A program made the position numbers and the translations under genes. This document shows, one piece after another, positions 1 through 64,000 of a stretch of DNA of 64,000 nt. Location: contig CAIPMU010000011.1 of assembly GCA_903866275.1 (NCBI GenBank), positions 124,001-188,000 of the forward strand, written 5' to 3'. This DNA is from Vampirovibrio chlorellavorus. Lineage in GTDB: Bacteria > Cyanobacteriota > Vampirovibrionia > Vampirovibrionales > Vampirovibrionaceae. Position 1 is the stretch's first letter. Every line of letters starts with the position of its first letter. Under the pieces are notes generated by a model, which made no database searches, was not told where the DNA came from, and saw only the letters and a program-made list of their open reading frames with translations.

Positions 1-591
1 GAGCTGCCCAATGCCAGCCTAACCTTGACCTCCAACGCCTCGCCCATCACGGCCAAAAATCTGGCGCGTCTCAGCCAGATCGAAAAAATTGGCTACCTCT
101 GGATCTCCTTCAACGATCATCGGGAAGCTGAATATGAAGCGACCATGAAACTGCCCTATAAGCGGACTATCGAGCGGCTGGACATGATCCATCAGGCGCT
201 GGCCACCGGCAAATTCACCTCACGGGTGGTGTTGTCCCGTGTGGGCGATAATTCACCGGTTGATCTGGAGTTTCAGCGCTGGGTACAACAAAAGTACCCT
301 CTGTTTCAAACCTCCATTTTTCAGCGTGGCGGCTGGATTGGCCAGGTCAAAGACCTGCAGCTCAACGTGCCAGTGCCCAACGTGGGCTGTGTGCGCTGGT
401 TTGACCTCTCTATAACGTCCACCGGCAGCGTGGCTCACTGCTGCATGGACGGCAAAGCCGAATGGACCATTGGCAACGTGAACGATCAGCACGTGCTGGA
501 AATCTACAACACGCCCCTCTACAAGGAAGTGCGCCAATACGCCATCACCCGCATGGACGCTGAACCCTGCAATCAGTGTACGTTTTTGTAA
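1..591 (+). CDS. Radical SAM/SPASM-type protein, C-terminal part (5' end outside window)
   Basis: The reading frame is open from base 1, so this is the 3' part of a longer gene. The visible 196 residues end in a cysteine cluster: a lone Cys after PNVG, a CC pair after SVAH, and a terminal CNQC. This is the layout of a SPASM domain, which binds auxiliary 4Fe-4S clusters at the C-terminus of radical SAM enzymes. The phrase DLSITSTGSVAHCCMD followed by IGNVN resembles the SPASM pattern in which a processed substrate or peptide is handled. The radical SAM CxxxCxxC core would lie upstream, outside the window, so substrate and pathway cannot be stated. The gene converges on clpX and ends at a strong hairpin. 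Confidence 0.7.
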   Translation, partial: ELPNASLTLTSNASPITAKNLARLSQIEKIGYLWISFNDHREAEYEATMKLPYKRTIERLDMIHQALATGKFTSRVVLSRVGDNSPVDLEFQRWVQQKYPLFQTSIFQRGGWIGQVKDLQLNVPVPNVGCVRWFDLSITSTGSVAHCCMDGKAEWTIGNVNDQHVLEIYNTPLYKEVRQYAITRMDAEPCNQCTFL

Positions 592-617
592 ACACGATTC
601 TAAGCATTCTCCAAATC

Positions 618-652
618 AAAAGAGACCAAGCACTAAGCCCTTGGTCTCTTTT
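618..652. terminator. Bidirectional Rho-independent terminator
   Basis: A 13-bp perfect stem (AAAAGAGACCAAG, 618-630, with its complement at 640-652) and a 9-nt loop. A-rich on the left and T-rich on the right, so it can stop transcripts of the SPASM gene (+) and of clpX (-). Confidence 0.85.
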
Positions 653-673
653 AAAATTTTGCAGCTAACGAGT

Positions 674-1975
674 TTAAGCGATTTCGGTTTTCGGCTTTTT
701 ATCCGGCAACTTCAGGACTTCGCAGTTTTTCTTTTCCACCATCTCGGAGGTCAGTTCAAACACGCGAATGTCTTCCCGCGAGGGCGCTTCAAACATGATG
801 GGGAGCATCAGCTCTTCCACGATGCTGCGGAGCGCCCGAGCACCCGTCTTGCGCTTGATGGCTTCCTTGGCGATGGCTTCAGCCACGCCTTCAGCAAACA
901 CCAGCTCGATCTCGTCCATCGCCAGCAGTTCACGGTACTGCTTGAAGATGGCATTCTTGGGTTCCACCAGAATACGCACCAACGCGGGCTCATCCAGCGG
1001 TTCCAGAACGGCAGTCACCGGCACCCGGCCAATAAACTCGGGAATCATCCCGAATTTAATCAAATCATCCGGCTGCAGTTGCTTCAGCAGGCGGGCCGCT
1101 TCCACATCGCGCTCGTAGACCGATTTGGAGGATACTGCGCCAAAGCCCATCGATTTCCCGGAGTTCACGCGGCCTTCCACGATTTTCTCCAGACCAATGA
1201 ACGCGCCACCGCAGACAAACAGAATGTTGCTGGTGTCGATTTGGATGAATTCCTGGTGCGGGTGCTTGCGTCCGCCTTGCGGGGGGACGTTGGCCACCGT
1301 GCCTTCAATCATCTTCAACAAGGCCTGCTGCACGCCTTCCCCGGAAACATCACGGGTGATGCTCGGGTTTTCGGATTTGCGGGCAATCTTGTCAATCTCA
1401 TCGATGTACACAATACCGCGCTCAGCCTTGGCCGCATCGTAATCAGCAGCCTGGTACAGGCGCAACAGAATGTTTTCCACATCGTCGCCCACGTAACCGG
1501 CTTCGGTCAGCGTAGTGGCGTCAGCCACTGCAAACGGCACTTCCAGGAACTTGGCCAAAGTCTGGGCCAGCAGGGTTTTACCGCAACCGGTGGGCCCAAT
1601 CAGCAGAATATTGCTTTTCTGGATTTCCACCACATCCTTGCTGTCTTTGTCCTTGTTGCCCAAGTTGTGGTTCACGCGCTTGTAGTGGTTGTACACCGCA
1701 ACCGAGAGAATGCGCTTGGCATCTTCCTGGCCGACAATGTGGTCATCCAGGAAGAATTTGATGTCAATGGGCTTGGGTACTTTCGAAATTTCCGGGAGGC
1801 TGGTGCTTTTTTCGCCTTCTTCGGCCTCAAAGAACTCCTCGTCCAGGATTTCGTTGCAGAGATCAACGCACTCATCGCAGATATAGACTTCAGGTCCGGC
1901 GATGAGTTTTTTGACCTGATCCTGGCTTTTGCCACAAAAAGAGCACTTTAAGCGGCTATCTTCATGCTTGGCCAT
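674..1975 (-). CDS. clpX: ATP-dependent Clp protease ATP-binding subunit ClpX
   Basis: Hexameric AAA+ unfoldase that recognises tagged substrates and feeds them to ClpP in the cytosol. The 433 residues carry an N-terminal C4 zinc-binding domain (Cys11, 14, 33, 36), Walker A GPTGCGKT, the pore loop GYVG, Walker B VYIDEID, the RKH substrate loop (RKHPHQ) and a sensor-2 GAR motif. Length is normal for the family. The ATG at 1975 has GGAGGG seven bases upstream. It is the last gene of a minus-strand tig-clpP-clpX cluster, the classic order in bacteria, with 71 bases separating it from clpP and a strong terminator just downstream. Confidence 0.97.
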
Positions 1976-2046
1976 TATCTAGCCCTCCAGATTGTGTTTG
2001 GGTTGGCTCACCGAAGTGAGTGCACCATTCCATGTTCATTATATTA

Positions 2047-2676
<630 letters not shown>

Positions 2677-2778
2677 CTCTATTGCCTCTTTCACTTCAGC
2701 ACAAAATAGAATATCTCAATTTTAGACGACTTCCCATTCGCAGGGAAGGTTAAACCATTCCTTTGGTCTACCTTAAGT

Positions 2779-4200
2779 CTAATCTTCGTCTTCTAAAACG
2801 TCAAACTCTTCGCCTTGAATGGCAGCTACGACGGCAGTCGTTTCAACGCCAGCTTCTTTGGAAGAAGCAACAGTGACAGCCTTGTTGGCTTCCACTGAAT
2901 CTTCAGGCACATAAGTGAACTCGGCGCGTTCCACGAGGAAATCGACGATTTTCTGGCTCAAAATCTGATCGGACAGGGCTTGCGCGGCGGAGAAGTTGTT
3001 CCCCAACTGGCGCATAATCTGCTTTTCATCCATCCCACGCATGGCAGCCATTTGGCTAACCGTGGCAGAGAACTCTTCTTCGTTGACTTGCAAGCCTTCC
3101 TGCTTGGCAATGGCCCCAAAGACCAGACTGGTTTTAATGCGCTTGTCGGCTTCCTGGCGCAGATTTTCCCAGGTGCTCTCGTGGCCTTCGGCATCCAGGA
3201 ATTTTTCCCAGGACATACCTTGGCTCTTGAGGCGCTGCTGAACTTCTTCCATCAGCAACTTGGCTTCGCGGTTGATCATGTTCTCGGGGATTTGCACATC
3301 GGCAATGGAAAGCACATGATCCACCACCGCTTTTTGCTTGCGGAAAGCGTTTTCCTGCTCTTCGCTTTGGGTCAGCAGCTTTCGCACTTCATCCTTCAGT
3401 TGATCAACAGTCTCGAAGGGGCCCACTTTTTTGGCCACGTCATCGGTCAACTCGGGCACCACTTTACGGGAAATATCGTTGATTTTCACCTTGAACTCAG
3501 CTGCTTTGGCGGCCAAGGTGGCATCATGGTAGCTTTCAGGGAAGGTCACGTTGATGGTGAAATCTTCACCAATACGGTGTCCTACCAACTGATCGGCAAA
3601 CCCTTCAATGAAGTTGTTCTCAGCCAAGTCCAGACGGTAGTTCTTGGCTGTGCCGCCTTTGATGGGTTCACCGCCGACCGAACCGGCGAAATCAATGTTC
3701 ACGATGTCGGTCTTTTCGCAAGCCCGGTCAATCACAGGCTCCAAAGTGGTTAAGCGCTCCACGATGGAGTGAAGCTCTTTCTCTTCCGCATCCGCGGGCA
3801 GCTTGAACTCAGGCACTTCCAGCTTTAAACCAGCCAACTCGGGCAACTTAGCTTCAGGACGCAATTCAACAGAAGCCTTCACGGCAATGCCTTCACTCAG
3901 GTCAAACTTCAGGGATTCAATTTGCGGCGGGGCCACGATATCGAGCTGATGCTCGCTAATGGCATCGGCAAACAGATGCGGGAAGAGGCGATCCATCGCT
4001 TCTTGCTTAATGCGATCGATGCCCACGGTTTTTTCCACGATGGCACGCGGCGCTTTGCCACGACGGAAGCCAGGAATGTTTAAGCGCTGACCCAGACGCT
4101 TCCAGGCCTTGTTGTACTCCTGATTGGCCTGCTCTGCGGGCACTTCCAGGTTAATTTTAGCCAAATGCTGCTCTTCTTGTTTTTCAACTTCGACTTTCAT
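2779..4200 (-). CDS. tig: Trigger factor
   Basis: Ribosome-associated chaperone and peptidyl-prolyl isomerase acting on nascent chains at the exit tunnel. The N-terminal domain has the ribosome-docking signature GFRRGKAP. A central FKBP-type PPIase domain follows (about residues 160-245, beginning DIVNIDFAGSV), then the long helical C-terminal chaperone arms (about 260-420). At 473 residues it is slightly longer than E. coli trigger factor, and it ends in an acidic tail (EEFDVLEDED). It is the first gene of tig-clpP-clpX. Start ATG at 4200. Transcription probably begins between 4200 and the tRNA-Gly gene. Confidence 0.95.
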   Translation of the reverse strand: MKVEVEKQEEQHLAKINLEVPAEQANQEYNKAWKRLGQRLNIPGFRRGKAPRAIVEKTVGIDRIKQEAMDRLFPHLFADAISEHQLDIVAPPQIESLKFDLSEGIAVKASVELRPEAKLPELAGLKLEVPEFKLPADAEEKELHSIVERLTTLEPVIDRACEKTDIVNIDFAGSVGGEPIKGGTAKNYRLDLAENNFIEGFADQLVGHRIGEDFTINVTFPESYHDATLAAKAAEFKVKINDISRKVVPELTDDVAKKVGPFETVDQLKDEVRKLLTQSEEQENAFRKQKAVVDHVLSIADVQIPENMINREAKLLMEEVQQRLKSQGMSWEKFLDAEGHESTWENLRQEADKRIKTSLVFGAIAKQEGLQVNEEEFSATVSQMAAMRGMDEKQIMRQLGNNFSAAQALSDQILSQKIVDFLVERAEFTYVPEDSVEANKAVTVASSKEAGVETTAVVAAIQGEEFDVLEDED

Positions 4201-4355
4201 GCGTCTGCCTAGCCTATTCTTGCGTTAGTCAACATAATACTGATGAACATCCTGAGCGGATGCAACCCCCTACCTACTACCACCGACCCTACCTGCCGAA
4301 ACCGAAAGCACTTGGGCTTTGCTCAGTTAACGACGCTTACTGGATAACCTGGATG

Positions 4356-4473
<118 letters not shown>

Positions 4474-4913
4474 TCATTGTAGGTAAACCGTGTCGGAATA
4501 TCAACAGGGGGATTGATACTTTTTTACATCAAACCCGAACACTCTGTAAATAAGAAATTCTGAACGAGATTGCAAGAATCCCAGAAAGCCGCTCGATGAC
4601 TTGCGTTCATCATTCTCTTTAAATCGCCCATCAACCCTGGAAGCCTCCCAGAAAAACATCATGAAACTTCATGCGACCGTGTTTTTGGAATCGTCATCAA
4701 CACTTTTTACGACTCTGTTATTTGAAAAATACAAAAACCACCCTCACGTCAGTATTGGGCTCTTTAGCGGGTTGCTTCTATCAGAACAAAATAAAGCCCT
4801 GTCTGGTAACCAAACTTATGGGATTACCAAAATTGAGCCGCTTTACACCCTGAATGAAGCGTCACAAAAGCTGAAAACGAAGCCGTCTACCAAGCCAAAC
4901 TCGATAAAACGGT
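4474..4913. other. Intergenic stretch with no convincing gene
   Basis: About 440 bases between tRNA-Gly and the Gfo/Idh gene. A plus-strand frame is open from 4601 to 5023, with an ATG at 4662. It has no clear ribosome binding site, no recognisable domain, and runs more than 100 bases into the oppositely oriented oxidoreductase gene. I do not support it as a gene. Confidence 0.5.
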
Positions 4914-5894
4914 TTAAACCTGAATCATCTCCATCTTGCGCTCAGCCATTTCCAGGACGCGGACGACCTGATAGCCGTTCATGCCATCAGACTTGGGGTC
5001 GTAACCGTGGCGAATGCAGTTGATGAAGTGCTGGCACTCCAGTTTGAGGGGCTCAATGTCCAGATACTCGGGGAATTCCTCGATGGGACTGCTGAAATCG
5101 TCCTTGTTGAATAGGTGCAGCTTGTTCTCGCCCAGCGTGTCATCAATCAGGGCGGAGCGTTCAGTGCCTCGAATAATCAGTTTCACCTGCTTGACCGGGT
5201 GCACCCAGCTGATGTGAATATGCCCCGCAATGTCCTTGGGGAAAATCATATCAATGTGCGCGTCATCCACCAGGCCGTCTTCGCGGTTCTGGTAGCCAAT
5301 CACCGAGACAATATCCTCAGGATCCAAATCCAGCAAGTAGGACATCATGGAGACATCATGAGGGGCCAAGTCCCAAATCACGCTTTTATCCGGGCGGAAC
5401 TTGTTCGTGTTCAATCGATCACTGGCAATATTCTTGATCTGCCCCAGGTAGCCTTCCCGAATAAATTGCCTCAAGCGGTTCACGGCAGGATGATACAGCA
5501 GCAAGTGCCCCACCATCAAAATCAGACCAAGCTCCTTGGCCAACGCGACCAGTTCCAGGGTTTGTTCTGAGCTGGTGGCCACGGGTTTTTCCACGTAGAC
5601 ATGCTTGCCATTCAGCAAGGCTTCCCGCGCCAGTTCGTAATGGGTAAAGCTGGGAGTCGAAATCACCACGCCGTCGACTTCAGGATCGGTAAACACATCC
5701 GAGAACTCACTGGTCACCGCGATATTACGGTACTGCTTCTGCAAATCAGCCAGCGTCTGGGGGTTTAAATCACAGACCTTGTAGAGAAAGCCCAGCCCAT
5801 AGAAATTTCGGACGAGATTTTTACCCCAATTACCGCAACCAATCACGGCAATCTTTTCCAGGGCCTGATTATCCAGATCAAATGGGATGGTCAT
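4914..5894 (-). CDS. Gfo/Idh/MocA-family NAD(P)-dependent oxidoreductase
   Basis: Two-domain sugar-type dehydrogenase or oxidoreductase. The N-terminal Rossmann fold begins IAVIGCGNWGKNLVRNF (nucleotide-binding GxGxxG-like loop). The family EKP signature appears as VEKPVATS, with the Lys expected to be catalytic, and the GFO_IDH_MocA C-terminal region follows (HDVSMMSYLLDLDP and beyond). Such enzymes often act on UDP- or CDP-sugars or inositols in cell-surface polysaccharide synthesis, but the substrate cannot be read here. The ATG at 5894 is preferred. A TTG at 5921 would extend the protein by nine residues; neither has a good Shine-Dalgarno. It stands alone between tRNA-Gly and the divergent alr gene. 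Confidence 0.85.
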   Translation of the reverse strand: MTIPFDLDNQALEKIAVIGCGNWGKNLVRNFYGLGFLYKVCDLNPQTLADLQKQYRNIAVTSEFSDVFTDPEVDGVVISTPSFTHYELAREALLNGKHVYVEKPVATSSEQTLELVALAKELGLILMVGHLLLYHPAVNRLRQFIREGYLGQIKNIASDRLNTNKFRPDKSVIWDLAPHDVSMMSYLLDLDPEDIVSVIGYQNREDGLVDDAHIDMIFPKDIAGHIHISWVHPVKQVKLIIRGTERSALIDDTLGENKLHLFNKDDFSSPIEEFPEYLDIEPLKLECQHFINCIRHGYDPKSDGMNGYQVVRVLEMAERKMEMIQV

Positions 5895-6074
5895 AGGGCG
5901 CTTAATGCAATGCTCCGACAATAAAGAATGAGTGGGTTCAAGAAATCAAAGGTTTACTGTCTCTATAGTGAGTCTTTTTAGACGACAAGGCAACTTGAGA
6001 TTACAATAAAACAAAAGTTGAATGAGGGCTATCCTGCATACTCGCCCTCATGACCGAAAAGAGCATCCCCCGCC

Positions 6075-7244
6075 ATGAGAACTTTACGACAAGTCCCCCT
6101 GCAACCCCGCCGCGACGCCTGGGTGGAAGTCAATCTGGGCGCGATTGAAGAGAACGCCAAGGCCATTCGCCAGAAAATCCCGGCCGACGTGGCCCTGATG
6201 GCGATTGTAAAAGCGGACGCCTATGGGCACGGCGCAGCGATGGTGCTGCCCACCTTGCAGGCCTCCGGGGTGAGCATGGCAGGGGTGGCCTCGATGGATG
6301 AGGCCATCTACCTGCGCCAGGCAGGGATCAAAATGCCCGTGCTGGTGATTGGCGTGGTGCCTGACTGGGCCTTTCAGTACGCCACGGATCATGATATTCA
6401 GCTCACCATCTTTGCCCATCATCACCTCGAAAGCCTGCGCAAGGCCTACGAGCAGGATCACACACCCTTTAAGGTGCATATTAAAGTTGATACCGGCATG
6501 CAGCGCATTGGCATCGGCTGGGAAGCCGCGGCCGCCTTTGTCGCCCATTGTCAGAGCCTGCCTTACATTCAGGTGGAAGGCGTGTTCAGCCATCTGGCGG
6601 ATAGCCATGATCCGGCCATGAACCAAGTGCAGTTGGCACGCTGGGCTTCGGTGTGCGCGCAAATTGACCCCTTGCCTCGCTATGTGCATATCTCCAACTC
6701 GGGTCATGCGCTGGCCCCAGAAGCCTTTAGCCCGGCGGCTCAGACCCAAACACCCAATACGCTGGCCCGTCTGGGGATTGCCTTTTTCGGTTACGGGAAG
6801 CATCCGCTGTGCCAAGGACTCAATCTAAAGCCGGTGATGAGCCTGAAGGCCCGCATTATGCACTTGCATACCGTCCCGCCGGATACCGGGATTAGCTATG
6901 GCCACCACTATCACACCCCAGTCGATGCCGAGCGACTGGTTGCAACCGTCCCGCTGGGATATGCTGATGGTGTGCCGCGCTGTCTCTCTAGCCAGATTGT
7001 TGGGATGCTTGCCGGGCAAGCCGTGCCGCAACTGGGCAATATCACGATGGATCAGATGATGTTTGATGTCACGGAAGTGCCCGGCGTGGCCATTGGCGAT
7101 ACCATCACCCTGCTGGGTCAAGAAGACCCCAAGCGTCCCGATCAGGCCATCTGGCTGGACGACTGGGCCGCCAAGGCCGGCACCATCGAGTATGAGTTGA
7201 TGTGCGCCCTGCGCGTGCGTTTACCCAAAACCTACACGCGCTGA
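6075..7244 (+). CDS. alr: Alanine racemase
   Basis: PLP-dependent enzyme interconverting L- and D-alanine for peptidoglycan. The PLP lysine lies in AIVKADAYGHG near the N-terminus. The second catalytic base (Tyr of the other subunit) is in GISYGHHYHTP, and the C-terminal beta domain contains GNITMDQMMFDVT. The length of 389 residues is typical. It is followed 97 bases later by two dipeptide-type ABC permease genes on the same strand, but a separate promoter-like -10 precedes those, so co-transcription is uncertain. Confidence 0.95.
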   Translation: MRTLRQVPLQPRRDAWVEVNLGAIEENAKAIRQKIPADVALMAIVKADAYGHGAAMVLPTLQASGVSMAGVASMDEAIYLRQAGIKMPVLVIGVVPDWAFQYATDHDIQLTIFAHHHLESLRKAYEQDHTPFKVHIKVDTGMQRIGIGWEAAAAFVAHCQSLPYIQVEGVFSHLADSHDPAMNQVQLARWASVCAQIDPLPRYVHISNSGHALAPEAFSPAAQTQTPNTLARLGIAFFGYGKHPLCQGLNLKPVMSLKARIMHLHTVPPDTGISYGHHYHTPVDAERLVATVPLGYADGVPRCLSSQIVGMLAGQAVPQLGNITMDQMMFDVTEVPGVAIGDTITLLGQEDPKRPDQAIWLDDWAAKAGTIEYELMCALRVRLPKTYTR

Positions 7245-7329
7245 TTCAAACTAAAACGCCAGCAGGTTTGAGGGGTTTCAGGCGGACTTCAGTCGGGCCT
7301 CTCTCCCGCCCAATCCCTGCGGAATACGG

Positions 7330-7335
7330 TATGAT
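7330..7335 (+). promoter_or_regulatory. -10 box of a probable leaderless promoter (permease operon)
   Basis: TATGAT ends six bases before the ATG at 7342. A start point 6-7 bases downstream of the -10 would coincide with the A of the start codon. No Shine-Dalgarno and no good -35 is visible. Confidence 0.5.
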
Positions 7336-7341
7336 TAGAGT

Positions 7342-8268
7342 ATGCCCAGCCTGATTCTGAGACGCTTGCTGACCGGATTGCTGACCCTGTTTGTGGTGAT
7401 CAGTCTGACCTTTGTGCTGCTGCGACTCATGCCCGGCGGCCCCTTCGATCAGGACCGGAAAGTGCCCCCGGCCATTCTGGCCAACATGCAGGCCCGGTAT
7501 CACCTGAACGAGCCACTGTGGAAGCAGTACGCCATTTATGTAGGCGGCATTCTGCACGGGGATTTAGGGCCGTCTTATAAATATAAATCCCGCACCGTGA
7601 GCGATATTGTGGGGGAAGCCACCGCGACCTCCGCCAAGCTAGGGTTCATGGCGCTGCTGGTGGGTGGACTGGCTGGCATTGCACTGGGCGCGCTGGCTGG
7701 ACTCAGTCGCAATCGTTGGGTGGATGGCCTGTTGACCCTGCTGGGCGTGGCCAGTATCTCCACGCCGCTGTTTATCTTTGGGGGCCTGCTGGTGCTGGTG
7801 TTTTCGCTCACCCTGAACTGGCTACCAGCGGCCACGCTGGAAACCCCCGCGCACTATATCTTGCCCGTCCTGTCCTTGTCGCTGATGCCCTTTTCCTATG
7901 CCTTTCTGCTCACACGCACCTCGGTGCGCGAAACACGTACCAGGCAATACGTGCTGATCAAGCGGAGCGCAGGCTTATCGGAAGGCGTGATTGCCGTGCG
8001 CCATATCCTGCGCAACTCTCTCATGCCGCTGGTGTCTATTATGGGGCCCATTGCGGCGGCCATTATCACCGGCTCCTTTGCCGTCGAGTTCATTTTTGCC
8101 GTGCCCGGTCTGGGTCGTCACTTTGTCACAGCGGTGACCAACCGGGATTATACGCTGGTCATGGGCATTACCATTGTGTACGGGGTGGCCCTCATCCTGT
8201 TTAACACCTTCAGCGATATTTTATACGGCCTGCTGGACCCACGCATGCGAGACGAGGCCAAATCATGA
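7342..8268 (+). CDS. Dipeptide/oligopeptide ABC transporter permease, DppB/OppB type
   Basis: Inner-membrane permease subunit of a peptide (or nickel) importer. The 308 residues begin with a typical DppB transmembrane helix and the LRLMPGGPFD loop. They include the BPD_transp_1 core with five or six more hydrophobic segments, and an EAA-like cytoplasmic loop (SAGLSEGVIAVRHILRNS) that contacts the ATPase. The gene overlaps the next permease by four bases (ATGA), showing translational coupling. No solute-binding protein or ATPase gene is beside it, so these must be supplied from elsewhere. The start is inferred to be leaderless. The substrate is not determined. Confidence 0.88.
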   Translation: MPSLILRRLLTGLLTLFVVISLTFVLLRLMPGGPFDQDRKVPPAILANMQARYHLNEPLWKQYAIYVGGILHGDLGPSYKYKSRTVSDIVGEATATSAKLGFMALLVGGLAGIALGALAGLSRNRWVDGLLTLLGVASISTPLFIFGGLLVLVFSLTLNWLPAATLETPAHYILPVLSLSLMPFSYAFLLTRTSVRETRTRQYVLIKRSAGLSEGVIAVRHILRNSLMPLVSIMGPIAAAIITGSFAVEFIFAVPGLGRHFVTAVTNRDYTLVMGITIVYGVALILFNTFSDILYGLLDPRMRDEAKS

Positions 8269-9134
8269 GCGCCCTTGTCTCCCCAGCCAGCCTGACCCTC
8301 AAGCCCAAGACCGGTTTTTGGCGCACGCCCAAAATGTTCTGGAGTACGATCATTTTTGGCAGCATTCTCCTGCTGGCCATTCTGGGGCCGATGATTGGAC
8401 CCGACCCCAACGCCATCAATCCCGAGATCCCCACAGCCCCGCCATGGCCGATGGTGGGATTCGCCCCCGGTCACTACTTTGGGACCGATGATCTGGGCCG
8501 GGATCTCTTCAGTCGGCTGGCAGTCGGGGCGAGAATCTCGCTGCTGATTGGCTTGGCCACAGCGGTGGTTTCGGTGATAATTGGCACGCTCTATGGCACG
8601 CTGTCAGCCATCTTCGAGGGCAAGCTGGATACGGCCATGATGCGCCTGATTGATATTATCTACTCGCTACCGGGCCTGATGATTGTGATTCTGTTCAGCG
8701 TATTCATGGGCCGCAGCGTGACCAGCCTGGTGCTGGCGCTGTCCCTGTTCAGCTGGCCGGACACCGCGCGGATTATCCGGGGGCAAGTGCTCAGCATCAA
8801 GCGCGAAGAGTTCGTCGAAGCCTTTCATAGCATTGGGGGCAGCCTGAGCCGATTGATCTGGCGGCATTATATTCCCAATACGGCGGGTTTAATCGTGTTG
8901 ACTGCCACGATTACCGTACCACGGGCCATCCTGACCGAATCCACCCTGAGTTTTATCGGTCTGGGCGTTGAACCGCCCCTGAGCAGCTGGGGCACCCTGG
9001 CAGGAGAAGGCTGGCAATTGGTGCGCGTAGCGCCGCACATGCTGTTATTCCCGGCGGTAATGATTTTCATCACCATGATTGCCCTGAATTTGCTGGGTGA
9101 CGGACTGCGGGAAGTGTTTGATCCCAAGAAGTAA
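8265..9134 (+). CDS. Dipeptide/oligopeptide ABC transporter permease, DppC/OppC type
   Basis: Second permease of the pair. It has the OppC N-terminal helix, a short periplasmic stretch with HYFGTDDLGRDLFSRL (the family signature), and the membrane core. The EAA loop REEFVEAFHSIGGSLSRLIWR is followed by IPNTAGLIVL and the SFIGLGVEPPLSSWG motif typical of DppC. 289 residues. It starts within the stop codon of the DppB-type gene and ends ahead of a strong hairpin at 9204-9232. Together they form the channel of a peptide importer whose ATPases are not in this window. Confidence 0.9.
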   Translation: MSALVSPASLTLKPKTGFWRTPKMFWSTIIFGSILLLAILGPMIGPDPNAINPEIPTAPPWPMVGFAPGHYFGTDDLGRDLFSRLAVGARISLLIGLATAVVSVIIGTLYGTLSAIFEGKLDTAMMRLIDIIYSLPGLMIVILFSVFMGRSVTSLVLALSLFSWPDTARIIRGQVLSIKREEFVEAFHSIGGSLSRLIWRHYIPNTAGLIVLTATITVPRAILTESTLSFIGLGVEPPLSSWGTLAGEGWQLVRVAPHMLLFPAVMIFITMIALNLLGDGLREVFDPKK

Positions 9135-9203
9135 ATTAGAGCAATGGTTCATCCCATCACTTTGTGAAAATTAATCAGCCACACAAGGCAAACTCAAAAA
9201 ATT

Positions 9204-9232
9204 GGCCCCCGCAACTATCATTGCAGGGGGCC
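9204..9232. terminator. Bidirectional terminator
   Basis: GC-rich stem GGCCCCCGCAA (9204-9214) pairs with TTGCAGGGGGCC (9221-9232) with one bulged base. It is flanked by A-run and T-run sequence on both sides and sits between the convergent permease and parvulin genes. Confidence 0.8.
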
Positions 9233-9258
9233 GATTTTAAGCTGAAATGAAGGGCAGA

Positions 9259-9558
9259 CTAGCGACGAGCGGTCACAGTCAGGATGTGCCAGCCGAACTG
9301 GGTTTGCACGGGGGGAGACAGCTCGCCCACGGGCAGGGTGAAGGCCACGGTATCGAACTGAGGCACCATGCGACCCCGGGTGAAGTAACCCAGATCGCCA
9401 CCTTGAGAACCCGACGGGCACTTGGACACAGTTTTGGCCACTTCGGCGAAGGTTTTACCCTCCAGGATTTCCTGGCGGCAGTTGGCGGCTTCGGCTTCGG
9501 TGCCCACCAGCAGGTGGCTGGCGCGCACTTCCACGAAGGAGGTAGAGGTTTCAGACAT
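9259..9558 (-). CDS. Parvulin-type peptidyl-prolyl isomerase (PpiC/rotamase family)
   Basis: Small 99-residue protein consisting of little more than one rotamase domain. ASHLLVGTEAEA opens the domain, followed by FAEVAKTVSKCPSGSQGGDLGYFTRGRMVPQFD and the closing GWHILTV. These are the conserved parvulin strand and loop motifs. There is no signal peptide, so it is probably cytosolic like E. coli PpiC. The ATG at 9558 is chosen because AAAAGGAG lies eight bases upstream; an upstream in-frame start at 9609 has no such site. It is monocistronic, with a terminator immediately downstream. Confidence 0.9.
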   Translation of the reverse strand: MSETSTSFVEVRASHLLVGTEAEAANCRQEILEGKTFAEVAKTVSKCPSGSQGGDLGYFTRGRMVPQFDTVAFTLPVGELSPPVQTQFGWHILTVTARR

Positions 9559-9683
9559 GTTGGAACTCCTTTTCGGATTGAACAGACGGGATAAAAATTT
9601 AAAGGGCATAAGACCTTCCAGTTTTGGTTTTATTGACTATTCTCCAGCCAGACGGAGAAGTCAAGCAACGGGTGATAAAAAAG

Positions 9684-9714
9684 AACCCCCACCGGGCACG
9701 CCTGCATGGGGGTT
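9684..9714 (-). terminator. Rho-independent terminator
   Basis: Stem AACCCCCA/TGGGGGTT (9684-9691 with 9707-9714), followed on the minus strand by CTTTTTTAT. It lies 117 bases past the stop of the glycine-zipper gene. Confidence 0.7.
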
Positions 9715-9831
9715 GAAGCTAGTATGTATCGCGAAAGTTAGAGGCTTTTAGACATTGAATGAACAACATCTCCAGTTTTCAGTTTGGCGGTTTCAACTGG
9801 CCCATCTGCGACCTGTTGCACAGGGCTTAAG

Positions 9832-10296
9832 CTAGTCGCCGTGCTGCAAGGCACCTAATCCGGCACCCAGGCCACCACCCACCAGAGCACCTGTGCCCAG
9901 ATTACCATGCCGCGACAGGGCCGACACGCCAATACCGGTCAGCGCACCATAACCAGCGGTTTTCATGATGGGGTGACGGCGCATGGTTGAACTATAGCGA
10001 AGGGCCTGCGTGCCCGCCCCGAGGCCTACACCAATCAGGGCGTTACGGCCCACATTCTGCTCCAGCAACAGCCCGGTACCGGCACCAATGCCAGCACCCA
10101 CCAGAGAGCCTTTCAGGATTTTGCCGGTTTTATAGTCCACGAGTGGCTCACGACGATTGTCATAGTGGTGGTTATAACGCTGATGATAGCGATGGGAAGC
10201 CTGAGCCTGAGGTAATACGCCAGTCATTCCAGAAAGGACGCCCAGCGTCAGCATCACAATCCAAAGCTGTTTCATCGTATTCTTCTTGCTCATCAT
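9832..10296 (-). CDS. Secreted/envelope glycine-zipper protein
   Basis: Small envelope protein of about 154 residues. After the start (tandem ATGs at 10296/10293, with AGGA just upstream) there is a signal peptide ending near AQASH. A His/Tyr/Arg-rich stretch (SHRYHQRYNHHYDNRR) follows, then three hydrophobic Gly-rich blocks with GxxxG spacing (SLVGAGIGAGTGLLL, ALIGVGLGAGTQAL, GALVGGGLGAGLGAL). Such glycine zippers pack against or insert into membranes in outer-membrane and stress-related proteins. The specific function is unknown. It is a lone minus-strand gene with its own terminator. Confidence 0.7.
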   Translation of the reverse strand: MMSKKNTMKQLWIVMLTLGVLSGMTGVLPQAQASHRYHQRYNHHYDNRREPLVDYKTGKILKGSLVGAGIGAGTGLLLEQNVGRNALIGVGLGAGTQALRYSSTMRRHPIMKTAGYGALTGIGVSALSRHGNLGTGALVGGGLGAGLGALQHGD

Positions 10297-10638
10297 CGAA
10301 TTCCTGCTTTCAACTTCTCTCAGCAACTTCTTTCAGATAGATGAGCCCATAGTAGCCCGCCGCAGAACCCAGGGCATCGCACGATGGCGCTATTTCAACA
10401 ATGCCTTGCCTGGGCAATTGACAAAATCCAATTTCATCCCCTCAGCTCAGGACCTGCATAAGCAGCTCATTCATTTAAATGCGCTGATACGCAATCAGGC
10501 AGGCTTCACATTTAGCCCCGACAACACCCCTCAACATCAAGGCTTCAGCACACACAAACGCCTGCATTCAAACATCAAGGTTCGCCCAAAAGGGCTGAAT
10601 ATGAAATTGAAACGATGCGACTCTATTCAGATTGAAAC
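10297..10638. other. Intergenic stretch with no convincing gene
   Basis: About 340 bases between two minus-strand genes. A plus-strand open frame (10286-10762) crosses it, but it has no ribosome binding site or recognisable domain and runs into the cNMP-binding gene. Presumably this holds the promoter of the glycine-zipper gene; I see no clear -35/-10 pair. Confidence 0.4.
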
Positions 10639-11055
10639 TTACTTGCCCAGGACGCGGGTACTGCCATCAGGCTGCTCAACAATCACTTTTTCCCGGAAAA
10701 GATTGGCAAAACTGCTGGTAGTAGAACGTAACCGATTGGTCATGGAACTCAACATCTGTTGAACCTCAGGAGAGGCATTCTGCAATTCATTTTGCATGGC
10801 TTCGGCAAAGTAAACCTCAACCTGCAAGGGTTCAGCGGCAATTACCGTCGCAGAACGAGTGCCAGAGGCCTCAAACAGGTACATCTCACCAAAAATTTCA
10901 CCAGCGGTCAGCTTGGCAATCGGGAGCATTTTTCCCTGGGGGCTGTTTTTACAAATCATCACATAACCGGACACGATACGGTAAATCCGATCCCCTTGAC
11001 TCCCTTCAGGGATAACGATCTCCCCTTTTTGAAAATGCTGAACAACCTTATCCAT
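10639..11055 (-). CDS. Stand-alone cyclic nucleotide-binding domain protein
   Basis: A 138-residue protein consisting of a cNMP-binding beta-roll plus a short C-terminal helix. It has FQKGEIVIPEGSQGDRIYRIVSG at the start, GEIFGEMYLFEASGTRSATVIA as the phosphate-binding cassette (GE and R-S-A in the expected positions), and ends RVLGK. There is no helix-turn-helix, kinase or channel domain, so it is not a CRP-type transcription factor. It may act as a regulatory subunit or sensor for cAMP or cGMP, or may not bind nucleotide. The ATG at 11055 has GGAGG five bases upstream; an ATG four codons earlier would bury that site. Confidence 0.8.
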   Translation of the reverse strand: MDKVVQHFQKGEIVIPEGSQGDRIYRIVSGYVMICKNSPQGKMLPIAKLTAGEIFGEMYLFEASGTRSATVIAAEPLQVEVYFAEAMQNELQNASPEVQQMLSSMTNRLRSTTSSFANLFREKVIVEQPDGSTRVLGK

Positions 11056-11714
11056 GGGAACCTCCATTGGTCAAATTGTCTTGAGGCCTGAGCATTCTAA
11101 ACGCTTCTCTATCGTTAAAACATCAAAAGCAAGCATTACGGACTATTCTAACAAAGGATTCAAGTAAATCTCCATCCAATTATGATCATAGAACAACCTG
11201 TTTGTTGAGCAGACGTATAAATTTACGGTTTTCCATATCTACAACCATTTCAGTAATTACACATAAAAATTCAAAAACATCAATCACAAATCCGAGAAAC
11301 CTCCGCTATCAAAGCACTTCGGAACATAGGAAAACCAGTAATCCCTACTTGCATCGCGTCAGGGCTCGCGACTCATTTTTCAGGCATTCTGATTGCCTTA
11401 AGCCATAAACTTCCTGCCATCTGATTGCGAGCATTAAATCTTGAGACCTTCCATTAAAATCTTGTCGCTTTGCAATACTTATTTATCGGCATCCCCCTCA
11501 AAAACTTTAGGCGGACAGAAGTGTCCCCAGTCTCAAACAGACAAGCGGCATCCAATTCAATACAGCATACGCACTGACCCAAAACCCCAACAGACCGGGC
11601 TAAATCCCCCCACTCAATCCAATTTTCTTAACATCATATATTTAATAGATACTAAAAAAGTATAAAAGTGACACTATGTAACGATTCTTCACTTTTTAAA
11701 GCATCTTAATGTAG
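11056..11714. other. Long AT-rich intergenic region
   Basis: Roughly 660 bases between divergent genes. Two short plus-strand frames (11202-11408 and 11441-11665) lack ribosome binding sites and low-complexity-free coding character. No repeat, tRNA or hairpin of note was seen. Confidence 0.4.
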
Positions 11715-11720
11715 ACTTTT

Positions 11721-11750
11721 TTGTTAAAAAAGTTTATGATTATTTATATA
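11721..11750 (+). promoter_or_regulatory. Candidate promoter of HNH endonuclease gene
   Basis: TTGTTA at 11721-11726 and TATATA at 11745-11750 are separated by 18 bases, giving a start near 11757 and a 20-base leader with GAGGGG before the TTG start. The -35 lies inside an A/T palindrome (ACTTTTTT-GTT-AAAAAAGT, 11715-11733) that could be an operator. Confidence 0.4.
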
Positions 11751-11776
11751 CACATGATAGCTGAGGGGCTTTATCA

Positions 11777-12289
11777 TTGAGTAGAGTGTTGTTATTGAAC
11801 TCATCCTACGAACCCTTGCACATTTGCAGCTGGAAGCGAGCTATTATCCTGTTGGTGAAAGGGAAAGCGGAAACTGTGGTGCGCAATCGCAAGGAGATTG
11901 GCGGGGGCTGGCGCATGCCGCTGGTGATTCGCCTGCTCTATTACATCAAAATCCCGCATAAGGACATCCCGCTCACCCGGCGGAATATTATGCACCGCGA
12001 CAACTACACCTGCCAGTATTGTGGTAAAAAGAACGATCTCACCATCGATCACATCATTCCCCGCTCCCGGGGCGGCAAAGACACCTGGGACAACGTGACC
12101 GTAGCCTGCCTGCGCTGCAATGTCACCAAAGGCAGCCGCACCCCCCGTGAAGCGGATATGGTGCTGGCCAGCAAGCCCTGTCGTCCCTTCAACTTCATCC
12201 ACTTTGAGCTCTCCAAGCAAAATACCCACGTCAGCCGCAAGGATTACGAGAAGTGGCGCAAGTATTTGTATGATTACGATGCGCCCTAA
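11777..12289 (+). CDS. HNH endonuclease family protein
   Basis: A 170-residue protein with a McrA-like HNH domain in its C-terminal half. The zinc ligands CQYCGKK and CLRCN frame the core LTIDHIIPRSRGG, where the D-H pair and the downstream N supply the beta-beta-alpha metal site. The N-terminus (RVLLLNSSYEPLHICSWKRAI) matches a widespread family common in cyanobacteria and many other phyla whose cellular role is not settled. It has no restriction-modification partner here. The TTG start at 11777 follows GAGGGG by eight bases. Three hairpins follow the gene. Confidence 0.88.
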   Translation: MSRVLLLNSSYEPLHICSWKRAIILLVKGKAETVVRNRKEIGGGWRMPLVIRLLYYIKIPHKDIPLTRRNIMHRDNYTCQYCGKKNDLTIDHIIPRSRGGKDTWDNVTVACLRCNVTKGSRTPREADMVLASKPCRPFNFIHFELSKQNTHVSRKDYEKWRKYLYDYDAP

Positions 12290-12333
12290 AAAGTACTTTG
12301 TGCATGAGGGTTTGCAGGTTTAGCTTGTGGGTC

Positions 12334-12357
12334 TTGAGGGAGGCTAGCCTCCCTCAA
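12334..12357. repeat. 24-bp perfect palindrome
   Basis: TTGAGGGAGGCT followed directly by AGCCTCCCTCAA. No T-tract follows, so it is not a typical terminator. It is the first of three hairpins downstream of the HNH gene. Confidence 0.85.
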
Positions 12358-12369
12358 ACGCTCTCCATT

Positions 12370-12403
12370 GGGGGCCCTATTTTATAAAACTTAGGGTGCC
12401 CCC
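12370..12403. repeat. Second hairpin of the intergenic cluster
   Basis: GGGGGCCCTA (12370-12379) pairs with TAGGG-TG-CCCCC (12392-12403) with a two-base bulge and a 12-base AT-rich loop. Confidence 0.7.
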
Positions 12404-12458
12404 AAACCCCGCCAAGTGTTGTTTTCTGTGGCGTGTCTGTGGCGCCTTTTTGCTTAGG

Positions 12459-12480
12459 AAAAGAGGCTTTGCCTCTTTTT
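12459..12480. terminator. Rho-independent terminator-like hairpin
   Basis: AAAAGAGGC-TTT-GCCTCTTTTT: a 9-bp stem with a 3-base loop and T-tract. It lies 170 bases after the HNH stop and could act on either strand. Confidence 0.7.
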
Positions 12481-12600
12481 GGAGAGTGGGCAAGCTGGTT
12501 GCAGAAACCTTTGGGCGGAAGTTTGATGTCGTGATGATGCTTGGGTCATCTCTGACGGCGATTGAGTAAGCGGCTTCCATAACAGCTCTTTGGCTCAGTC

Positions 12601-12650
12601 CGTTCATTTCAGTGCGTTCATTCAGGATTCTGTCTCACTGCGTTCATTCG
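12601..12650. repeat. Three short direct repeats CGTTCATT
   Basis: Copies at 12601, 12615 and 12641 share CGTTCATTY, and the preceding bases are also alike (CAGTC, CAGTG, CACTG). Spacing is irregular (14 and 26 bases). No gene is present in 12290-12696; a minus-strand frame at 12377-12607 runs through hairpins and repeats and is not credible as a gene. Confidence 0.6.
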
Positions 12651-12696
12651 AGGGCGATCAAGCCCCATCCCGGAGATTGAGGCCTGCACCGAGGGC

Positions 12697-13110
12697 TTAA
12701 TCGCGGGGTTTATGAAAGGGTGATGTAACCAGCTGATTGAACCGGTAATCCTGAATGGGTTGACTGTTCTTGAAGAATGCCGGGGCTTGCCGGTTGGCCG
12801 CGGCCTGAAATGTGGTGCGTGACAACTGGGAAATCCCGATGGGTCGCTCGTTCACAGGGACCTCCTCGGTCACCATATTAAACAACCCCTCGGTGATTCG
12901 GGAAAACAGTCCCTTCCGGTTATCGGGTGCCACTTGTTTAAGGCTTTTGTCCAGCTGAGGCCGCTGAACTGGTGCAGATTGCCTGGCCTGAATCTCAATA
13001 CGCTCAATCGACTGCTGTGCTTGACTCCCATAAGCCACCTTCAGGCCAGGAATGGGCCGATTGACCGGACGACCCGCAGAAGAAAACTGATTCGGCTGTT
13101 GCATCTTCAT
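12697..13110 (-). CDS. Hypothetical protein, disordered N-terminus
   Basis: I do not recognise this 137-residue protein. The first 70 residues are rich in Gln, Pro, Arg and Ser (MKMQQPNQFSSAGRPVNRP...) and look disordered. A short amphipathic segment (RKGLFSRITEGLFNMVTEE) follows, then a Gln/Asn-rich tail. No signal peptide, membrane segment or motif was seen. The ATG at 13110 is chosen over an upstream in-frame start at 13137 because the extra nine residues look non-native. It is monocistronic on the minus strand, divergent from tadA. The coding case rests on frame length and base composition only. Confidence 0.5.
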   Translation of the reverse strand: MKMQQPNQFSSAGRPVNRPIPGLKVAYGSQAQQSIERIEIQARQSAPVQRPQLDKSLKQVAPDNRKGLFSRITEGLFNMVTEEVPVNERPIGISQLSRTTFQAAANRQAPAFFKNSQPIQDYRFNQLVTSPFHKPRD

Positions 13111-13295
13111 GTCTGTTCCACACCTCACTGATTCCATTGGGCGTTGCAGCGTTAAACCCTACTGAGTAAAGCAAGCCTTGAGCAGCCATCTGTCGTGAAC
13201 TCGTGACTTCAAAAAATGGATCATTTCTGTTGCGAGCTGCTGCTGCAATAGTAAATATTTTAATGATTTATGCAAGCCTGCCCAGCAAATGACGC

Positions 13296-13301
13296 TAAAA
13301 T
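13296..13301 (+). promoter_or_regulatory. -10 box of a probable leaderless tadA promoter
   Basis: TAAAAT followed by seven bases and then the ATG at 13309. No Shine-Dalgarno. Confidence 0.45.
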
Positions 13302-13308
13302 CATCTGT

Positions 13309-13764
13309 ATGAAGGAATCACGAAGCCAGCATGAAGCCCCTATCCGCCACGCCATGCGTCTGGCGGAACAAGCCCTGCCCGCCGATGTCCCGGTGGGTGC
13401 CTTAATTGTTTATCAGGGCCAAATCATCGCGGAAGCCTACAACCGCCGGGAAATCGACGGTAATCCCGTGGGGCATGCCGAGATTCTGGCCTTACAGTCC
13501 GCCGCCCAACATCTGGGGCGCTGGCGCCTGAGTGAGACTCAACTCTATGTGACTTTAGAACCCTGTCCCATGTGCGCTTCCGCCATTCAGCAGGCCCGTG
13601 TGGGCGCCGTCATCTTTGGCGCCTACGATCCGGTGATGGGGGCTTGCGGCTCCCGCTATGGCCTCTTGCTGGATAGCCCGGACCTGCCGGTTCGAGGCGG
13701 CGTGCTGGAAACTGAATGCGCCCAACAACTCCGGACTTTTTTCCAGCAAACCCGCCAGAAATAA
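13309..13764 (+). CDS. tadA: tRNA(adenine34) deaminase TadA / CMP-dCMP deaminase family
   Basis: Zinc deaminase, most likely the enzyme converting A34 of tRNA-Arg(ACG) to inosine. The zinc and catalytic motifs are complete: HAE in NPVGHAEILAL and PCPMC in TLEPCPMCASAI. GACGSRYGLL matches the TadA C-terminal region. Length from the ATG at 13309 is 151 residues, normal for TadA. A start at 13270 would add 13 residues with no family counterpart. The gene lies convergent to the cyclophilin gene with only 32 bases between the stops. A related guanine or cytosine deaminase is less likely given the PCPMC context. Confidence 0.9.
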   Translation: MKESRSQHEAPIRHAMRLAEQALPADVPVGALIVYQGQIIAEAYNRREIDGNPVGHAEILALQSAAQHLGRWRLSETQLYVTLEPCPMCASAIQQARVGAVIFGAYDPVMGACGSRYGLLLDSPDLPVRGGVLETECAQQLRTFFQQTRQK

Positions 13765-13796
13765 GCAACGCCATCCGGCCCCTTTAACAGAGGTCC

Positions 13797-15104
13797 TTAA
13801 AATATGCTGGAGAAAAAGTTTTTCTTCTCCGGCTGGACATCCCGCACCACCGTGGAGAGATCGACCAGGCGAATCCCGTAGAGCTGATCATCCTGTTCAA
13901 TCTTGCCCACCACGTCAATGCCGCTAATCACCTTGCCGAAAATGGCATACTTCCCGTCCAGAGAAGTTTGCGGGGCCAGCGTGATGTAAAACTGGCTGGT
14001 TGCGCTGTTGGGATCCGCCCCACGCGCCATGGCCACGATGCCTTTAGTATTGTGGCTCAGCTTGTTCTTGGCCTCCAGCGGCACCCTTTCCTTGGAACCA
14101 CCCGCCCCAGTGCCGGTGGGATCACCGGTTTGCACCACAAAGCCGGGCACCACGCGGTGAAACTTCATGTTGAAGCGATTGTAAAAACCACTGTTGATCA
14201 GTTTCACGAAGTTGGCCACGGTCAAGGGCGCCTGATCCGAGTAAAGCTCGATGGCGATATTGCCGCGCTCGGTTTCAATCAGGGCCGCCTTGGTTTTCAA
14301 CACCTGATCCAGCGTCGCCGAATCAATTTCAGGGGACTCCGGCGCGGTTTTAGCCGGGGACTCGGTCACGGCATCCTGCTCAGGCTGACCCGGCTTGCTC
14401 AGCAGATTCAACAGGTTCCATCCGCCACTTTTAGCAGGCGTGTTGGCCGCTGCGCTCGACTCGGTCCGGTATGCGGGTGCGGTCTCACTGCTCGTTGTCA
14501 ATTCGGATTGAGACTGCTCGGTTTTAACGGCTTCTGCCGTGGGTTCAGTGACCTTGGCCGCAGGTTGGTTCACCGTTGTGGTCGAGCCTTCGCGCTGCGC
14601 CGTGTTCGTCGACACTTGATTAAACCAGTTGAGGGGATTCCAGGGTTCTTTTGCGGTTGAGGATTCAGTATCGGAGCCCAACACGCGCTCTGAGCGGGTC
14701 GGGGCAACTTGCGTCGGTACTGCTTCAGCTGCAGCAGCCGGAGCCACCACCACCTGCTTCTGCCTCTTGGAGGGCTTAGAGAGAGACTGCTCCAGGGCTT
14801 CTGCTGCCTGACGGGCCTCCGTGGCTTTCCTGAGGGCTTCCTGAGCATCCTGCATGGCACGGGTAGCCGCTTCCTGAGCCTGCTCGGCACGCTGACGGGC
14901 CTCTGCCTGCTGCGCCCTCAAAACGGCGGCCTGAGCCTGAGTATCTGCAGTCTCTGTAGCAGAAGTGCCGAACCAATGCAGCGGATTCCAGGCGCTAGCG
15001 GCCTGTGCCTGACCACTGGACAGTCCAAGCCCAAAACTCAGGGCCAATGCCAGCGTAACAGGAACCACCAGAGTTCGGGATTGCTGAGAGATAACTCGTT
15101 TCAT
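13797..15104 (-). CDS. Secreted cyclophilin-type peptidyl-prolyl isomerase with coiled coil and WNPLxWF repeats
   Basis: Exported prolyl isomerase of 435 residues. A signal peptide (to about residue 38, AQAASA) is followed by an Ala/Glu/Gln coiled coil (about 54-110), a long low-complexity linker (115-260), and a cyclophilin domain (about 276-430) with NMKFHRVVPGFVVQTGDPTGTG carrying the catalytic Arg. The unusual feature is a short aromatic motif repeated three times: WNPLHWF (39-45), WNPLNWF (155-161) and the looser WNLLNLL (229-235). The protein ends KKNFFSSIF. The ATG at 15104 has GGAG seven bases upstream; a start 12 codons earlier would spoil the signal peptide. It probably acts in periplasmic folding, perhaps anchored through the coiled coil. 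Confidence 0.85.
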   Translation of the reverse strand: MKRVISQQSRTLVVPVTLALALSFGLGLSSGQAQAASAWNPLHWFGTSATETADTQAQAAVLRAQQAEARQRAEQAQEAATRAMQDAQEALRKATEARQAAEALEQSLSKPSKRQKQVVVAPAAAAEAVPTQVAPTRSERVLGSDTESSTAKEPWNPLNWFNQVSTNTAQREGSTTTVNQPAAKVTEPTAEAVKTEQSQSELTTSSETAPAYRTESSAAANTPAKSGGWNLLNLLSKPGQPEQDAVTESPAKTAPESPEIDSATLDQVLKTKAALIETERGNIAIELYSDQAPLTVANFVKLINSGFYNRFNMKFHRVVPGFVVQTGDPTGTGAGGSKERVPLEAKNKLSHNTKGIVAMARGADPNSATSQFYITLAPQTSLDGKYAIFGKVISGIDVVGKIEQDDQLYGIRLVDLSTVVRDVQPEKKNFFSSIF

Positions 15105-15382
15105 GCCTGTTCTCCACTCCTGGGCGCAGGGTTGGGGCAAATGCCCTCACACTGCAACCGATGTCTCGATCACTTGTGCCTAGTATTGTATAAGGAACCG
15201 GACCTTTCAACAAATAGCCATGCCCCATAGCTCAGCTCGCCGTATCAGGATAACCGCCCAAACGCCTCATGGTCATCACCAAAAACAGACATTTGCCCCC
15301 CACCGCTCCACTCCTGAAGATCTACAGTGAAAATATTCTTAAGACTTTTGGAATACTTTACCAATCACCGCTTTGAGGGTTC

Positions 15383-15388
15383 TATAAT
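15383..15388 (+). promoter_or_regulatory. Candidate -10 box for dnaJ-like gene
   Basis: A perfect TATAAT gives a start near 15395 and a leader of about 37 bases to the ATG at 15432. No convincing -35. Confidence 0.4.
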
Positions 15389-15431
15389 GGGCCATGTTAT
15401 CGTTTGGCCTATAGAAACCGGATGCAAGCTG

Positions 15432-16403
15432 ATGGGTGTCGAGTACAAAGACTACTATAGCATTTTGGGCGTGTCCCGGAATGCCACACAAAAAGAGATT
15501 AAAAGCGCCTATCGCCAGAAGGCGCGGGAATTTCACCCGGATGTGAACCCCGGTGCGACTGAAAAGTTCAAGGACATTAACGAGGCGCATGAGGCCTTAA
15601 AAGACCCCGAAAAGCGCAAAATGTACGACAGCCTGGGGGCCAACTGGCGTCAGGGGCAAAGTTATACTCCACCACCGGGTTATGGCGGAGGTGGCGGTTA
15701 TCAAAACGTCGATTTCGGCGATATGGGCGGATTCTCCAGCTTTTTTGATGTCCTGTTTGGCGCAGGCGCGCAAGGCGGGGCTCGCGGCTTTGGCGGGCAG
15801 GGCTTCCCCGGTGGCGGATTTTCCGGGTTTGAAGGCGGCCCACCCCCCGGCGGCGGGCGAGGAAGAGGCAATCCACAAGCTCAAGCCCAGCCCCCCGAGC
15901 AACTCCATCTGGAAGAAGACCTCTATTTAGATCTGGAAGAAGTGGCCCGTGGCATTCAAAAAGAAGTCACCACGCCTTCGGGCAAGCGCCTGACCGTGAA
16001 CATCCCTAAAGGCGTAACGCCCGGCGCCAAGATTCGACTGGCCGGAGAGGGCAAGCAAGGCCGTCGCGGGCAGGGAGACTTACATCTGGTAGTACGCTAC
16101 CGCAAGCATCCCCAGTTCAAGGTGGAAGAGAACAATCTGGTCTATGAAGCCCCGGTGCCTGTGGCCGATTTGGTTCTGGGCATTGAGATTCAGGTGCCCA
16201 CCCTGCAAGGGGAAGTGAGTATGCGAATCCCCCCCGGCACCCAGCCCGGACGCCTCATGCGCCTGAAGGGTCAGGGCTTGCCCGCCAAGGACGGTAAAAC
16301 CACCGGCGATCTACTGGTGCGCCCCAAGGCCGTGATTCCCGAACAACCCAGCGAGCGCGAGCTGGAGCTTTATCAGGAGCTGCGGGCGTTGAGCCAACGT
16401 TAG
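15432..16403 (+). CDS. DnaJ-family co-chaperone, CbpA type (no zinc finger)
   Basis: Hsp70 co-chaperone. The N-terminal J-domain ([20 protein letters not shown]... with the HPD motif in [10 protein letters not shown]) stimulates DnaK ATPase. A Gly/Phe-rich linker (about residues 75-145) follows, then two DnaJ C-terminal substrate-binding domains (ITVNIPKG-like and [10 protein letters not shown] motifs). The CxxCxGxG zinc region of DnaJ is absent, which makes it type II (CbpA/DnaJ2). 323 residues. The start is at the ATG at 15432 ([10 protein letters not shown]); the upstream in-frame ATG at 15387 overlaps the TATAAT box and would add 15 residues unlike the family. Confidence 0.92.
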
Positions 16404-16506
16404 AATTAGTAGACTAAAAGCGTTTGCTATTCCACGGGTTAGCAGCTCGTGCCCCTCTAAATTGTAAATTCCCCTTCAAGAATCGGCGGGCGGGGGCCGA
16501 GCTTTG

Positions 16507-16512
16507 TATAAT
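16507..16512 (+). promoter_or_regulatory. Candidate -10 box for mutL
   Basis: TATAAT, 33 bases before the mutL ATG. It implies a leader of about 27 bases rich in AGAG. Confidence 0.4.
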
Positions 16513-16545
16513 GAAGGCCAAGAGCAAGAGAGAGCAAGCACCCCC

Positions 16546-18558
16546 ATGAGCGCGACCACCCCGCAGCCCGAAGGCCAAAAGATCCCTAAACGCGTACAGC
16601 TGTTGCCACCGCATCTCATCAACCGCATTGCGGCGGGGGAAGTGGTAGAACGCCCGGCCTCGGTCGTGAAGGAACTGGTGGAAAATGCGCTGGACGCAGG
16701 CGCAACCCGCATTGACATCCATGCCAGCGCGGCGGGCAGAAACCTTCGGGTGGCAGACAACGGCAGCGGCATGACCCCTCAGGATGCGGCGCTGGCCTTT
16801 TATAATCACGCCACCAGCAAAATCAGCAACATGGAAGATCTGGATCGCATTGAAACGCTGGGCTTTCGGGGAGAAGCACTGGCCAGCATCGGCTCTATCT
16901 CTCGGCTAACTTGCCTGACCCGCACTGCTGAAGCCCCCACAGGCACCAAAGTGGTGTTAGATGAACTGGGCGAGCCCGCCCTGATCGACACCGGCTGCGC
17001 CGCAGGCACCATCATGGAAGTGGTGGATCTGTTTTACAACACGCCCGCCCGCCTGAAGTTTTTAAAACGGGCCCAAACCGAACTGGGCCACATTGAAGAA
17101 ACCGTGCAGTATCTAGCCCTCTCCCACCCGGAGGTGCGCTTTAGCCTGACCCTGAACGAAAAAGAGGTATTGAAAACCACCGGCACCGGCGAGCTGCGGC
17201 GCACCATGGATGAAGTATTCGGGCTGAAGCGGGAAAACATCAGCCTGATTCCCATTACCGCCGAGGATGAACTGGCAAGCTACCGGCTGGCCGGCTTTGT
17301 CTCCGAGCCGGGGGTCATGAAGAGCAGCAAGCGTTGGCTGGTCACCTTTGTGAACGGCCGCCATGTGCGTTGCGCCATCCTGCAAAAGGCCATTGAGGCC
17401 GCCTATGAATCGTTGCTCCCCCAGGGGAAATACCCCATTGGCGTGTTATTCCTAAGCATGCCCCCCACCGATGTGGACGTGAACGTGCATCCCACCAAGC
17501 GCGAAGTGCGTTATTCGGCGGCCAGTGGTATTTTCAGCTTCATGCGCAGTGGTATTCTCAATGCCATGGCCGCCCAAGGCATCTCCTTTGAACCCATTGC
17601 CGCTCAATGGAACCCGTTGGCACTCAGTGCGGACGGGCAGCTGGGTGCACCCGCCGCAACCACTAACGAAGCGCCTTTTTCAGGCCCTGCATCCGGGGGC
17701 TCCCACTTTTCCAATCCTGCAAATGCCAATAATGCTGGCCCCAGTGCCCAATTTTTTCAGGGGCGCTCTCCCGGATTTTCGGGCAGTTCATCCTTTACTC
17801 GGCCCACGTCTCCCAGCGAACCCTTGCCCGTACAGGCGGCGCTGGAGTTCTATCAACCCAAGCCCACAGCCAGCGGCGCATTCACTGGATTTGGACAGGA
17901 CGCCGAAAACAGCGCAGGCTGGGCGCAAGCCAACGCCGACACTGTAGTTCCCACCCAACGCTTTAAAGTGATTGGTCAACTGTTTAACACCTATATTCTG
18001 CTGGAAACCCCGCAGGGCTTGATGGTGGTCGATCAGCACATTGCCAGCGAACGGGATTTCTTTGAGGCCCTGACCCTGAATCTGACCGGCGACACCCCGG
18101 CCATTCAGCATCTGATGGTGGCCCAACCGCTCATGGTCAGCCCGGTGCAACGGGACTTACTGCTGCGCCATCAGTCAGACTTTGCCCGACTGGGCTTCCT
18201 CTACAGCCTTGCCGAGGATGAAAAGGCCCTGCAACTCACCGGGTATCCGCTGGTTTATGCCGGGCGGGATGGCGTGTTTCAGCAGGGCGGCCTGTTTGAA
18301 AATCTGCTGGCCCAACTGGAAGAAACTGGCTCAATGAAGCTGGATCTGGATCATCTCATTGCCACGCTGGCTTGTCATAGTGCCGTGCGGGCCGGAGATG
18401 TCCTCACGGCCGAACAGATGCACTGGGTAATCGATCGCTGGCTAGCCTGCCAACTGCCCTGGACCTGCCCGCATGGGCGACCCATTGCCCACACCATCGC
18501 CAAAAGCGAATTGAATCATTTTTTTCATCGACCCAGTTTACCTGTGAGTGCCCTTTAG
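16546..18558 (+). CDS. mutL: DNA mismatch repair protein MutL
   Basis: ATPase that links MutS recognition to strand incision. The 670-residue protein has the GHKL ATPase at the N-terminus (INRIAAGEVVERPASVVKEL, ELVENALDAGA, DNGSGM, GFRGEALASI) and a transducer domain with NVHPTKREVR. A long Ser/Pro/Ala-rich linker (about 370-455) leads to a dimerisation domain with DQHIASERDFFE, a near-match to the DQHAxxExxxxE metal motif of endonuclease-type MutL. The C-terminal CPHGRP motif is also present. It therefore probably nicks DNA itself, as in organisms without MutH. The ATG at 16546 is chosen; the earlier TTG at 16504 lies on the promoter -10 itself. Confidence 0.95.
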   Translation: MSATTPQPEGQKIPKRVQLLPPHLINRIAAGEVVERPASVVKELVENALDAGATRIDIHASAAGRNLRVADNGSGMTPQDAALAFYNHATSKISNMEDLDRIETLGFRGEALASIGSISRLTCLTRTAEAPTGTKVVLDELGEPALIDTGCAAGTIMEVVDLFYNTPARLKFLKRAQTELGHIEETVQYLALSHPEVRFSLTLNEKEVLKTTGTGELRRTMDEVFGLKRENISLIPITAEDELASYRLAGFVSEPGVMKSSKRWLVTFVNGRHVRCAILQKAIEAAYESLLPQGKYPIGVLFLSMPPTDVDVNVHPTKREVRYSAASGIFSFMRSGILNAMAAQGISFEPIAAQWNPLALSADGQLGAPAATTNEAPFSGPASGGSHFSNPANANNAGPSAQFFQGRSPGFSGSSSFTRPTSPSEPLPVQAALEFYQPKPTASGAFTGFGQDAENSAGWAQANADTVVPTQRFKVIGQLFNTYILLETPQGLMVVDQHIASERDFFEALTLNLTGDTPAIQHLMVAQPLMVSPVQRDLLLRHQSDFARLGFLYSLAEDEKALQLTGYPLVYAGRDGVFQQGGLFENLLAQLEETGSMKLDLDHLIATLACHSAVRAGDVLTAEQMHWVIDRWLACQLPWTCPHGRPIAHTIAKSELNHFFHRPSLPVSAL

Positions 18559-18742
18559 GGTACAGTAGCGTTTAATTATTATTTTGCGAGAAGGGGTTGT
18601 CGGCTTGGTACTTCTGCCAGACTGAGGGGCTTTTGCGTTGCGGATCCTGATGAAATCCTGTGGCGTGAATGGTTGGGTTTATGCTAATCTAATTGAGATT
18701 GCTCAACTTCCAATTTTTTGCTCTTTAGCCTGGAGTTTAACC

Positions 18743-19375
18743 ATGCTGGCTTTTCATGTTATGCAGCATCACTATCTGTTCGATCCGGTCTATGCCGTCG
18801 ACGTACTGAATCACATGTGGGCCACCGAGCCGGTGGGCACCACCAGTATCATCCTGACCAGTCTGGGCTTGACCTTTACTCTGTTGTTCAAGCTGATGGA
18901 CTTTGCCTGGGATATTTACAAAGAACGCGCCCGACAGGGGAAGCTCAAAATTGAACTGGTGGCCGAGCAATTGCTGAACGGAGAATTGGCGCTGGCCGCG
19001 ATTATTTCCAACACGGGCCGGGAACCCATTGTGGTGCGCGATATTGGCCATGCCCGTCCCCGCCTGCTGGGCACAGAATTTGTGCGAATTTCGCCCAAGG
19101 AAAATCCGTTGCCCCATTCGCTAAACGCGCGGGAACTGGTACGCATTGATCTCAGCGAAGCGGAAGCCGATTTAAATGCGGTGTGCACCACCTTTCGGGT
19201 CAAAGATTCACTGGGTAAAGTGTGGGAAGCCCCGGATGCGGAAATTCGCAAGGCGCGGCGACAGCTCAAAGTGCTACAAGCCACACTGGCGCATCTCAAC
19301 AAGGAAAGCACCTTGCAAGTGCGCGTGAACTTGGAACAGCTCAAATCGGCCTCACCACTGAGCACCCAGAATTAA
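18743..19375 (+). CDS. Hypothetical membrane-anchored protein
   Basis: Not recognised. The 210-residue protein has one clear hydrophobic segment near the N-terminus (about residues 33-55, TTSIILTSLGLTFTLLFKLM). A soluble beta-rich region follows (KLKIELVAEQLLNGELALAAIISNTGREPIVVRDIG), and the C-terminal helix is Lys/Arg/Gln-rich. The soluble part resembles small immunoglobulin-like or DUF folds attached to a membrane helix, but no family is claimed. The ATG at 18743 has GGAG seven bases upstream. A longer reading from 18638 would add 35 residues without a ribosome binding site. It lies between mutL and glgC on the same strand. Confidence 0.6.
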   Translation: MLAFHVMQHHYLFDPVYAVDVLNHMWATEPVGTTSIILTSLGLTFTLLFKLMDFAWDIYKERARQGKLKIELVAEQLLNGELALAAIISNTGREPIVVRDIGHARPRLLGTEFVRISPKENPLPHSLNARELVRIDLSEAEADLNAVCTTFRVKDSLGKVWEAPDAEIRKARRQLKVLQATLAHLNKESTLQVRVNLEQLKSASPLSTQN

Positions 19376-19458
19376 CAGCTAAAATTAATTTGGGGTTGTT
19401 GCTGCTGTTCGCGCAAAACTAATCGAACGGAGAGCTTAAGGTTTCGGGCGTGATGCGT

Positions 19459-19464
19459 TAGAAT
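19459..19464 (+). promoter_or_regulatory. -10 box of a probable leaderless glgC promoter
   Basis: TAGAAT, then six bases (GGGATC), then the glgC ATG at 19471. No Shine-Dalgarno of good fit. Confidence 0.45.
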
Positions 19465-19470
19465 GGGATC

Positions 19471-20766
19471 ATGAAAAAGAATTTATTGGTAATGATTCTG
19501 GCCGGGGGAGAAGGGAAGCGGTTGTTTCCGCTCACGATGGAGCGCGCCAAGCCCGCGGTGCCCTTTGGCGGCAAATACCGCATCATTGATTTTGTGATCA
19601 ACAACTTCATCAACTCGGAATACTACAAGATCAAGGTTCTCACCCAATTCAAATCCGACTCGCTGAACCGGCACATTGCCCGCTGCTGGCCAATGCCCCC
19701 GTTTTCCAACCAATACGTGGATCTCGTGCCCGCGCAAATGCGCATGGGGCAAGACTGGTACAAGGGCACGGCGGACGCGATCTATCAGAACCTCAACCTG
19801 ATTTACGATGAAATGCCCACCCTGGTGGCCGTTTTTGGCGGCGATCACATCTACAAGATGGACGTGAGCCAGATGGTGGATTTTCATAAGATGCAGGCCG
19901 CCGACCTGAGCATTGCGGCTATTCCGGTGCCCATTGATCAGGCCAGCGAGTTTGGCATCATTGAAGTAGACAGTATGTTCCGGGTGACCGGCTGGCAGGA
20001 AAAACCCAAGCACCCCAAGGAAATGCCCGGTCGCCCCGGCTACGCGCTGGCTTCGATGGGCAACTACATTTTTAACCGGGATGTGTTAGTCGAAGAGCTG
20101 CTGGAAGATGCGGCCAACGAGGACTCCCAGCACGACTTTGGCAAAAACGTGATCAAGGCCATGCTGGACAAGGGCCGTCGGGTGTTTGTGTACGATTTTG
20201 CCACCAATCTGGTGCCAGGCCAAACCACCCTGGAACAGGGCTACTGGCGCGATGTGGGTACCGTCGATGCCTACTGGGAAGCCAACATGGATCTGGTGCA
20301 TATTTCGCCCATTTTCAACCTGTATCACCGGGAATGGCCGGTGAAAACCTATTCCTATCAGGCTCCGCCAGCCAAGTACATCTTCGATAACGATGAGCGG
20401 CGCGGTTTCGCCACCGATTCCATCGTCTCCGATGGCTGTATTATCAGCGGCGGCCGACTGGTGCGCTGTGTGCTGTCGCCCTATTGCCGCATCAACAGCT
20501 TCTCGCTGGTGGAAGAATCCATCCTGATGCACGGGGTGAATGTGGGCCGTCATGCCAAAATTCGCAAGGCCATTATCGACAAGGGCGTGGAAATCCCACC
20601 GCACACCCGCGTCGGTTACGATCGGGCTGAAGATGAGGCCCGTGGCTTTTATGTCTCGGAAGGCGGCGTGACCGTGGTGCCCAAAGGCGTGGAGATTCCC
20701 ACCGTGCCGGAACCCACCGAAGCCGAACTCCTGCATAGCAAGAACGGGCAAGCTGCAATCCGTTAA
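19471..20766 (+). CDS. glgC: Glucose-1-phosphate adenylyltransferase
   Basis: Makes ADP-glucose from glucose-1-phosphate and ATP, the committed step of glycogen synthesis. The nucleotidyltransferase core has ILAGGEGKRLFPLT, KPAVPFGGKYRIIDF, GTADAIYQN, the catalytic DHIYKMD region and WRDVGTVDAYWEANMDL. The C-terminal left-handed beta-helix (hexapeptide repeats, about 300-410) carries the allosteric region. Its length of 431 residues is normal for bacterial and cyanobacterial GlgC. No other glg gene is adjacent. A weak stem (20780-20787 with 20805-20812) follows the gene without a T-tract. Confidence 0.96.
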   Translation: MKKNLLVMILAGGEGKRLFPLTMERAKPAVPFGGKYRIIDFVINNFINSEYYKIKVLTQFKSDSLNRHIARCWPMPPFSNQYVDLVPAQMRMGQDWYKGTADAIYQNLNLIYDEMPTLVAVFGGDHIYKMDVSQMVDFHKMQAADLSIAAIPVPIDQASEFGIIEVDSMFRVTGWQEKPKHPKEMPGRPGYALASMGNYIFNRDVLVEELLEDAANEDSQHDFGKNVIKAMLDKGRRVFVYDFATNLVPGQTTLEQGYWRDVGTVDAYWEANMDLVHISPIFNLYHREWPVKTYSYQAPPAKYIFDNDERRGFATDSIVSDGCIISGGRLVRCVLSPYCRINSFSLVEESILMHGVNVGRHAKIRKAIIDKGVEIPPHTRVGYDRAEDEARGFYVSEGGVTVVPKGVEIPTVPEPTEAELLHSKNGQAAIR

Positions 20767-20959
20767 TTCGCCTGACTTCAAAGTGGCTTGGCCCACTGGG
20801 GGCACCACTTTGCCTGGACATCACAACGGTCAGCGAACTGGGTTCCCGATTGAATTCAGAGTCGGTTTACGTTAAAACAGATTCATTCAAAACAAGTGGG
20901 TTATTCCTTTCCGTCATATCCAGTCAGGATTGAGGGAACAATCGAGAGGGTTTCAATCA

Positions 20960-22345
20960 ATGCAGCAGACTATTTCTGCGCTAGGTCATCGTGCCCAGCA
21001 AATTTTCAGCATGGCCAATCCCCGCCCCCCGCAAGGGCCCAATCCCGGACGAAGTGCTGCATCAGGCGCACCTCAGCTTCCATTGAACAGTCGATTGAAC
21101 CCACTGCAAAACGATCGGTTCACCGGTTCACCTTCCGGGAGAATGGCCGCCAAAGCCTCACCGCAACGCCCCCCCCAAGCATCCAAAGCCCATCTGGAAA
21201 AGATTACCGAAGAGAGCAGTGAGACGACAGAGAATGCGCTGCCCGTGGTAGATCTCGCAGATTTCAGCGCCAAAGACCCTGCAAAACGGAAGGCCTTTGT
21301 ACAAGCCATGGGGCAGAGCCTCAAAAATTATGGCTTTGTGGCCGTCGATGGACATGGTGTGCCACTCGCATTGCTCAAACAGTATTATGCCAACCTGAAA
21401 GATGTGTTTGATCTGCCCATGAACACCAAAACACAGTATGTGCGCACTGAAAACGGCCGTATCCGGGGCTATTATGAACTGGGCCAAGAATACAAGGAAG
21501 TGCCCGATGGCAGTGGTCGAAAGGTTGCCGATAAAAAAGAAAATTGGCACATCGGCGCGGTAGCCAATGTCTTTCCGCAGGAAAAGACCGGCACCGTACC
21601 TCAGCTTCAGGACACGGCCCCGCAAGTGTATCGCGCGATGGAAAGCACGGCCATTCAGCTGGCCGAAGCCATTGGCGAATTCCTGGACAGTGAGGGCCTA
21701 CCCGACAATGGCTACCTGAAGTCCACCATGATCAACGCGCAGGGGAAACCCATTGGCACGCATTTACTGCGCGCCATTCATTACCCGCCAGTGCCCGAAG
21801 CCGAACGTATCCGCTTCCAGCCCAACGAACCGGTGATTCGGGCCGGAGAACATGATGATTTAAACCTGATCACCTTGCTCCCGGAATCCATCGAGCCGGG
21901 ACTGGAAATTCTGCGGCGCAAGAACGGAGAAAACGACCACTGGATGCCTGTTCATAGTCAGAATGGGTATCTCATCTGCAACGCGGGCAAAATGCTTTCG
22001 ATCATCAGCGGCGGGGAATATGGCCCGGATGGGGAGATTAGCCAACAAGGCCTGCTCCCCTCTATTCGCCATCGGGTGATCGGGAATGCCGACACACTGG
22101 ATAAATCGCGATATTCCACGCCGTTTTTTGCCACGCCGCATTATGATAAACCCCTGAAAAACCTGCGCACCGGGCAATCGCTCCCCACCGGCGAGTTTGT
22201 GTTTCGCCGCCTCAAGGAACATGGGAGTATCCCTGCCTCAGATGATCAGACCTATGAAGCCTTTCGCAAAAAGATCGCGCCCATGATCATTGCTGAGCCT
22301 GATGCCGATTCCACCACACCGAACAAGTCATCCACGCACGACTGA
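20960..22345 (+). CDS. 2-oxoglutarate/Fe(II) dioxygenase, isopenicillin-N-synthase-like family
   Basis: Non-heme iron oxygenase of 461 residues. The DIOX_N domain begins LPVVDLADFSAKD (about residue 94) and contains GFVAVDGHGVP and the region RIRGYYELGQEYKE. The iron-binding facial triad is HxD in GEHDDLNLITLL with the distal His in SIRHRVI, and RYSTPFF supplies the Arg/Ser that binds the 2-oxoglutarate C5 carboxylate. The first 90 residues are an unusual Pro/Gln/Ser/Asn-rich, probably disordered extension not found in typical family members. The ATG at 20960 follows GAGAGGG by eight bases. The substrate is unknown. Confidence 0.88.
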   Translation: MQQTISALGHRAQQIFSMANPRPPQGPNPGRSAASGAPQLPLNSRLNPLQNDRFTGSPSGRMAAKASPQRPPQASKAHLEKITEESSETTENALPVVDLADFSAKDPAKRKAFVQAMGQSLKNYGFVAVDGHGVPLALLKQYYANLKDVFDLPMNTKTQYVRTENGRIRGYYELGQEYKEVPDGSGRKVADKKENWHIGAVANVFPQEKTGTVPQLQDTAPQVYRAMESTAIQLAEAIGEFLDSEGLPDNGYLKSTMINAQGKPIGTHLLRAIHYPPVPEAERIRFQPNEPVIRAGEHDDLNLITLLPESIEPGLEILRRKNGENDHWMPVHSQNGYLICNAGKMLSIISGGEYGPDGEISQQGLLPSIRHRVIGNADTLDKSRYSTPFFATPHYDKPLKNLRTGQSLPTGEFVFRRLKEHGSIPASDDQTYEAFRKKIAPMIIAEPDADSTTPNKSSTHD

Positions 22346-22363
22346 TTCATTTCAACACACACC

Positions 22364-22399
22364 AAAAACCGCTCAACCCCAACAGGCTGAGCGGTTTTT
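22364..22399. terminator. Bidirectional terminator
   Basis: A 12-bp perfect stem AAAAACCGCTCA/TGAGCGGTTTTT with a 12-base loop, between the convergent oxygenase and sdhB genes. Confidence 0.88.
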
Positions 22400-22433
22400 G
22401 AAATTAAAAATCTGGACTTAAATCACCGGGGCC

Positions 22434-23219
22434 TTACTTGATAAAACCCAACTGACGCAGAGCCCAGAGCACGGGATCGTAGTACCGATCCACTACACGC
22501 TCTTTCAGCGGAATGATGGCGTTATCGGTAATGCGAATTTCTTCCGGGCAAACTTCCGTGCAGCATTTGGTGATGTTGCACAGCCCGATGCCCGCTTTTT
22601 CCTTGATGAAGGGCACGCGATCAGCCCGGTCCATCGGGTGCATTTCCAGACTGGCCAACCGCACCATAAAGCGCGGCCCGGCAAAGGCATCGGTACGCTC
22701 GTGGGTACGCAGCACATGGCAGACGTCCTGACACAGAAAGCACTCGATACACTTGCGGAATTCCTGAATCCGGTCCACATCATCCTGAAAGTAGCGCCAA
22801 TCCTCGGATTTTTCATCCGGCGGGGTGAAGGGCTTGATGGTCTTGTTCACGCGATAGTTCCAGGACACATCCGTCACCAAATCACGCAAAAGCGGGAAGG
22901 TTTTTAAAGGCTGTACCTGAATGGGCACGCTGAGATCCAGGTGATCCAGCCGGGTTTTGCACATCAGGCTAGGCTTGCCGTTCACTTCTGCGCTGCAGGA
23001 GCCGCACTTGGCCGCCTTGCAGTTCCAGCGCACGGCCAGATCGGGACTCTGGTAGTTCTGGATATAATGCATGGCATCCAGCACCACCATGCCGGATTCG
23101 ACCGGAATTTTATACTCCTTGAGTTCGCCTTGCCCGCCTTCGCCCCGGAAGACGTGAAAGGTAGCGATCTTCTGCTCGCCTGTAGCATTCGAGGCGTGAG
23201 CTGGCTCAATCTGCACCAT
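22434..23219 (-). CDS. sdhB: Succinate dehydrogenase/fumarate reductase iron-sulfur subunit
   Basis: Carries electrons between the flavoprotein and the quinone-reducing membrane anchor. The 261 residues hold an N-terminal 2Fe-2S ferredoxin fold with CKAAKCGSCSAEVNGKPSLMC. The C-terminal half has two cluster motifs, CIECFLCQDVC and CNITKCCTEVCPE, for the 4Fe-4S and 3Fe-4S-type centres. It is the last gene of sdhCAB; its ATG overlaps the sdhA stop (TAATG), so translation is coupled. A terminator lies just downstream. Confidence 0.93.
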   Translation of the reverse strand: MVQIEPAHASNATGEQKIATFHVFRGEGGQGELKEYKIPVESGMVVLDAMHYIQNYQSPDLAVRWNCKAAKCGSCSAEVNGKPSLMCKTRLDHLDLSVPIQVQPLKTFPLLRDLVTDVSWNYRVNKTIKPFTPPDEKSEDWRYFQDDVDRIQEFRKCIECFLCQDVCHVLRTHERTDAFAGPRFMVRLASLEMHPMDRADRVPFIKEKAGIGLCNITKCCTEVCPEEIRITDNAIIPLKERVVDRYYDPVLWALRQLGFIK

Positions 23220-25036
23220 TACTTTTTATCCTCCTCAAAGAGCTTCTTGAGTTCTTCCGGCATTTCGGGCAACGGTGCCTGACTGTATTCCATCTGGCCA
23301 TCGGCCCCTTTGCGAATCAGCGCGTTCACCTTGGACAACTGCTCGCTGTAATCGGGGAAGTCCAGACGGGTGTGACCGCCACGGCTTTCCCGACGCTCCA
23401 GGGCGCATTTGGCCACTGCCTTGGACACCGTAACCATGTTTTTCAGATCCTGAGCCAGGTGCCATCCGGGGTTAAACTGAATGGAGCCTTCCACGGAGAC
23501 GTTGTCCACGCGTTTTTGCAGGGCGTCCAGCTCGGCCACTGCCGATTTCAGATCGTCCTCGGTGCGCACAATGCCCACTTTATTCTGCATAATATCTTGC
23601 AGATCGCGGTGGATCTCATAGGGGCCTTCGCCCGTACGCTCAAAGGGAGCCATCAAGGCATCCACAGCTGCTTTCACCTGACCTTCGTTGGGGGTGGGGT
23701 TGCCTTCATACTGTTTGGCGAATTCCACAGCGCCCAAACCAGCCAGGCGGCCAAACACCAACAGATCCGACAGGGAGTTACCACCCAAGCGGTTGGCCCC
23801 GTGCAGGCCCGCAGCCACTTCGCCGCAGGCAAACAGGCCGGGCACCGCAGTCATCTGGGTTTCCGGATTCACGCGGATGCCGCCCATGGTGTAGTGCATA
23901 GTCGGACCCACTTCCATGGGGGTTTTGGTGATGTCCACGTCCGCCAGCTCCTTGAACTGGTGGTACATGCTGGGCAACTTGCGCTTGATGCGCTCGGAAT
24001 CCTGATAGCTAATATCCAAGAACGCGCCACCATGAGGCGTACCGCGTCCGGCTTTCACTTCCGCGTAGATGGCCAGGGCCACGTTGTCGCGAGTGGACAG
24101 CTCAGGCGGTCTTCTCACCGTGGCAGGCTTACCGGCCAACACTTCATCGACCCACTGTTTGGCTTCCGCTTCGGTGTCGGCAAACATGTGGCGGGTGCTT
24201 TCCGGGAGGTACTTGAACATAAAGCGCTCGCCCTCGCTGTTGCGGAGGATACCGCCTTCGCCGCGCACGCCTTCGGTGACCAGAATACCGCGCACGCCAG
24301 GCGGCCAGACCATCCCGGTGGGGTGGAACTGAATGAATTCCATATCCTGCAACTCGGCACCGGCTTCGTAAGCCAAGGATTGCCCGTCGCCGGTGTATTC
24401 CCAAGAGTTGGAGGTGACTTTCCATGCTTTGCCCGTGCCGCCGGTGGCCAGAATGACTGCCTTGGCGTTGAAGGTCACAAAACGACCACTTTCGCGCCAG
24501 TAGCCGAATGCGCCGGTTGCCCGACCTTCATCGTCTTTCAGGATATGGCTCACGGTGCATTCCATAAAGACATCAATGCCGGAGTGAATCCCCTTGTCCT
24601 GCAAGGTGCGAATCATTTCCAAGCCAGTACGATCGCCCACATGCGCCAAGCGCTTGTAGGTATGGCCGCCAAAGGCGCGCTGGCTGATTTTGCCGTCCTT
24701 GGTGCGATCAAAGACCGCGCCCCAAAGTTCCAGCTCACGGATGCGATCCGGGGCCTGTTTGGCGTGCAATTCAGCGGAACGCCAGTTGTTCAGGAATTTG
24801 CCACCGCGCATGGTGTCCTTGAAGTGAGGCTGCCAGCCATCTTGCGGATCAACGTTGCCGAGCGCAGCGGCCGCGCCGCCTTCAGCCATTACAGTGTGGG
24901 CTTTGCCCAATAGGGATTTACAGACCAGGGCCACAGACAAGCCTTGGGCGGAGACTTCGATCGCCGCCCGCAAACCGGCACCACCGGCGCCGATGACCAG
25001 CACGTCATGCGTGTGGGTTTCGTAAGAGACGCTCAT
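23219..25036 (-). CDS. sdhA: Succinate dehydrogenase/fumarate reductase flavoprotein subunit
   Basis: FAD-containing catalytic subunit oxidising succinate, or reducing fumarate. The 605-residue protein has the dinucleotide motif VIGAGGAGLRAAIE, the covalent-FAD histidine region AHTVMAEGGAAAALG, and the active-site segment FIQFHPTGMVWPPGVRG followed by LVTEGVRGEGG. GANRLGGNSLSDLLVFG lies near the FAD. It starts immediately after the sdhC stop (TAAATG). The direction of the reaction in vivo cannot be read from sequence. Confidence 0.95.
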   Translation of the reverse strand: MSVSYETHTHDVLVIGAGGAGLRAAIEVSAQGLSVALVCKSLLGKAHTVMAEGGAAAALGNVDPQDGWQPHFKDTMRGGKFLNNWRSAELHAKQAPDRIRELELWGAVFDRTKDGKISQRAFGGHTYKRLAHVGDRTGLEMIRTLQDKGIHSGIDVFMECTVSHILKDDEGRATGAFGYWRESGRFVTFNAKAVILATGGTGKAWKVTSNSWEYTGDGQSLAYEAGAELQDMEFIQFHPTGMVWPPGVRGILVTEGVRGEGGILRNSEGERFMFKYLPESTRHMFADTEAEAKQWVDEVLAGKPATVRRPPELSTRDNVALAIYAEVKAGRGTPHGGAFLDISYQDSERIKRKLPSMYHQFKELADVDITKTPMEVGPTMHYTMGGIRVNPETQMTAVPGLFACGEVAAGLHGANRLGGNSLSDLLVFGRLAGLGAVEFAKQYEGNPTPNEGQVKAAVDALMAPFERTGEGPYEIHRDLQDIMQNKVGIVRTEDDLKSAVAELDALQKRVDNVSVEGSIQFNPGWHLAQDLKNMVTVSKAVAKCALERRESRGGHTRLDFPDYSEQLSKVNALIRKGADGQMEYSQAPLPEMPEELKKLFEEDKK

Positions 25037-25921
25037 TTAAAACAGACCTTTCCACGCGTGAGTATAAAATACAAAATCAGTCCAAACACCCTTGGACAGT
25101 TGAGAGATGTAGAAATCCACCCCGGCGATCCAGAACATGCTGATCCAGGCGAATTGCATATGGCTAGCGTTCAGGAGGCCTTGACGCTGGTAAGCATGGT
25201 GACGGACTTCACTGATGGGACAACCCGAGAAGCAATCCAGCTGGCCGCCCAGAATATGTCGCCAGGAGTGACAGCCAAAGACATAAGCCGACAGCAGAAC
25301 CAGATCAATCACCAGCAGCACGCTACCAAACCCCAGCCGGATCCCCGAAAAGCCGGGCAAAAAGAAAGAAGTCAAAGTATCAATCACGTGAACCGCGATC
25401 AAACCCAAAGCCACATAAAAGAAGTAGCGGTGCAGGTTCATAAAGACCATCGGCAGGGAGCGTTCGCCTTCATATTTAGAGCCTTTGCCCAACAGATTGC
25501 CAAAGGTGTTGTTCAGGAAAGCGAACAGGGGGTTGCCATTCTTGGGGCCCACCGCGCAAGCCGCCGGAGCCGCAAAAACGGAACGATAATAGGTCTTGCG
25601 GTAGAAGTAGCACGAGGCACGAAAGCCCGCCGGGGCCCACAGAATAAAGAGGGCCGGTGAGATAATCCAGCTAAGGCTATGACCGGGAAGAGCCTGCTCC
25701 AGTTGCTTAATATGAATGCCGAGCGCAGAAAGAATGTGAGGAATGTAAGGCGAGTAGAACGGCGAAATGTATTGCGTTCCAGGCACCTCGAAGTAGTTAT
25801 TTTCAAAGGCTCGAATGGTGGCGTAAATAATGAATGCCGCCAGAGCAAAGAAGTTGATGAGAGAATCCAGCTGCCAATTGTCTGTTCGCTGGGTTCCCGG
25901 GTTCACACTGGATGTGGCCAC
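25037..25921 (-). CDS. sdhC: Succinate dehydrogenase membrane anchor (fused cytochrome b-type subunit)
   Basis: Single large membrane subunit of 294 residues with about five hydrophobic segments, the type that replaces separate SdhC and SdhD. Family features include GFRASCYFYRKTYYRSVF followed by a PAACAVGP loop, FMNLHRYFFYVALGLIAVHVID with a His that may ligate heme, and GCHSWRHILGGQLDCFSGCP. The start is GTG at 25921 with AGGA ten bases upstream. First gene of the sdhCAB operon, which feeds electrons to quinone in the inner membrane. Confidence 0.85.
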   Translation of the reverse strand: MATSSVNPGTQRTDNWQLDSLINFFALAAFIIYATIRAFENNYFEVPGTQYISPFYSPYIPHILSALGIHIKQLEQALPGHSLSWIISPALFILWAPAGFRASCYFYRKTYYRSVFAAPAACAVGPKNGNPLFAFLNNTFGNLLGKGSKYEGERSLPMVFMNLHRYFFYVALGLIAVHVIDTLTSFFLPGFSGIRLGFGSVLLVIDLVLLSAYVFGCHSWRHILGGQLDCFSGCPISEVRHHAYQRQGLLNASHMQFAWISMFWIAGVDFYISQLSKGVWTDFVFYTHAWKGLF

Positions 25922-26063
25922 GCGTCAAATTTCCTATAATTCAATAATCAGCTGAAGAGTATCAATCGCAGGGTGCAAAAGATACCCCTATCTTATGACA
26001 ATAAGCGGCAGGCTTGTTTGAGTTCCATCAAGGAAGCAAGGGTAAGACTGGAATTTTAGGGGT

Positions 26064-26330
26064 TTATTGATGCGGCTTTTGCGGCAATTTAGCGCCCACA
26101 CGCTCCAGCTCAAACAAAATTTGCGCATCGGTGGAAGCCGAAACAGCAATGTCCTGGAAGGTTTTGGCATCCACGTTCAGTTCGCGCAGCAAACCGCGAT
26201 CCATGGGGCAAGGGTATTCCAGATCGTACTGTTCAATCTCGCCCGCTTTTTCCAGACGCGCCTTGTCGATCATGCGAGCCAGCCAGCCCATGCCGCCCAC
26301 TTGTACATTTCCGCTTCTCGGTTCAGCCAT
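26064..26330 (-). CDS. DUF5069 domain-containing protein
   Basis: An 88-residue protein whose body, from GGMGWLARMIDKARLEKAGEI through YPCPMDRGLLRELN to QDIAVSASTDAQIL, matches the small uncharacterised DUF5069 family. The family occurs widely in bacteria and is found as a single domain; no function is established to my knowledge. No signal peptide or membrane segment. The ATG at 26330 has AAGGAG eight bases upstream. It stands alone between the sdh operon and the divergent ATPase gene. Confidence 0.75.
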   Translation of the reverse strand: MAEPRSGNVQVGGMGWLARMIDKARLEKAGEIEQYDLEYPCPMDRGLLRELNVDAKTFQDIAVSASTDAQILFELERVGAKLPQKPHQ

Positions 26331-26611
26331 GATAAGACTCCTTCTTTCTGTATGACGATCTAATTTAAAATACTAAAAACTCGTGCAAACTGATTTCGCA
26401 TTGGCGCCAGAGGAATTAATCAATGCGGTTCTCCGAAAGTGACAATCAAGGTCAACGCTAAAAACCTCAGGCACACCGTTGCGCTTGCCCGCAAATCATA
26501 CCCGAAAGAGAGCCGTCCGGCCATTCCCCACGGCGGCACCTCTTAAACAAAACGGGTAAGTTGGGGAGAAAAGCGCAAAGTCAAGCCATTCCCAGCGGGG
26601 CAATCTTTCCT

Positions 26612-26617
26612 TATAAT
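26612..26617 (+). promoter_or_regulatory. -10 box of a probable leaderless ATPase promoter
   Basis: A perfect TATAAT followed by six bases (GAACAG) and then the ATG at 26624, with no Shine-Dalgarno. Confidence 0.5.
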
Positions 26618-26623
26618 GAACAG

Positions 26624-27769
26624 ATGTTCCGTTTTCTCAAAAATCGTATTGTCCCCGGAGCGAGAGCACTACAAGTCGCCAAGAACTTCAGCATTCCCCT
26701 GGATGCCTTTGCAGCCACGGGTGAGCGGGATGCTATCTTGGCCTCCTCGGGTATGGGCAAATCTTATTTAACCGGGGTTCTCCTTGAAGAAACTCTGGAA
26801 AATGCGGGCGTGGTCTGCGTGATTGACCCCGAGGGCGAGCATTTCACGCTGGGCGGCCGTTATCCCATCCTGATTATTGGCGGGGATCATGGCAGCTTGC
26901 CTTTAGAAGAAGGCGCAATTGATCTGTACATTGAGGCGATGCTGCAAAACCGGTTGTCGGCGGTATTTGACCTGTCGGATTATCTGGATGAAGAGCAGCA
27001 GCACCTCTACGGCAAAATTGTAGATTGCCTGTTCAACGCGGAAACCAAGTATCGCCAAAAGATTCGGCTGGTGGTGGAAGAGGCGCAGATTTATGCCCCT
27101 CAGCGCATGGCGGCCACCTCCATCAAAAAAGGAAAAAAGGGCAGCATCGATCCGGTGCAGGCCTCCCAGAAGATTGCCAAGCGGGGCCGCAAACGCGCCA
27201 TCGACAGCCTGTGGGCCACGCAGCGTCCGGCCAGCTTGAACAAGGATATTTTGAGCCAGTGCAACCGATTCTGGTTCGGCGGGATTACCTCGGAGCAGGA
27301 TTACAAGGCCATCAAGCCCTTTTTAACGGAAGCCGGGATTTCGTTTGCGGCCATTAAATCGCTGAAGCCGGGCGAGTTTTTCTACTATGCCAAGGGCGAA
27401 ACCACCCAGATTAAAGTGCGTAAGCGCCATTGCAAGCACGCCGGGGCTACGCCGGAAGCAGGCAATAACTTCAAGCCAGTGGCGGATAACGAGATGGCTG
27501 AGGCTATGAAGGCATTGGCCGCCGAAGTGGGCCGCCGTTCCGCGCAAAAGCGCGAAGAAGATTCGGAAGTGACTCGCCTGAAGGCTGTAATTCGGGATTT
27601 GGAGCACGAGAACAAGAAGCTGGCCAAGGATTTACAGGAAGAACGCATGGCCACCAAAGTGATCGAGCGCCTGGGCTCCAGCCCAGCGGCCTCGTCTCCA
27701 CGCCCGCTACGCAAGTCTCGTCTGGCGGATCTGGAAAAGCCCGAGCTGGAAAAAATTTATCTGGACTAG
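26624..27769 (+). CDS. HerA/DUF87-like P-loop ATPase
   Basis: A 381-residue ATPase of the HerA/FtsK-like superfamily. An N-terminal strand precedes the P-loop LASSGMGKSYLTGVLLEE. VCVIDPEGEHFTL and the Walker B region IRLVVEEAQIYAPQ follow, then SLWATQRPASLNKDILSQCNRFWFGG, which holds the sensor and arginine-finger region usual in HerA and VirB4-type proteins. A Glu/Lys-rich coiled coil closes the protein (about 320-365). No NurA-type nuclease or other partner is adjacent, so a DNA-translocating or repair role is inference from fold alone. The ATG at 26624 is chosen because a perfect -10 box lies six bases upstream; a start at 26561 would lie upstream of the promoter. Confidence 0.75.
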   Translation: MFRFLKNRIVPGARALQVAKNFSIPLDAFAATGERDAILASSGMGKSYLTGVLLEETLENAGVVCVIDPEGEHFTLGGRYPILIIGGDHGSLPLEEGAIDLYIEAMLQNRLSAVFDLSDYLDEEQQHLYGKIVDCLFNAETKYRQKIRLVVEEAQIYAPQRMAATSIKKGKKGSIDPVQASQKIAKRGRKRAIDSLWATQRPASLNKDILSQCNRFWFGGITSEQDYKAIKPFLTEAGISFAAIKSLKPGEFFYYAKGETTQIKVRKRHCKHAGATPEAGNNFKPVADNEMAEAMKALAAEVGRRSAQKREEDSEVTRLKAVIRDLEHENKKLAKDLQEERMATKVIERLGSSPAASSPRPLRKSRLADLEKPELEKIYLD

Positions 27770-27859
27770 CGCGCCGGGTTTAGTGCCTCGCTGATTCAAA
27801 TTGCGAGCGAGTTGCTGAATCGCAGTGGCTTTCGTACAATAGGCACAGCAATCATCTGC

Positions 27860-27943
27860 GGGCGAGTGGCGAAATGGTAGACGCGCTGGTCTTAGGAGCC
27901 AGTATCGCAAGATGTGAGAGTTCGAGTCTCTCCTCGCCCACCA
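27860..27943 (+). tRNA. tRNA-Leu (anticodon UAG)
   Basis: Acceptor GGGCGAG pairs with CTCGCCC. The anticodon arm CTGGT-CTTAGGA-GCCAG gives UAG, the long variable arm (TATCGCAAGATGTG) is of class II type, the T-arm contains GTTCGAGTC, and CCA is encoded. A short T-run follows. Confidence 0.95.
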
Positions 27944-28106
27944 CTTTTTTTGAAGAGAGGGAATATTAAAAGAATGTTCGCAATATACCCTCAATTACTG
28001 TTTTAATATTTTTTATGCATAATTAACCTTTACACACCTTAAAACTAATCCTAAATCCAACCAATCTAAGATACCCTTAGGAATACAGCTGATTGGGGGT
28101 TTTCAA

Positions 28107-28478
28107 ATGGGTTTCATCTGCAAATGCGGCAATAGAAATTTTAAACATTCTATCGAGCCCGTTAGCCAACCACTAGAGGAGGGAGTTACCCCCTTAGCTA
28201 GTAAACTCAACTATTATTGCAGTAAAATATCTTGTCAACTCCCAATGAGCCAAGCCTTAAAACTTACATACCAATGCCCAAACTGCAATGGAAAATCCTT
28301 TAAAAATAGTGGCCTCATAGAAAGAGGTAGTGTTATTGATCGACAGCTTTACACTGAAGCTAAAATTACGGCTCTAACTTGCCTCAATTGCGGAAAAATG
28401 ACTTGGGAAGGTCATCTAGAAGAACAAGCAGTATTGCGGGCCTATGATGACGGTTTTGTCTCCAGTGGATCACTATAA
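28107..28478 (+). CDS. AT-rich zinc-ribbon-like hypothetical protein
   Basis: A 123-residue protein with four Cys pairs or near-pairs: CKCGNRNF at the N-terminus, YYCSKISC, CPNCNGKSF and CLNCGK. The arrangement suggests two zinc ribbons, each built from two knuckles. No catalytic or DNA-binding domain is visible. Base composition is clearly more AT-rich than the flanking genes, and the gene sits just after tRNA-Leu, so it may have been acquired horizontally. GGGGG lies seven bases before the ATG at 28107. Unknown function. Confidence 0.6.
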   Translation: MGFICKCGNRNFKHSIEPVSQPLEEGVTPLASKLNYYCSKISCQLPMSQALKLTYQCPNCNGKSFKNSGLIERGSVIDRQLYTEAKITALTCLNCGKMTWEGHLEEQAVLRAYDDGFVSSGSL

Positions 28479-28599
28479 AGTCACCTTCCTTAATATTTTG
28501 CTCCAAAATTTTTTATGATCAAATTGCACTAAATATAAAACTCAAGTTCCGCTCATCCTAATTATCAATACCCTAACACCCAACATACTAAAGACGCGC

Positions 28600-28605
28600 T
28601 AAAAT
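28600..28605 (+). promoter_or_regulatory. -10 box seven bases before a leader ATG
   Basis: TAAAAT followed by seven bases and the ATG at 28613. That ATG opens a short leader ORF rather than the glycosyltransferase itself. Confidence 0.4.
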
Positions 28606-28612
28606 AGAATCA

Positions 28613-28648
28613 ATGCTCCTCAACATAAGGCAGACTGGGTGTGAGTAA
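28613..28648 (+). CDS. Candidate 11-codon leader ORF (uORF)
   Basis: ATG at 28613 gives MLLNIRQTGCE and stops at the TAA at 28646-28648. The GTG start of the glycosyltransferase (28641) lies inside it in another frame, so the two overlap by eight bases. The start is positioned to be leaderless relative to the TAAAAT box. No conservation data are available. Confidence 0.3.
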   Translation: MLLNIRQTGCE

Positions 28649-30281
28649 CGACGGCAAGCGGTGGCGGGGCTTCACGGTGGAGCAAGGGTTGCGATGGGCG
28701 ATCCTGCTAGGACTGGCGGCGCTGTATTGCTACCTGATGCGGCCGCATATTGCGGGGTTTTGGTACGATGACGGGATCTATCTTCTGGGGGCCAAGGCGC
28801 TGGCCACGGGGCATGGCTACCACTTACTGTCGGAGCCGGGCGCACCGGGGATTGTCAAGTATCCGCCGCTTTTGTCGATGATGATGGTGCCGCTATGGTG
28901 GCTTAATCCCCACTTCCCGGATAATTTGCCCGCCATGAAAATACTCAATATCCTGTTTGGGCTGGGTGGGCTGGCGCTGGCGCATCATCTGGCACGACGA
29001 TACTTCAAGCTTAGCGCCGGGGCCGGGTTACTGCTGTTGCTGCTGATTGGCCTGCAGTCGACCTGGGTGATGGCGGTGCGAGATATACTATCCGAGCCGC
29101 TGTACCTGCTGCTGACCATGCTATTGCTGGTACTTACTTGCCGGATTCATGAGCGGCAAAGCCCGCCCACGCGCGGCGAGTGGCTGGGCTGCATGGCGCT
29201 GTCGGTGGCGGCATTTTACACGCGCACGATTGGTATCACAGCGGTATTAGGCGTCGGGCTGTGGCTGTGGCGACAGTGGGGCTTTAAAATGGCCGGGCGC
29301 TTTCTCAGCATCAGCCTGTCGCTGTGTGCCTTGTGGCTGGCTTGGACGTTTCAGCAACATCCCATTGTGTACAAAGTGGGCCATTTTTACGCGGCATCCT
29401 ACAACCAGACTTATTTAAACGAAATGATGCTGGAGGTCATGAAGCAGCAGGGCCTGCAACATGTGCTCTGGGATAACTTTGTGATGCTACCCACCGCATT
29501 ACTGGAGACCCTTCTACCCGTTACGACGCAGTATCTGGAACACGCCCCCGGAGTGCCCATCCTTGCCGTCCTGGTCTGGGCCAGCTTTCTGTTTTTCATT
29601 TTTCGGTTCAGGCAGCTACGCTGGTCGACCGTATGGACTTACGCCAGTTGCTATTGGCTGTTTTGCATTCTGTGGTACGCCCACGACCAATATGTTCGCT
29701 TCCTGATTCTGATTTCCCCGTTGCTGTGGATGGAAATTTTTCAACGCGTCAATCAAGCATTGACAACGGTGATTAAACCCCGGAACGCACGCCTTGTGAT
29801 ACAAGTCATTGCGGGCATCCTATTGCTCGGGAGTATCGAACCACTGGGCTTTTCGCACATTAACCACGGCGACATGCCCGCCATTAATGCTGGCCCGGAG
29901 CTTTGGGAAGATTTTCAGGCCACGTTCAAGGCCATTCGCGAGTTCAGCCAACCCACTGACATATTCTGGGGGCGATACAATGCGGTTTACCCCTTGTACA
30001 CCGAACGCATCATCCTGAACCGAAATATGACCCCTACTGCCGAAGTGTTTCAACGCAATGAGTTCAAAACAGGCATGTCAGCAGTCTGGAAGATGATCTG
30101 CCCAGTGCTCCGGAACGAAAGCGTCACTTATTTCATGATCGAACCCCGCATTACGGGGGGACAAATCACTGAAATAGTCGATCAGACCAACTGGACACTC
30201 ATGCAATCGGCCCCGGAACATTTCAGCTTAATTTACACCTCACCACACGGATTAATTCGTATTTATCGCTACCAAGCCTAA
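28641..30281 (+). CDS. GT-C type membrane glycosyltransferase (GT39/PMT/ArnT-like)
   Basis: Integral membrane glycosyltransferase of 546 residues with about ten hydrophobic segments in the first 430 and a C-terminal periplasmic domain. The first periplasmic loop contains the acidic pair in FWYDDGIYLLGAKAL, the expected catalytic and metal site of GT-C enzymes using lipid-linked sugar donors. KYPPLLSMM matches the following conserved loop. Acceptor and donor are unknown; roles in lipid A, glycan or protein glycosylation are all possible. Start GTG at 28641 with a weak AGGCAG upstream, overlapping the leader ORF. Confidence 0.8.
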   Translation: MSNDGKRWRGFTVEQGLRWAILLGLAALYCYLMRPHIAGFWYDDGIYLLGAKALATGHGYHLLSEPGAPGIVKYPPLLSMMMVPLWWLNPHFPDNLPAMKILNILFGLGGLALAHHLARRYFKLSAGAGLLLLLLIGLQSTWVMAVRDILSEPLYLLLTMLLLVLTCRIHERQSPPTRGEWLGCMALSVAAFYTRTIGITAVLGVGLWLWRQWGFKMAGRFLSISLSLCALWLAWTFQQHPIVYKVGHFYAASYNQTYLNEMMLEVMKQQGLQHVLWDNFVMLPTALLETLLPVTTQYLEHAPGVPILAVLVWASFLFFIFRFRQLRWSTVWTYASCYWLFCILWYAHDQYVRFLILISPLLWMEIFQRVNQALTTVIKPRNARLVIQVIAGILLLGSIEPLGFSHINHGDMPAINAGPELWEDFQATFKAIREFSQPTDIFWGRYNAVYPLYTERIILNRNMTPTAEVFQRNEFKTGMSAVWKMICPVLRNESVTYFMIEPRITGGQITEIVDQTNWTLMQSAPEHFSLIYTSPHGLIRIYRYQA

Positions 30282-30539
30282 GTCACATGCCTGCAGTCAG
30301 CCACTTGCACAAGACGGCTCCATCGATGCACAACCCTGATCCCAGAAAGCCAATTCAGTGACCTTGAAAAAGGGGTTCAGGATTTTGAAAAAGCATTTCA
30401 GGAGTAAATACAATATGAGAAATGATTTTGCATTGGCACATGGCGCTCTCTGACTTGTATTGTCCTGGAGATTTTGACTGCATATCCACCCATCATGGTG
30501 TGCCGCTGCAATTATTTGAAAAAGGTCTCTGAAAGACAC

Positions 30540-30564
30540 AAAAAGCTCCCATAAGGAGCTTTTT
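30540..30564 (-). terminator. Terminator downstream of tRNA-Pro
   Basis: AAAAGCTCC/GGAGCTTTT stem with a 5-base loop and T-tract in the minus direction, six bases past the tRNA 3' end. Confidence 0.85.
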
Positions 30565-30570
30565 AGAATA

Positions 30571-30647
<77 letters not shown>

Positions 30648-30757
30648 ACTATAAGATGTTAGAGCATACAATATAGGACAAAGGAGGCTCAAGAGCAACT
30701 CCCTTGCAAAATAGCTTTTTAGAGAAAAAACAACTGGCCTTACTGCAGCTTTAAAAG

Positions 30758-30791
30758 GTCTGCCCCCCTCTATTACTAGAGGGGGGCAGAC
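30758..30791. terminator. Bidirectional terminator
   Basis: A 15-bp perfect stem GTCTGCCCCCCTCTA/TAGAGGGGGGCAGAC with a 4-base loop, followed on the minus strand by CTTTTAAA. It ends the TpsB gene transcript. Confidence 0.85.
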
Positions 30792-30855
30792 TGATTTTAT
30801 TGATGCGTGCAGGCTCTCAGTGGGTTTAGTCCACTGGTTGGTCTAGGGATAAACC

Positions 30856-32580
30856 CTATCTCAACGCTACATCGAGGCCAAAGTGGATACGCGGTTTCTG
30901 TGTCCAAGGTCGTTCGTGCACGATGGGATAGGCGATGTCGAATCTGCCAGAGACCCGATCCGTGATCTGTGAGCGCAGACCGACGCCGGTACCCGCCACC
31001 TTATAGTAAGCAGGGACGCCGCTGGCGGGTGCTGCAATTTCACCGTAACCCCAATCAAAGAAAGTGACAAACTGGGTCGCATCCCGCAGTGTTTTGCTGG
31101 AGAACGGCAGTTTGACTTTTTTGGGGATGAAGTAGGCCGGTAATTGCCACTGACTGGTCACGATCGCGTACCGGTCAACGAACAGGTAGACCTCACGATA
31201 CCCACGCCCGTAGAAGGTGCCACCCAGGCCGCCCACATCGAAGTTGGAGACCCCATTGGGTGAGTATTGCCACTGCAGGTTGATGGTTCCGGTAGATTGG
31301 AACGGTAGCGGACGTGTCAATGTCGTGAAACCAGTGTATCGCCAGAACTGAGAGCCGCCTTTGAACCAGGACAGACGAGGGTCATTGGAGGCCGAGCCCC
31401 CCATGATGGCTGCCGCACCGGCAAACTCGTGGCGTGCCGACAGGTAGGTCTTCCCAATGTTCTGGTCGTAATTGATCCCCACCCGCAGGGTCCGCAGGTA
31501 TTCCCGCTCCAGGGAACCCAGCTTGGAATGCGCCTGTGCGTTTTTGAGGTCTAACTGAATATCTGCGCTAGCCCGAACATTGGGCCGATCCAGGAACGTG
31601 TATTTCAGGCCAGGGCTAAACTTGAATGCATAGCCTTTTTCGCCCCAATCCTGGTAAACATTAGGCTGGTATGGCGAAATACGGGCAAACTGGCCCTCAA
31701 TGGTTGCCCTGAGCGCCGGACGAATGGGGTATTCGTACCGGGTGAAGTAGCCTGTGGAGCGATAGCCACGAACCACGCTGCCCATGAAGGTATCCCCATG
31801 ACCAGTGACGTTGTTGGCCACCCCGGTCATCGCGCCAAAGTCACTCCCGAAAATGACCTGATCCAGGTTGTTAACGGAGCCCACCAAATGGGTCGTGTTT
31901 TTGGGCTCTCCAGAGATCACATTCACTTTGACCTGGTGTGTATAAGGAATCACTTCCAATTCGGTCTTGAATGACAAATCAGGGTTGGCCTGAATAATTC
32001 TCAATTGACGCTTCAGCACAGAGAGTTTCAGGGGCTGATTGGGCTCGATCCCCCGAGTCAGATGCTTTAACGCGCTCTCTTGCCGGTTGTTTTTCATATC
32101 CACATTCACCGATTCCACGGTGAGCGGCGTTAAGCGGATCAACAACACGTTGTCGTTCAAACTGACGGTAGCATCCACCAGATCACCATGCTCCTGGGAG
32201 GCAACCACTTCCTGTTGCGCCAGTTTTTTAATCTCATCCAGCGTGAGCGGGGCTGACTGGGGCACGGTACGTTCCGCATTTTTTAGACCTTCCGCATATT
32301 GATAGGTGATTTCATTCACCGTAATCCTGGCGTCTACGCCCTGACTTTCCAGGGCCTTATCCAGATAAACCGCCTCAGGGACGTTCTCAATCGTGGGGGC
32401 ATCCAGTTTGACCATCGGGCCATAAGCACCCAGAATCAAATTGGGTGTAGTGGCCATAATGGGCAATTCACTGGCCGTAAACGGAAACGGCGCAGTATCC
32501 GCCCCTGCCGTATTTTGAGCAAGAATCAGACTGCCCAAAAGGCAAACTGAACCTGTAAAAATAGTTTTAGCTATACGCAT
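30856..32580 (-). CDS. Two-partner secretion outer-membrane transporter, ShlB/FhaC/TpsB family
   Basis: Outer-membrane beta-barrel that exports a TpsA-type partner or, in related proteins, inserts others. The 574-residue protein has a signal peptide ending near LILAQNTAGA and a periplasmic region with at least one POTRA domain (about 150-225, LTPLTVESVNVDMKNN... through LEVIPYTHQVKVNVISGEP). A 16-strand-type barrel to the C-terminal Arg includes the family motif GRGYREVYLF (loop L6 VRGY/F-like). It is surely outer membrane, and its presence supports a diderm cell. No large TpsA exoprotein is adjacent; the nearest gene is a small secreted protein of unknown role. Confidence 0.85.
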   Translation of the reverse strand: MRIAKTIFTGSVCLLGSLILAQNTAGADTAPFPFTASELPIMATTPNLILGAYGPMVKLDAPTIENVPEAVYLDKALESQGVDARITVNEITYQYAEGLKNAERTVPQSAPLTLDEIKKLAQQEVVASQEHGDLVDATVSLNDNVLLIRLTPLTVESVNVDMKNNRQESALKHLTRGIEPNQPLKLSVLKRQLRIIQANPDLSFKTELEVIPYTHQVKVNVISGEPKNTTHLVGSVNNLDQVIFGSDFGAMTGVANNVTGHGDTFMGSVVRGYRSTGYFTRYEYPIRPALRATIEGQFARISPYQPNVYQDWGEKGYAFKFSPGLKYTFLDRPNVRASADIQLDLKNAQAHSKLGSLEREYLRTLRVGINYDQNIGKTYLSARHEFAGAAAIMGGSASNDPRLSWFKGGSQFWRYTGFTTLTRPLPFQSTGTINLQWQYSPNGVSNFDVGGLGGTFYGRGYREVYLFVDRYAIVTSQWQLPAYFIPKKVKLPFSSKTLRDATQFVTFFDWGYGEIAAPASGVPAYYKVAGTGVGLRSQITDRVSGRFDIAYPIVHERPWTQKPRIHFGLDVALR

Positions 32581-32715
32581 CTCTCAACTTCCCAACCTTA
32601 CCTAAACTCACTTAATCAGTTCACACACTCATATCTTTTGTTTAAATCTCGGATATTTTTTTAAGACGTTATTCAGAAAAATGATCCATTATTATCAATA
32701 GAGACTTTGAAAGAG

Positions 32716-32750
32716 ATCGATTCGTATTGCTTGCCACAATACGAATCGAT
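32716..32750. terminator. Perfect hairpin, candidate terminator
   Basis: A 14-bp perfect stem (ATCGATTCGTATTG with its complement at 32737-32750) and a 7-base loop. It lies 29 bases past the stop of the small secreted-protein gene (minus strand), where CTCTTTC follows. The T-tract is weak. Confidence 0.55.
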
Positions 32751-32779
32751 CAGGTTAAACTAAAGGTCTAATGCACGCA

Positions 32780-33034
32780 TTAGCGTCTGCAGTACACAAA
32801 TTGCTTGTTGCTGACGGTGCATTGGCTCACATCGCTTTCCACACCTTTTTCAGCGGAGGCTTTTTTGCCATTTTCGTTGTTTTTAACCATCAGCAATGCA
32901 GTGGCATCCTGCTGGCTGGGCTCTGCCAGATTCACGTAGGAAAAATTGTTTTTGAGGGTTTCATCCACTTTAACTTCTGCGTGGGCAATGGTTGCAACGC
33001 TGCAAAGTACTAAACTCAGGGCCAGAATTTTCAT
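32780..33034 (-). CDS. Small secreted hypothetical protein
   Basis: An 84-residue protein with a clean signal peptide (MKILALSLVLCSVATIAHA). A short charged mature chain ends QCTVSNKQFVYCRR, in which two Cys could form a disulfide in the periplasm. No family is recognised. The ATG at 33034 has AAGGAG five bases upstream; a start at 33076 would add 14 residues ahead of the signal peptide. It lies upstream of the TpsB gene on the same strand, with a hairpin between them, so they are probably separate transcripts. A role as a TpsB cargo is not supported by its size. Confidence 0.6.
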   Translation of the reverse strand: MKILALSLVLCSVATIAHAEVKVDETLKNNFSYVNLAEPSQQDATALLMVKNNENGKKASAEKGVESDVSQCTVSNKQFVYCRR

Positions 33035-33273
33035 AGATTCTCCTTGCTTTCTCTTCATGACCGAAGCCACATTCAAAAAGTATGTGCTAACAGTATAAAA
33101 ACTGCATATCGTTCAAAATTGCTTAGCTGGATCGGTATAGTGTCTCTCCAGAGACGGCTGGACACGATAAGCGTGAACCGGGAATCTTAAACATTTATTA
33201 TCAATGTAAACAATTATAAACGAGATAAGGATATATGGGCAATCCTTCAGAGCCCGATCCACCAATTGGAGGA

Positions 33274-35595
33274 TTAAACAGCAATTTTGAAACGCTCCAC
33301 CATGTTTTTCAGATTGGCTGCCAGACTGGCCAGCTCCTGAGCGGTTAAATTGAGGGAAGAGGCTTCATGCTCAGTTTCCAGGCTGGTTTTATTCACTTGT
33401 TCAACCTGGCCTGCCATCTGGGAGGCACTATTGGCCGCTTCGCCAGCGCCTTTGGAGATTTCATTAGCACCTTGGGCCAATTCAGCGATGTTGGTGGTGA
33501 TTAAGGCCACGCTCCGGTTGGCCTCATTGACTTGCGAGGAAACACTAGCCGAAGTTTCAGCAGCCTCCTGCACATTCAGGGTTACATCTTTGGCTGCCTG
33601 TGCGGCACCGCTCACACTGCGGCTAATCTCGTTGACCGTGGCCGTCTGCTCCTCCACCGCGCTGGCAATGGTGTTGTTGATATGACTGATCTCCGAGATG
33701 ATGGTCAGAATCTGCTCGATGGCGTTGACGGCCGCATTGGTGTTGCTCTGCATGTTTTCAATGCGCTGACGAATGTCTTCCGCCGCTTCTGCCGAGCGTT
33801 TGGCCAGTTCCTTAACCTCGTTGGCAACCACCGCGAATCCCTTACCGGCTTCACCGGCGCTGGCAGCTTCAATCGTGGCGTTCAGGGCCAACAGGTTGGT
33901 CTGGGAGGCAATATCCTTGATGACACCCAGCACATTTTCAATTTCCTTGGCCGAGGTACCCAGAATGTTCACGGTTTCGCTGGTCGCTTGCGCTGTGCTT
34001 TCAGCCAGAGTGGCCACTTTTGCGGCCTGTGCAGCACTCATGGAAACCTCATTGAGTGAAGCAGACATCTCTTCAATCGCTGAAGCAACGGTATTGACCG
34101 AGCTGGACATCTCTGAGGCCGAATCGGCAATGCTTTGCATCTTACTGGAAACGGCTTCCGCAGAGCTTTGAACAAACTGAATATTTTGACCCACTTTGAC
34201 GCTAACGCTAGACACCTCATTAATGTTGGCACTGGACTGCTCGACAGCGGCAGCTACCGTTTTAATACTGTTGTCCACGGAATCGGTGAGTTGATTCGCT
34301 GTTTTCGAGAGTTCACTCAAGGACTCAGCTTCATGCTGCATTTGAACCGATGTGGCAGACAAGGTCTCCGATGCGTTGGTGACGTTATTGGCACTGGTTT
34401 GAACTTCGCCAATTAAATGATTAAAGGATTCAGCCACCTGATTAAAAGCAATTCCGGCATAACTCAGCTCATCCTTGGTGCAAATCTGTAGCCGGGTGGT
34501 CAAATCACCGCTGGCTAAATCTTCACTGGCTCGACGCAAGTCATTCACGGTTTGCACCACCGACATTCTGAAGCCAACCATAAAATAGAAAATGAGCAGT
34601 AAGACGACGACGGAGATAATTAACGTGAACATCCAGGGAGTTGAAGTTTGTTCAATCCGGGCTTGAATTAATTTAACCAGGCAGTCACTACCAATGTCGA
34701 ACAACTTAGACGCGCTGATCGTCGTCTGATCGGCTAGGGAATTGATTTTTGAATGATACAGCGAGGTCGTGTAACTTGTGTTTGATAAATTTGAGACCCC
34801 GTGGTAGATATAGTCCGTATAATCGTTGATGCTCGATTCATAGGCTTCAAATGCTTGAGAGAATTCATTGAACAACGCTTTGTCCTTGGTGTTGGCAACA
34901 CTGCTCTCTAAATTGCTTTTTGTGAGTTCAAAGGCATTTTTAATGTTGGTTTTTAGAGTAATCAGAGCTTCCTGATCCTGACTGGAGATGGATTTTTTAT
35001 TCAGAATATCGTTAGCTAGTTGTTGGTATGCGCTAACTTCCTGATCGAGAGCTGGCAGACGTAAAATGATGGTATCCATCACATAATAGGAATCCGCGTC
35101 AGAATCCAGAACCAGATTAGAGTGAATGGCGGTAGTATTGAGTAAAGCGCTGATTTTTTGATCAACCACATCAGTCAGTGGAAATCGGGCAGAAACAGGA
35201 ATAGAGTCAGCCTTATCTCGCAATTTCATGAATTCAGTTTTCAGCTCATCAAATGACTGCTTGGTGTCTAAAGCCTGGCCATCACGCAGTTCTTCTTTTT
35301 GCAGAACGTTCCATAATTCGTCCAGGATTTCTATGCTAGGAGGATTCCCAGGATTACTGGTCAACATGCTTTCGTAAGCATTCATGGAAAACAGAAACCG
35401 CTTGACGGGCATAATATATCGAATGCCCAGTATTTCTTTTTCAGAGAAGCTATTAGAGCTTCCAACATAGTTATTGAGATGATAGATGGGCATAATCAGC
35501 GCGCTAATAAAAAGGAGTGTGAGCATTATGAATTTTTTGGTATATGAATACTGATTGATAAACCAAATAATAGGCTGTAATAGAATGTCTAACAT
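33274..35595 (-). CDS. Methyl-accepting chemotaxis protein, transmembrane (copy 1)
   Basis: Chemoreceptor of 773 residues. A first membrane helix (about 18-40) is followed by a periplasmic helical sensor domain of roughly 275 residues. A second membrane helix (about 318-340, [18 protein letters not shown]) leads to a HAMP domain and a signalling coiled coil with the hairpin tip [24 protein letters not shown]. It lacks the C-terminal CheR/CheB-tethering pentapeptide and ends VERFKIAV. It is the last receptor of the che locus. Its C-terminal half is almost identical to the neighbouring 773-residue receptor, while the sensor halves differ. The ligand is unknown. Confidence 0.93.
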   Translation of the reverse strand: MLDILLQPIIWFINQYSYTKKFIMLTLLFISALIMPIYHLNNYVGSSNSFSEKEILGIRYIMPVKRFLFSMNAYESMLTSNPGNPPSIEILDELWNVLQKEELRDGQALDTKQSFDELKTEFMKLRDKADSIPVSARFPLTDVVDQKISALLNTTAIHSNLVLDSDADSYYVMDTIILRLPALDQEVSAYQQLANDILNKKSISSQDQEALITLKTNIKNAFELTKSNLESSVANTKDKALFNEFSQAFEAYESSINDYTDYIYHGVSNLSNTSYTTSLYHSKINSLADQTTISASKLFDIGSDCLVKLIQARIEQTSTPWMFTLIISVVVLLLIFYFMVGFRMSVVQTVNDLRRASEDLASGDLTTRLQICTKDELSYAGIAFNQVAESFNHLIGEVQTSANNVTNASETLSATSVQMQHEAESLSELSKTANQLTDSVDNSIKTVAAAVEQSSANINEVSSVSVKVGQNIQFVQSSAEAVSSKMQSIADSASEMSSSVNTVASAIEEMSASLNEVSMSAAQAAKVATLAESTAQATSETVNILGTSAKEIENVLGVIKDIASQTNLLALNATIEAASAGEAGKGFAVVANEVKELAKRSAEAAEDIRQRIENMQSNTNAAVNAIEQILTIISEISHINNTIASAVEEQTATVNEISRSVSGAAQAAKDVTLNVQEAAETSASVSSQVNEANRSVALITTNIAELAQGANEISKGAGEAANSASQMAGQVEQVNKTSLETEHEASSLNLTAQELASLAANLKNMVERFKIAV

Positions 35596-35823
35596 TCACT
35601 GACTCCTCTTGCCGCAAAAATATTCAATGCATTAAACTTGTATAATTGCTGAAAAAACCAGTATTCTAAAATCTAAAAATTGCAGAATGCTAGCCATCAT
35701 TTAATTTCATTGTATCAGCCCCGAAACTCGCTATTTGTTTTTAAGGAATAGTTCAACTGTTTGGTGGATCTCTGCCAATGGCTGGAAATGGCAATGGTTT
35801 AAGGCGCCGGACTTGCCCAGCAA

Positions 35824-35857
35824 AAAGAGCGGGCTGATTTGCATCAGCCCGCTCTTT
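35824..35857 (-). terminator. Rho-independent terminator between tandem receptors
   Basis: A 15-bp perfect stem (AAAGAGCGGGCTGAT with its complement) and a TTGC loop, T-tract in the minus direction. It lies 18 bases after the stop of the second receptor, so the last receptor gene has its own promoter or depends on read-through. Confidence 0.9.
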
Positions 35858-35875
35858 GAGTTGCCTGAATTTACG

Positions 35876-38197
35876 CTATACAGCGATTTTGAAACGTTCT
35901 ACCACGTTTTTCAAATTCGATGCCAGAGTCGACAATTCCTGAGCCGTCAGGTTGAGAGAGGCAGCGCCTTGCTCCGTTTCCAGACTACTCTGGTTGACAT
36001 GTTCAACTTGCACGGCCATTTGAGAAGCGCTGTTGGATGCTTCCCCGGCGCCTTTTGCAATTTCATTGGTACCAATTACCAGTTCTGCAATGTTTGTCGA
36101 GATCAAGGTAACGCTTCGGCCGGCCTCGTTAACCTGCTGCGATACACTAGCCGACGTTTCGGCAGCTTCCTGCACATTCAGGGTAACCTGATTCGCAGCC
36201 TGAGCTGCGCCGCTCACGCTACGGCTGATCTCGTTAACCGTGGCCGTCTGTTCTTCTACAGCACTGGCAATGGTGGTGTTAATGTGATTGATCTCCGAGA
36301 TGATGGTCAAGATTTGTTCGATGGCATTCACAGCCGCATTGGTGTTGGCTTGCATGTTCTCAATGCGATGGCGAATATCATCAGTGGCTTCAGCGGAGCG
36401 CTTGGCCAGTTCCTTGACCTCGTTAGCAACCACCGCGAACCCTTTACCGGCTTCACCGGCGCTGGCTGCTTCGATGGTGGCGTTCAGGGCCAGCAGGTTG
36501 GTTTGTGATGCAATGTCCTTAATCACGCCCAGCACGTTTTCAATTTCTTTGGCTGAGGTGCCCAGGATGTTCACCGTCTCGCTGGTAGCTTGCGCGGTGC
36601 TCTCTGCAACGCTGGCGACTTTGGCGGCTTGTGCGGCATTCATCGACACTTCGTTCAAGGAAGAGGACATTTCTTCAATGGCGGAAGCAACCGTACTCAC
36701 CGAGCTGGACATCTCTTCCGCTGCATCGGCAATACTCTGCATCCGGGTGGATACATTTTGAGCCGAATCTTGAACAGATAGGATGTTTTTCCCAACTTTT
36801 TCGCTAACGTTGGAAACTTCCTTGATGTTGGCATTGGATTGCTCCACCGCAGCTGCCACAGTTTTAATGCTGCTGTCCACGGAATCGGTGAGTTGATTCG
36901 CCGTTTTGGAGAGTTCACTCAAGGATTCAGCTTCATGCTGCATTTGAACCGAGGTGGCAGACAAGGTTTCTGATGCGTTGGTCACATTGCTGGCGCTTTG
37001 CTTGACTTCACCAATAATGTGGTTGAAGGACTCGGCCATCTGGTTAAAGGCGTGACCGGCGATACTAAGTTCATCTTTGGTATCGACCACAACACGGGTG
37101 GTGAGATCCCCGTTGGCGAGATCCTGACTGGCTTTGCTGAGGGCCATCACAGTCTGGACTACAGCCATTCTGAAACCAACCATAATGTAGAAAATCAACA
37201 GCAAGACCACACTGGAAATACTAATGCAGCGAATCCAGGGTGCAGTTGTACGGTCAATACGTGCCTCAAGCAAATGCATCATGCCAACGCTGCCTGCTTC
37301 ATAAACCTTAGAGGCATGCTCGGATGATTTTGCGGCAAGCGCATTGACTTTGGCCTGATACACACCCGCTGAAAAGCCATTTGTAGACAGTGTAGACAGC
37401 CCGTGGTGAATATATTCGATGTACTCGGTGGTGCCATCAAAGTAAGGCTGAAATTCCTTGGACATTGTATCAAATACAGCCTTATCCTTGGTGCTAGCCA
37501 GCGTTACATCCAGGTTACCCTTGGTTAAATTAAGGGTATCCAGCAAGTGCGTTTTCAGTTCGATGAGTTTTTCCTCATCATCCAGCGACATGGAGCCTTT
37601 ACGAATCAAGGCGTTGGCGTGTTGCTGGTATTGGCTGATATACTGAGCTAATGGCGGTAAACGATACACAATACTATCCATCACATAGTAGGAATCCGTA
37701 TCCGGATCCAGAACTAAGTTGGAGTTGGTACCAATGGTGCTGATCAATCCAATGGTTTGACCTTCAAGACCATCCAGTAAGGAGTAGAGCTGCTCGTTAG
37801 ACATCCCATCCGCCTTTTGTTTAAAATCCAGGAAGCTTTTCTTGAGATCGGCATAGGGCTTGGCAGTGCTCAACGCTTCACCGTTTTCAGCTTCTGCCTT
37901 TTCAACGGTTTCCCAAACATCGTTCAACATACTGACACTGGGTGGATTACCCACGTGGCTCAACCTTGCACTCTCATAACTATTCAATGAGAACAGCAAA
38001 CGCTTCAGCGGATCAATGTATCGCATCCCGACGATTTCTTTTTCGGAAAAACTGTTGGAGCCATCGACATAATTGCTGAGCTCATAAATCGGGGTGGCGA
38101 GCACACCAATGAAGAGCAATGACAACATTACAAATTTGAGTGAATAAGATAGCCGGTTGATGACGATCGTGATTGGTTTTAAGAGAATGGTTAACAT
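35876..38197 (-). CDS. Methyl-accepting chemotaxis protein, transmembrane (copy 2)
   Basis: A paralogue of the adjacent receptor, with the same length (773 residues), the same layout (TM1 about 18-40, periplasmic sensor, TM2 about 318-340, HAMP, coiled coil) and the same last residues (VERFKIAV). The signalling halves (from about residue 395) are nearly identical. The sensor halves share only scattered blocks such as LRYD-type IVYRLPPL and [17 protein letters not shown], so they probably detect different signals. GGAG stands before the ATG at 38197. It is separated from the last receptor gene by a strong terminator. Confidence 0.93.
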
Positions 38198-38334
38198 TCG
38201 ACCTACTCCATATTGTTACAGTGACACTTTTCTAAATAGATATTGGATCCAGGCTAGGATTTAAACTTTTGAAACCAGATTCGATGTGTGAATACGGTTA
38301 GGTGATTCAGGAATTGCTCATCCAGATTTGAGAT

Positions 38335-40212
38335 TTAAACCGCGCTGACCAGTGCCCGGAAACTATCAAGTGAATTGTTCAAATCTTCCAGCGAAGCGGC
38401 ACTGTCCGAAGTTTCCTGAGACATTTTCGCCAGTTGCTCAATACTCTGGGAAATGCCGTTAATGGCTTCATTCGTACCGGACACCTCGTGACTGATTTCT
38501 GAAGCTGTAGCCGATTGTTCCTCCACGGCACTGGCGATAGTGCTGATGATTTCATTAATCTCGACAATCGTATGCGCAATGACTTCAATCACTTGTATCG
38601 CATCTTGTGTGTTCTGCTGAATGGTTTCCACCTTGGTACGAATGTTGTCCGTGGCTTCAGCGGATTGTTTGGCCAGCGCTTTTACTTCGTTGGCAACCAC
38701 CGCGAAGCCCTTACCCGCTTCACCAGCACTGGCGGCTTCAATGGTTGCGTTCAACGCCAGCAGATTGGTTTGAGAGGCAATATCCTTGATCAAATCCACC
38801 ACTGAATTGATTTCGTGCGCGGAACGACCGAGTGTATCCATCATTTTTTTGGACTCTTGAGCCTTGATTTCAGCATTTTGAGTGACCTGGGTCGCTTGCT
38901 GGGTGTTGCGACTGATTTCCTGAACACTGCTGCTCATTTCCGTGATAGAGCCTGACAGCGCTCTCGTACTCTGATTGGCCGCATAGGATTTCTCAGCCAC
39001 CTCCTTGGCCTGGTTGCTGCTGAGGCAAGCATTTTGATAGATTTTCACACCGGTGGCCTTCAGTTCTTCCGAAAACTTCTTGAGCTCCTTCGCACTTTGC
39101 CGAAATTGATTGGAAAGCGCCATATCTTTCTCATATTTCCGAATCCGTTCCAGACTGGAAGAGACAATTTGACTGACATTCAGCAAGGCGTCCATTCTAT
39201 CCTGGCTGGGCTCCAGGGTTTTCAGGGAGAAAAAGTCCATGGTGCCAATGATTTCACCATTGACGATGATGGGGAAACAAATGCCCGATTTAACACCGGC
39301 CCGTTGTGCCGATTCCCGACGGCAGCAGTCGGTCATCGTACCCAGGTCTTTGACAAAGATTAAGTCTTTTTTCTGCCAGGCTTTACCACTTAATCCCACG
39401 CCTTCTTTAAAGCTGGCATTTTGCGTCACTTGCTGGAATTCGGGTGTAACCGTTCCAGTCTGCAAGGCAAAACGCAATACATTGTCGGTGGGGTGAATGG
39501 CCCAATAGGAGCCATAAGCCCAATCAAGCGAACTACGAACACTCTCAAGAGCAATTTTAATGGCATCGGCCTCAGTAGTTGCGCGATTCACATTTTGTAA
39601 AACCTGACTGATGGCCGCGCTGGCTTGTGCAGTTTCAATATGAAGGGATTCATTCCGAATTCGTTCTACCGCATTGGAAACAATGCGGCCAATGCTTTTT
39701 AAGACTTCCAGCTGCTCTTTTTCGAACTGAAGTGCTTGAGTGGAAAAGAAATCCATCGTACCCAGGACTTGCCCCTTGGAGATAATCGGGAAGCAAACCC
39801 CGGATTTAACCCCGGCATTTTGTGCAGATTCTCGCCGAGAGCAATCGGTCATTACCCCTAAATCTTCAACGAAAACCAGATCTTTGGCAGCCCAGGCTTT
39901 TCCGCATATGCCAACCCCTTCAGCAAAACTCGCATTTTGGGTGACTTTATGAAACTCAGGATTGACGCTGCCTGATTCGACTTTGAATCGGAGCACGCGA
40001 CTCTCCTTATCCAGTTGCCAAAAGGAGCCATACTCCCAACTAAACGCTTTTCTGACACTGTCCAATGCAGCCTGAAAGGCCTCCTCTGCCGTAGTTGCCT
40101 TGCTGACGGATTCAACCACTTCAATCACAGCAAACGCATTGCGATTATTCGATGTTTGAGTCGGCACGTTATACGCAGGAGTCGATTTATTTTTAGAAAT
40201 CAGGTTCAACAT
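38335..40212 (-). CDS. Cytosolic chemoreceptor with tandem GAF domains
   Basis: A 625-residue receptor without membrane helices. Two GAF domains (about 22-187 and 200-365) are followed by a linker and an MCP signalling domain with [22 protein letters not shown]-type tip sequence. Both GAF domains share the motif MTDC-x-RRESAQxAGVKSG-x-CFPI with paired Cys residues, so they arose by duplication and may share a small-molecule or redox ligand. The C-terminus lacks a tethering pentapeptide. AAGGA precedes the ATG at 40212. It lies immediately downstream of a CheY gene in the che locus. Confidence 0.92.
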
Positions 40213-40282
40213 GACAGTGCTATCCTTTTATAGAAATGTATTTTTACAAAAAAGAGTTCATACAGCGACATTTTAAAGAGGC

Positions 40283-40648
40283 TTAATTGGAAATTAACTC
40301 ACCCAGCTTGTCTCGCAAGTCACCCGCATTAAAAGGCTTAACCAGATAGTTATTGGCGCCAGCCTGAATGGCTGTAATAACATTGGTGCGCTCACCTTCT
40401 GTCGTGACCATCAGGATGGGTGTTTTATTGCCACTGGCCCGAATTTCACGAACGGCATCAATGCCCAGCATGTTGGGCATATTCCAGTCCATCAGAATGA
40501 TATTGTACTGACTGGCAGAGGCTTTATTGACCGCTTGAACGCCATCTTCAGCCTGCTCAATATCCTCGGTCGCAATGTCCATGCTATTGAGAATACTGAT
40601 GATTACTTTTCTCATGATGGCTGAATCATCAACAACAAGTACTTTCAT
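40283..40648 (-). CDS. cheY: CheY-like single-domain response regulator (second copy in locus)
   Basis: A 121-residue receiver domain. The acidic pocket is VDDS (residues 7-8), the phospho-acceptor Asp54 lies in MDWNMPN, and the Thr/Ser and Lys switch residues are in MVTTEGERTN and YLVKPF. There is no output domain, so it should act by binding the flagellar switch or as a phosphate sink. The ATG at 40648 has GGAG six bases upstream; a TTG four codons earlier would overlap that site. It follows cheX and precedes the GAF receptor. Confidence 0.92.
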   Translation of the reverse strand: MKVLVVDDSAIMRKVIISILNSMDIATEDIEQAEDGVQAVNKASASQYNIILMDWNMPNMLGIDAVREIRASGNKTPILMVTTEGERTNVITAIQAGANNYLVKPFNAGDLRDKLGELISN

Positions 40649-40690
40649 ACTCAACTCCAAGAACTTAATGGGCTTCTACACAAAAAGAGG

Positions 40691-41194
40691 CTAGTGAAAC
40701 TTGAACGACACCTGCAGACGGAAGGGCTTGCCTTCTGCCTCAAACAGGATGAGCAGGTTGGGGCAGTCTTTGAACGGGCCGGTAATTTCATGATCGGTTC
40801 CCAAAATGATGCTGGGCAGCGAAAGTTTATAGGTACTGTTGCTTTCTGCCGACAGCGTGGTTTTGGTGTTGCCTGAAATCATGTTGGCCAATTCTCCAAT
40901 TCCATCCGAGCGGTCATCCTTGGAAATTTCTTCAGGCTTGCACCCAATCAGTCTGCTGATGACAGTGCTGGCCAGATCAAGGGGAAATGAAAGGCCAACC
41001 ATGCCTTCTCCACCTTCGCCAATAATGGTGATAACCGCAGAAATATCACCCCCGGACGTGTATCCGTGCTGAGGTTTTACTTCTTTCACCTTGACTTCGG
41101 TATTCGCCATGGTCAGCATCACTTCGGACGTCGCCCGAATTAAAGCATTGACCAGATTGGCATCCAGGGCTTTTTTTTCAGCAGTGTTGCTCAT
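40691..41194 (-). CDS. cheX: CheX-type CheY-P phosphatase
   Basis: Chemotaxis phosphatase of the CheC/CheX/FliY family, which dephosphorylates CheY-P. The 167 residues contain DGIGELANMISGNTKTTL, the single E...N active-site helix typical of CheX, rather than the two such helices of CheC. GGDISAVITIIGEGGEGMVGLSFP is the family beta-sheet entry. GGAGG stands before the ATG at 41194. Lying between two cheY genes, it probably resets one or both. No CheZ or CheD is seen. Confidence 0.88.
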   Translation of the reverse strand: MSNTAEKKALDANLVNALIRATSEVMLTMANTEVKVKEVKPQHGYTSGGDISAVITIIGEGGEGMVGLSFPLDLASTVISRLIGCKPEEISKDDRSDGIGELANMISGNTKTTLSAESNSTYKLSLPSIILGTDHEITGPFKDCPNLLILFEAEGKPFRLQVSFKFH

Positions 41195-41238
41195 TTTTCC
41201 TCCAGAAATCAGTAAATAAGATGAAAGTTAGTAAACTG

Positions 41239-41613
41239 TTAAAAAGAACCTTCCAGACACTCCATGATTTTGCTCATCAGATCTTCAGATGCAAAAGGCT
41301 TCATCAGGTAATGCTTGGCACCGGCCTGAATGGCCCTGACGACATTAACCCGCTCGGCTTCAGTGGTTACCATCATGACCGGGATACCCTGAAAGCGGGC
41401 GTCTGATTTCAGATTCTGGAGGGTGGTAAAACCGTCCATCACGGGCATGTTCCAATCCAGCAGAATTAAGCCGACGTCTTGATATTCCTGACCCAAAAGT
41501 TCCAGCGCCTCTTTTCCATCACTGGCCTCCAGAAATTCCAGTCCCAAAACATCGGTACTGCCCCGAATAATTTTACGGATAATTGCTGAATCGTCGACAG
41601 ACAGCACTTTCAT
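41239..41613 (-). CDS. cheY: CheY-like response regulator (first copy in locus)
   Basis: A 124-residue single receiver domain with VDDS near the N-terminus, phospho-acceptor Asp53 in LLDWNMPVMDGF, the Thr switch in MMVTTEAERVN, and Lys in YLMKPF. AAGGAG stands before the ATG, which overlaps the cheR stop codon (ATGA), so the two are translationally coupled. It shares the general layout of the other CheY in the locus but differs in many positions. Which one binds the motor is not evident. Confidence 0.93.
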   Translation of the reverse strand: MKVLSVDDSAIIRKIIRGSTDVLGLEFLEASDGKEALELLGQEYQDVGLILLDWNMPVMDGFTTLQNLKSDARFQGIPVMMVTTEAERVNVVRAIQAGAKHYLMKPFASEDLMSKIMECLEGSF

Positions 41614-42461
41614 AATGCACTCCTTTTCAGTTGATAGTAGGAGCCGCTGTTGGCCTCCAGCCGTTCAAAATCTGTACTGTATCCAAACATAGATTCCGAA
41701 GCTCCTAAAAATAGATAACCACCCGGGTTTAATGACTGTGCTATTTTTCTGAACAGATTGATTTTGAATTCTGTTGAAAAATAGATGGCGACATTTCGCA
41801 GCATGATAATGTCAAATTTTCCGATGCTGTCAAATGAATTCATCAGATTCATTTGCTGAAATTGCACCATCTGACGAATCGATGGATCCAGCACATAAAC
41901 CCGACCATCCTGCTTAAAATAGCGATCTCGCAAGTCATCCGGCATACCCCGGGATATAGAGATGGGATCGTAGCGGCCCATTTTTGCCAGAAATAACACG
42001 GCGTTGGATAAATCCGTGGCCAAAATCGAAAGTTTCCCGTTGTCCAGCTCTTTGGCTTTGCCATTGCGAAACAATTCGTGAGCTATCATCGAAATGGAAT
42101 AAGGCTCCTGACCCGAGGAACAGGCCGCTGACCAGATACGGACCTGCCTGCGTTTGCCTTCCTGAATTTCTTGCGCCAGCTTGGGAAAGATCTGCTCTTT
42201 CAAAATGGCGTATGGGGAGGTATCCCGAAACCAAAGAGTTTCATTGGTGGTCATGGCATCGATAATTTTATTTTTCAGGCTGGCATTTTGTTGCACCAAC
42301 GTGTAAAATTGCCCGAAATTTTCGCAGCCATTTTCCAGCAACAGTTTACTAAGGCGCGTTTCAATCAGATAGGCTTTTTCATCGCCAATACTGATGCCGC
42401 ATTCTTTTTCGATAAACTGCTGAAACAGCCCAAATTCAGTGCTGGTAATGGTTAGTGACAT
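41610..42461 (-). CDS. cheR: Chemotaxis protein methyltransferase CheR
   Basis: SAM-dependent glutamate methyltransferase acting on chemoreceptors. The 283 residues have the N-terminal helical domain with MTTNETLWFRD, the SAM motif IWSAACSSGQEPYSISM, and the MLRNVAIYF motif. AAGG precedes the ATG at 42461, one base past the cheB stop. No tetratricopeptide extension. Its receptor partners in this locus lack the usual C-terminal docking pentapeptide. Confidence 0.95.
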   Translation of the reverse strand: MSLTITSTEFGLFQQFIEKECGISIGDEKAYLIETRLSKLLLENGCENFGQFYTLVQQNASLKNKIIDAMTTNETLWFRDTSPYAILKEQIFPKLAQEIQEGKRRQVRIWSAACSSGQEPYSISMIAHELFRNGKAKELDNGKLSILATDLSNAVLFLAKMGRYDPISISRGMPDDLRDRYFKQDGRVYVLDPSIRQMVQFQQMNLMNSFDSIGKFDIIMLRNVAIYFSTEFKINLFRKIAQSLNPGGYLFLGASESMFGYSTDFERLEANSGSYYQLKRSAL

Positions 42462-42462
42462 A

Positions 42463-43575
42463 TTACCTTAATCCTTTCCGAATCAGTTGGGTGACTCGTC
42501 CTGCCAGATCTTTGAGATCGATTCGTTCATCTGCAAGGTTCATTTCTTCCACGGCTCTTGGCATGCCGTATACAACACAGGTTTTTTCACTTTGTACCAA
42601 TGAGTAACAACTTTTTTGCTTGAGAACTTTCAGGCCCAAAGCACCATCACTACCCATACCCGTCATGATCAATGACAAAATGTTCTTGCCATAGACATCG
42701 GCCACAGAGCGAAACATCACATCAACGGCGGGCCGGCAACTGTTTTCCGGCGGCTGTTCATTGGTTGATATTTTTATGGTGTCCTGGTTCCGGGTGACAA
42801 CCATATGTTTGCCACCAGGGGCGATGTAGACAGTGTTTTTTTCCACAATATCGCCATCACGAGCCTCTTTAACGGTCAAGCTGGATTTCCGGTTCAGGCT
42901 GTTTGCCAGTGATTCGGTGAAAATAGGCGGCATATGCTGCACGAGCAAAATTGGAATATTTAAATCACCAGGCAGTGCTGGTATAAATTCCCCCAGCGCA
43001 TTGGGACCGCCTGTCGATACGCCAATAACCAATATATCAAACTGACTGGGCAATGCGGCCTTATTTTGAGCTGTTGCCGGTGCGGGTGGCGCGATGGGTT
43101 GACTGGCCAAAGGTTTGACGGGAGCACTATACGGTTTGCCCCTAGTCATGGCGGAGGACAGATTACGCTTGAGTTCAAAATGCTTGATCACCGAGGTTAG
43201 TTTTTTCAGAAGCTCCTCCTGACTTTCACTCAGGCTTTGCCCGTCGGGCTTGGGAATGAAATCCAGTGCCCCCATTTCCAGCGCACGAATGGTGATATCC
43301 GCACTACTCCGGTTCATGCCACTGATCATGATCACGCCGATATTGGGACGATCTCTTTTAATAACTTGCAAAGTCTCCAGACCGTCCATTTCAGGCATTT
43401 CAATATCCAGCAGGACCAAATCAACATCGAGGGTGCCTAGCTTGCTTAGGGCTAATTTCCCATTGCTGGCGGTTCCCACCACTTGAGTGTTGGGAATTCC
43501 CTCAACCACGCGCGTTAAGATGCTACGGTAGGTGACCGTATCATCCACGATTAGAATTTTAAGCGGGTTAGGCAT
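42463..43575 (-). CDS. cheB: Chemotaxis protein-glutamate methylesterase CheB
   Basis: A 370-residue response regulator esterase and deamidase. An N-terminal receiver (VDDTVTYRSIL, phospho-Asp in LVLLDIEMPEMDGLE) is joined by a linker of about 50 residues to the CheB domain. That domain holds the catalytic Ser in IGVSTGGPNALGEFIP, His in VQHMPPIFTESLA and Asp in MTGMGSDGALGL. It counteracts CheR in adaptation. It is preceded by cheW with 69 bases between, and its stop is next to the cheR start. Confidence 0.95.
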   Translation of the reverse strand: MPNPLKILIVDDTVTYRSILTRVVEGIPNTQVVGTASNGKLALSKLGTLDVDLVLLDIEMPEMDGLETLQVIKRDRPNIGVIMISGMNRSSADITIRALEMGALDFIPKPDGQSLSESQEELLKKLTSVIKHFELKRNLSSAMTRGKPYSAPVKPLASQPIAPPAPATAQNKAALPSQFDILVIGVSTGGPNALGEFIPALPGDLNIPILLVQHMPPIFTESLANSLNRKSSLTVKEARDGDIVEKNTVYIAPGGKHMVVTRNQDTIKISTNEQPPENSCRPAVDVMFRSVADVYGKNILSLIMTGMGSDGALGLKVLKQKSCYSLVQSEKTCVVYGMPRAVEEMNLADERIDLKDLAGRVTQLIRKGLR

Positions 43576-43644
43576 AAGTGAACTAGAAACCTCAACATTG
43601 CGTTGTGAATCAGATTAATTGGAATCAGACCGTTGAAAATCAGA

Positions 43645-44118
43645 TTACTTTAACAAGCGCTCTACGGAGAGAACAGCGACCAGGGCGTCATTTTGCTTGA
43701 TGACGCCAGTGAGAAACTGACCGTCTATTTTGCCCAGGTTGGCTGGAGGAGGTTCAATGGAGTCTTCCGGCACTATCACGACATCGCGAATATCATCAAC
43801 CAGTAAGCCCACTTTGTCGTTGGTGATTGTCAAATCCTCGCTATCGTGGTGTAGACCCAAACTTTGCAGTTCCTGCTCCGTTTTTAAAATAATGTTATGG
43901 GAGTGCTCGGAGAGGGTTGCTTTTTCCAGACCCAGACGACGGTTTAGATCCATAATGGTGACAATCTGCCCGCGCAGGTTCAGCAATCCGCGGATATAAT
44001 CAGCGCCGTGCGGCACCGGCGTCATTTCCAGCTGGCGGTTAATTTCACGCACCATATGGATGTCTACGCCGAACAAGTGACCGCTTAGTAAGAATGTTGC
44101 ATATGATCGGCTTGCCAT
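43645..44118 (-). CDS. cheW: Chemotaxis coupling protein CheW
   Basis: A scaffold of 157 residues joining CheA to chemoreceptors. It has the paired beta-barrel CheW fold: SYATFLLSGHLFGVDIHMVREI, PHGADYIRGLLNLRGQIVTIMDLNRRLGL, then DKVGLLVDDIRDVVIVPEDS. AAGGAG stands six bases before the ATG, which lies inside the last 34 bases of cheA, so translation is likely coupled. Insertions before DLTITNDK are short. Confidence 0.95.
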   Translation of the reverse strand: MASRSYATFLLSGHLFGVDIHMVREINRQLEMTPVPHGADYIRGLLNLRGQIVTIMDLNRRLGLEKATLSEHSHNIILKTEQELQSLGLHHDSEDLTITNDKVGLLVDDIRDVVIVPEDSIEPPPANLGKIDGQFLTGVIKQNDALVAVLSVERLLK

Positions 44119-46970
44119 TCTGCGCTCCTTTCAGATTCTACGGTAATGCCTGCGGAGTCCAGTAATCTTTCGCAATCCAGGAAGATGGTGACGTGATTGT
44201 TAATCACCGCCGATCCTTTGATGCCTGGATGATTCTGGAAATCGTTTTCCAACTGGATATTGGTATCGATGGTATCGATAATGGCCGTCGCCAGAATGCC
44301 CACATGGCCATCCCCGCAAATGGGTATAATCAGGTAGGTTTCCTTGGCTTCACTGCTGACCGAGTTTACGGGCAAGTAGTCATCCAGCACAATGATGGAG
44401 ATGCTTTTGCCGTGGTGCGGCAGGAATTGTTTGTGACCAATGCGTTCCACATCGTCCATCTCGAACTTTTCCAGACGTAAAATATCGGAAAGCGGTACGG
44501 CAAAAACTTCCGTAGGCGAGCTGTTGAAGAGGAGAATGGATTGTTTTTCGCCGCCATTGCGCTTGCTGGAAAGTACCGCAGCTTCCTGGTTCCGACGATC
44601 TTCTTCCGCGCTAATCTCCTGGAACGACAAGCCGGAAGTGGACATAATACCACCCACATCCAAAATCATGGCGACATGACCATCGCCCATAATCGTGGCG
44701 CCTGAGAAACACTTGCAGTTCTTGATGTACTGCGACATCGGCTTGACGACGATTTCTTCAATATCCTTGATCTCGTCCACGATCAGGCCGTATTCCCGAT
44801 TGACCGACTTTAAAACCAGAATGTTGTAATCACTGGCCACTTGCCGGCGTTCCTGCACCAGGTTGGGATGTTCTTCCAGCAGGCGTTCATCGTGAATGTT
44901 TTCTCTGCGGTTTAACGAGGGCTTGCCATCCTTGGAGGACGGGTTCCCCAGATCCGATTGGGTGTACCCTTCCAGGGGCTCGGCCAGCCCTAAGACTGCA
45001 CTGAGTTTAACCAGGGGAAGCAGTTTGCCGCGCAGGCGTAAAACCGGTGCTGAACCGACTTTTTCGATGCGGGTGGCAATTTGTGCGGCTTGCACACAGA
45101 CCAGTTCGACCAGGTTGATTTGAGGGACCGCAAAAATCTGTTGCGCGGCCTCAACAACCAGAGAAGGTACAATGGCCAGGGTCAGTGGCAAGCGCAGCAG
45201 AATGGTCGTGCCTTGCCCCTTTTCAGTTTCAATGGCGATACTGCCACCAATCTGCTCGATGTTGGTTCTGACCACATCCATACCCACGCCTCGACCCGAC
45301 ACATCGGTAATCTGTTCAGCAGTTGAGAAACCCGGCGCAAAGATGAGGTTGACCTGCTCTTGGACGGTCATCTGTCTCAAAGTGGCTTCGGTGATCAGCC
45401 CTTTTTCAATGGCTTTACTGGCGATGCGTTCGTGATCGATCCCCGCGCCATCATCAATGACGGCGATATTGATATGGCCACTCTCCTGGTAAGCCTTGAG
45501 TAAAACCGTTCCCAATCGAGGCTTCCCAGCTTGTTCCCGAACATCCGGGGTTTCCATCCCATGGTCGCAGCAATTGCGAATCAGGTGAGTCAGCGGATCG
45601 GAGAGACTTTCCAGAATGGATTTGTCAAGCTCGACCTCCTCGCCAGTCATCTGGAGTTCAATCTCCTTACCCAGGTGCTTGGAAAGATCCCGAATCACGC
45701 GGGGAAACTTCCCAAAAACGCTAGAAATGGGTTGCATCCGGGTATGCATGATATGTTCCTGCAAGTCGGACGTGATCAGATCCACGTTTTGAATAATACC
45801 AGCCAGGCCTGTATTCTCTGTTTCCTTCTGGTTTTCAAAAGCTCTGGTTAATTGGTTCCGGGCCAGGACCAGCTCTCCGGCCAAATCCATTAACCGATTG
45901 AGGAGATCGACCTTGACGCGAATACTTTCGTTCGACGTGTCATTTGAATTGTTGCTGGGTTTGGATGGCGCTTTGGCACTTTTTTCGGCTGGAGCTGGTG
46001 CGGCAGGCGCTGGTGCTTTCACGGCTTTGGGGGCCGCGTCAACCGGAGCCCCAGGGGCGGTGGTTGCCGATTTGGCTGCAGGTTCTTTGGGCGCTTCAGC
46101 AATAGGTGCTGGTTGAACGGTTAAGGTCGCCGGTTTAGCGTTGCCTAATACCTCATCCGGCGTGACCAGTTTAATTTCGCTTTCCGGAATGCCAAAGGCA
46201 ATGGAGAGGAGATCGGATTCCAGAACAGATCCGTAGAGAAACTTGATATTGAGGGGAGCGTCTAATGCGGTTTCCAGATTCGTGATGCTGGCTAAATCGT
46301 GACTGACATCAAGCACAGTGCCTGTGCCCAGCATTAATTCGTAAAACTGGGTCACATTCCAGTTTTGTCTGGCCAGATCGGTATCCGCGCATAAGTCAAT
46401 CGCATAAAGCTTTTGCCCACTTTTAACCGCTTTTTCGAGTGTGGCCTGATCAATAGTGAACGAACTTTTCTGGTCACTTACAGCCGTTGATGCCTTATCT
46501 ACAGGGGTTGCTTTCGCAGGTTCTGCAGTCACGGTTGCTGATGCTGTCGGCTCTGCTTCCGGAACAACCGCTGAGCTTTGTTCCCCGTTAATCAGGGCTT
46601 CCAACTGGGTCACAATATGTTGGTAGGGTACTTCTTCGCTGGCGCTAATATCGTCCAGCATCAGGCGCAGGCAGTCTACACCGATCAATAGAGGATCCAT
46701 CACCTGAGGGGTGGGGCCTAGTTGCCCATCCCGCATCAGCATCAACACGTTTTCCATGCTATGGCTGAGCGATTTTAAGGCTTCCAGACCAAAAAAGCCG
46801 GAAGCCCCCTTGATGCTGTGAATGGCCCGGAAGACCCGATTGATAATTTCTGACCCAGCCTGCTCTCCGTCCTTTTCCAGGGTTAACAGGTCTGGCTCAA
46901 TCGAGGAGAGATGCTCTCGGCTCTCGGCCACAAACTCTAGAAGAAGTGATTCATCATTTAAGCCGCTCAA
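44085..46970 (-). CDS. cheA: Chemotaxis histidine kinase CheA with two CheW-like C-terminal domains
   Basis: A 961-residue kinase. It has an N-terminal Hpt domain (phospho-His in AIHSIKGASGFFG), a P2-like region (about 170-290), a Pro/Ala-rich linker (about 290-340), and the dimerisation helices. The ATPase follows with N-box HLIRNCCDHGM, G1 DDGAGID and G2 GRGVGMDVVRTN. Two CheW-like domains close the protein, the first from about residue 600 (TLAIVPSLVVEAAQQIFAVPQINLVE), the second from about 835 (QSILLFNSSPTEVFAVPLSDIL). The TTG at 46970 is the start: AGGAG is eight bases upstream and TTGA overlaps the STAS stop. A GTG three codons earlier lies on that site. The second CheW domain is a notable extra, perhaps for array contacts. 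Confidence 0.95.
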   Translation of the reverse strand: MSGLNDESLLLEFVAESREHLSSIEPDLLTLEKDGEQAGSEIINRVFRAIHSIKGASGFFGLEALKSLSHSMENVLMLMRDGQLGPTPQVMDPLLIGVDCLRLMLDDISASEEVPYQHIVTQLEALINGEQSSAVVPEAEPTASATVTAEPAKATPVDKASTAVSDQKSSFTIDQATLEKAVKSGQKLYAIDLCADTDLARQNWNVTQFYELMLGTGTVLDVSHDLASITNLETALDAPLNIKFLYGSVLESDLLSIAFGIPESEIKLVTPDEVLGNAKPATLTVQPAPIAEAPKEPAAKSATTAPGAPVDAAPKAVKAPAPAAPAPAEKSAKAPSKPSNNSNDTSNESIRVKVDLLNRLMDLAGELVLARNQLTRAFENQKETENTGLAGIIQNVDLITSDLQEHIMHTRMQPISSVFGKFPRVIRDLSKHLGKEIELQMTGEEVELDKSILESLSDPLTHLIRNCCDHGMETPDVREQAGKPRLGTVLLKAYQESGHINIAVIDDGAGIDHERIASKAIEKGLITEATLRQMTVQEQVNLIFAPGFSTAEQITDVSGRGVGMDVVRTNIEQIGGSIAIETEKGQGTTILLRLPLTLAIVPSLVVEAAQQIFAVPQINLVELVCVQAAQIATRIEKVGSAPVLRLRGKLLPLVKLSAVLGLAEPLEGYTQSDLGNPSSKDGKPSLNRRENIHDERLLEEHPNLVQERRQVASDYNILVLKSVNREYGLIVDEIKDIEEIVVKPMSQYIKNCKCFSGATIMGDGHVAMILDVGGIMSTSGLSFQEISAEEDRRNQEAAVLSSKRNGGEKQSILLFNSSPTEVFAVPLSDILRLEKFEMDDVERIGHKQFLPHHGKSISIIVLDDYLPVNSVSSEAKETYLIIPICGDGHVGILATAIIDTIDTNIQLENDFQNHPGIKGSAVINNHVTIFLDCERLLDSAGITVESERSAEWQADHMQHSY

Positions 46971-47278
46971 GGTTGGCACTCCTGTATTTTCATCATCTGA
47001 TCTAACTTGTACAGGGTCAGGGTTTTACTCACCTGTGGGTGAGTGACTTCGATGCTTAATTGTCGTTTTTCCTGTTGACAGGTCTGATAGAGTCCCAAAA
47101 TCAGCTTGAGACCAATAGCATCAATCAGTTCAGTGCTGTTAAGGTCCAGCACAACGCTAGAAGCCGTGGTTTCCTTGAGCCCGGCCAGCATTTTGCTTTG
47201 AATCGCTTCGGAAAAAGTGCTATTCAGATTTTCTTCGGCGATCAGTTTCAGTGTGGTTGCATCTGCCAGTATTTGCAT
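46967..47278 (-). CDS. STAS-domain protein (anti-sigma-antagonist type) at the head of the che operon
   Basis: A 103-residue single STAS domain with SVVLDLNSTELIDAIGLKLILGLYQTCQ. In SpoIIAA-type antagonists the phosphorylated Ser follows the Asp of a D-S-S-G motif; here that position is Ala (D53-A54-I-G), so phosphorylation at the usual site is impossible. Its stop overlaps the cheA start (TTGA), so the product is made in step with CheA. It may modulate the kinase or bind a partner outside the locus. It is the first gene of the minus-strand operon, divergent from the globin receptor. Confidence 0.85.
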   Translation of the reverse strand: MQILADATTLKLIAEENLNSTFSEAIQSKMLAGLKETTASSVVLDLNSTELIDAIGLKLILGLYQTCQQEKRQLSIEVTHPQVSKTLTLYKLDQMMKIQECQP

Positions 47279-47724
47279 GCGTCAGGTGCCTTTTTCTCAA
47301 TATCAATGGGTGCATGAAATGTTGTTGAAGGAACAGAAATTAGAACAATATCCAGACCTTGCCAGCAGGACCTGCCTCAAAGCACATGGTTAAATAGCGA
47401 ACGAGGATCAAGTGGTGAAGTTTCGCGAGACTCAGCTGTGGATAACCTAAGGCTCATATCAAATGGAAATGTTTGAATTAGACTCACCTTGTCTTCAGCT
47501 TAACAAAAGTGGCTACTCTCTCAATTCCCTCATTTAGATGAATTCAAACCCTGGTTTTCTTTTTTGTTACATTGAATGAGGGAGCATGGTTTCGAACCCT
47601 TTAAAAATTCATGGCTATAGGGTTTCCAGGTTTTTTTCGGGGTTACAGGCGCTATGTCTGGGAATTTGCACTTAAGGACAAAATTATCCTCAACAGATAT
47701 TGATCCCCGCCACTCAAAATCTTG
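47279..47724. other. Divergent intergenic region, che operon side
   Basis: About 445 bases between the STAS gene (-) and the promoter candidate of the globin receptor (+). No open frame, repeat or RNA family was recognised. A weak sigma-28-like element before the STAS gene was considered but does not fit the consensus spacing. Confidence 0.4.
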
Positions 47725-47730
47725 TATAAT
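47725..47730 (+). promoter_or_regulatory. Candidate -10 box for the globin receptor leader
   Basis: A perfect TATAAT, with TTGATC 19 bases upstream (47700-47705), which is long spacing. A transcript starting near 47737 would have a leader of about 180 bases containing the hairpin at 47840-47880. Confidence 0.4.
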
Positions 47731-47839
47731 TTGATTCCGGCCTCAAATCAGACTTATGAGAGGCTTATATCCTTTATGCTTCTTTCGTATAGCCATCTTG
47801 CAACCAACTGTCGTTCTCTACTGAAGTTGAAATAAATGG

Positions 47840-47892
47840 GGCCTTAACTGTGCAAGATTCATTTTTGCAGCCAGTTGGCCTTTGCTTTTTTA
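47840..47892 (+). promoter_or_regulatory. Terminator-like hairpin in the leader of the globin receptor gene (possible attenuator)
   Basis: GGCC-TT-AACTG-TGCAA (47840-47855) pairs with TTGCA-GC-CAGTT-GGCC (47865-47880), followed by TTTGCTTTTTTATT. It ends 27 bases before the ATG at 47920. An upstream CCAACTG (47804-47810) can instead pair with CAGTTGG of the right arm (47872-47878), which would break the terminator. No known riboswitch family was recognised. Confidence 0.45.
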
Positions 47893-47919
47893 TTGGTAAT
47901 AAAGTGAGGGACCTTATCA

Positions 47920-49401
47920 ATGCAACTTAATACTGATCGTGAAAACAGACTCCGGTTTTTGAACATCGATCAACAGACCTCTGAAACATTGTCGGCGATT
48001 TCACCAGTCATTGAACAGCACCTGGAGCCAGTGCTGGAAAAATTTTACCAGCATATCTTTCAGTGGTCTGAGTTGAAGTATAAATTTACCAGTGATGCCC
48101 GTGTCAATTATGCCAAGCAAGCCCAGGCCGAACATTGGAAACTATTGTTTTCGGGCAAATTTGACCATGTCTATCTGGAACGCATTACCACTGTTGGACA
48201 AACACACGAGCAACGAGCCATTGAGCCTCGTTATTATTTGGGTGGCTATTGCTTTGCGCTCACCGAGATGACTGCAGCCTTATTTGAGCACTTCAACCAA
48301 AAAGGCAAAAACCCCAGGGATTTTGTGCCTGCTCTGCAGAGCGTAATGAAGGCTGCATTTCTGGATATGGATTTGGCCATTACAATTTATAACGATACCT
48401 TAAAGAAAACAGCGGCAGAGAGCCTGTCTAAATCCTTGACTGAGGTTTTAGGGCAGGTGTCTGAACTCGATGATCACATTTCGCTCGTGGCCAGCGCGGT
48501 GGAGGAATCCACGGCAAACATCAGCGAAATCCTGAAAGCCAGTGGTCAAGTAGAAGAAAGCGTTAACAAAGTTGGCCAAAACGCCAATCAGGTATCGGAT
48601 AACATGCAGACCGTGGCCGCTGCTACTGAGGAAATGACCACCTCGATTAATACTGTGGCTGCTGCAATGGAAGAGATGGGGGCTTCTTTAAGGGAAGTAT
48701 CCAATAACGCCGCCAAAGCGTCTTCGGTGGCCAGCAATGCGGTGCAAAAGGCGGAATCCACCAAGGCCACGGTGGGCCAGTTGGAAACTTCCGCCAATGA
48801 AATCGGCAAAATCGTGGAAGTGATCAAGGAAATTGCCTCCCAGACCAACCTGTTGGCCCTGAACGCCACCATTGAAGCCGCCAGCGCCGGTGAGGCAGGC
48901 AAGGGCTTCGCGGTGGTTGCCAACGAGGTAAAAGCCCTGGCCAAGCAATCGGCTCAAGCTTCCGAAACGATTCGCAACCAGATTGAGGGCATGCAGGGTA
49001 ATACCCGATCTTCCATTCAGGCCATCAACGATATTACGGTGATCATTGAGGAAATGAACGAGATCAACCACACGATTGCGGGTGCGGTGGAAGAGCAGAA
49101 TGCCACTTCGAATGAAATCTCCCAAAATATAGCGAACACCGCCATGGCCGCGCAGGAAGTCTCCAGAAACATCTCTGATTCCGCAACACTCTCGAATGAC
49201 GTAGCCTTGAGTGTGGACGAGTCGAAGAATGCCATTCGCGAGATTGGCCGAAATCTTGAGGAGTTGAGTCTGGGGGCCAAGGAAATGGCGAAAACATCCG
49301 CCAAGACTGCCGCAACCTCTTCAGAAATTACGGCGAGCATTCAGCAGACCATCGACAGTTCTTCGCAAGAGCAACCTCAGATAGCGCGGACGGCAGTCTA
49401 A
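47920..49401 (+). CDS. Globin-coupled chemoreceptor (HemAT-like)
   Basis: A soluble 493-residue chemoreceptor with an N-terminal protoglobin sensor (about 1-165) and an MCP signalling domain (about 180-480). In the globin part His96, in TTVGQTHEQRAIEP, is the likely proximal heme ligand, and Tyr43 in EKFYQHIF occupies the distal B10-like position typical of HemAT oxygen sensors. The signalling tip [24 protein letters not shown] is canonical. It has no membrane segment and is presumably cytoplasmic, sensing O2 or other gases. GAGGG precedes the ATG at 47920. It is transcribed away from the che operon behind a long leader. Confidence 0.93.
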   Translation: MQLNTDRENRLRFLNIDQQTSETLSAISPVIEQHLEPVLEKFYQHIFQWSELKYKFTSDARVNYAKQAQAEHWKLLFSGKFDHVYLERITTVGQTHEQRAIEPRYYLGGYCFALTEMTAALFEHFNQKGKNPRDFVPALQSVMKAAFLDMDLAITIYNDTLKKTAAESLSKSLTEVLGQVSELDDHISLVASAVEESTANISEILKASGQVEESVNKVGQNANQVSDNMQTVAAATEEMTTSINTVAAAMEEMGASLREVSNNAAKASSVASNAVQKAESTKATVGQLETSANEIGKIVEVIKEIASQTNLLALNATIEAASAGEAGKGFAVVANEVKALAKQSAQASETIRNQIEGMQGNTRSSIQAINDITVIIEEMNEINHTIAGAVEEQNATSNEISQNIANTAMAAQEVSRNISDSATLSNDVALSVDESKNAIREIGRNLEELSLGAKEMAKTSAKTAATSSEITASIQQTIDSSSQEQPQIARTAV

Positions 49402-49438
49402 ACGAATCCAGTTCTTTTTTCAAACGGAGAGCAACGAG

Positions 49439-49470
49439 CGGGAAGAGGAAGTGATTTCTCTTCCCGTTTG
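49439..49470 (+). terminator. Rho-independent terminator
   Basis: CGGGAAGAG/CTCTTCCCG stem followed by TTTGTTTT, 38 bases past the globin receptor stop. Confidence 0.8.
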
Positions 49471-49539
49471 TTTTGCAGTCGTTCAAAGCCAGAATATCGC
49501 CTGAATGGTGACCGGGCAAGCTGAAAGGGACCCGGCTTA

Positions 49540-51675
49540 CTAGCTGGAATAACCATAGTTGTCCACGTAATCGCTGCTGCCAATGGTACCCACTGCTTGC
49601 ACCTGAATATCCGGGATTAATTCACTGTAAGCCATCACGGTAATGACGGGAATGTGTCGATCCAGCACCTGAAACAACGGCAAACGAATGCGCGGCGAGC
49701 AAAGAATCACGGGCACCCGGTCATAGGTTTCCTGCACCCGGCGAATGGTTTCGCCGGTCATTTCAATCAGTTCCTGCATTTGCAAGGGGTTCAGCAGGAA
49801 CATGGTGCCCAGCTCCGTGCGCTGGCAACTGTCATCCAGCATTTTCTCCCACTCATTGGAGAGCGTCACGGCATAGAGGTTCTTGTTCTTGTCGCAATGC
49901 ATCAGGCAGATCTGGCGGCCTAAGGCGGCTCGTAGGCGTTCTGAGAGAATGTCCGGCTCCTTACTGAAGCGGGCGTAATCGCTCAGGCGTTCAAAGACAA
50001 ACATAATATCTTTAATGGACACTTTTTCCCGAATGAGATTGACGAAAATTTTGCGTAAATCGTTGGGGGTCATAATGGCTGGCACCAGCTCCTGAATCAG
50101 GGACTGATCCTGCTGGCGCACCAGCTCCATGAGTTTCAGCACGTCCATCTTGGTCATCACTTCATCCACGTGCTTAATCACCACCTCACGCAGGTGCCCG
50201 ATCAAGGCGTCCGTGGCATCCACCGCGCTGCGCTGCAAAATTTCCGGGATGTCCGGGGAGGTCAGCCAGTAGGCCTCTTCCAGCCCGTAGGTGGGTTCCA
50301 TATCCGTAATCACGTTATTGGGCGGGCGCAGATTTTGGGCCTGAAAATAGTTGGCCGGAATCATATACCGATCCGGGTACACGTTGGCTGCGGCCACCGG
50401 ATTGCCCCGAATGGAGATCAGGTATTCGTTGGGGCCTAAATTGGCACTATCCATAATGCGGATGTTGGGCAGAATGAAACCCAGCTCATCGGTCATCTGG
50501 GAGCGCAGCCCGGCAATTTTACCCAGCAGTTGCCCGTTCTGATCCGGGTCGGCAATGATCAACAGATCATTGCCCACTTGCAGGCTGAGGGGATCCACGC
50601 CCAGTTTTTCGTACATGCGGTTGGGGTTAATCAGTTCCGCCATGTTATCCTTGGCCTGATCCAATTGCCCTAATTGTTGTTGCACATCGTTGGTGAGAAA
50701 CACGCTCAAGGCAATCCCCACCAGAATGATCGCAATGGGCAAAAAGGTATAAATGGGGAGCCCAGTGCCCATCAGCCCCGAAATCCCCATGACGGCCAAA
50801 AAGAAGGCGGCAAACAGCAAGCCGTAGGGTTTATTTTGTACTTGCGCAAATAAATCTTTCGCCAAGCTGCCCTCGCTGGCGGTTGAACGGCTCATCATCA
50901 AACCCGAGGCGACTGACATCAGCAGGGCGGGAATTTGTGCGGCCAGACCGTCCCCGACGGTCAGTACGGTGTAATGGGTGAGTGCTTCATCAATGGCCAT
51001 GCCGTTCATCAGCATCCCGATGGCCAGGCCGCCAATGGCGTTGATCACCGTAATAATAATCCCGGCGACCGCATCCCCTTTTACGAACTTCATGGCCCCA
51101 TCCATCGAACCAAACAGGGCCGATTCCCGTTGCAGATCTTCCCGCTTTTTAATGGCCATTTCCGGGCTAATTAAACCGGCGTTGAAATCCGCGTCGATGG
51201 TCATCTGTTTGCCGGGCATGGCGTCCAGGGCAAAACGCGCGCCGACTTCCGCAATCCGCTCCGCGCCCTTGGTAATAACCATAAACTGCACAATGGTGAT
51301 GATGATAAAGATCACCGCCCCCACAATCAAGTTACCGCCGGTCACAAATTGCCCAAAGGTATGAATAATGCTACCCGCCTCCCCTTTGGCCAGAATGGAG
51401 CGGGTGGCGGCAATACTCAGCGCCAGCCGGAGCATGGTGCCCACCAGAATGATGGAGGGAAAGGCCGCCATATCCAGCGGTTTTTGTACATAGAGGGACA
51501 TCATCAGCAGAATGACGCCCAGGGCAATGTTCATGCTGATCACAAAGTCCAGCAGCAGGGGCGGCATGGGCATCAGCATGATCACCACCAACGCCATAAT
51601 CAAGCCGCCCAACAGAATCTCTGTTAAGGGTGGAACGGCAAAACTATTGTTGGGGGGTGGCTGAGCCACGTCCAA
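49540..51675 (-). CDS. flhA: Flagellar export apparatus protein FlhA
   Basis: Large inner-membrane subunit of the flagellar type III export gate. The 711 residues start with about eight hydrophobic segments (to about 330). The FHIPEP signature region is GARFALDAMPGKQMTIDADFNAGLI. The cytoplasmic domain (about 350-700) forms the nonameric ring that receives chaperone-cargo complexes. It is the last gene of the minus-strand flagellar operon and begins just after fliH. The usual neighbours flhB, fliI and flagellin are not in the window. Confidence 0.96.
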   Translation of the reverse strand: MDVAQPPPNNSFAVPPLTEILLGGLIMALVVIMLMPMPPLLLDFVISMNIALGVILLMMSLYVQKPLDMAAFPSIILVGTMLRLALSIAATRSILAKGEAGSIIHTFGQFVTGGNLIVGAVIFIIITIVQFMVITKGAERIAEVGARFALDAMPGKQMTIDADFNAGLISPEMAIKKREDLQRESALFGSMDGAMKFVKGDAVAGIIITVINAIGGLAIGMLMNGMAIDEALTHYTVLTVGDGLAAQIPALLMSVASGLMMSRSTASEGSLAKDLFAQVQNKPYGLLFAAFFLAVMGISGLMGTGLPIYTFLPIAIILVGIALSVFLTNDVQQQLGQLDQAKDNMAELINPNRMYEKLGVDPLSLQVGNDLLIIADPDQNGQLLGKIAGLRSQMTDELGFILPNIRIMDSANLGPNEYLISIRGNPVAAANVYPDRYMIPANYFQAQNLRPPNNVITDMEPTYGLEEAYWLTSPDIPEILQRSAVDATDALIGHLREVVIKHVDEVMTKMDVLKLMELVRQQDQSLIQELVPAIMTPNDLRKIFVNLIREKVSIKDIMFVFERLSDYARFSKEPDILSERLRAALGRQICLMHCDKNKNLYAVTLSNEWEKMLDDSCQRTELGTMFLLNPLQMQELIEMTGETIRRVQETYDRVPVILCSPRIRLPLFQVLDRHIPVITVMAYSELIPDIQVQAVGTIGSSDYVDNYGYSS

Positions 51676-51685
51676 AAGCCTCCGG

Positions 51686-52399
51686 TTACGGGGTGTAACT
51701 GCCCAATAGCTGGCGTAAAATGCCTAACTGGGTAGAAAACGAGGCGTCTATCAGGCCGCTGTTGGTTTCCAGAATACAGCTGCCCTCATCCACACCGGGA
51801 TCATCCATCACGATGATTTCCGCATGCAGGTTGGGGATTGGATCATCCTTGAGCATTTTTTTCACCGTCCCCGAATCGTCGGGGTGCAGTTTGAGCAGGA
51901 TGCTTTTGGTGTTGCGTCCGGCTTTCTGAATGGTGTCTTTTACCAAATTGAGCACGAGTGTTTCATCGCAACTGACTTCGGTTTTGATGATGCGGGCAGC
52001 CACTTCCACGGCCAGTCCGCCAATTTCATCGGCCAGCGATAGCAAGGCTTCCTCGCGCCCGTTGAGCAGTTGATTGATGTTGCCGCGCAAGTCCTCAATG
52101 GCGGTGCGGGCCTGGGTCAGCCCTTCGTCAAACCCTTGGGCCTGTGCGTTTTCCCGAATAGCGTTGGCCTCTTCATAAGCCTTGCTGATCAGGTTTTTAT
52201 CTTCAATCCGCCGGTAACCCCGGCGGCGATCGTTTCGGGTGTCGGCACTGCGCCGCTCGGGTGCCTCCCCGGATTCAACCGTTTCTTCGTTCCATGACAA
52301 CGGATCCGCTTCGGCCAGCCCTGCATCCAATCCATCCGCGCTAAAGCCGTCCCCGGCTGGGGGCAGGTGATGTCCGGCGAGTTTTTTCTTGATGATCAT
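51686..52399 (-). CDS. fliH: Flagellar assembly protein FliH (ATPase stator)
   Basis: A 237-residue protein of the FliH/SctL/V-ATPase subunit E family, which tethers and regulates the export ATPase FliI. An N-terminal low-complexity tail is followed by a long helix (about 65-120, SKAYEEANAIRENAQAQGFDEG...). The globular C-terminal domain has LKLHPDDSGTVKKML and GSCILETNSGLIDASFSTQL, the conserved end of the family. It lies ten bases before flhA. No fliI follows it here, so the ATPase gene must be elsewhere. Confidence 0.85.
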   Translation of the reverse strand: MIIKKKLAGHHLPPAGDGFSADGLDAGLAEADPLSWNEETVESGEAPERRSADTRNDRRRGYRRIEDKNLISKAYEEANAIRENAQAQGFDEGLTQARTAIEDLRGNINQLLNGREEALLSLADEIGGLAVEVAARIIKTEVSCDETLVLNLVKDTIQKAGRNTKSILLKLHPDDSGTVKKMLKDDPIPNLHAEIIVMDDPGVDEGSCILETNSGLIDASFSTQLGILRQLLGSYTP

Positions 52400-52455
52400 A
52401 GGATGGTTTTGGCTCCAGGGCTTACAAGGATTTGCAGGTGATTGGGCGTTGCGCC

Positions 52456-53508
52456 TTAACTGGCATTCAGGCGTCTGATCAGGTGTTGATACAAAATGCT
52501 TTCAATGCGAGGGGGCAGCGTTACACTGGAATCAGTCGCCCCTTCGTCAGGCGAGTAGGATTGCCCGGAGAGACGCCTGTAATGGGCCTCCAGATAGCGT
52601 TGAACCAATGGACGCTCATCTTTTACCCATGATAGCAGCTTTTCAGGCGGATTACTTTCCACCAGTGCCAGAATGCCTTTATAGGCTTCCGTTTTGGCGG
52701 CTGGGCTGTTCTTTTTAAGCGTGGCCTTCAGTTTTTTCAGGTGAGCTTCCACGCTGGCCAAATCCAGATTGTCGCTGACATGCTGAGGGTAGCTATAATA
52801 GGTGACCAGTTCTTTCTCCGATTCAGTAAAACGGGACAGAATCCGGCTGCGCTGAGGCGCTGGCAGGGTACCCAGCAATAAGGCCACGGCGGCGTATTTA
52901 TCGTGAGCCGATGGGCCTTTGGGCTGAACTGGATTCCCGGAAGTGGACGCTAAAGGTTCTGCTCCGTAGGCGGGCGATAGGGGCATTGATTGCGTAATGG
53001 CGAGCGAGTCTGCGTGGACAATTGGGCCGTTGATCTCCTCGTATTCGGTAATCAGTTCGATGAGCTTGCCTTCGGCGGCCTTTTGAATAATGTCAATCTG
53101 CTGGGCCATTGTGAACTGAAACTCGGGGGTATGCTCTTGCCCGTAAGTTGCGGCCACCAGCTGTTTGGCCTGCTCATAAATGTGCAGGGCCAAATTCTGA
53201 ATCATCTCCTGTTTGATGCTGCCGCCAATGCCCATGCTGGCAAATTTGGCCAGTGCATCATAGAGGCCTTCGCAGAAGAGGGTGAGCCCCTGGGCCACCA
53301 TATCGGCATCGAGGGGGATGGGCTGATTGGGGTCTGGGCCTTCCAGTCCCGGCTCCTGAATAAGCTGGCCAGCGGCAATTTCAGTGAATTCAGACAGTAC
53401 CCGGCTGTCATGTTCATACTCTTCCGGGATGAGACCTAGAATATCCAGGCGGGCCAGCAGCGATTGCCGGGTTTGTTCAATTAAGCTGTTTAAATCCATC
53501 TCAGGCAT
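52456..53508 (-). CDS. Highly divergent FliG-like flagellar switch protein
   Basis: A 350-residue protein occupying the fliG slot between fliF and fliH. The first about 190 residues are helical and unlike FliG. Residues 204-262 (KYAAVALLLGTLPAPQRSRI... and on) resemble the FliG N-domain that binds FliF, and 275-311 (YKGILALVESNPPEKLLSW... and on) resemble the FliG middle domain, with the usual EHPQ motif replaced by DERP. A normal torque-generating C-domain, with its conserved charged residues, is not visible; the protein ends soon after. It may be a truncated or rearranged FliG. Start ATG at 53508. Family assignment is inference from position and partial resemblance. Confidence 0.5.
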   Translation of the reverse strand: MPEMDLNSLIEQTRQSLLARLDILGLIPEEYEHDSRVLSEFTEIAAGQLIQEPGLEGPDPNQPIPLDADMVAQGLTLFCEGLYDALAKFASMGIGGSIKQEMIQNLALHIYEQAKQLVAATYGQEHTPEFQFTMAQQIDIIQKAAEGKLIELITEYEEINGPIVHADSLAITQSMPLSPAYGAEPLASTSGNPVQPKGPSAHDKYAAVALLLGTLPAPQRSRILSRFTESEKELVTYYSYPQHVSDNLDLASVEAHLKKLKATLKKNSPAAKTEAYKGILALVESNPPEKLLSWVKDERPLVQRYLEAHYRRLSGQSYSPDEGATDSSVTLPPRIESILYQHLIRRLNAS

Positions 53509-53557
53509 GGGCCTAGTCCTCGTTAATTATGGCGTCGATGTGGACCTTTTTTCGCTT

Positions 53558-54076
53558 TTATCGCTTCCAGTTCATGAACCAGGGCATTTGGGCGGACACT
53601 GGGCCTCCCAGTTCTTCTTGCAGCAGGTTATCAGCGGTTTGTTTCATGATGAGTTGCAAATCTTTTTCGCTGTTGAACCCGGAAGCCAATTGGGGGTTGG
53701 GACGATGCAAAAGGCCCACCAACAGTTTGGCTAAATTAAACAGTTTCCAGGCCAGCCGCTCGGTGTGCTCTCGGCGCACAGGCCAGTCCAGACCAGTATC
53801 GCGTAATTTTTTCGTAATTTGATTGATGCCGCGCAAGAAGAGTTCAATAATCTGGTGGGCGTGTTGGGCCTCAATCACAAAGGGCTCGGAGCTTTGGGGA
53901 AGTGCAATGTCCCGGTGGTCACAGAGCTCCTGCGCCGCAATTCGTGTGAAGGTGAAAATGATGGTGCGCGTTTCAGTCACTTCCGTTTCCGCCACCCCCA
54001 TGCCGCTCAATCGATCGCAGATGCGAGAGGCCCATTCGTTGGCCAAATCTTCGGCTTGAAAAAAAGGTTCGCTCAT
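53558..54076 (-). CDS. Hypothetical protein in flagellar operon
   Basis: A 172-residue helical protein, not recognised. It shows FQAEDLANEWASRICDRLSGMG, an internal helix with KLLVGLLHRPNPQLASG, and a C-terminal tail MPWFMNWKR. No signal peptide or membrane segment. It lies between fliF and the FliG-like gene on the same strand, with gaps of about 50-80 bases, so it is probably co-expressed and may be a partner of the MS-ring/switch complex. The ATG at 54076 is preferred because GGAAG lies five bases upstream; earlier GTG (54088) and ATG (54079) starts also fit. Confidence 0.6.
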   Translation of the reverse strand: MSEPFFQAEDLANEWASRICDRLSGMGVAETEVTETRTIIFTFTRIAAQELCDHRDIALPQSSEPFVIEAQHAHQIIELFLRGINQITKKLRDTGLDWPVRREHTERLAWKLFNLAKLLVGLLHRPNPQLASGFNSEKDLQLIMKQTADNLLQEELGGPVSAQMPWFMNWKR

Positions 54077-54156
54077 CATCTCTTCCACTGGGGGGTTGGT
54101 TTAGGTTTAGCTTGTACAGAGTAAGGAAGCCGTCAGTGCCTTCCCACAGACTTCGT

Positions 54157-55845
54157 TTAGGAGGATTCTATCCAGCTCTGGATCTGAAGATCCAAGTTAT
54201 CATCTTCCAAATCTTCATCGCTGACCACGTCCCGCAATTCGGCCAGGGTTTGCTGTAAGCCGTTGCTACCCATGCCCAGATTGGTGGCCATGGGGGTCGG
54301 TTGAGGCGTTGCTGCGGAGACCAGGGCCTGGGTTTGTTCCAGTTGACGCTGCTGGGCTTCCAGTAACATTTGGGTCTGTTGCTGGGTGGCCCTCAGTTGT
54401 GCCTGCTGCTGACTGGAAAGTTCGCGCAGATGCTGTAACTCCTGCTGGGTTTGCAGAAAGCTTTCATCCACCAGGCTTTTACCGCCACCCCGTTGCAGAC
54501 TCAGCAGGATAATCATCACCACGCAAAAGGCGATGGCACCACCGGCCCAATACAACCAGGTGAAATCCGTTGGGCTGTCGGCAGGGCTGGCCGAGTGCGA
54601 GCTGTTGATTGGCGTACTTTGTTGCATCACGCTGTGGGCGATACTGACGTTATCGGGTTGTACCTGTGGACTGGCTGCACGGGCAATCAGGGTTTTTAAA
54701 TCGCCAATGCTGAGATCAGCGGGCATATGCTGGGAATCGATGGTCACCGCGATGGAGATGTCTTCAATCATGCCCACGGGACGGGTTTCCACCCACTGGG
54801 TCTTGGAGTTGTTATAGCTGACTTCCACGCCGTTGCGCAGGTAATCCTTGCCACTGCCACCGCTCATGCTGGCCGTGGTATTGGCCATGCTGTTGGGCAA
54901 CAAGCTGCTGGCGGGGCCTCCAGAACCCGCGCCACCGCGAGCGTTCAGGTTTTCGTTGAAGGCCTGTTTGCTGCTGACCACGCCGCCTCGGGGGTTATAC
55001 TCCTGACTCATGGTTTCCTTGGACGCTTGCCGAACCTGCGTGCTGACCGTGACCACATAATTACCGGCACCCACCAATCGATCCAGTTGGGCGGCCACTT
55101 TTTGCTTCATGTAATTATCCTGATCTTCCAGCTTGTCCTCGATATCGCTGCCGGCATCCAGCACGCTGTTGTAGGTGTTGCCATTGGTATCCGAAATCGC
55201 CACATGGTTGGATTCCAGCCCTTGCAGACTGCCCACGATCAGGTTGGTGATGGCGCGCACTTTGTCCCGACTAAGTCGCGTGCCGACCGGTAGGGAGACC
55301 TGCACACTAGCGGACAGTGGTTTCTCTTCGCTCTTGAACAAAGTTTGCTCTGGGATGGCAATGTTCACCGAGGCATCTTCAATGGGATCAATCTTTTTAA
55401 TCAGGCGGGTCAATTCGCCTTGCTGAGAACGAATCAGTTTGATGCGTTTCTCCTCGCGGGAGGCGGTTAAGTCGCCCTTATCAAAGGATTCCAGTCCGAC
55501 GTTTTTATCCATCAACCCGGATTGCACCAGTGTAATCAACGCTTTATCGCGGTCTTTTTGCCTGGCGGTTGATTCAAACTTCAGGGTGATTTTATCGCCC
55601 ACGCTGTCTTGCAATAGATGCAGCCCTTGTCGGGCCAGAAGCGCCTGAATTTCAATGGCTTTGCCCTGGTTGGTGACCAGCGCCAGGCTCATCTGATCTT
55701 TGTCCAGTGCTTTATCTTCTTCGCTGGTTTTCCCCCCGCCCTGCATTACAAAAAACAGCACCACGCCAATAAGCACCAGCAACGCACCGGCGGCGCCAGC
55801 CAGCATTCGTCTGTCTTGCATCAAGGCTTGGAGTTGTGGGGGCAT
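54157..55845 (-). CDS. fliF: Flagellar MS-ring protein FliF
   Basis: Builds the MS ring in the inner membrane. The 562 residues have a first membrane helix (about 15-34, AGAAGALLVLIGVVLFFVM), a periplasmic region with ring-building motifs (ASVNIAIPEQTLF, ASVQVSLPVGTRL, VVTVSTQVR), and a second membrane helix (about 430-452). The cytoplasmic tail is Gln-rich and coiled-coil-like, and its last about 30 residues (LQQTLAELRDVVSDEDLEDD... SWIESS) are the expected FliG-binding segment. That segment ends right at the stop. The next genes in the operon are an unknown protein and the divergent FliG-like gene. Confidence 0.93.
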   Translation of the reverse strand: MPPQLQALMQDRRMLAGAAGALLVLIGVVLFFVMQGGGKTSEEDKALDKDQMSLALVTNQGKAIEIQALLARQGLHLLQDSVGDKITLKFESTARQKDRDKALITLVQSGLMDKNVGLESFDKGDLTASREEKRIKLIRSQQGELTRLIKKIDPIEDASVNIAIPEQTLFKSEEKPLSASVQVSLPVGTRLSRDKVRAITNLIVGSLQGLESNHVAISDTNGNTYNSVLDAGSDIEDKLEDQDNYMKQKVAAQLDRLVGAGNYVVTVSTQVRQASKETMSQEYNPRGGVVSSKQAFNENLNARGGAGSGGPASSLLPNSMANTTASMSGGSGKDYLRNGVEVSYNNSKTQWVETRPVGMIEDISIAVTIDSQHMPADLSIGDLKTLIARAASPQVQPDNVSIAHSVMQQSTPINSSHSASPADSPTDFTWLYWAGGAIAFCVVMIILLSLQRGGGKSLVDESFLQTQQELQHLRELSSQQQAQLRATQQQTQMLLEAQQRQLEQTQALVSAATPQPTPMATNLGMGSNGLQQTLAELRDVVSDEDLEDDNLDLQIQSWIESS

Positions 55846-56089
55846 TGAGGGTATCCGTCCTTGTCCAATCGGCGGGCCAGATCCAATAAGAAGCCGGACC
55901 TTTCCTATCTTAGAGTGAAAAGGGCTGGGCCTTTATCGGTCGGATGAGGGATCTTGCCGCCAGACTACTCCTCAAGACAGAGGAGATCGGCTGGTTTGAC
56001 TGTAATCCGGTTTCTCAATTACGCAATCCGGGGGACTGACCCTTGGGTTTGCATTGGCCGTAGCTGGCGTCGGCAGTAGCCTTTGATGC

Positions 56090-56437
56090 TTAAATCTGAA
56101 TTTGCAGAATTTTATCGTAAGCTTGCACGACTTTGGTGGCCACCTGTGTGGTGATGCTGACCATCAGTTCCGCCTTGGCGTTGGCGATCATGAGATCATG
56201 CACATCCACGTTGCCAGTGGTCATGGCATCGTGCATCAGGGCATCCGGGGCGCTCACGGTGTCGTTCAGGCTTTGCACCGTATGAGACAGCACGTTCTGA
56301 AAGTTGGGCTTTTCCGTGCCGTCCATGCCTTGCACATCCAGGCTGGGTTGGAGCTGGCGCACCTGGCCGGTCATTTGGGTCTGGAACGGATTTTTGACCC
56401 CTTGCAGGGAGAGTTTGGGAATGGCTGGGAATTGCAT
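56090..56437 (-). CDS. fliE: Flagellar hook-basal body protein FliE
   Basis: Small export-gate and MS-ring-to-rod junction protein. The product, about 115 residues, ends with the conserved helix-turn-helix: VSAPDALMHDAMTTGNVDVHDLMIANAKAE followed by MVSITTQVATKVVQAYDKILQIQ. The ATG at 56437 is used, with GGAG ten bases upstream; an upstream TTG (56458) gives seven extra residues. It lies between the transglycosylase gene and fliF, the usual early basal-body neighbourhood. Confidence 0.93.
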   Translation of the reverse strand: MQFPAIPKLSLQGVKNPFQTQMTGQVRQLQPSLDVQGMDGTEKPNFQNVLSHTVQSLNDTVSAPDALMHDAMTTGNVDVHDLMIANAKAELMVSITTQVATKVVQAYDKILQIQI

Positions 56438-56515
56438 TGCGGTGTTACTCCATGACAATCGGAAAATAGTGAAAATAGGTGTGTCGGGCCTTGGGCCAGA
56501 CCGTCGGTAATCGGG

Positions 56516-57187
56516 TTAGGCTGGGTTGTTCTGCTTGCTTTGCAGATAATTCGTGAGGATGGTGCGCACGTAGTGCTGGGTTTCCTGATACGGTGGAATT
56601 CCCTTGTACTTGGCCACCGCACCGGGCCCGGCATTATAAGCGGCCAATGCCAGCGGGATATTGCCGTTGAATTGGGTAAGCAAGCCTTTCATATAGCGAA
56701 TGCCGCCATCCAGATTCTGGGCCGGATCTTGTGGGTTAGTGACGCCCAATTGCTGAGCGGTGCCGGGCATCAGTTGCATTAATCCCATTGCGCCGGATTT
56801 GGAGACAGCAGCGGGATTGAACCCGGATTCCTGCTGAATGATGGCGTTGATCAGGCTTTTATCCACGCCGTACCGGCTGCTGAGGTTTTCCACCAGCGGT
56901 TGGGCTATTTCAAATTGGGGCGAAACACCGTCGCTCGCAGAGGCGGCATTGCCGGATGCAGTCGGTGCAGCATTCAGGTAAAACTGAAACGGCTTGGGCC
57001 CGCTGGTTTCAGCGTTGCCTAAAGGATTCACAGGCAGAGTGCCGGTGTTTGCATTTAATGGGCCCGCATTCAGCGCAGCAGCTTTGCGGGCCTCCATGCT
57101 TTGCATCAGGGTTTCAATCTGTTGCACCCGGCTCTCAATGGCCTCCAGGCCACCGCCGCTCATATTGTTTGAAATACTGCCGATCAT
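56516..57187 (-). CDS. Lytic transglycosylase (SLT domain) in the flagellar operon
   Basis: Peptidoglycan-cleaving enzyme, likely used to open the wall for the rod. The 223-residue protein has an N-terminal about 100-residue region with no signal peptide, then the SLT domain. The catalytic Glu is in [34 protein letters not shown] and [21 protein letters not shown] complete the lysozyme-like fold. AAGGA precedes the ATG at 57187. No signal peptide suggests export through the flagellar apparatus itself, as known for FlgJ-type muramidases. It sits between flgC and fliE. Confidence 0.88.
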
Positions 57188-57272
57188 CTTAAAAATCCTT
57201 TTTTAAAACTTTTTTAAACTCATCGAGAAATAAATCAGACGGGTGAGTCTGTTGCCGGACTTAGCGCGTCAA

Positions 57273-57716
57273 TTAACCGCGACCAATTTCAAGCGCCTTG
57301 TTGGCCATGTTTTTCACAATGCCCACCACCGCCAGGTTGGCTTCATACAACCGGGACGTGGACATGGCGTCGGCCATATCACTCATGGGGTTCACGTTGG
57401 AGAGCGTGATATAACCATCTTTATCCGCTTGCGGATGGCCGGGTTCGTAGATGCGCTTGCCGGGCGTGGGATCCTGCAACACGCCGGACATCATGGCCCC
57501 GCTGGCGCTGTAGGACAATCCTGCCTGAATCACCCCTTGCCGCATACTGGTGATAATGTCCTGGAAATTGGTCTGGGTATTTTCCACCAGAATGGGCACT
57601 TTCCGGACGTAATAGGGCGTGTTGGTGTTGGCAATGTTGTTGGCATATACCTTCAGGCGCTCGGCCTGGGCGGTCAGCCCGGCAGAGGAGATTTCAAAAG
57701 AGTTGGAAAGGGTCAT
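57273..57716 (-). CDS. flgC: Flagellar basal-body rod protein FlgC
   Basis: Proximal rod protein. The 147 residues have the N-terminal rod motif NSFEISSAGLTAQAERLKVYANNIANTNTP and a C-terminal helix (MSTSRLYEANLAVVGIVKNMANKALEIGRG). The middle region matches FlgC (YEPGHPQADKDGYITLSNVNPM). AAGGA precedes the ATG. It lies after flgB in the minus-strand operon. Confidence 0.95.
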   Translation of the reverse strand: MTLSNSFEISSAGLTAQAERLKVYANNIANTNTPYYVRKVPILVENTQTNFQDIITSMRQGVIQAGLSYSASGAMMSGVLQDPTPGKRIYEPGHPQADKDGYITLSNVNPMSDMADAMSTSRLYEANLAVVGIVKNMANKALEIGRG

Positions 57717-57782
57717 AATTTGTTCCTTCTTGTATGCATTTGCCGATACTGTTTGATCAGGCTGCTATTTATCTGCGGACTT

Positions 57783-58154
57783 TTATCTGCCAACTTGGCT
57801 GGCGGCTTTAATATTGGTCACAATGCTGGAGGCCCGGCGGCTGACCATGCTGTAAAACAGCATGTTTTTTTGCAGATCAATTAACTCTTTTTGCAGATCG
57901 ACCGACACGCCGCTATCAGTGCTCATGTTGCTGAGCTGGCTGCCCATCTTGTGGGAGAGACGGGTTTCAAAGGGGCTGCTCCCCTGCAACAGATCGGCAA
58001 AGCTGACGGACTTGGCGGTATAGCCGGGGGTTTGCGCATTGGCGATGTTGGCGCTGGTCAGATTCTGGCGCTGCGCAATGGCGGACATATAGTTCAGGGT
58101 TAAATCCAGCGATTCGTGTGGTGAAATTTCCATCGGGGTCAATGCTCCATTCAT
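57783..58154 (-). CDS. flgB: Flagellar basal-body rod protein FlgB
   Basis: Proximal rod protein of 123 residues, with the family motif SLDLTLNYMSAIAQRQNLTSANIANAQTPGYTA near the N-terminus and a C-terminal helix (DLQKELIDLQKNMLFYSMVSRRASSIVTNIK). Two ATGs are possible (58154 and 58133); neither has an ideal ribosome binding site, so the first seven residues are uncertain. It lies between flgG and flgC. Confidence 0.9.
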   Translation of the reverse strand: MNGALTPMEISPHESLDLTLNYMSAIAQRQNLTSANIANAQTPGYTAKSVSFADLLQGSSPFETRLSHKMGSQLSNMSTDSGVSVDLQKELIDLQKNMLFYSMVSRRASSIVTNIKAASQVGR

Positions 58155-58193
58155 TCAGGGTTCAGGCGGACGCAGATTGCTGTTGCGTCTGGA

Positions 58194-58898
58194 TTACTGT
58201 TTCAGGTTGATGGCCTTGCTATAAAGGTCATCCGTAAATTTCAGGATACGCATGTTGGAGATGAGTCCGGCGTTCAGGCGGAGGACTTGCTCCACCTGGG
58301 CGTAGACATTCACGTTGGCACGTTCCAGAAAGCTCTGTTTAATCTGGCTGTTGGTATCCAGCATGGGCGTGCCAGATTCCTTGGAGGCCAGCAATTTGTT
58401 GTCGCCAATGCTGGTCAGTTTTTCAGGGTTGGCAAAGCGCACCAGATCAATTTTGCCAATGGGTTTGAAATCGGCAGCATCGGGCGTTTGAGCCAGCACG
58501 GTGCCGTCTTTTTTGATCTGAATCTGTTGATAGTTGGCGGGAATGGAGATGCCTTCACCCACCACATCCCCCCGGTTGGTGATGAGCATGCCCTTGCTGT
58601 TCAGGGTCATGCTACCATCGCGGGTGTAAGCGGTGGTGCCATCCGGCTGGGTCACGGGGATATAGCCAAAGCCATCCACCGCAATATCCATCGGGTTTTT
58701 GGTATTCATCAGGTCACCCTTGCTCATATCGATACGGACCGCACCGTTTAAGGTGCCTGCGGGGGTGATGAACTGCTCGAAGCGTCTGGCTTTGTAGCCA
58801 CTGGTATTGTAGTTGGCCACGTTCATGGAGATATTTTCCAGGGACTCGAACTGTTTGTTGGCGTTGGCGGTGGCAATACGCATAATGTAATCGAGCAT
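58194..58898 (-). CDS. flgG: Flagellar distal rod protein, FlgG-like
   Basis: A rod protein of 234 residues with N-terminal ISMNVANYNTSGYKARRFEQ, the DIAVDGFGYIPVTQPDGTTAYTRDGSM beta domain typical of FlgF/FlgG, and a C-terminal helix (VYAQVEQVLRLNAGLISNMRILKFTD). FlgG is usually about 260 residues, so this one is slightly short. AGGAG stands seven bases before the ATG. It is the second gene of the flagellar operon; the neighbouring FlgF-like gene is a paralogue. Confidence 0.88.
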   Translation of the reverse strand: MLDYIMRIATANANKQFESLENISMNVANYNTSGYKARRFEQFITPAGTLNGAVRIDMSKGDLMNTKNPMDIAVDGFGYIPVTQPDGTTAYTRDGSMTLNSKGMLITNRGDVVGEGISIPANYQQIQIKKDGTVLAQTPDAADFKPIGKIDLVRFANPEKLTSIGDNKLLASKESGTPMLDTNSQIKQSFLERANVNVYAQVEQVLRLNAGLISNMRILKFTDDLYSKAINLKQ

Positions 58899-58984
58899 GG
58901 TGCAACTCCTGCAGTGGGGGTGGGTCTAAATCAATGGATCGGAAATTCCAAAAGAATAAATTTTCAATTTAATTCAGGCGAGGC

Positions 58985-59686
58985 TTACTGAGCTCGGCCC
59001 AGTTCCTGAATCATTCGGGAGAGCGAATCGTTTTGCAAAATGAACATCTGGCGGTTGGCCTCAAATTCCCGTCGCACGGGCATGAGGGCCATGTACTCCT
59101 GTTGCAGCATCACGTTGGAATCTTCCACGTAACCCTGCTTGACATCGACTTTGTTGGCCACGCTGCCGGTTTCGTTGGCCACGCCAAAACGCCCCATCGA
59201 GACCACTTTGCCAGTGCGCTCGTTGTAAACGTTAATATCGCCGTTGGGGCTGATTTTAACGGATTTCTCCAGATCCTGCGGAATGATGGAAAAATGAATG
59301 GGTGTGCCATCCGCGCCCAGAATTTGCAAGTTATCCAGTGAGCGCAAGTCGCCGTTTTTATCCAGCTGAAACCGGCCATCCCGGCTCAGTTCGATGGTGC
59401 CTTTGGCGTTCAGGCGCTGAAAGTAGCCCTTGCTGGCCAGCGCCACATCCAATGGATTCCCGGAGCGGCGCAAGCGGCCAATCTCTGTGTTGGTGGCCTG
59501 ATCCACCGCGTTCGGGCCTAAAAATTCCACAAACGAGGTGACTACCGGCTCCTTGCGCTGATAACCTGGGACGGCGTAATTGGCGATGTTGTTGGTATGC
59601 ACGTTCAACACACTCATTTGCGTTTGCATGGCCTTGATCGAAATCGTTAGGCCATCGTTGGCGTAAGCGTATCCTTTCAGTTCCAT
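58985..59686 (-). CDS. flgF: Flagellar rod protein, FlgF-like
   Basis: First gene of the flagellar operon. The 233-residue protein has the rod N-terminal helix (SIKAMQTQMSVLNVHTNNIANYAVPGYQ) and the FlgF/FlgG beta domain (GNPLDVALASKGYFQRLNAKGTIELSRDGRF). A closing helix carries the late-rod motif NVMLQQEYMALMPVRREFEANRQMF. The ATG at 59686 follows AGGAAGG by six bases; a start at 59824 would add 46 unrelated residues. A sigma-28-like element lies just upstream. FlgF versus FlgG is judged by order and length. Confidence 0.85.
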   Translation of the reverse strand: MELKGYAYANDGLTISIKAMQTQMSVLNVHTNNIANYAVPGYQRKEPVVTSFVEFLGPNAVDQATNTEIGRLRRSGNPLDVALASKGYFQRLNAKGTIELSRDGRFQLDKNGDLRSLDNLQILGADGTPIHFSIIPQDLEKSVKISPNGDINVYNERTGKVVSMGRFGVANETGSVANKVDVKQGYVEDSNVMLQQEYMALMPVRREFEANRQMFILQNDSLSRMIQELGRAQ

Positions 59687-59699
59687 CGGCAACCTTCCT

Positions 59700-59726
59700 G
59701 TATCGGCTTGGACTTGCGGGCTTTTC
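59700..59726 (-). promoter_or_regulatory. Sigma-28-like promoter candidate upstream of the flagellar operon
   Basis: On the minus strand GAAA, 15 bases, then GCCGATAC: close to the FliA consensus TAAA-N15-GCCGATAA. It would put the start inside the ribosome binding site of flgF, which argues against it or means a very short leader. Confidence 0.3.
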
Positions 59727-59969
59727 CGCTTGCCCTGTGAGTAACTTTGAGGTGAGAGAGGGGATGGTTTTAAGACTTTACGGCTCACTCCTGGAGAGTG
59801 TGCGCCGTTTTTTGGGTTTTGCAATCGGTCTTCAATCCGGGGCCAGACTGATCGGGTTTCGGGGATCAGAGACCGACTCTCCGGGTATCGACAGGCCCCG
59901 GAGACAATTCAATGATTCCGAAGAGATCTCCATCAAACAACGGAGCCGCTGAAAAGCCTTGGCATGACA

Positions 59970-60001
59970 AAATCCCGCCCTGGACAAACAGGACGGGATT
60001 T
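59970..60001 (-). terminator. Rho-independent terminator
   Basis: A stem of 13 bp (one G-U), AAATCCCGCCCTG/CAGGACGGGATTT, with a 6-base loop and T-tract in the minus direction. It ends the transcript of the small secreted protein at 60043. The 59727-59969 stretch holds nothing else I recognise. Confidence 0.8.
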
Positions 60002-60042
60002 GAAGTCGATTAGTATTGATCTGGATTGGGGATTGATTCAGC

Positions 60043-60432
60043 CTAGAAGCTGTCCCAGAGGTGGTAGCCGTATTTTGCACCAGCCACAGCACCTTCGGGA
60101 GCGCCGCTCACAAAGCCGGCGGGCACTGCCACCACGCTACCCACCAGGCCCACGGGAAGCATCAGCACGTTCTCATGTGCTTTGGCATAAGTTTTTTCTG
60201 CGAAGGATTGCTCGGTGGAAGCGATACCTTTAGCGCCGCTGGCCGCAGCACCCAGCAAAATGCCCGTGCCACCGCTCACTAAACGCAGCGGAAAGCTGGT
60301 GAATTGCCAGACAGGATTATTGCTGGAGGTCCAGGGGCCGGTGGGAGCTTTGGTTTCATCAGCGAAAGCGCTAACCGCAACTTGAGAAAGCATTACGGTC
60401 GCCAAAGCGAGCGCTGCAAATTTATTTTTCAA
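60043..60432 (-). CDS. Small secreted protein with Gly/Ala-rich hydrophobic segments
   Basis: A 129-residue envelope protein. The TTG start at 60432 is chosen because AGGAG lies eight bases upstream and the product then opens with a signal peptide (MKNKFAALALATVMLSQVAVSAFA). Reading from 60513 would add 27 residues ahead of it. The mature chain has two Gly/Ala-rich hydrophobic stretches (LVSGGTGILLGAAASGAKG and VGLVGSVVAVPAGFVSGAPEGAVAG) like the glycine-zipper protein at 9.8 kb. Function is unknown. It stands alone with its own terminator. Confidence 0.65.
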   Translation of the reverse strand: MKNKFAALALATVMLSQVAVSAFADETKAPTGPWTSSNNPVWQFTSFPLRLVSGGTGILLGAAASGAKGIASTEQSFAEKTYAKAHENVLMLPVGLVGSVVAVPAGFVSGAPEGAVAGAKYGYHLWDSF

Positions 60433-60627
60433 AACACGTTCTCCTTCACTCTCTTTTAACCATAGATGTTGCATTGAGGTTGATTCACAACGCCGACTGG
60501 CGTGGCGTTTCATCGGGTTTCATTTTAAGGGATCTCAGCGGCAAGGGGAAGTCTTGAAAATCGTTAAAGTTCAATGAAATCCGCAATTTAGCCGGTAGCG
60601 AACTTAGTGTATGAAAGTGTACATTAA

Positions 60628-60658
60628 AAAAGCCCTGATTTTTTTGTTCAGGGCTTTT
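60628..60658 (-). terminator. Rho-independent terminator
   Basis: An 11-bp stem AAAAGCCCTGA/TCAGGGCTTTT with a 9-base loop and T-tract in the minus direction. It lies 31 bases past the stop of the gene at 60689. Confidence 0.85.
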
Positions 60659-60688
60659 GAAGTTGAATACCGGATTGAAGTCCGCGCT

Positions 60689-61063
60689 TCAGGAAATAGT
60701 AATGGCATCCAGCATAAAAGACTGTGGATGCTTAATCACGGTTTGAATTTGCTCGAACGTGGCGGTAAAAGAAACCGTTTTGTCCTTGCGACTGATGGAA
60801 GTAACACCGGCATCACTCAGGAGCTTGTGCAATTCTTCGGCGCCAGCGGTGCTACGGGCATCCAGCGAGGCCCGCAGCAGGGTCTTGCGGATAAACTCCA
60901 TATCCTTGCGATTTTTATAGAACAGGTGCCAGGCCTTATGGGTCATGCGGGCCGTGCAGTTCAGCAATTCATCAACCGTAAAGGGAACTTCGACTGGGGC
61001 GGCTGGTTTTTCCGCAGTGGCGGTAGCTGCCGGGGTGTTTTCGGATGCGGGTGTTTCGCTCAT
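60689..61063 (-). CDS. Hypothetical protein, helical domain
   Basis: A 124-residue protein with a Pro/Ala/Glu-rich N-terminal tail (about 1-26). A compact mixed alpha/beta region follows (VPFTVDELLNCTARMTHKAWHLFYKNRKD to TVIKHPQSFMLDAITIS). I do not recognise a family. No signal peptide or membrane segment. The ATG at 61063 has AGGAG twelve bases upstream, with a possible TATAAA further up. Monocistronic, with a clear terminator. Confidence 0.6.
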   Translation of the reverse strand: MSETPASENTPAATATAEKPAAPVEVPFTVDELLNCTARMTHKAWHLFYKNRKDMEFIRKTLLRASLDARSTAGAEELHKLLSDAGVTSISRKDKTVSFTATFEQIQTVIKHPQSFMLDAITIS

Positions 61064-61182
61064 GAGGGTAAACCACTCCTGATTTTATATGAATTGGGGC
61101 TGGTGTCATCTTAACAATCGCACAGGCGTGTGACAAGCATAGGCCTGCTGATGGTTCACAGTCACTCAGGCCATGATGCAGG

Positions 61183-62391
61183 TTATTCCGGCCCACTCAC
61201 CTGCAGAGTGCTTCGACTGCCTGCGGGGCCCTGCTCCTGCGAAGTTTGTTTGTATCCCAGCGGCAAAGGGCGTTCCGTTTGGCTTTGGCCTGCAGTGGCT
61301 TTAGCCGACTGATCAGCACTGGTGTTAGCTTTTGCTGACGTTAATGTCGACGTATTCCCGGATAACCTGACCTGGGCAGGCTGACGCTGGCCAAAAATGA
61401 CATCCAGCAGGAGCATAGCCTCCCCCCGACTGACGGACTGAGCCGGACTGAATTCCTCGGCGCTGGTAATTTGGGCGGGCGTGAGGTTGAAAATGGTTTC
61501 CAGCCAGTTATTTTGATAGGCCAGTGCCACATAGCGTTGAGCCCATGGGCTGATTTTGGCGTAGTCAGCCACCTGGGACAGCGCGCCTTCGGTGTCGCCG
61601 GGCACATCGCCAGAATCGCCACCCTCGCTGGATGAGGTTTGTCCCGGCTGGCTGCTGGCAATTTGAGCCGGGCTTAACTTGCGCGCCTTGGCATCCTGAT
61701 GGTTTAAAAACACGCCCAACGCGCACAGGGTTTCCCGGGTCAACGGACTGGGCTCCCGCACGCCGCTGCTGCCCCAAAGCATTTCTGCAGGCAGTAAAGT
61801 GTCGGGGTCGCCTGCGGTGTCGGGTTGAGTGGGCTTGGCTTGCGGTGAGGCTTCGTCGGACTGTTTGTTTGCCGGGGCGGGGGCTGTCACGGGATCCAGC
61901 GATTGGCCGGATAAGACTTTCTGGTAGTCGTTAGCCCACTGGCGAAATTCGCCATAGGTGATGGAGCGTTCCGGATCAAAGACAGTTGCAGTCGTGGCGG
62001 GGCGCAACACGTTCAGACTGATGGCGTGACGAATTGCCTCTGGCAGGTTGGATGAGAAATTCTGAATGGCCTCAGTATCCGCATACTGAGAGGCATAAGC
62101 AACTGGTGGCGCGACAACCGGCTCACTTAAAGCCGGGGCGCTGGGAATGAGCGGAGGCTCTCGCAGGGGCTCACTCTTGAGCGTGGGAAAATCACAGGCT
62201 GACAGGCAGGTCATCAGGCTCAATAAACCCAGTACGATGAGAGATTTGAGGGCAAGTTTAAAAGGGCGTTCAAGCCCGAATTCACGCGGCGCATTTACCA
62301 GCGCCTCTGCTCGTCCCGCAAAGGACAGGCTTGCTATTGAGGCATGTCGGGTTTTGCCTGAATGGGCTTGGGGGAATGAATGACCACGCAT
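61183..62391 (-). CDS. Putative lipoprotein with SLH-like domains
   Basis: A 402-residue envelope protein. A hydrophobic helix leads to a lipobox-like LSAC (Cys at about 66), suggesting a lipid anchor, although the roughly 45 residues before the helix are long for a signal peptide and the true start may be later. The mature part has a first SLH-like region (FSSNLPEAIRHAISLNVLRP... with DPERSITYGEFRQWAN). A Pro/Gln/Ala linker and a second SLH-like region follow (ISPWAQRYVALAYQNNWLE... with FSPAQSVSRGEAMLLLD). SLH repeats bind peptidoglycan-linked polymers in other bacteria. Function unknown. Confidence 0.65.
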   Translation of the reverse strand: MRGHSFPQAHSGKTRHASIASLSFAGRAEALVNAPREFGLERPFKLALKSLIVLGLLSLMTCLSACDFPTLKSEPLREPPLIPSAPALSEPVVAPPVAYASQYADTEAIQNFSSNLPEAIRHAISLNVLRPATTATVFDPERSITYGEFRQWANDYQKVLSGQSLDPVTAPAPANKQSDEASPQAKPTQPDTAGDPDTLLPAEMLWGSSGVREPSPLTRETLCALGVFLNHQDAKARKLSPAQIASSQPGQTSSSEGGDSGDVPGDTEGALSQVADYAKISPWAQRYVALAYQNNWLETIFNLTPAQITSAEEFSPAQSVSRGEAMLLLDVIFGQRQPAQVRLSGNTSTLTSAKANTSADQSAKATAGQSQTERPLPLGYKQTSQEQGPAGSRSTLQVSGPE

Positions 62392-62559
62392 ACGAGGACC
62401 CTGACTTTAATCTCACTCATCGTTTTCTATTAATATGTTACAGTATTTTATAGATTGGTGATGCCTTGAGAAAAGCAGCCAGCGGCTTGAATCCGCGTCT
62501 CTTCGGCAGAGACGCCGGATATACCGCCCCCAGTAGCAGTAAATGAGGTTCCGAGAGAG

Positions 62560-63441
62560 ATGAGCACCCCCACATCGGCTGAAATTCCCTCCAATATTTA
62601 CAAGCCCAACAGTCCGCTGGAAGCCAAAGTGATTGAACACCGTCGTCTGACTGCCGAGGACTCACCCAACGACGTGCGGCATATTGTCTTTGATATTGCG
62701 GCCAGTGATCTGCGCTACGTGGAAGGGCAAAGCATCGGGATTTTACCCCCGGGGCTGGATGCCAACGGCAAGCCTCACAAGCTGCGCCTGTATTCCATTG
62801 CCTCCCCCGGCGTGGGAGATGATGGCCAAGGCAAGGGTGTTACCCTGTGCGTGAAGCGCGCCATCACCATAGACGCAGAAACCGGCGCAGAATACCACGG
62901 CGTATGCTCTACGTTCTTGTGCGATTTAAGCGTGGGGCAGACCGCCCAACTCACCGGCCCCGTGGGCAAGGCGTTTATCATGCCCGATGTCCCCAACGCC
63001 AACCTGATCATGGTGGCCACCGGCACGGGGATTGCGCCGTTTCGGGCGTTTCTCAGCAAGCGATACCATCAGCTGCAGTCGCAAAGTGGCCAGACCTGGC
63101 TGTTCTTTGGCGCACAAACCCGCAAGGATTATCTTTACGAAACTGAGCTGGCCGACTATGCGAAAAACCCCGGCTGCAACATCATTACTGCCTTTAGCCG
63201 GGAAGAAAAAAACGCCCATGGTGGCCGCATGTACGTGCAACATCGCCTGATGGAGCATGGAGAAACCCTGTTTGAACTGCTCAAGAAACCGGAAACATTC
63301 TTCTACATTTGCGGCCTGCGGGGCATGGAAGCCGGTATTCTGGAAGGCTTGCAAGATATTGCCCAACAACAGGGCATTGATTGGAACGAATTTTTTGATA
63401 AATTGAAAGCTGAGAAGCGGTGGCACGTCGAAGTCTACTAA
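62560..63441 (+). CDS. petH: Ferredoxin--NADP+ reductase, plant/cyanobacterial type
   Basis: Flavoenzyme transferring electrons between ferredoxin and NADP(H). The 293 residues have the FAD motif RLYSIAS, the NADP motif VATGTGIAPFRAFLSK, and the signature end KRWHVEVY, whose terminal Tyr stacks on the flavin, as in plant-type FNRs. There is no N-terminal phycobilisome-linker domain. GAGG precedes the ATG at 62560. It is followed 75 bases later by an ETF-quinone oxidoreductase gene on the same strand. In a non-photosynthetic cell it would probably run in the NADPH-to-ferredoxin direction or feed another acceptor. Confidence 0.93.
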   Translation: MSTPTSAEIPSNIYKPNSPLEAKVIEHRRLTAEDSPNDVRHIVFDIAASDLRYVEGQSIGILPPGLDANGKPHKLRLYSIASPGVGDDGQGKGVTLCVKRAITIDAETGAEYHGVCSTFLCDLSVGQTAQLTGPVGKAFIMPDVPNANLIMVATGTGIAPFRAFLSKRYHQLQSQSGQTWLFFGAQTRKDYLYETELADYAKNPGCNIITAFSREEKNAHGGRMYVQHRLMEHGETLFELLKKPETFFYICGLRGMEAGILEGLQDIAQQQGIDWNEFFDKLKAEKRWHVEVY

Positions 63442-63516
63442 ACAGGCTTTAAACCGGAGTGCCGCCGTTCAGCGCCGCAACCATGCGGATCACTTTAGAT
63501 GATGGGGGCTCCGGCT

Positions 63517-64000
63517 ATGTCTGATCGGGTTGAATACGATGTGTTGCTCATTGGAGGCAGTCCCTCCAATTTAATTCTGGCGCATCATCTGGTGGATTTG
63601 GCCATTGAAAGTGGCACAGCTTTTACCTTTGGCCTGCTGGAAAAAGGCAAAACCTTTGGCGCACATATTGTCAGTGGCGCGGTGTCTAACCCGCGGGTGC
63701 TGAAAAAAGTATTCCCCAAGCTCGAACAGACGGACTTCCCGCTGGAAGGCATTTGCCGCGAGAGCACCTTCTCGGTGCTGGGCAGCGAGAACGTCTGGCA
63801 TGTGCCCCGTCCCCTGATGCCGGATGGCGTCAAGAAGGAAGGCTACTATATTCTCACCCTGAGCCATGTGGTGCAGTGGCTGCAAGAGCAGCTGGAAGCG
63901 AAAGTGAACGCGGCGGAAAACATCCACGCCGATTTTTTCCCGGCTTTTGCGGCGCACCAGATTGTGTATGAAGACGATCGGGTGGTGGGCGTGCAAGTGG
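63517..64000 (+). CDS. Electron transfer flavoprotein-ubiquinone oxidoreductase-like flavoprotein (5' part, runs off window)
   Basis: The frame from the ATG at 63517 (GGGGG upstream; in-frame ATGs at 63499 and 63502 are alternatives) stays open to the window end, giving 161 residues. The N-terminal FAD motif is DVLLIGGSPSNLILAHHL, a variant of GxGxxG with the last Gly replaced by Asn. The ETF-QO hallmark follows, LLEKGKTFGAHIVSGAVSNPRVLKKVFP. Such enzymes pass electrons from ETF or other donors to quinone in the membrane. Position right after petH suggests the two are co-expressed. Cluster-binding and membrane-binding regions lie outside the window. Confidence 0.75.
   Translation, partial: MSDRVEYDVLLIGGSPSNLILAHHLVDLAIESGTAFTFGLLEKGKTFGAHIVSGAVSNPRVLKKVFPKLEQTDFPLEGICRESTFSVLGSENVWHVPRPLMPDGVKKEGYYILTLSHVVQWLQEQLEAKVNAAENIHADFFPAFAAHQIVYEDDRVVGVQV

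Follow-up and report, generated by a model that had tools for sequence, protein, structure and literature searches.

What occupies the place of FliG in a flagellar-type gene cluster in which the interval between fliF and fliH holds two genes of unfamiliar sequence, and what kind of machine could be built around their products? The question is raised by the window (the whole 64,000-nucleotide stretch of Vampirovibrio chlorellavorus DNA analysed here), in which the minus strand carries, in order, two flgF/flgG-like genes, flgB, flgC, SLT, fliE, fliF, Y, X, fliH and flhA. The first-pass annotation had described an unknown 172-residue protein and a 350-residue, partly FliG-like protein between fliF and fliH, and both genes are indeed there: X (350 residues) at 52456-53508 and Y at 53558-54088, the latter coding for 176 residues from a GTG start, or 172 if counted from an internal Met. 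On the upstream side lies the MS-ring protein FliF2 (54157-55845; Pfam YscJ_FliF, E 1.3e-32; YscJ_FliF_C, E 2.1e-15), and on the downstream side the ATPase regulator/stalk protein FliH2 (51686-52399; Pfam FliH, E 3.7e-21) followed by the export-gate protein FlhA2 (49540-51675; Pfam FHIPEP, 702 bits). The rod proteins FliE, FlgB, FlgC and FlgF/G are all recovered by profile searches: the rod adaptor FliE2 (56090-56458; Pfam FliE, E 7.3e-17), the proximal rod proteins FlgC2 (57273-57716; TIGR01395, above cut-off, E 3.1e-32) and FlgB2 (57783-58154; TIGR01396, above cut-off, E 4.2e-16), and two FlgF/FlgG-like rod proteins, a (58194-58898; PF22692, E 1.1e-19) and b (58985-59824; PF22692, E 3.1e-8; true start probably within the open reading frame), both above cut-off for TIGR03506. 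Between fliE and flgC, a 223-residue SLT lytic transglycosylase is encoded at 56516-57187, assigned from its sequence and from a position shared with relatives. Contamination was rejected as a source of the cluster, which sits on a 491 kb contig and was found again in relatives. A chemotaxis cluster (40283-47278; two CheY-like proteins, CheX-like, CheR, CheB, CheW, CheA and a STAS-like protein) directly adjoins these genes.

A search of the remainder of the genome (3.0 Mb in 20 contigs) for other copies of FliG, FliM and FliN located all three, in a separate canonical set. An ordinary FliG of 342 residues is encoded on contig C18 (E 3.8e-41), within the canonical order flgB-flgC-fliF-fliG-fliH-fliI, and clusters motA-motB-fliL-fliM-fliN and fliP-fliR-flhB-flhA belonging to the same set lie elsewhere in the genome. 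FlhA, FliF, FliH, FliP and FliR are each present in two copies, one of the FlhA copies being that of the window. Since a normal FliG is accompanied elsewhere by its own FliF, FliH, FliI, FliM/N, MotA/B and FlhA, the cluster in the window is part of a second system of flagellar type. We refer to the canonical flagellum (contigs C18, C16 and C7) as system A, and to the window cluster together with a cluster on C10 (a two-SpoA-domain protein, fliO, fliP, fliQ and fliR) and one on C14 (fliJ-fliK-short flgE) as system B. The export components found for system B are FlhA, FliP, FliQ, FliR, FliH, FliI and FliJ, of which FliI is known from relatives, where its gene adjoins flhA2, and no system B copy of it was located in the window's genome. 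When the genome's FlhB was used as query to look for a counterpart close to the X clusters, the only match lay beside FlhA1; an FlhB2 could lie elsewhere, and the FliK C-domain, the usual FlhB partner, is present in system B. Considering the evidence below as a whole, we think it likely that system B is a type III apparatus, non-rotary and derived from a flagellum, with X as the link between the FliF ring and the C-ring.

The case for such a role begins with the relationship of X to FliG. In a predicted model (pLDDT 77), X consists of a helical-bundle N-domain (residues 1-165; 53014-53508), a variable linker and a C-domain (residues 198-350; 52459-52917), and its profile aligns over the full length. 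Drawn more narrowly, the two domains span residues 3-163 and 199-349. Searched alone, neither X nor Y has a significant match in Pfam or NCBIfam, so that Y, in particular, remains the partner outside the profile libraries that it had been taken to be. No BLASTP match was obtained between X and the genome's own FliG, the X profile gave chance matches only against PDB sequences, and a Foldseek search with the full-length model returned no significant match, with FliG absent among the top 50 and nothing known matching the N-domain. The C-domain was therefore modelled separately, using 136 residues from a relative's X orthologue (pLDDT 74.5, pTM 0.43). In a Foldseek search of this model against the PDB (350,542 chains), FliG accounts for 18 of the 32 matches, including all of the top five, and the FliG matches span both FliG_N structures (5TDY, 5WUJ) and FliG_M structures (3SOH, 4FQ0, 4FHR). 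No match is significant singly (best E 0.59); by a rough binomial estimate the enrichment exceeds chance expectation, a statement that is qualitative only because the FliG chains in the PDB are mutually related. Weak Pfam matches to MgtE_N, FliG_M and FliG_N (E about 0.01-0.03) occur among X relatives. The portion of X most frequently matched in relatives is residues 204-311 (approximately), the same stretch initially noted as FliG-like, and in its fold it does resemble FliG. A comparison by hhalign with five related FliG proteins is colinear but weak (E 0.09-0.13, with a shallow FliG profile), and places the E-R-P of X on E-N-P-Q of FliG (E 0.13). The EHPQ motif had been reported as lost; it is not intact in X, but it has been changed to E-R-P rather than simply being absent, and E298 and R299 are invariant in 52 X proteins.

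Across X proteins the C-domain comprises just 136-153 residues, which leaves no space for a torque domain, and a search of the window's genome for FliG_C (PF01706) has its sole match in the separate FliG on C18 and none in X, in agreement with the initial description. Set against FliG, then, X lacks FliG_C, gives no significant sequence-profile match, carries an extra N-terminal domain and has E-R-P in place of E-H-P-Q, while its C-terminal half resembles the FliG_N/M armadillo fold and its gene sits between fliF and fliH. From the predicted structures we conclude, with moderate-to-high confidence, that X is a truncated FliG relative lacking the torque domain; the presence of a normal FliG elsewhere in the genome, which could have counted against the early reading of X, thus does not come together with a lack of kinship between X and FliG.

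A further indication comes from the presumptive binding partner. In flagella, FliG_N co-folds with the C-terminal tail of FliF (PMC6079021), and the corresponding tail of FliF2 (residues 533-562; 54160-54249), which from its residue conservation is the expected docking peptide for X, retains the FliG-binding segment recognized at the outset: among 62 FliF2 proteins, W558 and I559 are invariant and E560 is conserved in 97%. The W-I pair is kept even though many of these species have no FliG, and the simplest partner for the FliF2 tail would be the X C-domain. One might instead suppose that X is an unrelated helical adaptor that has come to occupy the fliG position and acts like the injectisome SctK, a reading consistent with a similarity between X and FliG that is below significance at the sequence level and with an N-domain that resembles nothing known. 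Because it leaves unaccounted for the prevalence of FliG, in both its N and M domains, among the fold matches, the weak FliG_N, FliG_M and MgtE_N profile matches in relatives, the alignment of E-R-P on E-N-P-Q and the retention of the FliF tail, we regard this explanation as unlikely, although it is the strongest of the competitors to a FliG-derived adaptor.

To what extent system B depends on system A can be judged from relatives in which the two do not occur together. Among 292 genomes searched across the phylum, X relatives were found only in the window's family and in one other, the Gastranaerophilaceae, from which we sampled 50 genomes, 96-99% complete and representing 18 genera. X is present in all 50, as is FlhA2 (most copies 712-731 bits), and FlhA1 (817-881 bits) is present in 26, which are exactly the genomes that have FliG_C. 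Flagellin occurs in the same 26 FliG-bearing genomes and in one other, and is absent from 23 of the 24 FliG-less genomes; MotB (MotB_plug) scores above cut-off in none of the 24, compared with 7 of 7 FliG-bearing genomes tested. All 24 FliG-less genomes encode a single protein with two SpoA domains and lack a FliM/FliN pair. This protein matches SctQ (TIGR02551) over approximately 150 residues that cover both SpoA domains, with E values of 1e-12 to 1e-16, below the curated cut-off, and those examined match SctQ and FliN, as well as FliM weakly by way of the SpoA domain. Other parts of system B persist: three or more FlgE/F/G-type proteins are kept in 23 of the 24 FliG-less genomes, fliJ and fliK lie beside a short flgE in FliG-less genomes just as they do in that of the window, and conservation extends to the SpoA-fliO-P-Q-R cluster. 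The absences come from profile searches of draft genomes, and are backed by their agreement over 24 genomes and by positive controls. Two genomes depart from the pattern: G168 has one flagellin-type gene (C1:201268-201672) in the absence of FliG, FlhA1 and MotB, and G200, which is FliG-less and has X and FlhA2, retains just one FlgE/F/G-type protein.

These distributions bear directly on the proposal that system B is a second true flagellum, to which the canonical set lends FliG, stators and flagellin while X acts as an accessory. The window's genome by itself would permit such an arrangement, as it contains FliG, two MotB genes and seven flagellin-type genes, and chemotaxis genes adjoin the cluster. 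The 24 relatives that maintain the X system with no FliG_C or MotB (and, in 23 cases, no flagellin) from which to borrow, along with the placement of X in the fliG position and the retained FliF2 tail, render it quite improbable. The same genomes could alternatively be viewed as carrying a flagellum decaying after the loss of motility, which was the reading of earlier genome papers, in which the sets were called incomplete (PMC4040986, PMC3787301), and which the small genomes of the gut relatives might seem to favor. A decaying system would not, however, be expected to show the conservation that we observe. Besides the presence of X in every genome sampled, the order fliF2-X-fliH2-flhA2 recurs in all of the 61 larger loci that were inspected, if breaks at contig ends are allowed for, so that the aberrant switch region first noticed in the window is no chance arrangement. 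FlhA2 is approximately 80% identical between genera, and dN/dS between pairs of FliG-less genomes is 0.04-0.15 for X and 0.16 for fliH2 (approximate values, as dS is high in some pairs); judged from these coding sequences, X is under purifying selection in the FliG-less genomes. Given, in addition, the 26 genomes in which the X system and a canonical set coexist, we consider decay very unlikely.

The neighboring protein Y proves to be related to X itself. Y aligns with the N-terminal half of X at 26% identity over 148 residues (BLASTP, E 5e-12) and is also matched by the X profile; on this basis Y is a stand-alone paralogue of the X N-domain, and was rejected as a candidate for the missing torque domain. 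A rearranged rotor drawing its torque domain from Y or from elsewhere, which the first-pass annotation had offered in view of the truncated X and the adjacent Y, is thus given almost no credence, being contradicted by the homology of Y to the X N-domain, by the location of the genome's sole FliG_C in a complete canonical FliG, and by the 24 relatives just described. The N-domain behaves as a mobile module of which Y is one copy, with other copies in relatives standing alone with membrane helices. In two genera, g11 and g16, fusion proteins join it to the linker and cytosolic domain of FlhA, where it takes the place of most of the membrane part (L173 5222-7306, L174 5864-7588, L175 5633-7411); these fusions may represent an alternative substrate receptor.

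To place system B among known type III systems, we compared FlhA2 with its flagellar and injectisome homologs. FlhA2 scores below the equivalog cut-offs of both FlhA (670 bits, cut-off 772) and SctV (576 bits, cut-off 692), and in an unrooted tree, which included few outgroups and four SctV sequences, the FlhA2 proteins of both families form one long-branch group (100/100) apart from FlhA1 (100/100) and SctV (100/100). Because the FlhA2 proteins of the two families fall together, systems B and A would have parted before those families split. System B shares with the canonical flagellum FliF, FliH, FliI, FliJ, FlhA, FliO/P/Q/R, FliE, FlgB, FlgC, FlgF/G, an FlgE-type protein and FliK, as well as the order fliF-(fliG place)-fliH; in contrast to it, the stand-alone X system lacks the FliG torque domain, FliM plus FliN, MotA/B and flagellin, and its FlhA2 forms a separate clade. 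Injectisomes (NF-T3SS; PMC3459982) resemble system B in having neither a torque-generating FliG nor a stator, and in the single SctQ-like two-SpoA-domain protein, but system B retains the flagellum-specific FliE, FlgB, FlgC, FlgF/G and FlgE-like proteins, its FlhA2 falls outside the four SctV sampled, and X has no known injectisome counterpart. The secretin-less NF-T3SS of Myxococcales (PMC3459982) is likewise flagellum-derived, without FliG and MotAB, and was formerly taken for a relic; it has also lost FlgB, FlgC, FlgE and FliE, whereas system B keeps these four. The basal bodies of Buchnera (PMC8109811) combine a basal body and export machinery with the absence of flagellin and Mot proteins, and have been proposed to be a secretion device; the isolated complexes contain FliG, in contrast to system B with X in place of fliG, and system B predates the split of the two families.

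In light of these comparisons, we propose that system B is a second export machine of flagellar type, one that does not rotate, and that X is its adaptor between FliF and the C-ring. The C-domain of X, a FliG_N/FliG_M-like armadillo module, would dock on the C-terminal tail of FliF2, as the conservation of that tail suggests, and X would thereby join the MS ring to a C-ring made of one SctQ-like two-SpoA-domain protein in place of FliM and FliN; the torque domain is gone, and a stator would be unnecessary. The X N-domain, together with Y in the window's lineage, may face the export platform, an orientation suggested by relatives in which this module is fused to the cytosolic domain of FlhA. 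Subunits would be exported by FlhA2, FliPQR, FliH, FliI and FliJ through a rod of FlgB/C/F/G and a short hook of FlgE-like protein, with hook length set by the FliK homologue. A rod, a short hook, FliK and an export gate without stator or filament point to secretion or presentation rather than rotation, and gut relatives without swimming genes keep the machine intact, so that it is probably a secretion device and not a propeller, its likely task being the secretion of proteins or their presentation at the cell surface instead of swimming. A small protein with a signal peptide (118-127 residues) is encoded between fliQ2 and fliR2 (L216 10793-11149, L217 6492-6860, L218 10131-10499, L219 6308-6691), with a weak T2SS-T3SS_pil_N match in two species, and may be a component of system B located in the periplasm or outer membrane.

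The transition from flagellum to secretion machine is a long-standing question for which the Myxococcales systems have been the main known intermediate, and system B may represent an earlier step, as it still has rod genes missing from those systems and lacks precisely the parts needed for rotation. More tentatively, and with rather less than even confidence, we suggest that it represents a third class of type III system, distinct from both flagella and injectisomes: an independent and old flagellar exaptation in the Melainabacteria in which the rod and a short hook were kept, FliG was reduced to an adaptor for docking that gained a new domain, and a single SctQ-like protein stands in for FliM/FliN. 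Its cargo would be effectors or surface proteins, secreted in gut symbionts and perhaps also in algal predators. Many Melainabacteria have a partial flagellar gene set, which has been read as motility loss or incomplete flagella (PMC3787301, PMC4040986); MEL.A1 was reported to be without L and P rings (PMC3787301), and a functional flagellar gene set was reported for Vampirovibrio by Soo et al. (PMC4451040). Our search of the open-access literature found no type III system described in Gastranaerophilales or Vampirovibrio, nor any paper that treats system B as distinct. We reinterpret what were called "incomplete flagella" in gut Melainabacteria as a conserved machine, which every one of the 50 Gastranaerophilaceae genomes examined was found to carry. 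Abby and Rocha (PMC3459982) take the presence of FliE, FlgB and FlgC to indicate a flagellum; on that criterion system B is classed as a flagellum in spite of the loss of its motility parts, and automated classifiers that call flagella in this way would miss it.

Two additional sets of genes were noted in the course of this work. Separate proteins of approximately 490 residues that contain only a homologue of the FlhA cytosolic domain (L181 6224-7702, L182 5755-7212, L184 5794-7299) are widespread in the Gastranaerophilaceae according to the FlhA search of the 50 genomes, and are adjoined in two loci by BamA-like and OmpH-like genes. In the window itself, two tandem open reading frames of exactly 773 residues each, possibly duplicated genes, lie on the minus strand at 33274-35595 and 35876-38197.
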